DNA from: Argopecten irradians
Lineage: Eukaryota > Mollusca > Bivalvia > Pectinida > Pectinidae
DNA length: 64,000 bases
Direction of reading: 5' to 3'
Assembly (NCBI RefSeq): GCF_041381155.1
Contig: NC_091135.1
Location: 2,610,490-2,674,489, forward strand
Shown: piece by piece, positions 1-64,000 of the stretch
Numbering within the stretch: position 1 is the first letter of the stretch
Layout of the letters: each line of letters opens with the position of its first letter
Notes under the pieces: generated by a model
Told to the model about the DNA's origin: nothing
What the model saw: only the letters and a program-made list of their open reading frames with translations
Databases searched by the model: none
Program-made: the position numbers and the translations under genes

Positions 1-229
1 GTGTATCGAGGATTGAAGGAATACTTATTTAGTTAGATTCAGCTAGATTTGGTAGATAATTGAATCGAAATTTAAAAGCGGATTGCGTTCATCTGAAGAA
101 TTAAGAGCTAGTTTGTGACAAAAATACAAATAAAATAAAATGAATGAATAATTTTGATAATAGAAAACAACAACAATAGACCATAATTGTATTGTTACGT
201 GTGATTTTCATCGATTTCGTGGTTTCCAG

Positions 230-342
230 GTGATCTCCTAGAAAACTATTGCCACGACGACAATCTGATGAATGTGGCCAGATTTGCTTTTGCCTGTACC
301 ATAATGCTTACTTATCCAGTGGAGTGCTTCGTCACAAGGGAG
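230..342 (+). CDS. SLC38A11-like: SLC38A11-like amino-acid transporter, internal exon (gene enters from the left)
   Basis: The exon lies between a 3' splice site (ttccag, ending at 229) and a 5' splice site (gag|gtaacc at 343). It holds two bases of a split Gly codon and then 37 codons containing ENYCHDDNLMNVARF, IMLTYPVECF and VTRE. These match the conserved block ahead of the last transmembrane helices in SLC38 sodium-coupled neutral amino-acid transporters (AAAP superfamily, plasma or endomembrane). The E-N-Y-C...L...RF and LTYPxECFVTRE pattern is closest to the SLC38A11 branch as I recall it. An open reading frame in another frame overlaps here but has no splice support. Upstream exons lie outside the window. 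Family certain to a high degree; subtype is inference. Confidence 0.85.
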
Positions 343-532
343 GTAACCACATCGTTCTGAAAGACTCTACATCGGACAAAATCAAAATCAAAATCTTAGC
401 ATTAAGGCTGATTGAATTCGGATTTATTCAAGACGATTCTGAAACACACTTTGCGCGTCACATTTAGTCTAAACCGTGTAACATAATCGTTGTTATATTT
501 GTTCCTTATTTAGAAAATATCTTACTTGTCAG

Positions 533-673
533 GTACTGTCAAATGCCTTCTTCCCAACTATGACGGAAGAACTACCCTTATCACGCCATATAGGCATCAC
601 GGTGGGCGTGGCCATCATAACTGTAGTCGTTTCCATGTCAACGGATTGTCTAGGAATAGTATTCACGGTAAAT
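533..673 (+). CDS. SLC38A11-like: SLC38A11-like transporter, penultimate coding exon
   Basis: An acceptor (cttgtcag, ending at 532) opens exactly 47 codons, in frame with the previous exon, which ends on a full codon (VTRE|VLSN). The donor is aat|gtaagt at 674. The peptide has a short loop (LPLSRHIG) and a hydrophobic helix (ITVGVAIITVVVSM) followed by DCLGIVFTVN, corresponding to SLC38 helix 9/10 and its DCLG motif. The last 12 coding bases and the donor are the first unit of a 53-bp minisatellite (662-987), so copies of this splice site continue into the intron. Using the first donor is the only choice that keeps the family sequence: a later donor would add intron codons, and a stop (cggtaa) is met at the next unit. 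Confidence 0.83.
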
Positions 674-987
674 GTAAGTATAACAGTGATAGCCAACCTA
701 CTTAGATATCAACCTTCACGGTAAATGTAAGTATAACAGTGATAGCCAACCTACTTAGATATCAACCTTCACGGTAAATGTAAGTATAACAGTGATAGCC
801 AACCTACTTAGATATCAACCTTCACGGTAAATGTAAGTATAACAGTGATATTCAAATAGCCAACCTACTTAGATATCAACCTTCACGGTAAATGTAAGTA
901 TAACAGTGATAGCCAACCTACTTAGATATCAACCTTCACGGTAAATGTAAGTATAACAGTGATAGCCAACCTACTTAGATATCAACC
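662..987 (+). repeat. 53-bp minisatellite, 6 copies, containing the exon end and 5' splice site
   Basis: Unit starts lie at 662, 715, 768, 821, 882 and 935. The period is 53 bp except for the fourth unit, which carries an 8-bp insertion (ttcaaata). Each unit begins ttcacggtaaat|gtaagt, that is, the last coding bases of the transporter exon plus a perfect donor. Units are otherwise near identical, so the expansion is recent. Confidence 0.97.
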
Positions 988-1426
988 TTGCGTACCATAT
1001 TTACTGTTAATATCCTTAAAACTTTTTGTTAAAGCGTTTAACTTATCATTTGTAATAATTTTAATTAACTGATTCGTTGATTTTCAAGATTTATAACAAA
1101 ATCGAATGGTTTTTCATATTTGGATAATCGTGAATAAAAATTCTATGTATATATAAATAACAGACAATTGGGCTTTATACGCTTTCCATAAATTTATGTT
1201 AACTGAAATGATTTGTTTTTCTCGGGTTAAGAATACAATGTGTACTACACGCATCATTGAAAATAATGCCTTTATCTTTATTATCAGAGATGGAGGCATT
1301 GCGTTTAATCTAATGCTTCACATGTTCCATGTGATTATATAAAGGACAAAACTATGGAATAACGTCATTTAAATGTTTCTGTACCTTACTGTTCGAGGTG
1401 TGAAAAGTTATGGTTAAATCCCACAG

Positions 1427-1720
1427 GGTGTATTGGTGGCTTGTCCCCTGGCGTTTATCATCCCACCCATTTGTGTCATGAAGCTTCGACAGGATCCACT
1501 CCTCAGCAAGAATAACATCGTACCCATCTTGGTGGCGATATTCGGAAGTCTAGTCGTCATCATTGGTGTAGTGATGGCAATACTGAACCTCTCGGAAGGC
1601 ATCCAATGCAGTCACGGTGTCGAGATGGCATATTGTCACAACCCACAACCTATCAGCCCCACTCATTTTACAAACTTCACTACTCCATCAACAAATTTGT
1701 CTTTAACACCGTCGTCTTAA
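1427..1720 (+). CDS. SLC38A11-like: SLC38A11-like transporter, 3'-terminal coding exon
   Basis: The acceptor is cccacag, ending at 1426. Ninety-seven codons follow, ending in TAA at 1718-1720. The start reads GVLVACPLAFIIPPICVMKL, joining TVN from the previous exon to give the LN-G-V-L-x-A-x-P-L family motif. A second hydrophobic helix (VPILVAIFGSLVVIIGVVMAIL) follows, then a short tail with CSHGVEMAYC. That C-x-H-G-x-E-M-x-Y-C tail is the feature that points to SLC38A11 rather than other SNATs (recalled family knowledge). The tail is rich in Thr, Ser and Asn with N-glycosylation-type sites (NFT, NLS), consistent with a non-cytosolic C-terminus. Intron before it is 753 bp and holds the minisatellite. 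No frameshift or stop is present, so the gene looks functional. Confidence 0.85.
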   Translation, partial: GVLVACPLAFIIPPICVMKLRQDPLLSKNNIVPILVAIFGSLVVIIGVVMAILNLSEGIQCSHGVEMAYCHNPQPISPTHFTNFTTPSTNLSLTPSS

Positions 1721-4700
1721 ATAGATTTATCAATGTGCAATTTGAATGTTTTTCTTTAATTTATTCCAGTTGTTTGACGTTCATGTTATTTATATGTGAT
1801 TATATCTAACTTTATTGTTTTACGTCAGTGTTCAATAGTCAAGAGAAGGGAGATAACTCTTCAATGCTTTTTGCTGCTACTGGCGAAATATTAATACGGA
1901 CATATGGATTCAATACATTGTACGTATAAAATCGAAAAATTATAGCTAATGCTATGTGCAGACGTTGAGGTATGTTTGGTGCGTTGGCAATAACTACAGC
2001 GTTGTTTATGGGAACATAAGGATCAGAGTTCGGATAATACTCATGTTACTTAAAACCAAACCAATATCCATTCCAGGTAAAAGAACCGAACGTTAACAGA
2101 TTTACCTCCCTTTTTATATCTGATTCATTGAATTTCGCTCAAAAAATTATTATCTTGCATTCTAAAATATCCCTTTAAGTAAGTTTTCAGAGCTCTAGGC
2201 TCTTACTTTGTCATTTTAACCGTGATTGTCCAGGAGGAAACACCAATTTATTACGACACTTAGTAAATTTCATTCAAAACATTCCTAGTTATTTTCAATA
2301 TTACTATTTTTTATCTAGCCAGCATAAAACAGATAGAATGTCTTAAATTCAATTTGCGAATTTGTAAAAATATTTTCTTTACTTTGACTTTCTCTCCGCT
2401 GGCGATGTAATATAATAAAGTCGGATACATTTGTTTGGCATGTCTATGGGTTTTGTTAGCAGACACAGAGAGTGTACCTAAGCTATCAGTCCACATTCCT
2501 AGATGAATCTCTGTTCATCTCTTTAGTAGTTGTTTGTCAGTATGCTTGAATTGTGATAAAATATTAATTATATCAATTGTATTTTCAACTTTGAAAAATG
2601 CCTCTATAGATAAAATATATATATAATATATATTTGAATTAAAACAAAATCGTATGAAATATGTTGAGTTGTCTTACTTTTTTCGTTTAAAAATCTACTC
2701 TGCAAACTGTTTTAAGGTTCGTCATGTGGGAAATTGTGATGTGAAAACACGCGCCTTAATATCTTATTGAATAGTGAAATTGACAATAAAAGGGCAAGCT
2801 GTAAAAAGATTATATTTATTGACATCAAATAAAACGACATTTCATGTAATGATAATAATTATGATACTAGCCGCCATATTAATTACTATTTTCTAACATT
2901 AGTGGACGACAAAGCCAAAAAACTACAAAGTATCTGAAATACGTCATACATATCTTACAGTTAATTTCATAGAGTTATTAAACATATCAAAAAGTAGTGA
3001 TACAACTAATGCCGCTTTGTATTTCTGAGAGCCTCGGCAATGTTCATGGGATGTTGTTCTCAATAAGTTATTCATTATGAGGTACATGTGTTGTTACAAA
3101 ATTGTTTATGACAAATACCCATGTGTAGAACACTGGTCGCATTTCCTGAAACGTATTTCTTTTAGAATGTATGCTGCTTGTTGGCAGTATTTGAATAAGT
3201 GTTATTTTACAAATTTAGTTCAATGTGAGTCTTAGTTATGAAAGTTATGAATACTTTCTTAGGCTCACGTTTATTTCGTCTGCCTGCAAATAATAGTTGT
3301 GATAGCAAAGTCATCTCGAATCCATTTTGACCATGATCTGCTAACCCGAGAAATAATTACACTGTACTATTACTTTATATTTGTAATAGATATGTATTTA
3401 TGCTAACATTAGGAAATCATTTTCATCAAGCGCATGCCATTTAAACATTCATTTAAGGAAACAGAATGAAAAGCATACAAATGCGATAGAAAGAGTTGAC
3501 GCTACTTATTCAAGCTTTCTGACATCTGATTCAAGTATTATATGGATGATTCAGACAAAGCATTGCATGCTCTTGCACATGAGTACATTTCACATTTTCA
3601 ATAGAAACATGAACCTAGCCTCTGGACAAAACAAGGTGTGATGTCGTCAAAGCAAGGAGATTAGTAGAACGAATAAGTGTACCCGGCCTGCTACATGTAT
3701 ACCTTTCGGCCGGGTACGAATTGGTCCCTATGTGTCGTAGTGGAGCGCTGCCTCCGAAAATCACTCGGGCACAGTTTTCTATACTTTTTTGTAGGTTTCC
3801 AATTATTTTATCCGTATACATGCATTTACATATTATTTTTGTCCAAAACAAACAGAACTACCATTCTTAATATCTACTGTACCGCTCAAACTACGTCATA
3901 TTCACAATTTCTGGACTTGCCGTAAAAATCCCCTTCAGAAAGACCTTCATATGTATTACGTAATAAAATAATGCCTCGGTGGGAATTTGATAATCTGTTT
4001 AGTCCAGTGTTATTGCCTAGTAAGTAAGCGATATCGAACAAGTAAGATGAAATGCAAATAAACGTTTTATGGCGGTTTTCATAATCATTACTTTGCTCCA
4101 TTAGCAGTAATAGGCACCAATTGTAGCTCTAAAGACGACATCATTTTCTGTCTAAAAGTCTTTTAAGCTACAATATTGCAGCTAGGAGATTAGTGATATA
4201 TGGATAGACATGGCAAAAGTACAAATATGAACCGATGTGTATATCTAAAAGTTATTCATTTTACCAAAACCTTATGATAATATTACTCTATAACACATTG
4301 ACTGTAGACCAGCCGAGTTTGTAGGCGACTTAATTACGTCAAAATAGTTTTTGCTGGGATATAATTTAGTAATTTAGAGTTTGATTCTTCTGTAGGAATG
4401 CCAGTGGTTTTCGCTACAATTAATTTTAATTGACTGGTTCGTTCTATTTTTGCATTAAAAATACTTGTAATGTATTTATTCCTATATTTCTATGTACCTG
4501 TGTGAGGACATAGAATTGGGTAATCCCATGTCTTATTCTGTCCAATAACAAACGATCATGGACTAAGTATGTTAGAAATAAAACAATATACAAAAATATA
4601 GTTTTATGTTAACATTTATCGCAGTGAATCATAGTTATAACATTTAACAAGGCACAAAAGCATCTGACAACTTTCATTTATGCAAACATGCAAATATAAG

Positions 4701-6148
4701 CTATTGCTATGTAGAAGTTTAAGTGATTTCTTTACTGTTTCTACACTACTTAAAGCCAACTTTTTTCGTAAGTAGCTTACGTTTGCGAATTTCGCTTTCA
4801 GTTTTTCTTCCTCACCTACAGTGGAAGGCACTTTTATCAGTGAAAATAAATCCCGGAGTATTAAAACGGAAATCGCAAAGTAACATACTAGAAAAAGAAC
4901 GTCGGCTTTCAGCAGGCAAAATATCTCATACTGCTGGCGGTATTTTACAATCGATAGTCATTGAATGTAATTCACCATTACATCATCCTTCACGAAGAAT
5001 ATAGAGCACTTCAAAAAACCTCATACTGAATACTGATAGCAGTGATGGGCTGACGATTGTCAACTTAACACAAAACATTCAATATAACATCTCCTGAAAC
5101 CAATTTTTAAAATCATTTCCTGTTACATCATTATCCTCCGAGAGTTGAAACTCGTATTATCCCTAGTAAATCTAAAGTTGAAATTAGTAGGTTTTTTCCA
5201 TTCAATACATCTACTTCTTAAATGTAAAATTGCGCTCATCTTTTAAAAGAAATTCGATTACATTGGTAAATGGTTTCTAGAATGTATCAAAAATATCATT
5301 GTTATTCTATAAAATAGATATTAAGAGCTTGTATAGAGGAACTTTAACAATAAACATGAATAGAGGATTGGTGGTTTTAATTGCAGTAAAAATATTCAAA
5401 ATAACAAGAATAAAGTTAGTACCATTGACAACAAAACATTCTTTGTACTTCAAGTGACAAAAAGTGAACATTTAACATTTTTTATTGACCGGGCTATTTG
5501 TATGTGCCTTATCTATTAAAGACGGATAATATTCTTTAAGAATATATGGACGTAATTACAGAAACGTATATAAAATAAATATCAATGAGAATATAGGACT
5601 TTGTGAATGCTTTTAAGCAACATGAACATAACTGAGTTGAAATGTTTATACAAATACGTGAACTCTATCTGTGTTTTACAGAAGAAATGGACGGAGTAGA
5701 GAGTCTTCACAACATCTAACTTAGTGTGACGATACATAGTCCATATGTGCGTTCCTACTTCACATTGGTAGCACGAAATTTTCTTCGGACGCAGATGCGC
5801 GTCCTCAAGCGCTTAGGTACTTCATGATGCGTTAAAGAGAATATGCACCGATAAACGCCATCGAGCAGATGCCTATGCAGGCTTGGATGGACTGACGTGT
5901 TTCTCCTAATGTTCATCACGATGTCTACATATGACTAGATTCATTTGATATTCTTGTATCAAAATATCATCAATAAAATGTTCATAGATAGAACTGCTCT
6001 TCCAGCGAAATTGAAAGTTCGTGGACGGTTTCTTTATGTAAGTAAAAAAGCGTCAATAAAATGTAAACTCCTACCGTTTGAAATGTAAACTCCTACCGAT
6101 GCAAAACCTCGGTTTTTTTTCATTATTACAATTAATGATTTCACAACA
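1721..6148. other. Intergenic region without recognised gene
   Basis: The first few hundred bases are presumably the 3' UTR of the transporter. Open frames here are at most 93 codons, unspliced and compositionally like AT-rich noise. The only structured piece seen is a perfect 10-bp inverted repeat with a 19-base loop at 3679-3717 (gtacccggcc / ggccgggtac), followed by a locally GC-richer patch to about 3770. A near-perfect direct duplication (aaatgtaaactcctaccg) sits at about 6059-6098. Confidence 0.6.
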
Positions 6149-6730
6149 TCAATACAAATATCGCTGATAGAATGCTTCTGGATTTTTCTTCACATTGTGT
6201 ATAGCCATTTCATTCTCTTTGTCGGCACTTTCGTCACTATGCCAATCAGACGAATGGAAATCTGTCCGATGAGACCTCGACCCCGTCCCTGTAGAATAGT
6301 CCACGTCTGATAACTGTGTTTGTTTGTACGGAGGTCTGGTTGGCTGGCCGTAACTTTCTGGGTAAGTGTTATTGTATCCATAGTCGGGAGAAGCTCTATC
6401 ATAGTAAGAATCATCATTCAGATTCGCACTTTGTTTGAACGGTGGCCGCAGTGGTTTTTCCTGACTCTGGTTACGGTCATACTTGGGACTATACGAGTCT
6501 CGACTTCCTTTTGATATAGGTGTCTGTGACGTTTTTGTACTCCCTACATCTGACGTACTTCCGTTGCACATCTCCATCCACGGTCCGACAGGTTTACGTT
6601 TGGACTTGGGGTTGTCTTCCTTAGAACCACAGCAACAATTCCACAGTATACAACAGAGAATGATGCCGCCCACGATAGAACCAAAGCCGACAGCCAGTCC
6701 TATGATGGCGTCCTGTTCCAGCTCAACCAT
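6149..6730 (-). CDS. Single-pass membrane protein exon, unrecognised family
   Basis: The frame gives 193 residues. Residues 8-31 form a Gly/Ile/Leu-rich membrane helix (AIIGLAVGFGSIVGGI...), followed at once by a cysteine cluster (CCILWNCCCG), a likely palmitoylation site, and a basic stretch (KSKRKP). The rest is a polar, probably disordered cytoplasmic tail rich in Ser, Asp and Tyr, with two related proline motifs (LRPPFKQ, TRPPYKQ) and an end of FYQRYLY. On this strand ATG directly follows a good acceptor (tttatctctcacag), so this is probably the last exon of a longer gene whose ectodomain exons lie at higher coordinates, with the helix as its transmembrane segment. Starting at the ATG is possible but not required. 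The layout recalls Shisa-like or receptor tails, but I cannot assign a family. Confidence 0.6.
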   Translation of the reverse strand: MVELEQDAIIGLAVGFGSIVGGIILCCILWNCCCGSKEDNPKSKRKPVGPWMEMCNGSTSDVGSTKTSQTPISKGSRDSYSPKYDRNQSQEKPLRPPFKQSANLNDDSYYDRASPDYGYNNTYPESYGQPTRPPYKQTQLSDVDYSTGTGSRSHRTDFHSSDWHSDESADKENEMAIHNVKKNPEAFYQRYLY

Positions 6731-7856
6731 CTGTGAGAGATAAAAGAAAATATCAAATGATAAGCTACCAAATTTGTGTGTGCAGTCTTATCAATATGAA
6801 ATCAAATTGACCAATAAAAGTAAAAAGAACAAATCTACAAAAATAAAATAGTTAATAAATAATATGCCAAAAATAATTTCATCTTTAAACTTAAAGATTT
6901 AAATTATGCGATTGATATACACACTTTTGTTTTTTTATTATCTTCCTATCTATATATCGGAGTTGTCACTGTAGCAGCTAGTGCATGATTCAAAGGCTTT
7001 ATTTGAACAACTTTAAATCTATCGACCTGCATATTTCCATTTCGGGGTTTGCAACTAAGTAAGGATTTGTAAAGCGGATAGAGCTGAAAGTGTTAAGTAC
7101 CATTTTGCCGAGAGAATCCTACCGATTCCGAAATAGAGATATATCTCCAAATTAAATGGTTGAGATTAAAATAAAATAATTGATAGACATTGTGTATATT
7201 CTTTTAAAACTCCTGGTTATGTTCTCCTCGAGCTATTTTTAGAGTCTGCGAACAAAGCCAGATGTTTTCTTTGTTAACTATTTTAACATTTACACTCCGA
7301 TTGAGTACAGACGCACGATTAAACTACACTTATGGAAATTCAAACTCAAACCATTCGTTTGTAAAAACACTCTTTTGTGATTGATTCCGATTTAGTTTAC
7401 AATACAGTAATATTTAGATTACAAGTCATTGCTTATAACAACAGCTGTAATACCTGATCGATGTCTAATAAAGCAAGCATTAGATGGACATGCGACTGGG
7501 AACACACCAACTATACTATAGTATCAATACCTGGACTAATAGCAAAGCCTAGTAACCCCTGATAAATATGTAGGCCGTGACATCAATATTGGTAAACTAG
7601 TCCTGATATATACATCAAAACAATTTGTACAGAAAAATAATCAAAACAACAGACGTACAATGTCGTGACAAAAATATTGGCCCAAATACAGTGTCGAGGG
7701 AAATGAAACAAAAGGTTGTAGAGAGACATCCATAATGACACATTGACAGAGGTGTTAATGAAGAGAAGTGTCACGTTCTCTTCTTCATACAAGTCGCCCC
7801 CAATGTAACAATTAAAGTCGGCTTCAGTAAACACACGAAAAGCATGGTATAGTGCT
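6731..7856. other. Non-coding stretch up to the foldback insertion
   Basis: Probably an intron of the minus-strand membrane-protein gene. A minus-strand open frame at 7583-7834 extends without stop to about 7864, the very edge of the inserted element. Its peptide (for example GGDLYEEENVTLLF) is less biased than typical AT-rich noise, but I recognise nothing in it and see no convincing splice sites. Confidence 0.4.
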
Positions 7857-7865
7857 TCAGAATAT
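7857..7865 (+). repeat. Left 9-bp target-site duplication (TCAGAATAT)
   Basis: Identical to 17866-17874 and immediately outside the inverted terminus of the 10-kb element. Confidence 0.88.
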
Positions 7866-9890
7866 GGAGGGCTGAAGTTGGTTGCGAGTTCCTAGTTCCT
7901 AGTTCCGTTTAATAAACGGAACTAGGAACCAGACCCGAGTTCCGTTTAACTTAAACGGAACTAGGAACCAGACCCGAGTTCCGTTTAACTTAAACGGAAC
8001 TAGGAACCAGACCCGAGTTCCGTTTAAGCTTATACGGAACTAGGAACCAGACCCGAGTTCCGTTTAACAAACATACTGGCCAACGAGCGGAGTTCCGTTT
8101 ATTAGGATTCCTATCTCTAACTGCATGTTCAATTACCTATTATATACAGGAATCGAACTTAGAGCTTCCATGAATAATATAGAACAGAATTAATATCTAT
8201 AACACAGATTTCCTTAAACGGATCTGATACCTAGACCTCAGTTCCGTTTAACTTAAACGGAACTAGGAACCAGACCCGAGTTCCGTTTAAGCTTATACGG
8301 AACTAGGAACCAGACCCGAGTTCCGTTTAACAAACATACTGGCCAACGAGCGGAGTTCCGTTTATTAGGATTCCTATCTCTAACTGCATGTTCAATTACC
8401 TATTATATACAGGAATCGAACTTAGAGCTTCCATGAATAATATAGAACAGAATTAATATCTATAACACAGATTTCCTTAAACGGATCTGATACCTAGACC
8501 TCAGTTCCGTTTAACTTAAACGGAACTAGGAACCAGACCCGAGTTCCGTTTAAGCTTATACGGAACTAGGAACCAGACCCGAGTTCCGTTTAACAAACAT
8601 ACTGGCCAACGAGCGGAGTTCCGTTTATTAGGATTCCTATCTCTAACTGCATGTTCAATTACCTATTATATACAGGAATCGAACTTAGAGCTTCCATGAA
8701 TAATATAGAACAGAATTAATATCTATAACACAGATTTCCTTAAACGGATCTGATACCTAGACCTCAGTTCCGTTTAACTTAAACGGAACTAGGAACCAGA
8801 CCCGAGTTCCGTTTAAGCTTATACGGAACTAGGAACCAGACCCGAGTTCCGTTTAACAAACATACTGGCCAACGAGCCGAGTTCCGTTTATTAGGATTCC
8901 TATCTCTAACTGCATGTTCAATTACCTATTATATACAGGAATCGAACTTAGAGCTTCCATGAATAATATAGAACAGAATTAATATCTATAACACAGATTT
9001 CCTTAAACGGATCTGATACCTAGACCTCAGTTCCGTTTAACTTAAACGGAACTAGGAACCAGACCCGAGTTCCGTTTAAGCTTATACGGAACTAGGAACC
9101 AGACCCGAGTTCCGTTTAACAAACATACTGGCCAACGAGCGGAGTTCCGTTTATTAGGATTCCTATCTCTAACTGCATGTTCAATTACATATTATATACA
9201 GGAATCGAACTTAGAGCTTCCATGAATAATACAGCACAGAATTAATTTCATTAACACAAATTCCCTTAAACGGATCTGACACCTAGACTCCAGAACTAGG
9301 AACCAGACCCGAGTTCCGTTTAAGCTTATACGGAACTAGGAACCAGACCCGAGTTCCGTTTAACAAACATACTGGCCAACGAGCCGAGTTCCGTTTATTA
9401 GGATTTCTACCTCTAATTGCATGTTCAATTACATATCATATACGGGAATCGCACTTAAAGCTTACATTCATAATACAGAACAGAATTAATATCTATAACA
9501 CAGATTTCCTTAAACGGATCTGACACCTAGACTCCAGTTCCGTTTAACTTAAACGGAACTAGGAACCAGACCCGAGTTCCGTTTAAGCTTATACGGAACT
9601 AGGAACCAGACCCGAGTTCCGTTTAACAAAAATACTGGTCAACGAGCCGAGTTCCGTTTATTAGGATTTCTACCTCTTATAAGATAATAAATTACATATG
9701 TTATAAAGGAATCTAGCTCTGAGCTTCAGGAACGATACAACTTATATAATTTATCTCTATAACACAGATTTTCTTAAACGGATCTGATACCTAGACCTCA
9801 GTTCCGTTTAATTTAAACGGAACTAGGAACCAGACCCGAGTTCCATTTAAGCTTTTACGGAACTAGGAACCAGACCCGAGTTCCGTATAA
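7866..9890 (+). repeat. Left arm of the 10-kb element: outer domain plus seven 263-bp units
   Basis: The marker caaacatactgg occurs at 8068, 8331, 8594, 8857, 9120, 9364 and 9627 (the last copy reads caaaaatactgg). Spacing is 263 bp except for one 244-bp unit. Within each unit a shorter block of about 40 bp repeats; it contains near-perfect palindromes such as gttccgtttaa-c-ttaaacggaac. Outer units are almost identical; the last two drift, and the innermost (9650-9790) carries a distinct filler that also occurs in the innermost right-arm unit. Confidence 0.95.
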
Positions 9891-10559
9891 CCCATCGCTT
9901 GCATAGACATTTGTAAAGCTCACCTGACCCGAAGGGCCCGATATCGAATATAATAATATGAGATATCTTATATAATGCGATTAAATTCTGGATGGACCTT
10001 GCTCCTTCAATAAATTTTAAATTGGCTTGCCATAGCATTTACTCATTTTAGCTCAACTGGTCCAAAGGACCGAGTTAAGTTATGCAATAGCGCGACGTGC
10101 GGCGTTGATGAATGAGACCGGAATTCCGTTGAAATTAAATGGAAATTCTAGGCAACAGACCGTTTAAGCCCAGTACATACGATTTTTACAGATATCTTTA
10201 TCTAATCCCCATGGTAAAAGGATTTTATTTTAAAATTTAAATCTAACAATGTTTTCTCGAAATATTCAGATTTCCAGATTATGTTTCTCCATTTATTTTT
10301 ATTTTTATGTGAAAGAGTATTTCAAATTTATATTTTTCTGATATTTTAATATTCTGTTAAATTGATGTGCATTTTATCGAACTTCAAGCATAAACCAAAA
10401 CTGCCTTTGAAATATACATGTATATTGTACCTATTGATCTTGGTTAAGAATATCCTTCCAGGAGTCAACAAAATAGATCACAAGGAAGCACCTGTTTTAT
10501 GAAGTAATTGTCACAAAAACAATTGGAAATAGTAAAACAGGCTCCACGATTTGCAATAG
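9891..10559. repeat. Degenerate arm remnants and a dispersed hairpin-bearing repeat
   Basis: The stretch agctcacctgacccgaaggg (about 9916) and agctcaactggtccaaagga (about 10049) resemble the ends of a widespread bivalve repeat that I recall as carrying 'agctcacctggcccgaaggg'. Around 10110-10170 weak copies of the arm motif (gaattccgtt...cagaccgtttaa) return. No gene is visible; the rest is AT-rich. Confidence 0.45.
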
Positions 10560-10602
10560 CGGTAGTACGGCGGCGTATTAGGGCCACTATATAATTTAAT
10601 TT

Positions 10603-10748
10603 ATCTTGTACGTACAAGTTATTTTCTTGTACGTACAACTTAGTATCTTGTACGTACAACTTAGTATCTTGTACTTACAAGTTAGTATCTTGTACGTACA
10701 AGATAGTATCTTGTACGTATAACTTAGTACTTGTACATACAAGTTGAG
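10603..10748 (-). repeat. Left CTTGTACGTACAAG palindrome array
   Basis: About seven units of 20-21 bp built on the perfect 14-base palindrome CTTGTACGTACAAG with variants. It is the mirror of the longer array at 12599-12953. Open reading frames here on either strand are a by-product of the 21-bp period. Confidence 0.93.
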
Positions 10749-10858
10749 TTGAACTGCTGTTCATCACCGCAGAATTGAGTCCTCTGCCTGATATTTTTCG
10801 TAATTAAAGATAGTCTGTCTACTTTTCATTGCTTCAAGCACGATCACAGGTTTATTAA

Positions 10859-11214
10859 AGATGCTCCACCGCCGACAGAGCATAAATGATATTCATCATT
10901 AGAACAATAATTGGTGTTTAATCGTGTATATATATGTCTAATTAACACAAAAACTAACATAAAATAATTAGTTTTGCCTTTGGTGCATGCGCAATCATTA
11001 CTCCATTCTATATAAGATATAGTGCCACGGAATTTTTTCGGGATGCAATTAATTATTTTTCATATTTTTAACTTGAATTAAAATTAGAAGCTCAAACTTT
11101 TCAATGGTGGTAATGGTGTAAAGTCAGTAACTTTTTTAACTGAAGAAAAATACAAAATCGTCTGCTCCTGTTTTTGATGGTGTAAAAATACCATTTGTCA
11201 GCGGTGGAGCATCT
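10859..11214 (+). mobile_element. TTAA-flanked MITE, family A copy 1 (356 bp)
   Basis: Termini AGATGCTCCACCGCCGAC and its inverse GTCAGCGGTGGAGCATCT are flanked on both sides by TTAA (10855-10858 and 11215-11218). Copies 2 (47864-48217) and 3 (59832-60189, inverted) share sequence end to end. TTAA targets are typical of piggyBac-type transposition, but these termini do not start with the usual CCC of that family, so the superfamily is open. Confidence 0.9.
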
Positions 11215-11519
11215 TTAACTTATTTGACAATATTCAAAATATAAATATATATTAATGAGGACAATATCTTTTTCACAATCATAATTTGAAATTGCCGGAT
11301 TATGAGTTGAAACTGTATAGTCACTTGCATTATTTTGAAACTGACACTGTATAGTTCCTTTCGAGGAAACTGTATAGTCGCTTGTTTTATAGATAAGATA
11401 TTTTAGTGATGAAATGTATATGATACATCTCCGATAAATGATAAGTTTTATCTATTAAAAAGAGGAGAAAACAAATTCGTAATTTTCTTCAGTAATTAAA
11501 GTTAAATACTTCATACTGG

Positions 11520-11765
11520 TGCCATTATTGGAAATGTTGGAGCATTTATTTTACATCAGAATATTAGTATTGAAAATAATTAACTGCCTCCGAAAAAAAT
11601 CCTAAGCATTATGCCCTAATTCGAACGAGTTACTGATTGCACTGATTGCAAAGACAACAAAGGCAAAACAAATTATTTCATATGTTTTTTTTTGTGTTTA
11701 TTAGACATATATACACACATCAATTATTGTCCAAATGATGATCATATTTATTACTCCGTTATAAA
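11520..11765 (-). mobile_element. Degenerate relic of MITE family A, inverted relative to copy 1
   Basis: Segments such as gaaaataattaactgc-(c)tccgaaaaaaatcc, tactgattgca and caattattgtccaa line up with copy 3 in the same order. Both terminal inverted repeats are lost. It lies about 300 bp from copy 1 in the opposite orientation. Confidence 0.65.
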
Positions 11766-11777
11766 CATTTACATGTA

Positions 11778-12427
11778 CAGGGTGTCCCAAAAACATATCC
11801 CGAGTTTGACGCTTTATAAAAATGGTTTTGGTAGACAGAGGAATTTGATCTATTTACCATTAGAAAGGTAGTAATCTGCTCTGTACAACGATATATAACA
11901 ATCCGGACGAATATCTTCTTGTGAAGACTTATATTGAAAATCGAGAGAAAGTCATATTTCGCTAATTTTGCGTTTTGTTCAGAAAATCAATAACTTTCAG
12001 TTAAAGAATGGGCACGAGGTGTCCGCCCTTCTTTTCGATGACAAGATGACTTCTGACCAAGAAATTCCTCACCACCTCACAATTCTGTAAATCTGCTTCC
12101 TGCAGATGGACAGCATACCTGGGTGACATTTTCATAAAATTTCATTAATGTAAGTATGGGATTTTCCGATCGCATTGTAGATTTTAATAACTTCAGCATG
12201 AATCTTCATGGTGCTAGAAAGTCATCAAAATATGACATAATCGATGATATCATCATTTCTATTATGACGTCATCACACATAATGGCGATGTAATCTGTAA
12301 ATTTGTACCCAATTAAGTTAAATTTGGATACTCCTGCTTTCCAAATCATTTTGAATTTTCAAAAAAAGTTTAGTATTGCAAAATTTATTATCCGTCAAAG
12401 TCGGGACATGTTTTTTGGGACACCCTG
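11778..12427 (+). mobile_element. Mariner-type MITE (650 bp)
   Basis: Ends CAGGGTGTCCCAAAAA (from 11778) and TTTTTTGGGACACCCTG (to 12427) are inverted repeats flanked by TA on both sides (11776-11777, 12428-12429). CAGGGTGTCCC termini with TA duplication are typical of Tc1/mariner elements. No transposase frame is present, so it is non-autonomous. Confidence 0.88.
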
Positions 12428-12598
12428 TATATGTTCGGAAACTTATCAAAGCATCACAACTCCACAAAATGTCGCAAGGTATTCTTTTTTTCCATTTGGC
12501 TTAAACAAAGGGTACGTAATATACGTATAGCTTCATGCGATGCGATTGTGACAGTAAACATGTCACATTCTTTAATACCGAGAGTTTCAACATTGTAC

Positions 12599-12953
12599 TA
12601 TCTTGTACGTACAAGATACTAAGTTGTACGTACAAGATACTAACGTGAACGTACAAGATATTAACTTGTACGTACAAGATACTAACTTGCAGTATCTTGT
12701 ACGTACAAGATACTAAGTTGTACGTACAAGATACTATCTTGCAGTATCTTGTACGTACAAGATACTAACTTGTACGTACAAGATACTAAGTTGTACGTTC
12801 AAGATACTAGGTTGTACGTACAAGATAGTAACTTGTACGTACAAGATACTAAGTTGTACGTACAAGATAGTAACTTGTACGTACACGATACTAAGTTGCA
12901 CGTACAAGATATTAACTTGTACGTACAAGATTATAACTTGTACGTACAAGATA
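12599..12953 (+). repeat. Right CTTGTACGTACAAG palindrome array
   Basis: About 17 units of the palindrome with spacers such as atacta, mostly 21 bp apart. As the period is a multiple of three and the unit is palindromic, long open frames appear on both strands with a heptapeptide YVQDTKL-like pattern; these are not evidence for a protein. The array is joined to the right terminus of the nested element. Confidence 0.95.
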
Positions 12954-12995
12954 AATCAAATTTTGCAGTGGCCCTAATACGCCGCCGTACGGTAG

Positions 12996-13949
12996 AGAGT
13001 CAGTCCCAGTATTTTTACAATTTTGAATTCCCACTAAGGATGCTACCATCGCAATATGAGCACTATCCCATACTTAATTTCAGAGAAAAGTCGTTTATAT
13101 GGAAATAAACACATTGCCCCTGGCCCCGCCCCTCAGGCCCAAGGGGATAAGCCACACCCTTTGTATAATTTTGTATCCTCATCCCATACAGATACTACCT
13201 TTGCAATATTTTTTGTTATATATCGTGCTAAGTTTTAGAGAAGAAGTCTTTTATACGGAAATTAGAGTTTTTCAATGTTAAGCCACTTTTCATGATATAA
13301 TATTTACCGTAACTTTAGAATTCAAATACACTACATACACCAATTTTTATAGCCCTGAAAACATTATATTTGAGAATCCCGTCTCCCTACCGTACTTTAT
13401 TTCGTACTCGACGAGAGTATATAGAATGGTGTCCCTTTCTAAAAACCTCTATGTAGCCACGAGGACAAATGACTGAGGAGGAAAGGGAATGAGGACAGAA
13501 GGGTGGAACCCCATAAAGTTATTGTTAGTTTTACATCATGTAAATTGGTTTTACATTGAAAAACCTCAATTTCTTTTCAGTAATACGCTACCATAACTTT
13601 AGTACGCAAATTTGTCTTACCGTAATGGAGAGTCCGAAGCCAGGCAGCCCAGTCAAATGGCAAATGTAGGGGACAGGCCCCAGGCAGAGAATATAAAACA
13701 GGGTTGAATGAACAAAGGAAAAAACGAAAATACCTCCCCGTGGAAAGAGGTGCACCATTGTGAAACCTGCTTGCATAATGTTAAAAGACCATATATGTAT
13801 ATAATGTCTACTGAGGAAGAACAGTCACAGACTGAATCATCACAACTGGGCCCAAGGAAAACAGTCCATCAGAGTGGAAGGACAGAGACCGGAGGTGAAA
13901 GTAGACTGACCACGCCAAACGGCAGAAGACATCATGTCCTGGTACAAGG
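12996..13949. other. Interior of the 10-kb element, no gene recognised
   Basis: Contains a GC-rich fragment (about 13118-13150, cctggccccgcccctcaggc) that looks like a dispersed repeat. The 13600-13940 part may be the eroded end of the DIRS-type relic next to it, but I found no recombinase box II there. Confidence 0.4.
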
Positions 13950-13951
13950 AC

Positions 13952-14478
13952 CTATTGCGGAGAGCCAAAGAAGTCGCTAGAAATACGCGAAGAGCGAAAA
14001 GACAATGCATGAATATCACTTCTCCTGTGGCCTGAGGCAACAGCAAGCAGGAAGACAGTCTTTAAAGTTAAAAACTTTATGGAGACCGATCCTAAAGGCA
14101 CATTAGAAGCCGAAGCCCCCATTTGTGACTTTAACACGAGTTCTAGGTTCCACTGTGGAGCTGACGTTAGGCCTGTCCAGATTGAACCCCCGAATCAAGA
14201 CAGACAAAGAAATGAAGATCATACCCACTGGCAATAGCTGTGCGATAGCCTGCAATAGTACATTATTGCGCTCCCTAAACAACAAGGAGAATGAAACTCG
14301 CAATCAGCTGGGCAGAGGCCATGACCGGATCAATCCTCCTGACGATACACCAATCAAAGAAGATCTTCCAGCGTGACTGGTAGACGGCAGAGGAGAAAGA
14401 CCTAATTGATCGGGCGATGAGAGCTGACATATCCGAAGAAAAGCCTGTTTGAGCTAGGACTCCTGAAATCATGTCCAT
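13952..14478 (-). pseudogene. Tyrosine recombinase fragment of the DIRS-type relic
   Basis: The core-binding part reads AVYQSRWKIFFDWC (about 14385-14344), typical for the Y-x-S-R-W-x-x-F-x-x-W-C signature. A later frame gives TLKTVFLLAVASGHRRSDIHALS, containing box I with the first catalytic Arg (G-x-R-R-S-x-I). Box II (H-x-x-R) and the nucleophilic Tyr are not found, so the catalytic domain is cut short or eroded. Confidence 0.78.
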
Positions 14479-14769
14479 GCGTGAAGGTAACGTCTGGGGC
14501 CGATTCTAACGAAAGACATTTGCTTTTGGTGGGAGAACCAGAGGACGAGCCACCAGAAACGTCAAGAGCTCCGAAAACCAGGGTTGTCGCGGCAACAGTG
14601 GCGCTATCGGAAAGAGGGAGCAAAAATACCCCGGAAACTTCTGTAGAACCCTGCGTCCACGGCCCAAGCCATTTGGTTTGGCACGGAGACACAAAGGTTG
14701 ACAACTGACTATTGAGAAAAGAGGCAAAAAGGTCGAGGGATAAAGATGCCGTTCTGTCATAACCAGCTG

Positions 14770-14953
14770 GCGCTGCCTGGAGATTATCCGCCCTTCCTGG
14801 AAAATGCTTGACTAAAATTGTTAACTGCATTTCCTCATAGATAGGAATAATACGGAAATACGGACAGCGAGGGCACAAAGGAGGTAAGCTGATGTCCCTG
14901 TCTCTCCAGATAAGCGACCACTGTAGAGTTGTCCGTAGCCATTCAAACCGCAT
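14770..14953 (-). pseudogene. RNase H fragment of the DIRS-type relic
   Basis: In one frame the start reads ATDNSTVVAYLERQG, the conserved D-N-S/T-x-V-A-Y-x-x-R-Q-G block of DIRS-type RNase H. In a second frame further on is ILVKHFPGRAD, matching the H-I/F-P-G-R-x-N/D motif, and then DLFASFLNSQLSTFVSP (about 14700), the block following RNase H. Stops separate the frames. Confidence 0.78.
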
Positions 14954-15093
14954 TGGAATGCAGAATCCTCTAAAAAGTCTGCAGAGACCCTGTGGATCGG
15001 GTGTTCCGATCCGCAGATTCCCGAACTAGATGTATCGTTAGCAATTCTTCGACATAGTTGTGAACATATCTTCCCTAGAGTGCAGAAATCACA

Positions 15094-15458
15094 CTACAAC
15101 CAACAGCAGTTGATGGGACACCAAGCTCCCAACCTCTTGCGGATCAGAAATATTCTGGAATAGAAGCCGAGTGTGTAGTCCATAATAGGCACCCCTCGAC
15201 CACGCCCTTTAAAAGCATGGTCCTTACTTCCTCCCGGATGGAAACTGCCTTCTCCGGATCCCCCGAAGGTGGGAAAAATACATCCTTTACACAAAGTGTG
15301 GATGCCGCAAGTATGGAATGCCAAACCGCTCCTTCACTACAGAAAAGGCTCAAGAGTCCTGTGTGATATTCTTCCATTGACTCTAATTTACGAGAGGAGG
15401 ACTTGAATCTCAGACTGGCTGAATTCTCAAGAACAGACCTTTCGTATGGAACGATCAA
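15094..15458 (-). pseudogene. DIRS-type reverse transcriptase fragment (frameshifted)
   Basis: One frame carries IREEVRTMLLKGVVEG, the helix ahead of the RT fingers. A shift then moves to a second frame with GFYSRIFLIRKRLGAWCPI, matching the PGFYSRLFLVPKK-G-WRP consensus of this RT class. The catalytic YxDD region that should follow is absent; the sequence resumes at about 15000 in the connection to RNase H (LCRLFRGFC, RTTLQWSLIWRD). The gene is inactive. Confidence 0.72.
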
Positions 15459-15930
15459 GGACGGAGAAACGAATCAGGAACTTTTCGTCTTGTCCCAATG
15501 AGGGTTTGTACTCTTCCTACCCTTCCCAATGTTACTCTTGAAATAAGGCTTTGACTTCGGTCGCATATAACAGTGGGAGCAGAATTTCTAGCCTTCTTCT
15601 TTGGTGGTGCTGACCTCTGTGAGGTAATGGCCTCCAATCTCTGAATTTTTTCTATGTTTTCAAAACAGAGAAAAAAACTCCTAGCCAACAAGACATTGAC
15701 GAGCAATGGCACCTTCAAAGAAGCCAATGATCTCAATGTCCTGTTCAGGGCAGAAGTATTCAAGTTTATATATGACATTCTGGATGGAGAGACGCAACAG
15801 CCTCTCCATCTTGTGGTGCTCCTTGGAGCCGAACACTACCTGGTTCCCTGACCAAGTTTCCCGAGTTCAACACTCAAGCTTAGCTGGCAAAGAGGACGGC
15901 AGTCTATCATGTATTGCATAACCAGGGGCT

Positions 15931-16489
15931 TGAACCTTTGACCAAAACTGAGGTGCAACAGGGCTAACCTAAGCGTGCGAGATGAGGAAAAATTCTTCTT
16001 CATAACTCAAGTTAAGATATGAATGCCATTGACCACTTTTCCTTGTTAGATAAACACCCGTCAAATTGTCCAATGAAAATATCTAGTAAACATCTTATTA
16101 CACGTGGGAATCATAATAAACAAACTCAACGCATTGGTCAGTAAAAGCACGTGAACTGAATATGGAATTTGAATGCGTTGGGCTAAAAGGAACTCGGGTC
16201 TAATCCCTAGATTCGTATGATCTTAAACGGGACTCTGACATGGTTTGTCGACTCCGTTTCTACGCTATAATGAGTTTTACTGTGATTATATGTTCCTAAA
16301 GGTTCCGAAGACGATTACTGTAAAATGCTAGAACACTGACACGTCAAAAAAGGAACCGCTCAAGGTGCTTTGCGATTAGGAAAAGTAATATCTTGACAAT
16401 GAAATGTACAATTGAAGCTCTGATTTCGAAATGTTTGATGACAGTATAGTACAAGAGATCTTAGAGGATCCTTGGCGCCTACGAAAGAA
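15931..16489. other. Interior of the 10-kb element with degenerate arm motifs
   Basis: Around 16190-16260 aactcgggtctaatccctag and related pieces resemble the arm unit (aactcgggtctggttcctag) in right-arm orientation, far inside the recognisable arm. No gene. Confidence 0.5.
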
Positions 16490-16975
16490 TGATGTATGTC
16501 TGACGAAAGAGGAATATTTTTCTCTGCTTTTTAAACTATAAATATTAAAATCCAAGATGGCTGCCTCTTGGCCATCTTGTTGATTTTGTTTCATTGAGTT
16601 GTATGGCCCATTTGGGGCTATCTTGTTGATAGATCGGTTCAAAAATGCATTATACGCAACTAGGAACCTAGGGGAAACCAACCTCTGAAATTTCAGACAG
16701 ATCCCTTTGGTGCTTTCTGAGAAATAGAGATAAACATCTTCAACTTCCAAAATCAAAGTTGTTTCTCTATCAGCCATCATGTCGATTGGCCCTAAAATGT
16801 AATATGCAGAACAGGGGCACTAAGGTAACCTACATCTGCAATTTAAGACTTCTTGGTAACAAAAAAAAAAAAAAACTAAAAAAGGACAGGCGGACGGACG
16901 GACGGACGGACAGATAGATCGACAACCTGATTACTATAAGGCACCCGTATTGCGATACGGGGCCCTATTAAGCAT
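16490..16975 (+). repeat. Dispersed repeat with poly-A and (GGAC)n microsatellite
   Basis: Contains paired 'ccaagatggctgcctcttgg' motifs, a run of 15 A (16861-16875) and a ggac/cgga microsatellite (16883-16911), ending near 'gatacggggccc'. The layout resembles an abundant bivalve interspersed repeat. A 134-codon minus-strand frame across it is considered fortuitous. Confidence 0.5.
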
Positions 16976-17138
16976 CAAGATATTCATTAAAGTCTTTAAA
17001 GGCAATGTATAGGCCAACATCGGCTTAAACAGAACTAGGATCTTGTTCCTAGATCCGTATACTATTAAACAGAACAGAACAGGTTTCGAGCGTCAGCTCT
17101 AAACTGACCTCGGGTCTGGTTCCTAGATTCGATCAAAT

Positions 17139-17865
17139 AAACGGAAGTCGAATATGGTTCCTAGTTCTGTTTGAGCTTAAAAAGAACCAACGTCTGGTTC
17201 CTAGTTCCGTTTAAGTTAAACGGAACTGAGGTCTAGGTATCAGATCCGTTTAAGAAAATCTGTGTTATAGAGATAAATTATATAAGTTGTATCGTTCCTG
17301 AAGCTCAGAGCTAGATTCCTTTATAACATATGTAATTTATTATCTTATAAGAGGTAGAAATCCTAATAAACGGAACTCCGCTCGTTGGCCAGTATGTTTG
17401 TTAAACGGAACTCGGGTCTGGTTCCTAGTTCCGTATAAGCTTAAACGGAACTCGGGTCTGGTTCCTAGTTCCGTTTAAGTTAAACGGAACTGAGGTCTAG
17501 GTATCAGATCCGTTTAAGGAAATCTGTGTTATAGATATTAATTCTGTTCTATATTATTCATGGAAGCTCTAAGTTCGATTCCTGTATATAATAGGTAATT
17601 GAACATGCAGTTAGAGATAGGAATCCTAATAAACGGAACTCCGCTCGTTGGCCAGTATGTTTGTTAAACGGAACTCGGGTCTGGTTCCTAGTTCCGTATA
17701 AGCTTAAACGGAACTCGGGTCTGGTTCCTAGTTCCGTTTAAGTTAAACGGAACTCGGGTCTGGTTCCTAGTTCCGTTTAAGTTAAACGGAACTCGGGTCT
17801 GGTTCCTAGTTCCGTTTATTAAACGGAACTAGGAACTAGGAACTCGCAACCAACTTCAGCCCTCC
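17139..17865 (-). repeat. Right arm of the 10-kb element: outer domain plus two 263-bp units
   Basis: In inverted orientation, the markers end at 17663 and 17400, again 263 bp apart. The outer marker lies 202 bp from the end (17865), exactly as on the left. The inner unit (about 17240-17360) has the same variant filler as the innermost left unit (ataacatatgtaatttatt and neighbours). Weaker repeats continue inward to about 17000. Confidence 0.95.
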
Positions 17866-17874
17866 TCAGAATAT
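17866..17874 (+). repeat. Right 9-bp target-site duplication (TCAGAATAT)
   Basis: Identical to 7857-7865. Confidence 0.88.
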
Positions 17875-20800
17875 TATACAAAGTTAAATAACCATTCCCA
17901 TCACTGTTAGATATAATATTACGCAATAGACATGTTATTGTTACTGATTTACAGATGAAAAACATGATGGGGCAACTAACGTTAATTGGCCGTTATCAGG
18001 TACTTAAAATCAATGTCATTAGGTTATCGAATATTTTTTACAAGTCGTCTAAGACGTGTTTATGTTCAATACTTGATGCCATGTATTTATTTTATTACTT
18101 CATGGAAGAAGATTTGCCATTCTCGTTTAAAACCTTGAAACACTATCTTAGCTCGTTCATATAACATGTCAATAAAATCAATCATTAAAAGAATATGGAT
18201 TGAGAGAAAAAAAAGTCGTGCATAACACATCCGGTCTTATAGGTCGTTAATCGATGGTACATCCGGACCACGTGGTGGGATCGTATTGTCCATGCCCGGA
18301 TGTATACTTGTCATGTGACCAGTAAGAACCTTTCTAAAAGCTTGCCCATCAAACCATTAACGTTGACAGGGATTTCATACAAACAATTGCGATAGTTAAT
18401 AGAGAGGAGAATGGCGACTTCAAACATTGTGGAATCAATATTACCGCAAACGACAATCATAAGATACACAAAGGAACAATAGTCTACATAAAGAATACCT
18501 CGGGGTAGGAAAAGGCTTGTCGTCAACAGCCGTCCTAATAGCCTACGGTACCATATGGATACGAAGTTAAGTAAAATAAAACAAAATTGAAAATATCAGA
18601 GGTATATCATTCAATTTTTTAAATGATTCATTATCACTTCATCTTACATCTTCTTCTTAAGCATATTGAAGTATATTGTGATTATATTCGTAAGGTTGGT
18701 TTCATGTCTGTGTCAGTAGCGAAAGTAATGTACCTGACCTAAACCACTAAACGACGATAACTTCCGATGAAGTTAAGAACAAACACCTTTCTGCTTTTGG
18801 GAACAGAAGTCACCTTCACCGATACCATTCGCAAAAGGTAATCACATATGTAGTTAATGTAAATATGTTCCTGTCAACAAAATGCTTCATTATTAGCATA
18901 GTGTTATAGATAATAAGCCTCAATAAATGTTTGTATCAACCTGTGGAAATAAATCTTCGGTTACTATCATTAGCAATAATTCCATGTATCCACTTCATCA
19001 ATTGATATAAGTATTGGTATACTATGAGTCGCTGTGGTTGTGCCTACACGGAGATTATGTATATTATGAAAATATTGATTTTGATTTATGTTATGGTTTT
19101 ACCATTATTTATAGGTAAAGATACATTTTACTTACATTAACGATAATAAATGTAATTAATATATACTAATAAATAACATAAAAAGAAGGTTTTTCAATAT
19201 TTTACAAATGTAGGGGTAGAATGGTTCACCAAAGAAATCGTAATGGTAAATTTATAAATCAAGTGCAGATTGATATGATAATAGGGGTTTACCAACTTTC
19301 CTAGAAATCGGTCAAATTGAAAAATGAATCTACATCACGTAAATAAAACATGCAAAAATAGTCAATACAAGATGTTTTTTCGTAAAAAAGTGAAAGTTCG
19401 ATTTGTTGGCAGCACAACAGAGTAAAACATTATGTACAAAATACTCTTAATAAAATGGGAACCATAGAGAGTGCTCGAAAAAAGCCATTCCATAATACTC
19501 TTGTCAAATGTGGTTGTAGACCGGAAGTACAATAAATTGCAGATAGAAGTTTGTAACATTCTGTGATGACTACGAGGGAGACTACACTAATATTTACACA
19601 AGCATCATGAAACTGATACGCGGGCCTTTCCGTTAGTTGGATGAACAAATAATCGGCAAACATCCATCGAAAGGCCGGAAATTTGGAAATCATGATTTAG
19701 GTCGCATCCAGGGCGACGAAATAAATAGACGGCTGCAAAGCAGAAATTCAATTTTCCACTCTACATGTTCGATTTTAAGTTTCTGTGCTACTACCGTAAT
19801 ACAATTAAAGGACGACGCTATCAATGACAAAAAAATCATTAACTTTCCCCAGAGAATTCATCGAAACGAATTCTCGTAATTATACAATTATGAAACATAT
19901 TTTCAATAAATATTCATAATTATTTTAATTTTACCACTTTCACTGAAAGAAGTTATAATAATGTTTCTCAATCTTAGCACATCATTCCAATCAGATTTCA
20001 CATTTAAATTATAGATCTTCACATCGAACAAAAGAAACTATCTAAGGTATATTAGTGAACAGCAGTCATAAAAGGTCGGAGTTACTGAATGAAGAATTGC
20101 ACTGTATAATCTTCTTTCATGTGGGACCCAAGGCGTCAATTGAAATTAATGCGTTGGATTTGCGTGTGTATTTATTTCGCATGAAGTCATGTTACCTATA
20201 CGATTTCCTATGGGCCAAGTACTGTTCCCTCTATGTCGTACGTATGTTGTGTGTTGACTGTGAATGCTTAGTGACATATAGTCATCAACAGTGGTATGGT
20301 GTTGTCATTTTTTACAAGATGACATACAAGATGATATATCCCAAATCAATATTTGTCTCTTTGTATTATTTGGCAAATATATTTACTTATTTCGGATATA
20401 ATGAAAACTGTACACGAATACCGATAATTCAACTCTGAGCGCACTTTAAATTGTGCGAACATTGCCAGTTGGTATGTGATACGATATTGATTTTAACTTA
20501 TCAGACATCTACTCTCTCAGCAGCTGTTTACAGAGTGCTGTACAATGGAATACAAACAAAGACGCATTGTTCTTTATTTTCATTTTAGAAACTATTACAA
20601 TACCGAATATTTGCATTTGTCTCTATTATCGGTTACAGTAAAACTAGTCATTTGGTAAGCACACTTGTAAAATAAAAGGCTATTGTTACGGGAAAACACC
20701 CCAGACATATATGATAAACACATCTGAGTTGTTAAAGAGAGTATTCCGTGAGAAACAGATCTAGTTGAAAACTAATTTGATATTATCTAAAATTCCTGAA

Positions 20801-21568
20801 CTGTCAGACTATTTAACAAGTTCTGAAATACTTGCAATAGTCATTGCTATTTTTAAAGCATTTTATTTCACCTAATTGCGTACTACTTGCATTATAATTT
20901 TTCAACCATTGACCTTAAGTTATATAAACATGGTGTTATATCAGCTTGTTAGAATTTTATATTAACCGAGGTCACAAATTAGGCTGATTTATTATCATCG
21001 AAAATAAGAACTCCTGCCAAAAAGAATATAAGCGGCGGCTTATTTTCGAGATTTACAGACTTGAAGCTCCAAACCAAGATGTATTTGACAACGTGACTTT
21101 TCTATAAATGTCGCTTTTATAAAAGTAACACTAGGATGTAAACAAAAGAAACAATACGTTGCAACATTGCGACGTCACCATGGATACCACTTACTCGTTA
21201 TATGTTAACATAAAAACAATAGGTTTGGGAATATTCGACTGCGCATGAATATATTTTAGCACAAAAAATCACGTCTCGACCATATCCAGAAGTTTTTTAA
21301 GCCATTAAGTTTTGTCAAATGTTGATACACTGCAGACTGCACTAGGTTACATCATTACAATTACCCATCAAATGTGATCGACTCACAAATGCACAGACTA
21401 AGGTACAATGTATATATGGCTTCTCTCAGGTTTCGCACATTTTTCACCAAAGTTAGATTGTTATGTGAATCCGACAGCCAACCGTCTCGGGAAAGGGTTG
21501 ATGTGAAGGTCTGTTGTAGAATGAAAAGATTCTGAACTATTGTTTGGCTTTTGTTACTTGTTTTAACG
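17875..21568. other. Non-coding stretch, no gene recognised
   Basis: AT-rich. The longest open frame (20055-20438, 127 codons, begins GTG) has no recognisable motif and no clear splice or codon support. May be intron of the minus-strand membrane-protein gene if its upstream exons lie further right. Confidence 0.5.
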
Positions 21569-22006
21569 AGATACAGCACCATGAAAAAATATTCGCGACT
21601 TTTTAAAATGGCGGCTCGGCCGCTGAGCGCTTCGTGCGATTAAAGGGGTATAACGCGTACATATTTTTTATATGACGTCGCAGATGACGTAACTGACGTC
21701 ATTTGTCAAAGACAGACATCTGCTTGCTAAAATACCAACTTTAACAAAGCCATAATTCCTCATAAAAAGGATTTGAAGCGCAGAGTTGTCAGAAAAAAAA
21801 TGGTTGTTTCGGAATTAAATCGTAAAAAACGTTAAACTGGTGTTTAGAAAAAAGACGACTTAGTGTGAAACAATAAAAAAATTTAATACTAGGTAAGTGC
21901 AATTATTTTGATCTTGTTTAAATAACGTTTTCCGTCAGCGATGCTTAATGAAATAACTTCCGCCATCTTGGAAAATCGCGAATACTTTTGTCATGGCGCT
22001 GTATCT
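21569..22006. mobile_element. Inverted-repeat element, 438 bp (MITE-like)
   Basis: The left arm (agatacagcaccatg...ttcgcga...aaaatggcgg, 21569-21612) and right arm (ccgccatcttgg...tcgcgaa...catggcgctgtatct, 21961-22006) are inverted copies over about 45 bp with a few mismatches. No convincing target duplication was found. The interior is CG-richer at the left (gcggctcggccgctgagcgc) and has three cgtc/gacgtca motifs near 21674-21700. Confidence 0.65.
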
Positions 22007-23104
22007 TAAAGTCTAAAAATCGGACGGTACTATTTACTATTCAGTATTCAAAGAAAATGGCTAGTTAATAGGTTAGAGTGCGTACTTTTAGCGAATGGTT
22101 AGTTCTAAATGTACTTTGTGGGTGACTGAATTTACACTAGTTAGACATGGAGTAATAAGTCCAAGGTTTGTTAGATAACATATCCATTTAAGTGTGTGAT
22201 ACGAAAATCTTTATACGCTTCTGTGGCTCACAAGCAGGAAATACCAATACAGGGAACAGTAATCCCATGGAAGAGTGAACGAGATGATGAGGTCAGCAAG
22301 GAGAGGAGGAAGAACAAGTGAGAGGGAGGTTAAACAAATCAAAGGACGTTGTTAGGACGTCAGCGAGAGAGAGAGAGAGAGAGAGAGAATCGGGGAAGGC
22401 GAGGTGGTTTGGTGGATGGAGGTGGAACAGAGAGCGCAGATATTAGCTGTGACGTTTCAACTGGAACGGACAGTGACATGTAACGACACATGTATAGTGG
22501 CACTGAAAAAAGTCCACCCTAATGAAAACAAGGAAAGATTGGTTGACACAAGTTAACTGGTGTGTGCATCAAAATCGCTAGATCATTCCAGGTCGTGAAA
22601 TTGCATAGTTAATACAACACTACAAAACGTGTTTCTAATATGTCGTATTACATACCTGAATAGCTAGAGAATAAAACGTCCTGCCTCAATCAAAGTACAC
22701 AGGAAATAAAAGTCATGACAACCTTACATATACCACAGTCTGTGTCACACCGCGCCATCCGGAAGTCTATATGATTCACGTGCGGTACGGATCGATTTCA
22801 ACGATAAATCAGTAAAAACGTACTCTATATTCAAATGACCTACTGAGCATTTGAACAAGAGCGGAACACCTATTTTGTCCGATTTGGCTGCCATGATGGC
22901 AAAGCATAAAGTTTCTTGAAGCTTCATTGGTTATTGCTCAGGCTGGGTACTATATTGATATTATTATATTTCATAGTTATAGTTTCTTTTTTCGCGAATG
23001 GTAAAAGAAGAAGTCTACTTATCATTGGTAACATCAACATCTTGCGATAAATTTTCGTTTTTATGGTAGCATACGTGGATATGTTGTTATACATTATAAC
23101 ATTT
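22007..23104. other. Non-coding stretch with purine-rich tract and (GA)n
   Basis: A purine-rich segment (22260-22440) includes a (GA)12 microsatellite at 22365-22388. No coding signal is seen. Confidence 0.6.
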
Positions 23105-23420
23105 TTTGTTATATGTTTGTTTAATGAACGTCCTATTAACAGCCAGGGTCATGTAAAGACGGCCTCATATGTATGCGTTGTGTAGCGTGTATGGAGTGCA
23201 AGGTTCATGTTTTGGGAGACTGCGATATGTTTGTGGTCTTGTATAGTGGAAGTCTTGTCCTTTTTATGGTGCTATACCACTGAAGCATGCTGCCGAAGAC
23301 ACCAAGCAACACACCCCACCTGGTCACATTATACTGACAGCGTGCAAACCAGTCATCCTACTCCCTTAATACTAAGCGCTAAGCAGGAACAGAAACTACC
23401 ACTCTTATAGACTTTGGTGT
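23105..23420 (+). repeat. Dispersed repeat with the 'acgtcctattaac' SINE-tail core
   Basis: Starts gaacgtcctattaacagcc (23126) followed by agggtcatgtaaagacgg, the core seen in the SINE at 35372-35593 (inverted) and in the array at 30779-31575. It continues through a moderately GC-rich body (ttttgggagactgcgatatg ... aagacaccaagcaacacacc) that I recall as common in bivalve genomes. The 67-codon open frame in it is repeat-derived. Confidence 0.6.
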
Positions 23421-25747
23421 GTAACCTGGGGTAAAACCCAGAACGAGATATTTCGTCACCTACATATTTTGTTAGACATTACGGTACGTTTCATCATCTG
23501 AATGACATCTAAAGTATTACGTGATTAGAGTAGTATCATTCTCTACTCAGCCAACAAATGTCTTTGTCTTTCGGCATCTGAGTGTCATAACTAGAAAATA
23601 GTTCATAACATAGGAAGTAATTCTCGTTATTTTAATGCTATTTTCCAGATACTTCACCACGCGAGCAGTACTACACCAATATATATATACATATTCGATT
23701 TATCGACTTTGAAAGTGTTAGATACCCGCATGCATATCTACAAGTAAATCGATATCCGCATCTTAACACCAAAGCAACCTTTCACAACTGTGTAGTCTCT
23801 AATGGGCCTTGTGAATCAGGTAACATTTAAGACAAAAGAAAGTAACCATTGAAGAGAAATGGGTAAGTAATCATGGGGAGTGTAGCATGCACTGATAAGT
23901 CTACGTATAGCTTCAACATTTACTCAGCATGTTAGTTTCTGGTATAATCAAAGAACATTGTCGTTATTGCGGCTCATAAAAAACTCTTAAAACTCGCCAT
24001 AAATAGACCTGTCGGTGGTATTTAGACATATATAGATTAATGCTATGACTTTATTGAATGTGTCAGCATAACAAAGCTTCTTGGAATGGGTGACTTTCTT
24101 TCATTTTCAAATATATGACTACTGCTAAACGATGTCGTTAGACCATGATATCCCGGTGGACAAATAAACCAAAAGGATGAAAACTCATTGTAGATATATC
24201 GTAACGTTATTGTAGCGGCATCCTGTGTTGTTGATAATACTTTGCAGATTGTTAAAGCCATGTTGCAAGGTTTCAGTGTAAAACTTCAACATTTTCCTGA
24301 TAAATGTACGCCCTGTTATATGACATAACAATGTTGTAATATGCCATTTTGTGATTCATTATACATTTCTTAAATTTGGAATTTGTGTTAAATTCATTTG
24401 TTATTAGAATACCACAAAGACATTCTATCCCACATTATACATGCAACTCGACGCCGTGCTACCTAAGGCTTTACTCTCTTTTTTTATCTCATACCTACAG
24501 GTGTAATACTGGCTTGTCTCGGGCAATACACTCATTTCGCTTGAGGCTGTATTGCATGGGTAACCATGCAATAAAGCCTTGTGACGTCACAGCGTCAACA
24601 AAATTACTATTTCCTCAGTTCAATTTTCATATTTTCAAAACTAGGTTGTGTTGACTGTAAAAGATACAAGCAACGGGATTTGCATTGAAAATATCACGCA
24701 ATTTTCATTGATGGAGGTTTGACTTGAACTCGCGGTTTTTTTCATTCGCGCTAAAATTGCGATAAAACTTTGAGGTATGAGAGAGAAAAAAACTCTTTTA
24801 TATGTGGATATGATGGTTAGGGATATTCTACCCTTGGGATCCCAAAATGTGACACATTATGTGACCCACGGGTAGAGTAACCTTATTAGATGTCTGTCGG
24901 ACAGTCGGAGATGAGATCGTTAGACCGTCGGAAATGAGACCACCTCGATGTAACACAGGAAATAGACAGATCGTGTAGCGACAAAATAAAAGAGAAATTG
25001 TGTTTCTAACAATATATTTAATGGATTGTTCTCATTAATTAATGCGCCTAATCACAGATTGTACTGACAATGCCGCCGTACACTGAGTTTCCATCCGTAT
25101 ATTGCTCTAGGTGATCAAACAGTGTATTTCCGGTACGCCTGCTTAATTACTGTAAGTGTTAATTGACACAAGATGTGTCCGATATCTTCAAGGGGACCAA
25201 ATATTCCAGTTAAAAATCTAGTTAGATATTAGGAACTAAATTAAAGGGTAATACTTAAAGAAATATGTATTTTTTTTATTATCAAGTAGATTCATGGTCA
25301 TATGCATTTTTGTTTAGTCACTAGTGTATGACATAGACATATATATCATGACGTCATGATATCAACAATTTTATTTTATTTTAGAAATATTTTATTAACA
25401 ATACAAATATGAAAACAATGCAAAATAAAGTTAAAAGAATAAGACAACAGGCGCAATGCCTTTATCGGTCATCTTCTAGCTATTGACAATGGGGTATTGT
25501 AATTTTTTCATCAAAATTATAAAACTTTGTAATAATTTACGAAATTTCACGAACTGTTTTTTCTGTTCAACGTTGCATACTTGGATTCATTCACATAAAA
25601 AAAACCTCTACTATTTCAAGATGCTACTTTTCCGTGTTATGTCTGGTTCATATGGTGTATATATATTCATAAATTTTTCACGACACATTAATAGTTACTA
25701 ATTGTTGAAATGAATATAAAATGGGTTTTATTTCGGAACTGGGCCCA
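23421..25747. other. Non-coding stretch with a weak inverted-repeat candidate
   Basis: At 24472-24499 and 24770-24797 two arms (ctctttttttatctcatacc / ggtatgagagagaaaaaaac) pair imperfectly over about 24 bp, bounding a possible 326-bp MITE that includes a local cgcggtt...cgcg stretch. Otherwise no gene or RNA is recognised. Confidence 0.45.
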
Positions 25748-25969
25748 ACTTTAAGTGCCCAGGACCCAGTTTCATAAACAACCCTTAAATTAAAGTAATT
25801 CCTTAACTTAAAATTCTTCATAGGAAAACATGACAGATTTAAAAGAAGGCTCCTTACCTTATGATTTTTTCATTAACTTTTGTAATGCTTTTCTATGGGA
25901 AAATTTAAGTTAAGAAATACCTTAAAGTTAAGGAATGTTCATGAAACTGGGTCCTGGGCACTTAAAGTA
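25748..25969. mobile_element. Palindromic MITE, 222 bp
   Basis: Outer 28 bases actttaagtgcccaggac... (25748) and their inverse ...gtcctgggcacttaaagt (to 25969) match almost perfectly, and pairing continues imperfectly inward (ccttaacttaaaattcttca / tgggaaaatttaagttaag). Nearly the whole element can fold on itself. No clear target duplication. Confidence 0.8.
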
Positions 25970-28400
25970 TAAGAAGCAAGCTTATGGAAAGTATGAAATG
26001 TAAGCTCCATCGTTGGCATCGGAAGTGATATTATATTAAGTTTCTTACTATTGTTATGTATTGCAAGTGTAAATATGACCCCTCCTTCCCATCCCTTTCT
26101 CTCGCTTTACTATTGTCCCAATTTCCATGCTAAAACGTTCGATTAAAACTAAAAAAAAAGAAAAGAAGAAAAAGAGGAGGGGTATCACATATCATTACTT
26201 TATACACCTTTATATGGACACTAAAAGCAATAGTGTACATTTTGAACCATCTCCCCGTTAGAATGAATAAAAAGTTCCTTATGTATACATGTAACTTGGA
26301 TTAATCTGAAAAAGAGGCTAAATCTAAATATACTCTAAAACACTATTTCATATGAATGAAAAAAGCGGATTTTATCATTTAGTTGACGCTAACATTGATT
26401 AACATCGCAGGTTGTATAAAAATTGATTATAAAGTTCTATATTAAAACATTAATAGATATAAAAAAAGACTTAAAAATATATTGTTCAAATCACCAAAGC
26501 ACATGGCGATTATGTGATTATCTAAAGATGATTCCGTTTGTCTGTTTTACAACAGTATCTGGTTATAATCTATGTCAGTCGACGAAGACAAATATTTTAT
26601 CAATCTATCAAAACCCAATAGAAAAATAAAGCCAGTTTTTGGATGTTGTGGATGAATAACGTAAACTTACTCATTTTAACCCATATCATAGGTATGTAGT
26701 AATATATCCTCGTCATGTATCCGAAGTATACCAGATTTGTCGTCATAGTTTCTTGCGACTGACAATTCGACCATTTTCACTATAATATGCTTAGTGAGGG
26801 GAAAGCTGTCTGTTAATACGGCACGCTTCATAAGATTTTTGTCTGTTCAATTACATTTTGATAACACCTTATGGAAACCATTCGCCAGCGTTGATGTTGT
26901 GTAACAATGAACCAGTATAATGACTACATTAAAAGAGGATAAAAACGTTACAGCATGGAAATTATCCAGACGTATGTACAACATTTCGCGTCTTTCATCA
27001 TTTCAACATACAATGTATTTGCTAAAACATAATTTCGTGATCAACAGCTGTTATATCTACCAACATGTTGTAATTACGTATATACAATTATTCGCTAGAC
27101 ATTTAAAATCGCGTTTGAGCACTCTCGTGAAACTGAAGTATATATCAATATATCAATATGAACAATACACGAAACAATCGTATAACAATGAAACATATTC
27201 AAGTACTCACTTTTCTGAGATAGTCCTAGAACTGCAATCCAATCTTTTCTCCTGATAAATTAACTTGTATGTTTTGTTGTAAGTACAATGTGTCATTACT
27301 CATCCTAATGGCCTGTCCCCGCGCTGCATGGCCTCTCACATCCCTACCTGTCCGGTTAGATCTGGTCCTCCACACATGTGTGACGCAGATTTACCAGATT
27401 CCGATATCCGACCGTCGTTAAAAACGGATGCTGACGCTGTCACGCGCTGTACCAATGGAGTGCTGGCCGTGTGCTTTCAATTCGCTGGCAGATACGTTCC
27501 ATTTCAGAACGTTGGCATATACAGCTGTACGCGTATTAGTAACGAAACTATACAATTAGATATAATTATCTCCTTTTAAAACGACCATAAATAAATAAAA
27601 TGTTACGCAACGTTAAAATTAAGTACTTTCAAGTGATTAATCATTCTATATGACTTATTGTTCAGCATTTTCACTTGAACCATTTGGATGTATATTTGTG
27701 TTGGATCGATTTGCCAATATTAGGGGAGGCGGTTGAGGTAATGACTCTCTGTGTTAAATATCTTGTGACAATATACTCAATGATTCTTCAAACATTAACT
27801 TGACATTGTAAACAAACAGACGTTTTAGAATTTTATTGGAATTTTAGACCGAAACAATGATTGACAAATATTTGATTTTGCATAAAGTTCTACAATATGG
27901 TCTTAAACATACGACAAAAAAGAAAATAACCTCATACCAAATTGATTACATAACAAAACACAGAACATGACACTCAGATATAGTTTGAAACATATAGTCT
28001 ATGTCAACGTTGAACAAGAGAAATTTGTGTAAACCTCCAACAACGTAATGAAGGACATTCTCTCTTGTCAATAGCCAATAACGATGATTTAATGATGGGG
28101 AATTTTATCTTTGTTCAAAACATTTACGGTGATGAATGACGCGACAGATAGGTCCTCACGCAGGAAGAGATTAAATGACTTCACACAAAAGCATTCAAAG
28201 AGTGACTTCAATCTTAAAAACTATTCTAACCCCACATTTTGATATGGATTATTTGAACTTGATCACTCGGGTTTGGGGTCAACAACAGTCGGTCTTCATC
28301 CGAAATTCAACATAATGATGAGCGTGAGTGAATAGAAGAGATAAAAGCTTGACGGGTGTACAGTATGAATAGCGTATAGAATGATGTTATGTTACAAACC
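25970..28400. other. Non-coding stretch; one GC-richer patch
   Basis: 27310-27545 has higher GC and many CpG (for example gctgacgctgtcacgcgctg), unlike its surroundings, with an 83-codon plus-strand frame. It could be a promoter-proximal or exonic remnant, but no motif is recognised. Elsewhere AT-rich and featureless. Confidence 0.45.
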
Positions 28401-29880
28401 CCAACAGTTGTAAGTGTCACGACAGAACAGGCACACGTCTCCTACAGTTGTAAGTGTCACGACAGAACAGGCACACGTCTCCTACAGTTGTAAGTGTCAC
28501 GACAGAACAGGCACACGTCTCCAACAGTTGTAAGTGTCACGACAGAACAGGCACACGTCTCCAACAGTTGTAAGTGTCACGACAGAACAGGCACACGTCT
28601 CCAACAGTTGTAAGTGTCACGACAGAACAGGCACACGTCTCCAACAGTTGTAAGTGTCATGACAGAACAGGCACACGTCTCCAACAGTTGTAAGTGTCAT
28701 GACAGAACAGGCACACGTCTCCAACAGTTGTAAGTGTCACGACAGAACAGGCACACGTCTCCAACAGTTGTAAGTGTCACGACAGAACAGGCACACGTCT
28801 CCAACAGTTGTAAGTGTCACGACAGAACAGGCACACGTCTCCAACAGTTGTAAGTGTCATGACAGAACAGGCACAGGTCTCCAACAGTTGTAAGTGTCAT
28901 GACAGAACAGGCACAGGTCTCCAACAGTTGTAAGTGTCATGACAGAACAGGCACAGGTCTCCAACAGTTGTAAGTGTCATGACAGAACAGGCACAGGTCT
29001 CCAACAGTTGTAAGTGTCATGACAGAACAGGCACACGTCTCCTACAGTTGTAAGTGTCACGACAGAACAGACACACGTCTCCAACAGTTGTAAGTGTCAC
29101 GACAGAACAGGCACACGTCTCCAACAGTTGTAAGTGTCATGACAGAACAGGCACACGTCTCCAACAGTTGTAAGTGTCATGACAGAACAGGCACAGGTCT
29201 CCAACAGTTGTAAGTGTCATGACAGAACAGCCACACGTCTCCAACAGTTGTAAGTGTCATGACAGAACAGGCACACGTCTCCAACAGTTGTAAGTGTCAT
29301 GACAGAACAGGCACACGTCTCCAACAGTTGTAAGTGTCATGACAGAACAGGCACAGGTCTCCAACAGTTGTAAGTGTCATGACAGAACAGGCACACGTCT
29401 CCTACAGTTGTAAGTGTCACGACAGAACAGACACACGTCTTCAACAGTTGTAAGTGTCACGACAGAACAGACACACGTCTCCAACAGTTGTAAGTGTCAT
29501 GACAGAACAGACACACGTCTCCAACAGTTGTAAGTGTCACGACAGAACAGGCACAGGTCTCCAACAGTTGTAAGTGTCATGACAGAACAGACACACGTCT
29601 CCAACAGTTGTAAGTGTCACGACAGAACAGGCACAGGTCTCCAACAGTTGTAAGTGTCATGACAGAACAGGCACACGTCTCCAACAGTTGTAAGTGTCAC
29701 GACAGAACAGGCACACGTCTCCAACAGTTGTAAGTGTCATGACAGAACAGGCACACGTCTCCAACAGTTGTAAGTGTCACGACAGAACAGGCACACGTCT
29801 CCAACAGTTGTAAGTGTCACGACAGAACAGGCACACGTCTCCAACAGTTGTAAGTGTCATGACAGAACAGGCACACGTCT
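28401..29880 (+). repeat. 40-bp satellite, exactly 37 copies
   Basis: Unit: ccaacagttgtaagtgtcac + gacagaacaggcacacgtct. The array spans 1,480 bp, that is 37 x 40 without a single insertion or deletion. Variation is limited mainly to a C/T at gtcacg/gtcatg, C/G at cacacg/cacagg, G/A at ggcac/gacac and A/T at ccaac/cctac; these come in blocks (for example four catg-cagg units in a row at 28841-29000). Confidence 0.98.
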
Positions 29881-30778
29881 CCTGAAGCAGGAGATTCAAT
29901 GAAGGCAGCCACAATCATTCCAACAATGGCATAACTTCGTCTAAATCATTATTATCCTTGCCCTTTGAATTAATTGAAATGGGTATCTCTCAACCAACTA
30001 TCTGAACGAAATAAAGTATTTCAAATAAGTATTTTTACTGACGAGGTTGCCTCTCTCAGTCTTGTTTCTCATTCAACGTTTACATGGATTGTACATTAAT
30101 GTAAATTACTTCACAAAAATGTCGTTGCCAATATCTTATTTACCTTCCCGATCAACAAGCACATACTCTTTTTTTGTCTGCAAACTTCTTTGGACAGAAA
30201 TAGCAGGATGTTTGAGGTTTATGTGTTTCTAACTGTATTTTACTATGTTCATTACTTGTGAAATCTACACCTGATCAAATACTTAATTTCACAAAAGACT
30301 TCTGTAGCTACCTCAAACTTCAAATCGTCAAATCGCCATCTTGTTATTATTCCGTGTATTGGTCATGAAATGTTGAGAACGAGTAAACAACATTGAACAT
30401 ATGACGTAGAAACTCGAAGTAATATTTGATGCAATTTAGTCTCATTATAGATGGTACACATACCTAATCGTTCATCATTAAATTGAGATATTGAGTTGGA
30501 TATTATCTGTGTACATATATCATCAACATGGTAAAGTAATATTTACGTGGATAGGTTGGTGTAATCAACAATGTAGCTGTAACATGTTTAATTAACACAC
30601 AATTCATCAGAACGTAAGATTTAGTTTTGTAAATTCTGCCTTACATCTCATCGACAACTATTGTTGTCTTAAAAAGATTTCTCCATTGACGTGACGTGTT
30701 TCTATGTAGTAAGTGTTATAGGGAAACTCTGGTATACCATGGTGTGTCTTCTTGTTATAATAGGAACAGTTAGACTAA
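29881..30778. other. Non-coding stretch
   Basis: No gene, RNA or repeat recognised apart from AT-rich sequence. Confidence 0.6.
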
Positions 30779-31575
30779 CGTCCTATTAACAGCCATGGTC
30801 ATCTAAGGACGGCCCTTCGTGTATAATGTCCTATTAACAGCCATGGTCATTTAAGAACGGTCTCCCATGTATCACGTCCTATTAACAGCCAGGGTAATTT
30901 AAGAACGGTCCTTTGTGTATAATGTCCTATTAACAGCCATGGTCATTTAAGAACGGTCTCCCATGTATCACGTCCTATTAACAGCCAGGATAATTTTAAG
31001 GACGATCTCCTATATATAACGTCCTATTAACAGCCATGGTCATTTAAGAACGGTCCTTTGTGTATAATGTCCTATTAACAGCCATGGTCATTTAAGAATG
31101 TTCTCCCATGTATCACGTCCTATTAACAGCGAGGGTAATTTAAGGACGGTCCCCATGCGTGTATAACGTCCTATTAACAGCCAGGGTAATTTAAGGACGG
31201 TCCCCATTCATGTATCACGTCCTATTAACAGCCAGGGTCATTTAAGGACGGTCTCCCATGTATAACGTCCTATTAACAGCCAGGGTAATTTAAGGACGGT
31301 CCCCATTCATGTATAACGTCCTATTAACAGCCAGGGTCATTTAAGGACGGTCTCCCATGTATAACGTCCTATTAACAGCCAGGGTCATTTAAGGACGGTC
31401 TCCCATGTATAACGTCCTATTAACAGCCAGGGTCATTTAAGGACGGTCTCCCATGTATAACGTCCTATTAACAGCCAGGGTCATTTAAGGACGGTTTATT
31501 AAGTATAACGTCCTATTAAAAGTCAGGGTCATTTAAGGACTGCCTCGTTGTATAACATCCTAACAACAGGTCAAT
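30779..31575 (+). repeat. 48-51-bp minisatellite derived from a SINE tail, 16 copies plus a partial
   Basis: Each unit starts gtcctattaacagccagggt-catttaaggacggt and ends with a variable tgtataac/tgtatcac. The core equals the 3' part of the SINE at 35372-35593 and the start of the dispersed repeat at 23126. Two unit types (agggtaat and atggtcat) alternate in the first half, while the second half is homogeneous. Confidence 0.95.
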
Positions 31576-31579
31576 TTAA

Positions 31580-32729
31580 GGATGTATTCTTCTGAGGTTT
31601 CAGTCCCGTTGAAGTCTCGTTTCGACAAAGATCAAAGAAGTTATGAGATTTTTAAATACAATTTATCAATATCTGTAGCAAGTTGCCAGTTGCAAATTTT
31701 GTCAAAAAATTACAGTTCTAACTTAAGGATGTATTCTTCTGAAGTTTCAGTCCCGTTGAAGTCTCGTTTCAACATAGATCAAAGTAGTTATGAGATTTTT
31801 AAATATAATTTATCAGTGTCTGTAGCAAGTTGCCAGATGCAAATTTTGTCAAAAAATTACATCTCTATTTTTAGCAGATTTTTTTATACGGGGATTTTAA
31901 GAAATGGGCCATTTGACGGCCATTTTGAAATTGTGTCTTTTTTCGCTTCAAGTAGAGCCACAGTTTTACCATTTTTTACTGAAATTGTTTTTACTTAAAT
32001 CATCACTGCGCCAGCATTTTTTGCTGTATTTAGCTAATTTTTGCTGTAAATCTTTACTTGGTTCGTGATAATTAAAATATTGAGCATTAATGTATAAAAT
32101 GATTCACTTTTTTCACTTTATTTTCACATTTAATGGTAATTTGAGCACTTTTAATTTTTACTCTAAAATACTGAAAAATAACAAATATTCAAGTAGGGCC
32201 AAAAAGTAAGCACACGGACCCCCCATTTTTCTGCCTGATTCTGAAAGAACAACCCTTTTCCTATTGATATGCAAAATATTAACAAAAGTTTAATACCAGA
32301 ACTTTTTCTATAAAGGGTTATATTTGGCAAAAATGGCTGAAAATGGTGCATTTTGTAGCTCAAAATTAAGGGGTAGGGGTAGCATATCTTGTTATTCTGA
32401 GAAAAAATATTAGTCGTTTTGATCAAAACTGGTATATTTTAAAAGAAGACTACTGGAAAATAAATTCTACAAATATAAATACATATCAAACACCTCATTA
32501 GGAAATTATGGCTTTAATATCTTGTGTATATGGTCAAAACGGCAAAATTCCCATAAAATCCAATATTTTGTCAACTAGGTATCTTTGAGTGACAGTAGCT
32601 CAAAAACGAGCACACGGACATATGTTTTTTCTTTCATTTTCTTTCATGGTATGAACTCCTCTTTCCAAAAATCTATATGAGAAAAAAGTTTAATACAAGA
32701 AAATTTTGACTTCTCAGAGGAGTACATCC
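31580..32729 (+). mobile_element. TTAA-flanked element, family B (1,150 bp)
   Basis: Ends ggatgtattcttctgag (31580) and ctcagaggagtacatcc (to 32729) are imperfect inverted repeats with TTAA outside each (31576-31579, 32730-32733). The left 147 bp is tandemly duplicated (31576-31722 and 31723-31869). As 147 is a multiple of three, a 138-codon frame runs through both copies; the differences are not biased to silent sites, so I do not call it a gene. A diverged, interrupted relative lies at 59624-60480. Confidence 0.75.
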
Positions 32730-32733
32730 TTAA

Positions 32734-34595
32734 AGAAGACGACTTCAAAACAATAAAACAATGATACAGCGTGATTTTTCCTTATCAGGACGACAGTATG
32801 CCATGCGTGCAATAAATTAATTTTTAAATTGTATGGGTTTGTTTCAAGAGGATGCAAAAAAGTTGGTGAGGAAGTTCTAAAGTTAAAAGATCATTAGAAC
32901 GAAAGGTTTCATATATATATAACTGAAAGTGCTTACGAGTTGTATATGTTGGACGCTTGGAATATTAACCTGGCAGAGTTCATTTACTACTAGAGTATGA
33001 TAAGGCACCATCCTCCATGCTTGACATATTTTGCTCAAATTATTATTCATATCACACAAAATATGTTAATTTGAAATCTTCCAGTGTGCTACTATTAACT
33101 TATTACATACTTGTGTAAATCATCACCAAAATATGAGAAAAGCAAAAATGTTGTTCTATTTCGTCTCGTAGAGTGTAAATCTTCACATACTTTAGTTCAA
33201 ATATATAATGTATATTTTGCTAAGTTAATATAACTCATGATTTTTTTTTTTTAAATATCATTGAACTTTAATTTCCTTTCATATGTTATAAAGGCTTGTG
33301 CGTGGTATCCAGTCACTTCTGATGCAATCATATAAAGGTAATATCTACAAATCTTAAATATAATGTTTCTTTTCCTTTTAAACAATGATGGCTAATTGGA
33401 TATTGGAGTTCGAAGTTTCCCTGTAAGAGGTTGGTAGTCCAAAAGACATGAAAGCTTGCGCTGTTTTCAATTTAAACATGGAAATATACAAGTTATAACC
33501 AATTCGTTTAGGTAACTATTACAATTGAATTCGTAATTTAAAAATGTATCGAAAAGAAATACATAATAAAGAGAAATGGCTGAGCTAACGTTGTATATCG
33601 AATCTATAGTGGCCAGTGTTTAGTCGCGCCCACCATATTTATTTCATGTTCATTGCTTTGGCTCACGTTTGTTTAGAAGAATGATTTCTTTTATTGAAAT
33701 TTGAGGATCCATGAATTATTTATCTTGACATTGTTCTGATAGAGAAATCTACAAAACGAAAGTAAGAAGTATTTTGATACATGTCTGCTTTAGGAAAAAT
33801 GAAATATTATATAGTATGCTAGTACATACGATGATGAGTTATAGAGTATGTGTTTATGATATACAGTAAAACCCCTATAACTCGAACAGCAGGGGACCAG
33901 GTCAATAGTTCGAGGAAAACGGGGCATTCGACTCATCCGATGTTGGTTACAATCGACAGTCAAAATGTCCGGTCTCTAACTATGACAAGCAATGAACGGC
34001 AATAGCATTCTAATTTCTTTATCTTTCAGCATTCTGGATTTCTTTATTCAAGTGTTTTATTGATAGCAAAATCAAGTTGAAAAAATATGTGTAACATAAA
34101 TTTAGCGTTTGAAAATGCTTACGAGAAAGTCCTAAATCAAATGTCATTCACAGCAGAGTAAGCAATCGTCATCTTGGCCAATGTACAATCCATATTGGTC
34201 AACAAGGAGTACATTTTACCAAAGATAAATAAGCAAATTACAGCAAACATTCGTAAGATGTTTTATCAACATATCATAGAACGTAAAATCCCCACATCGT
34301 TATATCACATTGACTCATCGTATGGATTTACGATATAGCTATGTGAAAATAGATCTATTTCAAAATCCATCATTGTTTTAATACACTGGTCTCCGTTGAT
34401 GTGGTTTTCGATAAAAGGCCACATTTGAATTGCTTTATTCCATCGATTTTCCTTTAATTTATTTCAAAACACAAATATTCCGTCCCGGAATTTTTGTCAA
34501 AGCAAACATAGGACCAGGCATTGTTAGACGGAGTGCAGTATCGACCTTCTCGTTAATCCTAACGCCCGACAATACTAGCTTTACACAAAACACCG
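32734..34595. other. Non-coding stretch with a pogo/Tigger-type end
   Basis: At 33864 cagtaaaacccctataactc-gaacagc, preceded by TA, matches the terminal sequence typical of pogo/Tigger elements; homologous-looking sequence runs to about 33960 (cgaggaaaacggggcattcg). No opposite end was found, so it is a solo or truncated end. The remainder is AT-rich. Confidence 0.5.
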
Positions 34596-34733
34596 ATGAA
34601 CACGGAATCTCGCGTAGAGAAATATCGATATCTCTCGGCCAGTGGCATTGTCGCTTTGATCTTTGTTCTTATCCATGACTACCTACTCTGGGATAAATCC
34701 TCTGTTTCACTTTTATATCACTGTGATGGCGAC
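34596..34733 (+). CDS. Candidate first exon of a type II membrane protein
   Basis: ATG at 34596 opens 46 codons that end at a good donor (ggcgac|gtaaga, 34734). The peptide starts with a short charged segment (MNTESRVEKYRY), then a hydrophobic stretch (LSASGIVALIFVLIHDYLLW) and a polar end, the usual layout of a signal-anchor exon in Golgi enzymes or similar proteins. Codons here are less AT-biased than in the surroundings. No downstream exon was identified and no family is recognised, so this may be chance. Confidence 0.25.
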
Positions 34734-35371
34734 GTAAGAATGGTTGTAATGCTTTATCGACAATTTACTTACTTGTAACCACATTCCCATTACATGATTG
34801 CAAGAGGCGACTAAGTACAGAATATGAAATTTTGTCTCATTTTTCTAAAAGAAATCGCACAAAATGGAGATTTGGCAATGTTGTATGTCAGTTTATAATA
34901 CCAACTGACTCAAAAACTGCTCAAAATGTCTGTAGATTAATTTGTTCAAGTAAACGAAATTTGTTGTACTGTAATTTCAGAATTTTAAGCAAAATATTAT
35001 ATAATGATATATTGAAATATGATAATATAAACGAGGCCCGATATTAAAGAATAATGGGCGGATCTGTACTAAATGTCTTTGAATAAGTATTAGTTGCTAT
35101 ACTTGTTAAAACTTTTCTCTGAAAGCATTAAGTGCATTTTATAAATATATACATGTACTAAATAATTAAAGCCCATTTACTTAGGTGAACAGTTGCGATA
35201 AATCTGATCAATGGTTGATAGTTTGCTTCACATTAACATCTTTCATAATACATGTATTCATGTTCCATTTCGCACTTTGTCTCTGATTTTATATTTATAA
35301 ATATGTCTACGAAGTACATAACTTTTGTAAAAGAAGATACAGTAAAACATGAACCTTTCCCATTAATTTCA
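34734..35371. other. Non-coding stretch
   Basis: AT-rich, no supported gene. It ends with the left target duplication of the SINE (CCCATTAATTTCA, 35359-35371). Confidence 0.55.
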
Positions 35372-35593
35372 TTTTTGGTTTGTTTTAGTTTTACGTCCTA
35401 TTAACTGCCAGGGCCATGTAAGGACGTGCCAGGTTTGTTGGTGGAGGAAATCCGGAGTACCCGGAGAAAAACCACCGATCAGCGGTCAGTACCTGGCAAC
35501 TGCCCCACATGGGATTCGAACCCGCATTCCAGAGGTGGAGGGCTTGTGGTAATATGTCGGGACATCTGAACCACTCGGCCACCGCGGCCCTAC
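35372..35593 (-). mobile_element. tRNA-derived SINE, 222 bp, full length
   Basis: On the minus strand it begins gggccgcggtggccgagtgg, giving a polymerase III A box (TGGCCGAGTGG); 60-70 bases later comes a B box (GGGTTCGAATCCC). The head resembles a class II (Leu/Ser-like) tRNA. A central part (gtactccggatttcctccac) and a tail (tggcagttaataggacgtaa) ending A-rich follow. The 13-base sequence CCCATTAATTTCA flanks both ends (35359-35371 and 35594-35606), so the copy is complete with a perfect target duplication and is probably young. Confidence 0.92.
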
Positions 35594-36021
35594 CCCATTA
35601 ATTTCAGATATGACATCCTCTAACATTAAATGAATTGACATTTTGAAAAAAAGTAATAATTCTTATTAGATTTTTATCAATTAAAAAGTAATTATTGGTT
35701 ATTTATTCAAAGTTTGTAATGGTATAGCCGTTTGTCAAACAATAGCCACGAGTATTCAATGTTTATCTGAAATGGTAAACCATTTCATTTACAGGAAGGA
35801 ACACAGTTATGACTTTACTATACAAATCTGTAATAAAAGGAGAAATTAATTGTTCTCAATGGATGATTTTGATGTAAAAAATAAATGATATAAGATTTGT
35901 TACAGATTATATTCACGTATTAAAAAGAAATTATCTGATGAATACCCATGAAGGCATCCACATCTATATTAAATGCCAATAAATTAAGATAATTATAGGT
36001 GTATTACAAATCATGCTGTGT

Positions 36022-36206
36022 TTAATTTGTCAACCGATACTCTTGATTACCTTCTTGGTTCTCTTGATCATCATTTGAAACATCTGGGGATGTTACCCCC
36101 TTCTCCGTAGAAATAGAATTATCGGTGTGTATCAAAGGTTCAAACTGGTATGGGATAATGTCCGGAACAAAACCAAAAGCAGGGATACCACTGTCATTGT
36201 TTTCCA
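36022..36206 (-). CDS. Candidate terminal exon with a PYQFEP motif
   Basis: An acceptor (tttgtaaatatctgcag) on the minus strand precedes 61 codons ending in a stop. The peptide has IPAFGFVPDIIPYQFEPL and then an acidic, Asn/Gln-rich end. I recall an I-x-PYQFEP motif near the start of many predicted invertebrate proteins that carry a P2X7-C-terminus-like domain; that link is inference, and the domain itself is not present here. No other exon was found. It may be an isolated exon, a remnant of a dispersed gene family, or chance. Confidence 0.35.
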
Positions 36207-36489
36207 CTGCAGATATTTACAAAAAATAGTAGAAAACTCTGTAGTTTTTCTCTATAAATATACAGTATCTACAGCAGACAGCAGAGCATGGTGAAACGGA
36301 TGACGCGTTGGTAGCACGTGACCGGCTAGCTCATTAAAGTTTTCTCAGCCGCAGCAATTTACCCTTACTGCCCTTAAAGTAGATAAACAGCTTTGCGGAG
36401 TGCTGTGAAACGTGTGTCAGCCAACATTGATAGGGTCAAACTATCAGAAAATCTATAAAAAGGTTTTTGTGTCACAAACCCTTTAATAT

Positions 36490-36705
36490 ATACTAAGTAT
36501 GTATGAAGACATGAGATATAGAGGTTCCCCACCAAGTGACTGTTGTTTATCATGTTTATCAAACTCGAGTTAGTTAAATTTCCTTTTTAACAGACACGAG
36601 CTTTAGCGAGTGTCTTTTGAAAATTTGAAAATTAACTTACGAGAGTTTAGATAAACATGATAAACACCAGTCACGCGTTGGGGAACTTATTTATCCCATA
36701 CCTTG
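36490..36705. mobile_element. Palindromic repeat (MITE-like)
   Basis: Outer arms gaggttccccaccaagtgac / gtcacgcgttggggaactta pair imperfectly. Next, tgtttatcatgtttatc / gataaacatgataaaca pair perfectly (36544-36560 / 36650-36667), and the centre is a hairpin, gacacgagctttagcgagtgtc. Almost the entire segment can fold. Confidence 0.7.
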
Positions 36706-37074
36706 GTGACAATTTCTTCGTCTTCATTCAGGGAAACTTACCACCATACAATGTGTAATGATATTTTTCCGCCATAAAATATAGTGCCTTAATAGCGAAC
36801 TAATATTCTATTGTTTAATAGATCTTGGCATTGACCAATTAGAAGCGCCGTAGGTGTTTACACACTGGAGTGTGTAAACATGCTATGTAAATGATAACCA
36901 ACTGCTATGTAATTTATCAAATGGTTTTTCCATTGAATAACAATGTTTTAAATGACTAAAATTCAATTTGAAATAATGCATGGCTGTATTCGTTCATTAA
37001 TGTAAGGCTGCACATGTTTATGGTATAGTACATGACTGAAGCCACAGGGACTTATTACATCAGAAGACTGGGGC
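36706..37074. other. Non-coding stretch
   Basis: Contains a fragment (tttgaaataatgcatggctg, about 36970) that recurs diverged at about 40838. It appears to be a dispersed repeat flanking both ends of the LINE relic. Confidence 0.4.
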
Positions 37075-37446
37075 CTATACACCACGCTGAAATCCAGATT
37101 GATTTTCACTCGTAATGTGATGTCTTGTTACAAAGTTAAATACTTATTTGAAAACATTTTTTCTGGTATTTTACATAAACAGGAAGTAATACCAATAGGT
37201 CTGTAGTTACAAGGATCAGATCATCAATAGAATCTTAACCTTTATATATAGCAGTAACATTTGATGATTTCCAAGGGTGGGGTACCTTACCAGTTGAAAA
37301 AAAAATCTGAAAGAGTAATTTAAAAGGTGTTAGTATAGAAGGTTAAGATTTTTTTTATTATTGTAGGAGAAACATTATTAGGTCCAGTAGGCTTTTTAGA
37401 TTAAAGTGGGTTAAATTGATCAGAGATATCTTGATCAGTAATAAAA
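37075..37446 (-). pseudogene. LINE B reverse transcriptase, N-terminal half
   Basis: Minus-strand frames give FITDQDISDQFNPL, then KPTGPNNVSPTIIKKI, STGKVPHPWKSSNVTAIYKG, NYRPIGITSCLCK and finally HHITSENQSGFQRG. These correspond in order to RT fingers motifs (K-x-x-G-P-D-x-I-x-P, W-K-x-A-x-V-x-P-I-x-K, Y-R-P-I-S, Q-x-G-F). The catalytic YADD lies beyond the preserved part. Confidence 0.78.
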
Positions 37447-37462
37447 AAATTGTGTTTCTTTG

Positions 37463-37720
37463 ATATTTAATAGTTCTTAAACACAATGTATGATGTACAC
37501 TTTGTGTTGTTGATCCAAAGATTTAATCTAACAATTTACACAGTGATCATGTCAACATATTGAACCGACTATCACTTCGTCATAGAAACATCTTTTTTGG
37601 GGATGTAGATGTGGCGCAGTGGTAGAAGGCGCAGATATGTTTGGCTAGACGATTGGGTGCCGTAGATCGTGAGTTCGAGGCCCGAATAGGGCACGAGTCA
37701 ATAAATTGTCATGCTTTGTT
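37463..37720 (+). mobile_element. tRNA-like insertion in LINE B, 258 bp, 16-bp target duplication
   Basis: AAATTGTGTTTCTTTG occurs at 37447-37462 and 37721-37736, and the LINE B protein similarity resumes on both sides. The insert contains gtggcgcagtggtagaag (A-box-like) and gagttcgaggccc (B-box-like), hence tRNA-derived. Unusually, about 140 bp precede the tRNA-like part, so the orientation or the composition of this SINE is unclear. Confidence 0.75.
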
Positions 37721-37736
37721 AAATTGTGTTTCTTTG

Positions 37737-38110
37737 TCAGTAATACTAATATTGGAAGAGTTATGGTGCCTAAGGGGAGGTAAGTCAAGTTCAGAATCCT
37801 CAGTCTCAGCTGAAGAGTTCGAAATAGAACAGAAGAAGTTATCTAATGCCTAAGCCTTATCCATAGGATGAATAATTATATTACCATCAATTTTAAAAGG
37901 TTGAGAGGAAGAAGACTTGCATGTATTAGAGAAATTACAAATAGATTTGGCAATACACCTCCATTTACCTTTTAAAATCAATAACATTATTACATGCATC
38001 TCTAAATTATCCCTATTAGTAGATCTTGCATTTTTATGTAACCTGTATTTATTCCTCAAATTTCTCCTTATTTCCTGGGTCATTCATGGTTTATCATAAG
38101 GTCGAATTCT
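37737..38110 (-). pseudogene. LINE B linker between endonuclease and RT
   Basis: MTQEIRRNLRNKYRLHKNAR matches the 'P-W-x-T-x-E-I...R-x-R-L-H-K-K-A' linker of CR1/jockey-like proteins. Further on, LDNFFCSIS recalls the 'L-N-x-F-F-x-S-I/V' helix ahead of RT. The frame ends in SNISITDKETQF at the insertion point of the tRNA-like element. Confidence 0.7.
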
Positions 38111-38171
38111 AATTCTAAATTGACAGGTATATATAAAACAGCTGAATTAAGATTTGTATCATTTATAAGGT

Positions 38172-38560
38172 TTATAAATCAACATTATTTATCGTTAGGA
38201 CCAATACGAGCTGACAGTCTACTGAAGAAAGTGAACGATTCATTTCAGTCCAATTAGCTTCATTAGGTTTGCATATCGTACGTTTAAATGATTTCTCTTT
38301 ATTAGATTTAAAACAAACATTGATACTAATCGGACAATGGTCACTACACAACGGAGATAATATTTCTGAACTCTGAATAATGTTAGGATTGTTTACATAA
38401 AATATATCAATGCAGGAGGCAGAGGTAGGAGTTAGTCTGGTTACAGAATTTATGAGGCCGTGGAGCTGGTACTTGGAGAATATTCTAGTAAGATGAGAGG
38501 TAGGAAAAAGGGACAGCAAGTCTTAGTTAATATCACCAGTAATTATCAACTTTTTTCACT
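38172..38560 (-). pseudogene. LINE B endonuclease, C-terminal part
   Basis: LIITGDIN (catalytic D-x-N) is followed by a stop in place of the usual aromatic residue. Then come LLSLFPTSHLTRIFSKYQLH, the LTPTSASCIDIFYVNN strand and LCSDHCPISI with the catalytic Asp-His. This is the typical end of the LINE AP-endonuclease domain. Confidence 0.82.
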
Positions 38561-38576
38561 AGAAATTGAATACATT

Positions 38577-39955
38577 AAAGGTGATAAAAACAGAAGGGAC
38601 ATGGAAAATGAGATAATACGCTAGAAACATTTGTATGTCCTATTTAGAGGTGATAAAAACAGAAGAGACATGGAAAATGAGATAATACGCTAGAAACATT
38701 TGTATGTCCTATTTAAAGGTGATAAAAACAGAAGAGACATGGAAAATGAGATAATACGCTAGAAACATTTGTATGTCCTATTTAAAGGTGATGAAAACAG
38801 AAGAGACATGGAAAATGAGATAATACGCTAGAAACATTTGTATGTCCTATTTAGAGGTGATAAAAACAGAAGAGACATGGAAAATGAGATAATACGCTAG
38901 AAACATTTGTATGTCCTATTTAGAGGTGATAAAAACAGAAGAGACATGGAAAATGAGATAATATGCTAGAAACATTTGTATGTCCTATTTAGAGGTGATA
39001 AAAACAGAAGAGACATGGAAAATGAGATAATACGCTGGAAACATTTGTATGTCCTATTTAAAGGTGATGAAAACAGAAGAGACATGGAAAATGAGACAAT
39101 ACGCTGGAAACATTTGTATGTCCTATTTAAAGGTGATGAAAACAGAAGAGACATGGAAAATGAGATAATACGCTAGAAACATTTGTATGTCCTATTTAAA
39201 GGTGATAAAACAGAAGAGACATGGAAAATGAGATAATACGCTAGAAACATTTGTATGTCCTATTTAAAGGTGATAAAACAGAAGAGGACATGGAAAATGA
39301 GATAATACGCTAGAAACATTTGTATGTCCTATTTAAAGGTGATAAAAACAGAAGAGACATGGAAAATGAGATAATACGCTAGAAACATTTGTATGTCCTA
39401 TTTAAAGGTGATGAAAACAGAAGAGACATGGAAAATGAGATAATACGCTAGAAACATTTGTATGTCCTATTTAAAGGTGATAAAAACAGAAGAGACATGG
39501 AAAATGAGATAATACGCTAGAAACATTTGTATGACCTATTTAAAGGTGATGAAAACAGAAGAGACATGGAAAATGAGATAATACGCTAGAAACATTTGTA
39601 TGTCCTATTTAAAGGTGATGAAAACAGAAGAGACACGGAAAATGAGATAATACGCTAGAAACATTTGTATGTCCTATTTAGAGGTGATAAAAACAGAAGA
39701 GACATGGAAAATGAGATAATACGCTAGAAACATTTGTATGACCTATTTAGAGGTGATAAAAACAGAAGAGACATGGAAAATGAGATAATACGCTAGAAAC
39801 ATTTGTATGTCCTATTTTAAGGTGATAAAAACAGAAGAGACATGGAAAATGAGATAATACGCTAGAAACATTTGTATGTCCTATTTTAAGGTGATAAAAA
39901 CAGAAGGGATATGGAAAATGAGATAATACGCTAGAAACATTTGTATGTCCTATTT
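38577..39955 (-). repeat. 69-bp minisatellite, about 20 copies, inside the LINE B endonuclease
   Basis: Unit ggtgataaaaacagaagaga + catggaaaatgagataatac + gctagaaacatttgtatgtc + ctatttaaa. Copies differ by a few substitutions (ataaaa/atgaaa, attta-a/g-a) and rare one-base changes. 69 bp equals 23 codons, and on the minus strand several units in a row are open. The array sits exactly between the Y-R-P-P and G-D-x-N parts of the endonuclease, so the unit probably began as LINE coding sequence. Confidence 0.95.
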
Positions 39956-39959
39956 AATT

Positions 39960-40345
39960 AAGCTATCAAATTTGTTCCGGTAACCAGCAGTTGAGTTAGG
40001 CGGTCTAATAACACAACATAGAAGAATCTTTTGATTGACTGTTTTTAGGCACCAGTGACTCTAAATGGACAGGTTTTAGATCTAATCTAAATCGTGAAGC
40101 ATAAATGTTATTTTAGTGTATATGATAATTCCACCATCAGGCCTACTAGTTGTATCATTTCTGAATAGAGTAGTATGAAAAGGTGCAGATCATTGTTAAC
40201 AATAGAATCATCAAGGTGTGATTCACAGGTTTCTAAATATTCATTTCCAATGAGATCAAATCTGCTACAAATGGAACGAATATTTAAATGAAGAATAGAC
40301 AGATTACCAGTGATGTTCCTCTCATTGATGGAACAGAATAGATAT
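39960..40345 (-). pseudogene. LINE B endonuclease, N-terminal part
   Basis: In one frame: NLSILHLNIRSICSRFD, with the catalytic Asn of LNIRS, then the conserved Glu in ETCESHLDDSI. In another frame downstream: FRNDTTSRPDGGIIIYTK, matching the R-x-D-x-x-x-x-x-G-G-G-V-x-x-Y pattern; then VIRPPNSTAGYRN, matching the Y-R-P-P strand. Frames are shifted. Confidence 0.75.
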
Positions 40346-40350
40346 GGATA

Positions 40351-41163
40351 TCACCTGATGATAACAATGATAATAACAAAGTATATAAAAAGTACCTTAT
40401 TATCCCATACCACACCCGAAGTTACCTTTGTGATATCTATAAGACGACATTCCTCTTAAGGTATCACAACTCTGAGTTCTGATCAGTAATTTGTGCTCTA
40501 TACTCACTATAGCAATGCAGTAATCTAGAAAATCGTAATTGAAGGTCGTATTCCGTTGTATGTAGTTTGAAACTAAAGAGTCCCATGAAACCTGATACCA
40601 TGTATATATAAAACAAGGTAATTTATTATCGTTATCTTGTATTTAGGTGACTTATAATAATAGCCATATTTGAACCAACTGTATTCGTCAGTAAAATATT
40701 GCTTATGCTGTCATTTTTACTTAAATTTACATGACTATTTAAATACTAACATGTTTCGAGCATATGCGCTAGTTAGTATTTTATTATAGATATGCATCTG
40801 TCCGCACATATATGTAGCTACAGTATTCCAATCCGATTTGAAATAATATAAGGCTGTATTCATTCACAAACAATGTTGTTATATATGTATAGTATTTTGA
40901 TTAATGGAATGGTTTTTGTGATATAGGGGTTACGGTATCCGATGTTCTTCAATTAGCCATGCATCAATGGGTGAATAGTCGTATTGCAGCTGTAAGAATT
41001 AACTATAACACAAAGCTAGGAATCACTAGAAAACACTAGGAATTGCCATGAGTACCAATGATTTAATCTATCGGTTATAAGACTATAACGAAACCTGAAA
41101 GAAACGAAAAAAATTATAGCATATCAAAATGAAAAATATTGGTCATACATGTTGTCAATGGGT
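40351..41163. other. Non-coding stretch
   Basis: AT-rich with no gene. Holds the second copy (about 40838-40865) of the fragment described at 36970. Confidence 0.5.
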
Positions 41164-41336
41164 TGACCTCTGACCTTTATATTAATAACCAATGGTAATA
41201 CATGCTGTCGATGGTTTGACCTCTGACCTTAATATAAATAACGAATGGTCGTACATGTTGTCAGTGGTTTGACCTCTGACCTTTATATTAATAACCAATT
41301 ATCATACATGCTCTCAATGGTTTGACCTCTGACCTT
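41164..41336 (-). promoter_or_regulatory. Four DR1-type nuclear-receptor motifs at 53-bp spacing
   Basis: TGACCTCTGACCT starts at 41164, 41217, 41270 and 41323, always 53 bp apart. On the minus strand this is AGGTCA-G-AGGTCA, the consensus direct repeat with one-base spacing bound by RXR heterodimers, HNF4 and COUP-TF. The surrounding 53-bp unit has diverged while the 13-base motif is unchanged in all four. Sequence match is direct; binding is inference. The nearest gene is the innexin, whose 3' end is 2.2 kb away. Confidence 0.5.
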
Positions 41337-43584
41337 TATATAAACTATATATATTATATAAAACCAAGCTATACCAACGACAATGCAATCTACATTGTAC
41401 TCATTGTACAAATCTTGCTGCAAAATCTAATTTTAGATAATGTCATGTTATTATTTTGTTATCGAGTTATTTTTTAATTAGACCAAATTATCTCCTCTTC
41501 TCCCACCTGGTGGGTCACGGTCTGATGATTTCTCCTAGTACACCTTATCAGAAGGATTGATTTAAAAGATTACATTCCATGAAGCTTTGTCTCATGTTTA
41601 TTACAAAAATGAATCAACTGAAGTTTCTTCGGTTTGATTGTTGTTTAGTTTTTGATGTCGTAGTTACCACAAAAGGCTTTTTATTACACCACGTCCAGAA
41701 TATTACTTTAAAATATAATTTATGCATATGGCTCATTTTACCACATTCAGATTCAGTAAGAAGATATGGGTTTTTTTTTAAAGTATGATATAATGTATAT
41801 TAAGATGACAATGCTGGGATAATACCGATCTGACACACACAAAGGGCCTTCGTGTCATCTATGTACTTATCGACCTTACAATCACACAAAAGAGCAAAGA
41901 TTTTGATATATGACAAATCTGGTATTTCTTTGTCTTATAAATAGGTATACGTTTTATTTACATATTACTCAAAACTTTCGTATGTTTTCACAAGCAAATC
42001 GCATTTTCAATCCGTAATCACATTTCTTGATTCATAACTCAAACATAATAAAAATAATCAATGTTTATTTCACAGTACCGGTAGTCTGTTTTCTCAAGAA
42101 GGGTATAACCATGATATTTGAATCAATATTATTAAATAGTAAGTAGACTTTTACAAAGTCATAGGCGTTTTTATCTATTGCTGAAATGAAATAAAGACAT
42201 GTGTATGTCCATATTGAATCTAAATACTTCATAAATTGTAACTATTCCATATACTTCCCTTTCCCTTCCGCAGCATTTATCATTGTCGTTATAACTAAAC
42301 ATTGTTTTGCAAGTTGTTTAATGTAGTTTAAACGTATTAGAAAACGCGATTGTAATCTCAATTCAGAAATGACTCAAACGAAAGCTTCAATCAAATTAAA
42401 AGATTTATTCTACCATTCACTGCGTGGTATCAAAACTATTTAATTTAAACCATTGCTGACCATGTAGTATGTCATGAATAATTTCAAGCTATATATTAGA
42501 TATGATGCTACGTTCCTCCATATAGTCGCATGGGTGTTGACATCGAACAAATTATTAGACGGTTTTGATTTCATAAACACTGACCGTCGTTGCTTTCTAT
42601 TCAGCAAAATCTATTTCGTCAGCACAGATATCATATTAACGCATAAAATGGCCAAATTCATATCTAGATTAAAATAGAAGATATTCCATTCGGTCAATGT
42701 GATGAAGTACTGACTAGAAAGACTTTGCCAGGTTGATACAACATCATCTTATATTCACAAAAGTATCGTTATTTATCTTTCGATTATCTGCTGCAACTTG
42801 GCCTCTTTTCCCACTCAGTAGTCAACCAGAATTTTATCCGTTTAATTTCTTAGATAATGCTACATATTGTAATTTTTCAACGCGTATTACATCCGACAAT
42901 TGATTCGTAAATGTTGTGAAAATCTATTGTAACATTGGAATATGCATAATTTGGGACATCAACGATAACCACTAAAGCAGAAGATTCAACATCATGTAAA
43001 TATAAACTACAGTTGTGCATTGCACAAAAATGTCAAAAATGAACAAAGAACATCAAATAATCCCATAAATTATCCTTTCCTGATAGCAATCCTATACTAA
43101 AAATGACCATTCATTCACACACACATATGTATACTTATTATGCCTTAGCATATGTCTATTGGCATTGATTGTCTATATCCACACATGTAGCTACATTAAC
43201 CATGTACGACATTGATTTGTAAAATTCAATGACAAACCTGCTTAATTTCGCTAAAACGAAAGAAATAAAGTAATAAACTTAAATCCCATTGGCAAGTCAC
43301 ATAGTGCTTAGCCGGTCAATGAAGTTGTTGCTACAGTAGTTCTACTATTGCGTACCAAATTGAGAAAATGGGCATTTTACTCCGTGGTAAGAACGGTAAA
43401 CACACGCCATAAACCTCACACCTTTCAATGGAGTATTAGCACATGTCGTTTTAGTATTTGCTATATGTACATGAAGCAATAATAAACTCTTGGATATGAA
43501 TTCCTTATAATTACACTCTTCCGTTCAAGCTGTAGCATCCTTAGAACAATATTGCACCTAGAATCCCAATACAAATTGAAATGA
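41337..43584. other. Non-coding stretch downstream of the innexin
   Basis: Probably innexin 3' UTR near 43500 and otherwise intergenic. AT-rich; no gene, RNA or structured repeat recognised. Confidence 0.55.
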
Positions 43585-44899
43585 TTATCTTTTCTTTTTT
43601 CTCTTCCCACCGCCTCCTCCGCCTCCCCCGCCACCCATTTTCTGACCTCCCCCACTGCCATCTGCGAATTTTTCTTCTGGTTCCGGTGGAAATAACTTCA
43701 GTATATTATCATTTCCGAGCCGTTTCTTTTCACGATTTAGAAATCTATAGAATAAATACATGATAACGTCTGTAGTGATAGCAGTGTTAGCGTTGTCCGA
43801 AATCCTTTTAATCACAAATAACGTGTCTTGTGTGAGATAGCGTTTTAGAAACCTTCTGCAGATTTTCCTTTGAGAATTTCTTTGTTTTACATCATACAGT
43901 TTAGCCATTTTAAGATATTTCATTACAAACGTCTCCTTGTAGTGTGGTAGGACGGCTATTGCTATCGTTCCACAAAAATTAACAAAGCTAAGGACCGAGA
44001 TGATGAGGAACCAAAACCACAGGAAAAGAAATATCTTTTCGTTGTAAATGTTGATGGGAATGACGCACTGCAATGTGTACCTATTTACATTTTGAAGTTG
44101 TCTGCGATCAATATCACACAACGTCATCCTGGGAAATCTAGGAGACATCGTCCAGTCTGAACCGGCCAAGAATGCTTCAACCACTTCTATTCCAAATAAA
44201 TAAAACTTATTCCCGAGAAATTCATTCATCATAAATAACTGCCCAAAGGCATTGACAAAGTAAAGAAATCGGACTAGAATATTCAGTGTTATGAAAAAAT
44301 TCCCGTAATGACGTCCGCACCCAAACCGGATGTGTTTGGCGAATTTTTCACGAACTGGTGAACATATTCCTCCGCGGAACTGTTTCGTATTTACTGCGTA
44401 TGCGTCCAGATATGCAGCAATATGGCGGAGGCGTTGTTCCCTATCTTCTGGAAATACGTCTATACTAAACTTAGCAAGGATGCACATTTTCTTCACTTCT
44501 ATGCCTGCTCGAGTTGCATATAATTTCCAGACTAGTCTAGGCAAATAAAACATCAAAGCTTGTAAGAATAGAACTAACGGCACCCATTGATAATAAGTGA
44601 TTTCATCGGACTCCTCCTTTCTGGCTTGCAGGTGTGCGGGTACCTGGACGTTGAAGGGGAGATAATATGTGTTCGATACCCAGCAGAGGTCGTTAACATA
44701 CCTAACCTCATTGTCGGTAAACTCTGGCGGGCACCAACAGTATATTGGCTTGCCGACATATTCTTCCGTGACGACGTAGATGTTGAAGAATAGCAGAAAC
44801 ATGATGGTGTAGTATCGGCTGATTCTGTCGATGTAATTGTCATCCCAGGCAATCTGTGTGCCGGGGGCGTAAAGGAGTGGCCCAAGGAGGCCATCCAAA
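43585..44899 (-). CDS. Innexin (gap-junction/pannexin family), main exon
   Basis: 437 codons follow an acceptor (tatatttcag, ending at 44900); the first base completes a codon from an upstream exon that I could not find. Residue numbers count from the first full codon. DDNYIDRISRYYT (19-31) leads into helix 1. The first loop has YCWCPPEFT (53-61) and C72-W. The innexin signature YYQWVP lies at 102-107, ahead of helix 2. The second loop has two Cys (LCDIDRR and LQCVIPINIYNEK), then LFLWFWF (helix 4). Four helices with cytoplasmic ends fit an innexin hemichannel or gap-junction subunit in the plasma membrane. The tail ends in ten Gly and KRKKKR, which is unusual and repeat-prone (ccgcct codons). 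No disruption is seen. Confidence 0.95.
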
Positions 44900-46929
44900 C
44901 TGAAATATAATAGCAATATTCATTTTAATATTCCATAAAGTGGCTTAAAATATACTTCAATTATTCATAAATATATGTATATTGAAGTATATATACCATT
45001 TTTGTTATCTTTATAGTAGTTTACACCTGGAAATATGGTAAAAGCTTGACTTTTTGAAATGGCTCTATTGACAGTCAAAGTTTTGTTTCAAAATCGCGAT
45101 CTAGAGCGAGCGAAGAAATCTGATAATGAATTCTCACCATCGATTGTGTTTTAACATTTCAATCTAAGAAAAAATAGTGTTATGTGGATATTCAACCTGT
45201 CGGAGTAATGTAGCAGAGCTTAAGGTTTTTGACGAGAATGAATAGCTGATGGTTTGGCGGGCTGCCTTCATGGCCCGTAACAGCTATAACCACTGTAGCA
45301 TGCTATTTGTGATCTGTCTCAGTTGATTCAGGCAGGATTTTAGGGAGGCAGTGGCATAATTTCGTTGTCTGCTTTACCAAGAAAGTATAGTATGACCAAG
45401 GTTGTCATTTCTTATACTCACATAAAACTCCAATAAGCCCGTCTTTATAGCATAGTAGTTTCACAAAGAAGCATACAGGTATACCCTGTGCAGTCATGTC
45501 AACAAATCAAACTGCATTGGCTGTCTTTCTGTACATATGAACATATTAGAACCTTTCTAAGGTCGGAATGTCGAGGGGAATAAACAACTCACGTTCTCAG
45601 TATAAACAAATTAAGTGTTTGCCGCTGTCCTCCATGACCAACTCTCGTTCATAGTATAAATAAATTAAACGTGTCCACCGTTGTCCAAGTATACCAATCT
45701 ACAGTATCAAATAAACACTAATCGCTGTTCCTATTTCCAGAAAAGTTATAACTATGTTACATGTTTTAGGTTGTCAACGATATATCTTGGTGTCCCATGC
45801 ATATTTTCATAATGCTATTTTATATATATAAGCCCATCTTACATTACGTCTTTATTTTTTTCACTCAAAAGGTCATATAAAAGTGTTTAACCCTGGTATC
45901 AATTCGTGTCCGATTTACAAATAGGTCAAAGGTCATATGACGCCATTAGAAACTATTCCCGATTTGATCAATCTAGAGTTTGTTATGAGTGCGCAGCCCT
46001 TCGTGCCCGAAGCACTTCTAAGGTAACACGTACATGAAAATATAAGAAAAACCCCAATCTTCTAAAATCCATCCTACACATTGACAGCTTCAGTTTGCGG
46101 CCGCCGTGTTTTTTCCTATGGAGAGGGGAATCATGGGTAATCGCCATGGATATGATGCTTTGAAGAAAGCTCAATATATAATAGAACGTTTCAAACGCTG
46201 TTATAATCTGACAAACGTAATATCCATCAGGCAGAAGCTCAGTGCTATCGGTCTTAATTTCTAAGCGTTAAAGTGAATATGACCACCTTCCAATATAATC
46301 AGCCGACCAAAAACGGAATATCTGTTACGGAAATAAAATGTATTCCTTCTCAAATAGGGGTTTGAGGACAAGGATAGAGTGTGGATATATGACAGAAAAA
46401 TGTTTTTAAATTACAGTATAAGTGTAGATTTAAAAAAAAATCATTATTTCAAAATTATACTAAACTCTTAAAATAGCCTATTTATTGTCGATCCTTTTGT
46501 ATATCATACCGAGATTTTAATAGTGTGATATATGAACATACTTAGTGATATTTCAATAAGTATATTTAGTGTAGTAATGCTGTAACCCTTCTTGTATGAC
46601 TATACATGTAGATTCGAAACTGTGAAAATACATGCTTAGAATTCTTACTAATACCTAAGAACTTACGGAAGATTGCTATATGCCACGATTCCTTTATTAC
46701 AGTACTTGACTTGAATATTTTTTTAAGGTTAAACCTTTAGTTGAAATAGTTCTTAGAACCATTTTTGTTTCTGAATAAGTCAACTTCCATTATTGTTTTA
46801 CCTGTGTACGACATATATATATATGTGTGTGTGTAATATATATTCCTAGGTATGATCAGGGATATTTCATTTCCATTTGCTTCTACATCTTCATTTTAAA
46901 AATGGAGATGACAATAAAAAAACTAGAGC
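44900..46929. other. Innexin intron or upstream region
   Basis: The 5' exon(s) of the innexin should lie on the minus strand here or further right; none was recognised. A GC-richer patch at 46090-46140 (gcggccgccgtg) could be promoter-like. A short (AT)n(GT)n microsatellite is at 46812-46835. Confidence 0.45.
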
Positions 46930-46990
46930 ATAGATGTACGGGGTTTCCCAAATTCAAATCACAATCTAATTAATGGATGTCCTAACCTGA

Positions 46991-47863
46991 TTGACAGTAA
47001 GACAATACCAAATACCCGATATAGTCCACCGAATAGCAAATTGCCCGCGGCCAGGTAAAGGTGATGGTATCGTTATTTTCTATCAATCTGAATTACGTAA
47101 CAAAATAAGCATAATTGAAAATATCCATGACAGTATTGTTTGGGTTGAAGTTGAATTATTACATAGTTCTGCTAAGCCTATACTTTTTGCATTTTGCTAC
47201 ATCCCCCCTGAAAATAGTGTTTACTATGACCATTATGATACTGACCTTTTCCAGTGTTTAGAGGAATCAATCTCTAAATATAAGAATATGGGAGATATAT
47301 ATGTTGTTGGTGATTTAAACGCAAGAACGGGAAATAGACAGGATTATATAGAAAATGATCGATTACATGATAGTGTACACAATATGAATAGTATGTCTAG
47401 TTATAATGATGAAACAGAAAAAAACAAGCGTAAAAGTAGGGATAATGAGGTTAATACATTCGGTAGAAGGTTGTTAGAAATATGCAAATCATCAGGCTTA
47501 CGTATAGTTAACGGTAGACACCAAGATGACGATCACGGCTCTTATACGTTTTACAACACAAATGGGAAAAGCTTGATAGATTATTTGCTAACTGAAGGTT
47601 CACATATTGAGAAGATTTGATTCTGGTAATTTTAATACATACTCGGATCATAGTCCCGTCTCATTTACCATTTCTTGTAGTAAGCTCATTTCCTCAAATG
47701 AAGAGGATATAGTTACAGAGAGTGATTTTTCAAGCAGAGGAAAAAGTACATCAGTAAAGTGGAATGATGAAAATATACCTTTAATCCTGAATAAATTGCA
47801 TGAGTCTATAGGGAGAATAAATGAAGAAATGGATGTTGATTTTGATAGTCAAGAAGTAGTTAA
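46991..47863 (+). pseudogene. LINE A AP-endonuclease
   Basis: The frame carries GKGDGIVIFYQ (G-G-I-V-I-F-Y strand), FAFCYIPPENS (Y-x-P-P), VVGDLNARTGNRQDYI (catalytic G-D-x-N), LRIVNGRHQDDDHGSYTF and SLIDYLL (conserved D-Y). A one-base shift at about 47610 moves to a second frame with YSDHSPVSF (catalytic S-D-H). The conserved N-terminal L-N-x-R-S and E-T motifs are missing. The second frame ends where the MITE was inserted. Confidence 0.87.
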
Positions 47864-48217
47864 AGATGCTCCACCGCCGATAGAGCATAAATGATATTCC
47901 TCACTTGAACAATAATTGGTGTTTAATCGTGTATATATATGCCTAATTAACACAAAAATGATATAAAATAATTTATTTCCCCTTTGGTGCATGCACAATC
48001 AATACTTCATTCTATATAGGATATAGTGCCACGGAATTTTTTCGGGATGCAATTAATTAGTCTTCATATTTTTAACTTGAAGTAAAATTAAAAGCTTAAA
48101 CTTCTCAATGGTGGTAATGATGTAAAGTAAATAACTTTTGTAAGTGAAGAAAATACTAAATCGTCTGCACCTGTTTTTGATGGTGAAAAAATATCATTTG
48201 TCAGCGGTGGAGCATCT
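47864..48217 (+). mobile_element. TTAA-flanked MITE, family A copy 2 (354 bp), inside LINE A
   Basis: TTAA at 47860-47863 and 48218-48221 bounds the element, with ends AGATGCTCCACCGCCGA and TCAGCGGTGGAGCATCT. The LINE reading frame before and after is continuous if the element and one TTAA are ignored: codons run on without a stop for about 90 residues to the TAA at 48502. This shows that a single TTAA was the target and that LINE A was already in place. Confidence 0.92.
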
Positions 48218-48221
48218 TTAA

Positions 48222-49857
48222 TAGATGTGTTAATAACATAAGTCAAATACTCAATGCTGAGTGTACTCTGCCATATTGTGTATGTAGAGATAACTCTGTT
48301 CGGAACCATGTCAATGATAGACGTCAGGTTAAAACTACAAAGGACAAACCATGGATAACCCAACAATGCAAAAACCTATTTAGAGAATATAAAAAATCAT
48401 TAAAACAGTTTAATAGGGACAAGTCTGAACAAAATCATCGGATATTAGTTACTGCCAAACGTGATTATAAAAAATTAGAGTATAAATTGAAAAGGCAGTA
48501 TTAACGACGTGAAGGGAATACGTTGTATTTCTTGAAAAGATCAAACCCTCGGCAATTCTATAAGTTAATAAAAAAGAAGACACAGAACAGAATTACATCT
48601 ACTCTATGTATTGATGAGTTTTATTCTCACTTTAAAGAGTTAATGAATGACAATCACGAAGGAGACACAAATATGTCAGATGTTAATTTAAATCCAGTTT
48701 ACGAGGAGCTTGATAATTATATTACTACATATGAGATAGAAAGAGCTATTAGAAATTTGAAATGTAATAAAAGTTGTAGTGAAGATTTGATTATTAATGA
48801 AATTTTTATACGTGGAAAAGGAATTCTGCTGCCATATTTAGAAAAACTGTTTAATGCTATTTTTAGATCTGGGTTTTTCCCAGAAATCTGGTCTCAATCT
48901 TGTATAGTGCCTATTTTTAAAAAAGGTTGTGTGAATGATACAAATAATTATCGAGGGATATCGCTAGTCAGTTGTTTTGGTAAACTGTTCACTAGTGTGT
49001 TGAACAACAGAGTTATGGAATGGGAAAAGGAAAACTCTATTTTGACCGATGCTCAATTCGGCTTTAGAAGGGGAAGGTCAACGACCGACGCCATATTTGT
49101 CTTACAGACCCTTATTAACAGAAAATTAAAAAATAGAGGTAGACTTTATTGTTGTTTCGTAGATTTCAGGAAAGCTTTTGATTATATTGATAGAAGCAAA
49201 TTGTGGACTAAATTGATAAATTGTGGAATTAATGGAATTTTTTTAAGAATTATATTCTCTTTGTATAAAAACGTAAAATCATGTGTAAAATACAACGGTC
49301 ATTTGAGTAATCATTTCCCAAATAAATCCGGACTCTTTCAAGGCGAAATATTGTCACCTGTTCTCTTTTCCCTATATGTAAATGATTTTGAAACCAATTT
49401 CATTAATGATAATTGTCCTAGTATAGAGTTACAAATGTTGAATCTTTTCTTATTGATGTACGCTGATGACATGGTTTTGTTTACAAACACCCCAGAAGGA
49501 TTACAAAATATACTTGACTCTTTACAGGAATACAGTAGAACGTGGAATCTAGAGGTTAATGTTGATAAAACTAAAATTGTGTTTTTTAGAAACGGGGGCA
49601 TTTTACGTAATAACGAGTCATGGACTTATAATGACCACGTGGTAGAAATTGTTGATAGTTTTAAATACTTGGGCATGTTGTTTAATTATAATGGAAAATT
49701 CTATAAAACGCAGAAACATATAGCAGAACAGGGAAGAAAAGCTTTATTTTCATTATTTTCATCTTTAAGAAATCATTGTCTGAATACAGAAACTTTTTGC
49801 TCTGTATTTGATTCGCATGTTAACAGTATACTAATTATATATAAGTTATGCGTCTGA
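48222..49857 (+). pseudogene. LINE A reverse transcriptase
   Basis: After the MITE, the linker (KPWITQQCKNLFREYK) leads to an in-frame stop at 48502-48504, beyond which 450 codons are open. Motifs in order: YRGISLVSCFGKLF, DAQFGFRRGRSTTDAI, CCFVDFRKAFDYID (motif A, catalytic Asp), KSGLFQGEILSPVLFSLYVN (motif B), LLMYADDMVLF (motif C, both Asp intact) and LEVNVDKTKIVFF (motif D). There is no real ATG at the start, because the frame is the interior of a longer ORF2. The catalytic core is intact despite the flanking damage. Confidence 0.9.
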
Positions 49858-50622
49858 AATATGGGGGTTCCATAAAGCCCCGGATGTAGAAAGTGTCCAT
49901 TTAAAATTTTGTAAACAAATATTAAAGGTAAGGAAATCTACCTGTAATTATCTAATATACTGTGAGTTAGGACGGTTACCTCTAATTGTATGTAGAAAAT
50001 TAAAAGTGTTTAGATATTGGCTGAAATTAAAGCAAACGGATAATTTGATATTGAAAACATGCTATGATGAATGTGTGAGGCAAGATGATGTTTGGATAAG
50101 AAATGTAAAAAACGAGCTAGCAGTCCTAGGACTTAATTACATGTTTGAATCTTCATTATCTTTTCATGTTGCGTTTGAAATATAGAACAGAGACTAATCG
50201 ATACTTCAAAACAAAACATATTATCAAATGTAACCACGTCCCCTAAAGGATTTTTATACCAACACCTTATAGATAGTCATTGTATACAATTTTATTTGTG
50301 CAAACCTATCGAAAATAAATACAAACAAATGTTAACCAAGTTTAGGATATCTGCTCATAAATTAAATATAGAAATAGGGAGGCATCAAAATGTGGTAAGA
50401 AGAAACAGAATTTGTAACAAATGTAATTTAAGGGATATAGAAGATGAGTTTCACTTTATTTTGATTTGTCCATTTTATATTGATCTCAGGCGCCGATTAA
50501 TTAAACAATATTATTACAGGAAACCATCGATATTTAAACTGATACAATTGCTTAGTATTGAAAATGCCAGGGAGTTATCAAATTTAGGGAAATACTTGTA
50601 TCTAGCTTTTAAGAGACGATGA
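49835..50622 (+). pseudogene. LINE A ORF2 C-terminal region
   Basis: After a shift near 49835 a new frame reads YASEIWGFHKAPDVESVHLK and later ELGRLPLIV, matching the 'Y-G-S-E-I-W-G...E-x-V-H-x-x-F-C-K' thumb/connection of this LINE group. A last frame (50296-50622) has RRNRICNKCNLRDIEDEFHF and LICPFYIDLRRR, a C-x2-C...H-x4-C cluster at the usual place of the C-terminal zinc-knuckle. It ends at a TGA at 50620-50622. Confidence 0.83.
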
Positions 50623-50808
50623 TCGAAAATATATGTAAAGTTGATATTACGTCTACATTTGATTGTATAGCGAATTTTGTATATTATGTCATTCTCCACT
50701 GTCTAACTGCATTGTCAATATATCTACAAATGTAATTATATATATGTATATATGTTTTGTACCTATAAGTCTAAAGGCTTTTGGTTAATAAAAAGATTGA
50801 TTGATTGA

Positions 50809-53800
50809 CAGGTGAGTTCGATGAATGGCGTTGTGTACAGGTTAACAACATTCTGGTCCAGGTATTACATAACCATCAAACCAAAGGCATGGCTAATTAT
50901 ATATCTTATATATCGGTGTATCTATTCGTATATCGATTAAAAATTGAAAACGACAGCACTGTCTAAAATAATTTGTTTTGCTTTATATTTCAATATTTTG
51001 ATCTTTTAAAATATCAAAAATAAATTATTTCTACCACATGTTGAAACGTATTACGGTATTGTAATAAATGTATATCAATTTATTCTGTTAGCAACACACA
51101 ACACAATGTTTGTAATGATCAATCATCGGTGTGTACGTACGTCAAGCATCATATCCTCGAAGCTTTAATCAAGGATGTCTTTACTTATTACGTAAAATTT
51201 CATTTTACAGTCACAAACTGCAATTCACAATGTATCAAGATACAGACTACAGGAATATCTAATTAAAGCTTATTCGTTGCTGAACTGCTCGACAAAAAAA
51301 AATCCGAAACTTTTATTTCTGAGCGGATTTTCTTGCATAATTACACGAAGATACCTGCTATTAGAGCATAAGTTAGAGTATTTGAAACATCGAATTTCAC
51401 TCTTTTAGTTATTTACATTCGAGCCAAAGTTATTGTACGATTACTTCACTCAAAAATAATCATAAATAAATCGTTGATCGGCTTTTCCTGTGACCGTCGA
51501 TATAAGTGATAGCACATCAGTTATAGTACAGCTATAAGCCACGGACTATTATGACGTCACACGGTTTAGAGCCAGAAAATATGCATAATCGGGTGGTCAG
51601 AAATTTGACCTCGATATCAACGGCTTACAGGTTATTCCGGTCGCGCGCGGCACGGAGAGGTTTCTACACGTGCTAATAAAGCAATTTCCAGCATAAACTG
51701 AAATTATCATTTTTGACTGCACAAATCCTTTAACCTTTGGCGTAAACCCACACACCAGAGACGCCAAAAGAGAAAATGGCATGATGGATTTCCAGGCCCA
51801 GATCGGCCCATATTTCTGTAACAACTGGGATAATATAGTCTTAGTGACGGCACTTTGTACAGATGGATAGAGTGATTTTTCCAACGGTATTAACCGTTTT
51901 TATGAAGATGTTCTAGAAATGTGTTTTAGCCGATAAACCATTGTAGAAGGGTTAGAAATTTTGAGTCGGTGAGTTTTCCACTTTTTACGTATACAGTATT
52001 ATGAAGAGTATGATTTTTTTCTCGAGTTTTGATCTAGACCTCTTAAACGTCTTAGTGAACACTGGTTGATCCATAAACTGTAACTTGTTCTCAGATCCCT
52101 GTAATATTAGATGCTTGTTCTATAGTTCAAGAATGTTATTTGTAGTAATATTAACCGATTTATCGATTGTAAGCATATCTAAGCATATCTGTGTCATATC
52201 GCTAACGTACATGTACGTGGGGGTAAAATACTGCCACAGAACTAACTTTACAAGGATGTGTTCTACGGACTTTAGACCTAGACCACCAAGACCTCTTCGG
52301 TGTATGGACATCTGGTGTGTCCAGATGATATATGAACTGTGAACTTAACTTAGCAGACGTTACATACATGTACCTATCGAACTATATCATCAATTTGTGA
52401 TGTATTATCCACGGACCACGATCTTTCTCAAGGCATTTGATCTTTAACTTTGAAAAGCATTTAAATGTCTTTGAAAACAAAAATCTTAACGAAATGTACA
52501 TTAGATTGATATACATCGTAGCGCTTATAATTCATTGCAAAAAAAGAGATAAAAAAGCCGATTAAACATTATAGTTATTATGGGCACATGAAAAAAACCA
52601 CACGTTTTCTGATTTAAAAGCTATATCGAATTAACCAAGCACGGAGGTCAATATAGTGACAGATATTTAGTGTTCTCGAAATCACCTGTCAACTTGTTTA
52701 GAACAGATGAATTTCATGTTAAATGATAGCGTAATGTTGTTTGGTCATTAAAAATACTGTTTCAGTAAACATTTAAATAAACATCATACTTACAAGGTTA
52801 CCAGGCCCAGTGGCATTTCTGACTTGTGTTGTATCTACCCCATGCTACACGTAATGGCGACACATAGTGTACGGGACGGAGTCTTTAATTTGTCATTAAA
52901 CAGAAATAATGAAATGTATCCCGATATGTCGGAGGTCAATCCTGCTATCAAACAATTAGTTCTCTCAGTCCTGGCTCGTCACAGGTAAATGAGCAAACCT
53001 TGATTATCTCATTAGTGTATCGGGACAGGTGTATAAGATAGGGATCGTAGACATAAAGTTGGTGTAATTATGTAGGGTCACGTCCCATATGGCTCCGGAT
53101 CTCTCCTTATCAGTTTAACGGACATTTTATCAATTAATGCGTCATTTTTAAATAGTCGATTAACAATATCGTAATCTCGTAGTTTAGGAAGATTCATTCC
53201 GATGTTTTTTTTATGAACAGTTTATAATTGAATATTGTCCGAAAGCGTCTAGGATATGTCGTGTACAGTTATACAGGTATATATAATTGTGTCCTACCTC
53301 AAAACACTATTGAATACTTAACATATGATTAATTGACATTGTTTTCATTTAGTTTTAATTTCAAATAATATCTTAAGCGCTAGGTTCAGTTGGATAAAGA
53401 TTAACTGAAAACATTTTTTACTCGAATTGTGTTCAAATGTATGACAATACAATAGAAGAAGAAATAAAATACAATATTATGAAAAAACCCAAAAGACATT
53501 ACAATAGAATAGAAAATACAATACAATACAAAATACCAATACAATATTGTCTGTTCTGTGATGCAGGAGAGGTAACTCTTACTAACTTTTTATAACGACA
53601 ATATGATATTGGAATTCATAGCATAACTTCAAAATGTCACTATAATAAACACAGGCTCCAAAATGGGGGAAGGGGATGGAATGGGGCTTAACTGAATCGA
53701 TAAAGTGATCATGATCTTCCGGTAAATATTACGAATACATATCATAATACATAATACATGTATACCTTTTTACCATTATAATGATAACGCTTATGTATGT

Positions 53801-55185
53801 ATATATAATCATATTTATGTGTATATAATCATATGTATATATATATAATCGTATTTATGCATGCAGTCTGTATATAATCATTGATAATTAGTCTACTCTT
53901 GTTTCCTTGTGCTAATTAATGTCAAAGCAACGCGTCAATTTATGCAATTGTTAGTTTCATAAAACAAGTGTCAGGTATTTCTAATTAAGAAAGCTACTAC
54001 GTAAAATGTGTATGTGTGTTAAAGAGACAATTCGCTCAAGTTAATTCTTTTACATAATCAAGAAGCAAACTATGGCATAAATGTATTGTTCTACATTTCT
54101 TATGAAACATATAACATAAAATATTGACAAATTCCACGTCAATGTTTAGTATTTTAATTGATACCGTCGTAAATACAAATCATTGATCAATACGATTTAG
54201 CAGGTACAAATGTACGATGTACTCATACCGAGCCAAAGTCACGCACGTTAAACAAATGAACTACAGTACATAACCACTGAGGAGGTGATAAAATGATTTT
54301 GAGGCAAGATAATTCGTCTAATAAGGTAAACACACTACTGTCAGAGCGATTTGAGCAGTTCTAGACGAAAGTTGCATTACTCTACGAGCAAGGGACAGGG
54401 TTCGGCATACAAGATGTTCGACCACAATGTGTAATGGCGGACAGCGAGCGAGTTTGAACATTTCACGCGCATTTCACCACCATGGGCTGTTCTGGCATAT
54501 CACAGTAGAACCGACTGATCTAATTTCCATTGGAACTGGATTTTTCCGATATATATACAAATTTTAATGTACTCTTAGACTGAATTGTCCCTTTAAATAA
54601 AGTTTAATAACAATTGAAGTATCGATAAACAAGGAGAGTTTTATTAATTAGCTACAAAGTTTACATTAAATTTCATTATGATCTTTCATTGACACATGTT
54701 TTATGTTGTTAACACACAACATGCAATATACAATAAATTACGGTTGTTTTAGTTGTTTATTGCAACTTGTGTTTGTTTTTGTACAATACATGTAGCACCT
54801 TGTTAAATTAATTGTATCAAAAAATGGACGTCACGTGTTGTCAGCTCAGATTAGTAATCCAAAAACAGTCTTCATTTAAAGTGCGAGACCAGGTAAGGTA
54901 TTACGTCGTCGATCTAATGTAAACAACGGTAAACAGCTACGTATACCCGTCCGTATTCTTAGTCCGACTTTGTGTTGTAATTATTATTTCAACTAACCGG
55001 AAGCGTTATCACACACAAGCCAGCACATGTACCGGTAAACAATCTGAAAGTGTTGGTATGTATGCGTGTGAACTTGTTGGCGTGGGATATTATGTCTGTG
55101 TATACAGTGGTCAGTTATCCATTCGGACATTGTAGTATTAGTGTGACCGACGTTAATTAATCCGTAAAGACTGACCGGAGAAAAC
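50809..55185. other. Intergenic region upstream of the palmitoyltransferase
   Basis: Mostly AT-rich. 51540-51980 is more complex, with a 95-codon minus-strand frame (51597-51884) and locally high CpG (tccggtcgcgcgcggcacgg, 51638-51657); it looks like an old dispersed repeat, not a gene. Pentanucleotide-like acaat/atacaa repeats lie at 53440-53530 and (TA)-rich tracts at 53790-53880. 54890-55185 probably holds the promoter and 5' UTR of the DHHC gene, but no TATA box at a convincing position was seen. Confidence 0.5.
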
Positions 55186-56001
55186 ATGAACTCCATGACC
55201 GGGAAGCACTGTGACAATATAGCCTTCAATATATTCCTGTTCGGAGGTATCGTCCTTTTATGGTATGAAGCTTGTTTTGTTCTACCGTCTTACGCCCCTG
55301 GGATTGTCCGGTTCGTGTGGGTGCATTATGTTGTAGCTACCTGGCTGGCCTTTAGTATCTATGGAAACATGTACAAACTAAAAACCACAGATGTCGCGTA
55401 CAAAGGACGGAGTGATGATTACGGAATGACGAACAAACCTCGTGGATGGAAGTACTGCCGTGTATGTGTAATGGACACGCCTGCCCGATCACACCACTGT
55501 AAAGTTTGTAACGTGTGTATACTGAAACGTGATCACCACTGCTGGTTTGCAGCGGGATGTATCGGTTACCATAACCACCGCTACTACGTTGTCATGGTAA
55601 CATACATGGTGATTGCTGGTATATATTGCAATTGGTTCAACTCTGACTTCGTCACTTCCGTTACTGGAGGGTTCAGCGTTGTGAACGTGTTATTGTTTTT
55701 AGGACCACATGTTGGCTGGGTGTTTGGGGTTTTGGACTATTATGAATTCTTTGTTTACACACTTAGCTCCGCCGGAATTATTATGACAGTGCTATTCACG
55801 TGGCTTTTCGTCATCCAACTCATTCAAATACGGAGCGGACAGACAAAATACGAAAGGAAGATGGAGATATACAACTACGGGATGAAACGACAATGGAACT
55901 TTGATGAAGTGTTTGGAGAACGGTCGTTTCTGGTGTTTCTGTGGCCATTCCTAAAGTCTACATTACCAGGGGATGGTATTGTGTTTAGCTCTGCTGTTTA
56001 A
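55186..56001 (+). CDS. ZDHHC24-like: ZDHHC24-like DHHC palmitoyltransferase, single exon
   Basis: 271 codons, ATG in context gaaaacATGa. The enzyme transfers palmitate from acyl-CoA to protein cysteines at the Golgi/ER membrane via an acyl-Cys intermediate. The cysteine-rich domain spans about 90-130: CRVC (91-94), HHCKVC (103-108), then DHHC at 116-119 with C119 as the catalytic Cys, and C125. Two helices precede it (about 13-31 and 42-59) and two follow (about 134-150 with 163-181, and 190-212). TKYE (220-223) stands in place of the TTxE motif, and NFDEVFG (238-244) gives the aromatic N-x-x-x-F-G element. The ending WPFLKSTLPGDGIVF strongly recalls ZDHHC24, as does the length (human about 284). 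No introns and no disruption; single-exon structure could mean retroposition or genuine intron loss. Confidence 0.93.
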   Translation: MNSMTGKHCDNIAFNIFLFGGIVLLWYEACFVLPSYAPGIVRFVWVHYVVATWLAFSIYGNMYKLKTTDVAYKGRSDDYGMTNKPRGWKYCRVCVMDTPARSHHCKVCNVCILKRDHHCWFAAGCIGYHNHRYYVVMVTYMVIAGIYCNWFNSDFVTSVTGGFSVVNVLLFLGPHVGWVFGVLDYYEFFVYTLSSAGIIMTVLFTWLFVIQLIQIRSGQTKYERKMEIYNYGMKRQWNFDEVFGERSFLVFLWPFLKSTLPGDGIVFSSAV

Positions 56002-56300
56002 CTATATGGAACATGTCTGACGGACATATATTAATTTTTATCTTAATTTCATGTAGACAATCATTCAACATTTCCAATTTCATTAATTTAAAACCGTCAT
56101 TTGTGTGACATTGTATGTCCCTTACTTAGATACACTACCATGTGCAAGTCTTTCTGAAGGATGTTTAAATCGCCATCGTTATGCACGTGTCCTTCTGTTG
56201 TCTCGATCTCAATCATTTTATATATTATTGATATACAATATCTCATTATAGTGAATGAGTTGAAAGAAAGTATTTTAGTGGTAAAGTGGTAATCATTTTA

Positions 56301-56306
56301 AATAAA
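56301..56306 (+). promoter_or_regulatory. Possible polyadenylation signal (AATAAA) of the DHHC gene
   Basis: First AATAAA after the stop, 300 bases downstream, in a context of ttaaataaatattaaa. AATAAA is frequent by chance in AT-rich DNA. Confidence 0.45.
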
Positions 56307-57340
56307 TATTAAATTGCATGATAAGAAATACTTGCTTTTCTTAATCGGGCATTTGATATTATCTCAATCTAAATATCACACGTCCTATCACCTCCAGCAA
56401 TTCACATCGTTGCATGTCATGGGACTTAGCGTGATTATCATTCATGTACAGTAATGGAGAAAACTGCTCTGTTTACCAGAATTTGTCTAATGTATTTTAC
56501 AAAATGAATCTTCTTGCGTAATATAAGTCTTATAATGCATATAGGTTTTAATTTTACAAAGTCAATTACATGCGTTTGCTATTCGGTAAAGTAACTAAGA
56601 AATAACACAAACTTGTCAAACCAAGAAACTTTTAAAAGTAAGGATCTGCAATTTTATTTCAGTTGTAGTTTTTACATGTAAAGTGACTTTTAATGTTTCA
56701 ATCTCTGAATTTCAACAAACATAAAACTTCAAAAACTAAATTTGTGTTACATGTATATTACTATTGAATTGATTGTCTGATAAGTATCAAACCTCATCTG
56801 GTCAAGTTCTGAAAGGCCTAGAAACGATCTGATATTGAACTCGTATTTCCAAAATAATATTATCAATATCAAGATATCAAATTGTTGAAAATGAAGGTAT
56901 TTCAGTATTTGAAGGAATTTAGATCAAGATCCTAAATTTAGTCTGCACTTACGATCATGAAGAGGAGCATTATTCACAATTCTAATATCCTACCGTTTGA
57001 CTATGTGTTGTTTGGAATTATAAAGTAACCTTTAATAACATAAACACTTGCTTTAAAGATGAAAATGAAAAAAAATGCTTAAAAGACAGAAATGCATTTA
57101 ATATTAGTATATTACCTACATGTAGTTACCTACATATGTATATGACACAGTGTATGTAGCCCTAGGGTGTATTCATCTTAAACAGGTCATGCCCCGATCC
57201 ACATACAATACTGCATGTAAACGTCAATGTCAAGCTATCAAATCGTTATATGAATTTTCAGCAAAATTAGTTTTAATGCTAAAATAGATTAAATGCCTAA
57301 CTAGGTCACTGTGATCTACTTATCCGTTTTCTAAAACAGA
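56307..57340. other. Non-coding stretch
   Basis: AT-rich, no gene, RNA or repeat recognised before the satellite starts. Confidence 0.6.
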
Positions 57341-59623
57341 TCATTTCTATTTTAAGAATAAATCTAATGACCCCCTATTATCATTTCTATTTTAAGAATT
57401 AACCTAATGACCCCCTATTTTAAGAATTAATCTAATGACCCCCTATTATCATTTCTATTTTAAGAATTAATCTAATGACCCCCTATTTTAAGAATTAATC
57501 TAATGACCCCTATTTTAAGAATTAATCTAATGACCCCCTATTTTAAGAATTAATCAAATGACCTCCTATTTTAAGAATTAATCTAATGACCCCCTATTTT
57601 AAGAATTAATCTAATGACTCCCTATTTTAAGAATTAATCTAATGACCCCCTATTTTAAGAATTAATCAAATGACCTCCTATTTTAAGAATTAATCTAATG
57701 ACCCCCTGTTTTAAGAATTAATCTAATGACCCCTATTTTAAGAATTAATCTAATAACCCATATTTTAAGAATTAATCTAATGAGCCCTGTTTTAAGAACT
57801 AATCTAATGACCCCCTATTTTAAGAATAAATCTAATGACCCCCTATTATCATTTCTATTTAAAGAATTAACCTAATGACCCCCTATTTTAAGAATTAATA
57901 TAATGACCCCTATTTTAAGAATTAATCTAATGACCCCTATTTTAAGAATTAATCTAATGACCCCCTATTTTAAGAATAAATCTAATGACCCCCTATTATC
58001 ATTTCTATTTTAAGAATTAATCTAATGACCCCCTATTTTAAGAATTAATCTAATAACCCCTATTTTAAGAATTAATCTAATGACCCCCTATTTTAAGAAT
58101 TAATCAAATGACCTCCTATTTTAAGAATTAATCTAATGACCCCCTGTTTTAAGAATTAATCTAATGACCCCTATTTTAAGAATTAATCTAATAACCCATA
58201 TTTTAAGAATTAATCTAATGAGCCCTATTTTAAGAATTAATCTAATGACCCCCTATTTTAAGAATAAATCTAATGACCCCCTATTATCATTTCTATTTAA
58301 AGAATTAACCTAATGACCCCCTATTTTAAGAATTAATATAATGACCCCTATTTTAAGAATTAATCTAATGACCCCTATTTTAAGAATTAATCTAATGACC
58401 CCCTATTTTAAGAATAAATCTAATGACCCCCTATTATCATTTCTATTTTAAGAATTAATCTAATGACCCCCTATTTTAAGAATTAATCTAATAACCCCTA
58501 TTTTAAGAATAAATCTAATGACCCCATATTTTAAGAATTAATCTAATGACTCCCTATTTTAAGAATTAATCTAATGACCCCCTATTTTAAGAATTAATCT
58601 AATGACCCCCTATTATCATTTCTATTTTAAGAATTAATCTAATGACTCCCTATTTTAAGAATTAATCTAATGACCCCCTATTTTAAGAATAAATCTAATG
58701 ACCCCCTATTTTAAGAATAAATCTAATGACCCCCTATTATCATTTCTATTTTAAGAATTAATCTAATGACCCCCTATTTTAAGAATTAATCTAATGACTC
58801 CCTATTTTAAGAATTAATCTAATGACCCCCTATTTTAAGAATTAATCTAATGACCCCCTATTTTAAGAATTAATCTAATGACCCCCTATTATCATTTCTA
58901 TTTTAAGAATTAATCTAATGACCCCCTATTATCATTTCTATTTTAAGAATTAATCTAATGACCCCCTATTATTATTTCTATTTTAAGAATTAATTTAATG
59001 ACCCCCTATTATCATTTCTATATTAAGAATTAATCCAATGACTCCCTATTATCATTTCTATTTTAAGAATTACTCTAATGACCCCCTATTTTAAGAATTA
59101 ATCTAATGACCCCTTATTATCATTTCTATTTTAAGAATTAATCTAATGACTCCCTATTTTAAGAATTAATCTAATGACCCCCTATTTTAAGAATTAATCT
59201 CATGACTCCCTATTTTAAGAATTAATCTAATGACTCCCTATTTTAAGAATTAATCAAATGACCTCCTATTTTAAGAATTAATCTAATGACTCCCTATTTT
59301 AAGAATTAATCTAATGACCCCTATTTTAAGAATTAATCTAATGACCCCCTATTTTAAGAATAAATCTAATGACCCCCTATTATCATTGCTATTTTAAGAA
59401 TAAATCTAATGACCCCCTATTATCATTTCTATTTTAAGAATTAATCTAATGACCCCCTATTATCATTTCTATTTTAAGAATTAATCTAATGACCCCCTAT
59501 TATCATTTCTATTTTAAGAATTAATCTAATGACCCCCTATTATCATTTCTATTTTAAGAATTAATCTAATGACCCCCTATTATCATTTCTATTTTAAGAA
59601 TTAATCTAATGACCCCCTATTTT
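57341..59623 (+). repeat. Satellite of 28-bp and 40-bp units, about 70 copies
   Basis: Basic unit attttaagaattaatctaat + gaccccct (28 bp). A second form adds attatcatttct (12 bp) to give 40 bp. Variants (aatcaaatgacctcct, gaccccta, aataaccca, gagcccta) recur in the same order, for example at about 57650-57990 and again about 434 bp later, so a higher-order block has been duplicated. The right end (after 59380) is a run of the 40-bp form only. Confidence 0.96.
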
Positions 59624-60480
59624 AGTTTTGGAAGCAACAACTTGTTTTCTCTTGAACTGCAAAATTTTAGAAAAAAAGCTTGTCATCAGAATTTTTTCTG
59701 TGAAGAGTTGAATCTGTCAAAAATTGTTAAAAAACGAGGTATTTTTGTCTTCAAAATATAGATGGTAGAGGTAATATATACAGCTATAGCAAAACAAATG
59801 GTTTGATTGTGTGATATTACTGTTTTCTTAAAGATGCTCCACCGCTGACAAATGGTATTTTTTCACTATCAAAAACAGGAGCAGACGATTTAGTATTTTT
59901 CTTCAGTTACAAAAGTTACTTACTTTCCACCATTACCACCATTGAAAAGTTTGAGCTTCCAATTTTACTTCAAGTTAAAAAATATGAAAAATAATTAATT
60001 GCATCCCGAAAAAAATTCCGTGTCACTATATTCTATATGGAAGGAAGTACTGATTGCGCATGCACCAAAGGCGAAATAAATTATTTTATATTATTTTTTG
60101 TGTTAATTAGACATATATATACATGATCAAACACCAATTATTGTTCAACTGATGAATATCATTTAAGCTTTGTCGGCGGTGGAGCATCTTTAAGAAAGCA
60201 CTGATTTTGTCAATTTTGCGAATATTCATAATTATCAGACTACCAATTTGCAAAATATTGCTTTTGTGTGTCTGCCCAAAACATGGAAATCTCTGTAAAA
60301 TCACTTTTTTTGTCAAACAGGTAACTATAATTCACAAAAGCCCACAAAAATCCAGCACAACGCCATATAATTTTTATTCCGTTTTCACCTTTGGTGTGAA
60401 CTCTCATTTCCAGAAATCTATATTAGAATAAAAGTTTGACATCAGAAAAAAAACGTTTTTACTAGAGCAAATCCATAGAG
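59624..60480 (+). mobile_element. Diverged family B element interrupted by a MITE
   Basis: Segments such as tgtgaactctcatttccaga-aatctata and aaagtttgacatcagaaaa (60390-60450) match the right part of the element at 31580-32729 in the same order. Termini are not recognisable. MITE copy 3 has inserted into it at 59828. Confidence 0.55.
59832..60189 (-). mobile_element. TTAA-flanked MITE, family A copy 3 (358 bp)
   Basis: TTAA at 59828-59831 and 60190-60193 flanks the ends. Sequence is the reverse complement of copies 1 and 2, end to end, with scattered differences. Confidence 0.9.
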
Positions 60481-62906
60481 CTTGTTCATAACTTAAGCAC
60501 ATGTATAATCAATAAAATGCATGTTTTGTTTCAAGAGTATGCACTGAAATAAACTGTTCTTTCAAATTGATTTCAAATTCCTAAGGATATCTTGCATCAA
60601 CACAAGCAATTAGAAGATCCCTTTTTGAAATTGAAACGGGGGAAATATGACTTTTTGGCGAGGGTTACCTCGCCATTGTGATCGTGGTTGCAAAATTCTC
60701 TTACAGTCAATTTCCTCAATATGATTGGCTTAGAAATTGCTCGTAGATACTAGCGCTCCTAGCGGCAGTGTATTCAACAACTTTGATTTTACCGGGAATT
60801 TTAAATAGCAAATTTTGAATATGAAAGTTACCGATATAAGCGTATCTGTAACGTTGAAATAGGAATAGTATATTACGGCTTTTATATCCTTATTATATAC
60901 ACTATCCAAAAGATCTTCTGTTTGAAAATTTTCACCTGAATTGTTTACAAAGTATCTAGACTTTTCGTTCCCAAAATGGTGTTTACAATGAATGAAGACG
61001 TTTCGTCCCCAAAAATGCTTCGCTCCGAAGCTGGTTCCCCCCAGTCGTTTAGTCCCTATTAGTGACAGTTATCCCGCAACGGAAAAAATGAAATAAATAT
61101 TTCACCTCGAACATCAAAATTGATACCTTAATGAATTTTGTAATTTGAATCAAATTTGTCTCGGAGCAAATACATTTCATGGCGAAATGGAGATGCATTT
61201 ATCACGGCTGTGTTATGGCACATGGCCTTCATCCGGAACTACAATGGAAGAAAGACAACTCTAACAAAATTTTGGACAAACTTGGTCTAATGATAAAATA
61301 GTACGTGACAGACGGTGAACATTTTGTAGATGTTCAAGGTGGCGTAATCTTAAAACTAACGGCAGTTAATAAGGTATGAATATCTACCACATCCATAATT
61401 ATCGATAATTTTATAAGCACATGTATAAATATCAGATTATATCTATATACTAAAGCACGTTAAGAGATTACCACTAAACCATACTTTTAAAACATTTTTG
61501 TTATTTTCACCACAGGAGCTTGACGTTCTGATCATATACATACAGCATATTCATTAAACTAGGTAATACGAAGTACATTTTTGACCGAAAGACATAAATC
61601 ATATATGGAATGTTCATATAACTCGAAGTGATATTTTTTGGACTACTAGATCGACGAAAATGCCGATTTCTTTTTCATAATTCTTCCGTAAAACGGCACT
61701 TAAAAAGCTGTTTCAATCTGTAACAAAAGTAGAGAAAACTGTTAATTGTTTAGCAATTATCCTGAGTTATATTTTACCAACAAGCATCAGAGATTAGCAA
61801 TTAAAACATACATAAACATATTCCCGACTCTCACTTGCATTGTGTGATCACTCGAGCGGAACTAATCTCTACCACCTGGCACAGTCTTACAAATGCAATC
61901 GCACAAAAGCCCACATGATCACTGTTTTTAGTGCGATTACACCTTAGGGTGTGAACAATGTTAGTTTTTTAACTTTTTACTCAACAAAATAGACTTTACG
62001 CTTTTCATGATCAGCACCATGATTTTCTGTATAACTTATTAATTTACTACTGTACCCATGCATACGTGTGTATTTATACTTCTTTGTGCACATTATATAA
62101 CAACTGCTATAGACTGTATATTACAATCAATTTATGAAGGACAAAACTCTTACATGTTAGAACAGGAGGACTGAAGAACATCGGGAATTAAACTTCAATA
62201 ATATTTCGTCTATGCTGGTATTGGTATTTATGATTAAAATGTTTAATTATATGATATTAGCCTTTTCAGTAATTAATCTGTTAACACATTTATTGTTTCC
62301 TTATGTTTTACAGAATGTCAGCATGCATGTATCATTTCAACTGGAAACAGCCTAGGAGAAGAATTGTGTGAACAAAAAGAAGTAATTTTCAACTGTGGAA
62401 GCTTAATATTGTAATCATTTTCAATCCGAAAAAATTACTATCATCATCTTCAAGTTCCTTATTGTGAATTTAACTGTAATATGATTTAAGCTTATACCTG
62501 ATATTTGTAAAACAAATTGTTTATATTCTACGACAAATGAAATGAATAAATAAAAGATTATTTAAAATTTAAAACACAATATGACATTAGCTGTTTATAT
62601 TTTTTGTCAAAAACATATTAAGCTTATCGTTCATAACACACTAATCATCACCTTCGAGACAATTTAATGAAAATCAATTCAACATTAATTTGTATAACAC
62701 AGGTCGTCTTATGTTTTCCCCGCCTTGACTATCAATGTATTGATTTTACTTTTTTTTCGGTCACCACATGAACTGCCTTTAAATCAATCACACCAATGAG
62801 ACATACATTTACTGCATTCATTATAACACTGTAAGGCAATTCTGCAAGATCAGCGAACATTGTTGATTTACCTTGAATATCTACATGCACAGTATGGTAC
62901 CATATG
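60481..62906. other. Non-coding stretch; one short coding-like piece
   Basis: At 61179 ATG opens 40 codons (MAKWRCIYHGCVMAHGLHPE...), then TAG, then 21 more open codons (VTDGEHFVDVQGGVILKL) up to a possible donor (aag|gtatga, 61372). Composition is unlike its surroundings, but no family is recognised. The remainder is AT-rich. Confidence 0.35.
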
Positions 62907-63034
62907 TAACAGGATAGGAGAAAATGTAGCGGCAAGACCGGGATTCGATCCCGGGACTCTCCGAACAAGCTAGCTGAGTGCTCTACCGTGCTCTACCTGG
63001 TCATCGATAATCGACGCAGTCCAGTCCCGCTACA
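62907..63034 (-). mobile_element. tRNA-derived SINE fragment 1
   Basis: On the minus strand gtagcgggactggactgcgt starts the repeat. A degenerate A box (accaggtagagcac) and a B box (GGGATCGAATCCC) follow at normal tRNA spacing, then 'cttgccgctacattttctcc'. Not a functional tRNA: extra bases and no acceptor-stem pairing. Confidence 0.7.
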
Positions 63035-63112
63035 CTCCTCCCTCCTTTTTTGAATACATACCAGACCCTTTCAAACACCACAACCGTTGGTTATTTAGTT
63101 GGGTGTCAATTC

Positions 63113-63195
63113 TGTAACAGGAGAGAGAAGAAAATGTAGCTCTTCCGACTGAGCTACCTGATCACCAATAATCAACCCAGTCTGATCCCGCTACA
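63113..63195 (-). mobile_element. tRNA-derived SINE fragment 2 (5' half)
   Basis: Minus strand: gtagcgggatcagactgggt, then an A box (ggtagctcagtcgg), then directly 'agctacattttcttctctct'. The B-box half is deleted compared with fragment 1. Both fragments share the flanking taacagga-(gagag)-gaaaatgtagc, so they are two copies of one family. Confidence 0.68.
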
Positions 63196-63825
63196 AATAT
63201 TTATCTGGTTATTTTATCTCCCTTCCTATTTTCAATCTACCTTTATGACTTAGAATCTTACCTGGTGGAAAAGAATATTTTGTCTTACAAATCTCGACAA
63301 ATCATGCACACTGTGACTGTTGCAAGCTAAACTACGTATCCGCTTGCTGGTTGCTGTTGATTGTTAATGATCTCAAACACACTAATTACTTATTGTGCCA
63401 ATGTAAATATATTCTACTCTTTTCAAATATTCATGATTACTATTCATGTGTAATATCTCAAAGCATTGACATGTGCACGGAGTACGGCGGACCAGACAGC
63501 CGATGTTTTGGACATCTGCTAGATATTTCAGTTTCAGGTTACGGTGGCCAATAAAAGAAAACAAACACAATGCGGTTTTCCTATGTTATTTCTTCTAAAT
63601 ACAACACTTTTTGTGCAAGTTGTCAAGCATTTATGGGGAATATTTTGCATTGAAATTGTCACCTTCATACATCGGTTTTGTGACTCCCTGGACATTGTAT
63701 TTCCCCATTTTTTGATGCGCAAAATATACTGATAGTAGATTTTTTAAGCATTTTTAGCCCTAAAAAGTACCTGCGCAAATTATACCAGTTTTTACGGTAT
63801 ATGATATTGGAATGTATCCCAAACT
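63196..63825. other. Non-coding stretch
   Basis: No gene, RNA or repeat recognised; short open frames on both strands only. Confidence 0.55.
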
Positions 63826-64000
63826 TTTTATCATATTATTTGCCAATAACACTGTTATGATATCAGAAATATCTGATGGTCTACAACAAATGTTACATGA
63901 ATTTTAACAATATTGCATAACATGGAAATTAGAACTTAATATCAGAAAGATAAAAATTGTGATATTATCAAGACGTAAATCGGTACGACAACACCAGTTG
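63826..64000 (+). pseudogene. LINE C reverse-transcriptase fragment, running off the window
   Basis: From about 63840 a frame reads LFANNTVMISEISDGLQQML, then a stop, then QYCITWKLELNIRKIKIVIL to the window end. This is RT motif C and D (Y-A-D-D-T-V-x-x-S-E-S-x-x-G-L-Q-x-x-L...W-x-L-x-L-N-x-x-K-T-K). The catalytic Y-A-D-D has become F-A-N-N and there is a stop, so it is dead. Unlike LINE A it has SEISDGLQQM, so it is a different subfamily. Confidence 0.82.

Follow-up and report, generated by a model that had tools for sequence, protein, structure and literature searches.

Introduction

The closest described systems come from flies and worms. Tetris of Drosophila virilis is non-autonomous, has tandem arm units of about 220 bp whose number is unequal between two alleles of one copy, makes duplications of 8 to 10 bp, and was assigned to Mutator on the size of these duplications. 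In Galileo of Drosophila, which has a P-type transposase, the F copies have unequal repeat numbers in their own two arms, and multiple transposase binding sites in the arms have been shown experimentally. Tm1 of root-knot nematodes, a family classed as Mutator/foldback, varies in its number of arm repeats. Of its 53 complete elements, 45 have duplications of 8 to 10 bp, most often of 9 bp, and some of its groups are without a transposase. These statements, and the comparisons that follow, refer to the portions of the published descriptions that were consulted.

The family analysed here, from the scallop Argopecten irradians, resembles each of these systems in part, judged by description. Like Tetris, it is non-autonomous and has tandem arm units of variable number, and its duplication size of 9 bp falls within the Tetris range. 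However, the outer part of each Tetris arm is a flanking domain that can reach 866 bp, whereas the tandem subunits of the scallop element start about 20 to 35 bp from its end. Tetris copies also have middles of differing composition and length, whereas most long scallop copies have one common cargo. Galileo has in common with the scallop family long arms, internal tandem repeats and, in the F group, unequal arm counts in one copy, but its duplications are mostly of 7 bp. Tm1 has variable arm repeats, mostly 9-bp duplications and transposase-less groups like the scallop family; it differs in its 13- to 15-bp repeats, in the asymmetric motifs at its ends and in a copy that contains a Phantom-type MULE transposase, of which none was found in the scallop family. 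Rehavkus, described from arthropods and annelids, likewise makes 9-bp duplications and contains a minisatellite, but its arms are of 26 to 400 bp, the minisatellite lies before the 3' arm, and it has a PHD-finger transposase. The original prediction had suggested that the element does not fit a standard description. This did not hold, as each feature is known in separate foldback elements (Tetris, Galileo F, Tm1): the kind of element is already known from flies and worms, and the scallop family itself is new. Among the matches listed in a search of the full text of open-licence literature, there was no earlier report of such an element in scallops.

How foldback arms originate and how they stay paired is an old question, usually argued on few copies. 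In the scallop family, many copies can be ordered in time by nested insertions, and the turnover of arm units can be compared with base substitution. The family shows that foldback elements occur in a scallop, records with unusual clarity how foldback ends change, and includes a non-autonomous unit of about 8.5 to 10 kb that was mobile with dead cargo aboard.

Results

Boundaries of the element and its family in the host genome

The window, the whole 64,000-nucleotide stretch of DNA that was analysed, contains an element that starts with GGAGGGCTGAAG at 7866 and ends with CTTCAGCCCTCC at 17865, with TCAGAATAT directly outside both ends.

7866..17865, no strand assigned: whole foldback-type element, 10,000 bp
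7857..7865, no strand assigned: left target-site duplication TCAGAATAT
17866..17874, no strand assigned: right target-site duplication TCAGAATAT
7866..7885, plus strand: left unique tip GGAGGGCTGAAGTTGGTTGC
17846..17865, minus strand: right tip, the inverted copy of the left tip

The boundaries that had been proposed from the inverted ends and the 9-bp duplication were confirmed, as was the presence of a foldback element with inverted arms. At this composition, the chance agreement of nine adjacent flanking bases is about 8.5e-6. A third TCAGAATAT at 11556 is unremarkable: 1.5 occurrences are expected on both strands, and 3 were found, including the two flanks.

In the 845.8-Mb host genome, the first 16 bp of the left tip have 279 exact matches (136 forward, 143 reverse), and the reversed control was found 0 times. 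Duplication lengths of 6 to 12 bp were then considered for the 29 two-tipped copies with flanks read. An exact duplication was present in 22 of them, always of 9 bp, so that other copies have their own 9-bp duplications at several places, as in a mobile element. L045 and L046 are reverse-complement copies of one insertion, via inverted duplication, and the count per independent event is 21 of 28. The remaining seven copies had no exact duplication; by eye, two of them match at 8 of 9 positions and one at 7 of 9. The same interior, whole or in part, was found in 18 other fetched copies, 14 of which have the nested transposon block described below. The element therefore moves as a whole unit. 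The foldback reading of the window element is correct, and the 22 of 29 copies and the 279 tips support its mobility, together with its foldback-type arms and 9-bp duplication. Neither exact-pattern scans of viral and genome contig collections nor a distant search in which 735 bp of the left arm were compared with plasmids gave a match, and the arm sequence strings did not occur in the full-text papers searched.

Arm architecture of the window copy

The long inverted arms consist of tandem subrepeats, as in foldback elements, and decayed arm subunits lie inward of both arms.

7866..9891, plus strand: left arm, with the tip, four 37- to 40-bp subunits and seven composite units (spacer types 1-1-1-1-5-6-7)
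17138..17865, minus strand: right arm, with tip and subunits as in the left arm and two composite units (1-7)
9649..9811, plus strand: 163-bp block that surrounds the inner variant unit in the left arm; its right-arm counterpart is identical
17216..17378, minus strand: 163-bp block that surrounds the inner variant unit in the right arm
10124..10161, plus strand: decayed arm subunit inward of the left arm, in arm orientation, 14.0 bits
16195..16234, minus strand: decayed arm subunit inward of the right arm, in arm orientation, 17.5 bits
17038..17146, minus strand: two decayed arm subunits (17038-17075 and 17111-17146), in arm orientation, 21.1 and 20.8 bits

Comparison of the arms bore out the seven left and two right copies of a 263-bp unit that had been counted before, with seven spacer units on the left and two on the right. 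The outer identical stretch, given as 203 bp, is indeed equal on both sides, but its real length is 507 bp. Likewise, 263 bp is correct as a spacing (263, 263, 263, 263, 244 and 263 bp in the left arm, one unit being 19 bp short), but the unit is a composite of 39/40-bp near-palindromic subunits, a 35-bp piece and a 149-bp spacer. In the subunit core, 24 of 25 bases are palindromic.

Removal of one 1,296-bp block would turn the left arm into the right arm. The outer 650 bp of the right arm have no mismatch to left-arm sequence (507 + 163 bp, with a 20-bp overlap), and the innermost unit in both arms is the same variant unit (9649-9811 and 17216-17378). Compared with unit 1, left unit 5 has 12 substitutions and left unit 6 has 18. 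Because these units have diverged, yet the outer 650 bp match perfectly, the short right arm must derive from a long one.

For the subunit profile, the best score in 10 shuffles was 9.1 bits, and all 78 hits of the window fall within the element. One subunit-like match, at 16650-16668 (13.0 bits), points the wrong way for a right-arm subunit and counts against the explanation that we prefer below.

Turnover of units and copying between arms

Unit numbers vary between copies and between arms, with 1 to 20 spacers per arm across the family in arms with a located inner border. The window copy, L014 and one more copy have the same nested MITE in common. Over 5,277 aligned columns, the interiors of the window copy and L014 show 17 substitutions (0.3%) and 12 gap columns, yet their right arms contain 2 and 9 units, respectively. 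Together with the tip counts, the arms of these two copies support the view that whole units are gained and lost while the tip is kept. A kept inner border, which had also been proposed, is found in both arms of the window copy but holds only in part across the family. The variant unit is innermost in only 9 of 27 arms, and was rejected as a fixed border. Left out of this count are C16s, whose border hit falls in the flanks, a single arm of both L014 and L024, in which no spacer was seen, and every copy that does not have the common interior. In C4 and C5 the far arm is incomplete, and all unit counts come from one assembly.

In C10x and C15s, the own two arms are closer to each other (5.7 and 5.5 edits per spacer) than to those of any other copy (12.8 and 18.6). 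Across 14 copies, 15 of 20,000 permutations gave arms as close as observed. The two arms of C5 and of C14a are unlike each other (26.4 and 25.6 edits), and in 9 of the 14 copies, including the window copy, the nearer arm belongs to another copy, according to a crude mean in which unit types are mixed. Between-arm copying is not general in the family. We regard as tentative, and as less likely than not, the idea that rapid copying from one mirror-image end of an element to the other (foldback-templated repair) drives arm evolution, which would tend to place a copy-specific library of units in both arms and change the unit number far faster than base substitution. If it is true, the identical tips would be maintained by between-arm copying as well as by selection, and the repeated arrival of unrelated transposons at the foldback form would become easier to explain. 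It is unlikely that the arm differences come purely from ordinary unequal crossing-over within each arm, with no copying between arms. Such a process would agree with the variation of unit numbers on both sides, with a three-unit higher-order repeat (7-1-1) present in C5, and with the unlike or foreign-like arms mentioned above. However, the diverged copies C10x and C15s have their own unit variants in both arms, and the right arm of the window copy equals the left over its outer 650 bp, inner variant unit included.

The identical 203-bp tips were also considered as proof of homogenisation. This argument was weakened, since the best 40 of 612 candidates had been scored and the tips were thus selected for identity. 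Among ten opposite tips outside that scored set (C15b, C13, C12, C14b, C10x, C8, C14a, C16s, C15s and C10s), nine agree with the tip of the window copy over at least 84 bp, and that of C12 agrees for 58 bp.

Proposed mechanism and type of transposase

The element is very likely a non-autonomous foldback transposon of the cut-and-paste DNA type, served in trans by a transposase that is most likely of the Mutator (MULE) type, with arms that change by unit exchange and a passive cargo. A transposase encoded elsewhere, most likely of the Mutator (MULE) superfamily, would recognise the 20-bp tip and probably also the many near-palindromic 39-bp subunits. It would cut both ends and reinsert the whole unit at a target site cut with a 9-bp stagger. 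The inverted tandem arms gain and lose whole 263-bp units, which would occur by unequal exchange or slipped repair. In some copies, sequence was apparently copied from arm to arm, probably through repair of a broken end on its mirror image. In the window copy, one such event would have produced a right arm that lacks one block of the left and otherwise equals it, with the junction somewhere in 20 shared bp. The interior looks like passive cargo that is carried along with the ends: it consists of a dead retroelement fragment, to which the younger form of about 10 kb adds the nested transposon block.

No transposase was found inside any copy examined, and the interior open reading frames (ORFs) searched have no Pfam match above the cut-off, in agreement with the claim that the element is non-autonomous. 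The MULE domain PF10551 occurs at 68 places in the host genome, and MULE genes are thus present. None of the 68 lies inside an element with known tips, in a comparison that used 129 distinct tips (136 coordinates), with 100 of the 279 exact tips listed. One lies within 30 kb of one of these known tips; it is broken and outside the element. The duplication fits the size associated with MULEs (about 9 bp, 8 to 11 bp). According to the consulted descriptions, 9-bp duplications are given for several MULE groups, and 9 bp is the usual size in Tm1, a family with a MULE transposase. From the duplication, an enzyme of the Mutator type that acts in trans is plausible.

We consider it improbable that the 9-bp duplication is due to another superfamily or an undescribed transposase, with a convergent foldback form. 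The domain search with PF10551 linked no transposase to the tips, and a published view, as given in the part consulted, is that the foldback form may have arisen repeatedly; against this stand the MULE groups that make 9-bp duplications and the MULE genes of the host. A P-superfamily foldback element of the Galileo type is very improbable. Galileo arms are also long and tandem-repeated, with one group showing unequal repeat numbers within a copy, but in the consulted account of D. willistoni its duplications are mostly of 7 bp, with three copies of 8 bp, whereas all 22 exact duplications here are of 9 bp and outside the 7 to 8 bp of Galileo and P elements.

Interior cargo and nested insertions

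Part of the 10,000 bp is made up of nested insertions.

10569..12986, no strand assigned: nested transposon block with 20-bp inverted ends GGCGGCGTATTAGGGCCACT and 21-bp satellite arrays
10860..11213, no strand assigned: nested MITE with a TTAA duplication
11778..12427, no strand assigned: nested insertion with a TA duplication and inverted ends CAGGGTGTCCCAAAA
13952..15835, minus strand: broken retroelement fragment

From its ends, the insertion at 11778..12427 is presumably mariner-like, and the retroelement fragment is, from its motifs, what we take to be a DIRS-like one. The fragment is present at least partly in 17 of the 18 other interior-sharing copies. Copies C10x, L042 and L043 are without the nested transposon block.

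In Pfam searches, ten interior ORFs gave matches below the cut-off only, and two longer ORFs of the older copy C10x gave a single match, also below the cut-off; the three interior ORFs of at least 200 amino acids among those searched gave nothing above it. A protein search with the 207-aa interior ORF found one 183-aa protein, 98% identical, which probably belongs to the same transposon family; the search with the 109-aa interior ORF gave no match. PDB sequence searches gave matches at chance level only, and Rfam and tRNA scans of the window found nothing.

The MITE site at 10860-11213 is filled in 3 of 13 copies, at three different places, and empty in 10 of 13, counting copies where both anchors were located. 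It is extremely improbable that the structure is a satellite array or an artefact of assembly whose flanking repeat is due to chance: tandem repeats assemble poorly and the unit counts rest on one assembly, which makes single unit counts less certain, but independent 9-bp duplications, a common interior and clean empty MITE sites at many places have already refuted it as a general account. Two further copies of this MITE are found elsewhere in the window.

Boundaries and arm organization

The 10,000-bp foldback-type element (7866 to 17865) is flanked on either side by TCAGAATAT and terminates in inverted copies of GGAGGGCTGAAGTTGGTTGC, which places both boundaries where the original prediction had them. 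An array of near-palindromic subunits of 37 to 40 bp starts directly inside either tip (the outermost element end). The subunit core is palindromic at 24 of 25 bases, and two subunits folded as a single DNA strand gave a z-score of -8.6 against shuffles. In the arms, four subunits are followed by 263-bp composite units, each made of subunits, a 35-bp piece, and a 149-bp spacer. Spacers number seven in the left arm and two in the right, in line with the unit numbers first proposed. The element had also been thought not to fit a standard description, but foldback arms built from tandem units, arms unequal in unit number, and arm binding sites already appear in the accessible parts of published foldback work (jointly PMC4079207, PMC4168063, PMC3573991, PMC3169594, PMC3688188, PMC6446971, PMC10294476, and PMC13359780). 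What is new is the family itself, its host, and the nested insertions, which place unit turnover in time order.

Family size and target site duplications

The 16-bp tip was searched for in the 845.8-Mb host assembly (window on contig C2). Exact matches numbered 136 forward and 143 reverse; the reversed control gave 0. The 100 tip places listed comprised 36 single tips and 32 neighboring pairs less than 30 kb apart, with lengths of 52 to 1,108 bp (10 pairs), 7.9 to 9.0 kb (10), 9.6 to 11.7 kb (8), and 12.7 to 24.6 kb (4).

Flanks were read for 29 two-tipped copies in three sets (15, 2, and 12). Exact 9-bp duplications were present at 22 (11/15, 1/2, and 10/12 by set). Two 52-bp copies, L045 and L046, share an identical duplication in opposite orientation and were counted as one insertion copied via inverted duplication, giving 21 of 28 events. 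These tip-to-tip remnants (C2:2756086 and C2:2876594) are separated by 120 kb, and their arrangement points to an inverted segmental duplication. Inexact duplications were recognized by eye at L049 and L053 (8/9 matching) and L042 (7/9). No 9-bp duplication was found in the flanks of C12, C14b, C6s, and C10s, as would follow from inter-copy exchange or deletion.

Shared interior and nested insertions

The interior is common, wholly or partly, to 18 other fetched copies. Fourteen of them (C1p, C15p, C15b, C13, C12, C14b, C8, C4, C5, C14a, L014, L029, L031, and L032) also contain the nested transposon block (10569 to 12986), whole or in the portion covered by the fetched stretch; their alignment blocks are mostly 95 to 100% identical to the window copy, some 84 to 95%. 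Identity is about 87 to 97% in the other four: C10x, L042, L043, and, over part, L024. No shared interior was seen in L026, and the contig of L015 ends only 1.3 kb from its tip. The nested block is absent from C10x, L042, and L043, and it looks like a later gain that was then carried on. It has inverted ends GGCGGCGTATTAGGGCCACT and GTAC flanking both sides, and a 21-bp satellite, TTGTACGTACAAG, forms inverted arrays adjoining its ends. Its length differs among copies, with anchor gaps of 1.9 to 2.5 kb where it is present.

Among the 13 copies with both anchors found, the nested MITE (10860 to 11213) is filled in three (the window copy, L014, and L031) and empty in the other 10, at the same 15-bp site. 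Therefore, the complete unit moved as a whole, transposing after the arrival of the MITE. At 15380 to 15385, every other copy aligned across (e.g., C1p, C15p, L014, and C10x) is about 90 bp longer; the window copy seems to have lost this stretch between 6-bp repeats.

Turnover of arm units

The interiors of the window copy and L014, both with the nested MITE, are separated by 17 substitutions and 12 gap columns across 5,277 aligned columns, but at the right interior border the former has an arm of 2 spacers and the latter one of 9. Left-arm spacer types, read from the tip inward with type 7 as the inner variant, are 1-1-1-1-5-6-7 in the window copy and 1-1-1-1-1-7 in L031. Arms with a located inner border have 1 to 20 spacers, and the longer arm is on the left in the window copy and C1p and on the right in C15p, C12, and C10x. 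The arms change faster than the bases.

Within the window copy, the outer 507 bp of the two arms are identical. Beyond them, the right arm continues as left-arm sequence 1,296 bp deeper, with the join inside 20 bp of shared sequence; past it, 163 bp spanning the innermost variant unit are identical. The outer 650 bp of the right arm thus show 0 mismatches to left-arm sequence, followed inward by one mismatch, 23 further matching bases, and a steep drop in similarity. Compared with the outer units, left units 5, 6, and 7 carry 12, 18, and 49 substitutions, respectively. These diverged units and the mismatch-free right arm argue that the short right arm derived from a long arm, rather than the reverse.

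A subunit profile gave 78 matches in the 64-kb window, all within the element. Eight lay outside the fresh arms, and six of these exceeded 9.1, the best score in ten shuffles of 44 kb.

Profile matches above 9.1 outside the fresh arms
10124-10161, left-arm orientation, decayed subunit
16195-16234, right-arm orientation, decayed subunit
17038-17075, right-arm orientation, decayed subunit
17111-17146, right-arm orientation, decayed subunit
16650-16668, opposite to right-arm orientation, subunit-like match (13.0 bits)
17024-17040, opposite to right-arm orientation, subunit-like match (9.5 bits)

The decayed subunits further in indicate arms that probably used to be longer, with inner parts that are old.

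Copying between arms was examined in 14 copies. The mean spacer edit distance between the two arms was 11.8 within a copy versus 15.8 between copies, a closeness reached in 15 of 20,000 permutations, and the likeness was clearest in C10x and C15s. C5 and C14a contradict such copying, and another copy's arm was nearer in 9 of the 14 by a mean edit distance that mixes unit types. Copying between arms is thus partly supported and not general.

Source of the transposase

No transposase was found in the fetched copies. ORFs of at least 200 aa listed in the long ones are part of the retroelement fragment (13952 to 15835), and the other listed ORFs of this size lie outside the 510-bp copy L020. Three ORFs of at least 200 aa and nine shorter ones gave nothing above the cut-off against Pfam. 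MULE domains occur at 68 places in the host genome. Among 136 tip coordinates (129 distinct tips) compared, only C2:891855 is a MULE place less than 30 kb from a tip; it is broken and lies 2.6 kb from the tip, outside that element. This place falls within L044 (C2:890500 to 896500), where the broken MULE-type gene sits some 2 kb beyond a family tip, a nearness that could be chance given 68 MULE places and 279 tips. Judged by the accessible parts of the literature, the 9-bp duplication agrees with Mutator-type enzymes and disagrees with Galileo, whose duplications are 7 bp. Our best guess, which we consider likely, is that a Mutator-type enzyme acting in trans moves the element.

Other features of the window

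The window contains an innexin gene 91% identical to one of Pecten maximus. The TTAA MITE nested in the element (10860 to 11213) recurs at 47860 to 48221 and 59828 to 60205, in copies about 91% identical. The first sits between LINE-type endonuclease (PF14529, just under the cut-off) and reverse transcriptase (PF00078) ORFs at 46991 to 49857.

Tandem arrays
28401-29882, 40-bp units, 37 copies
38575-39957, 69-bp units, 20 copies
57340-59624, units of about 28 bp

Two large imperfect palindromes, at 25748 to 25968 and 36511 to 36699, are possibly MITEs.
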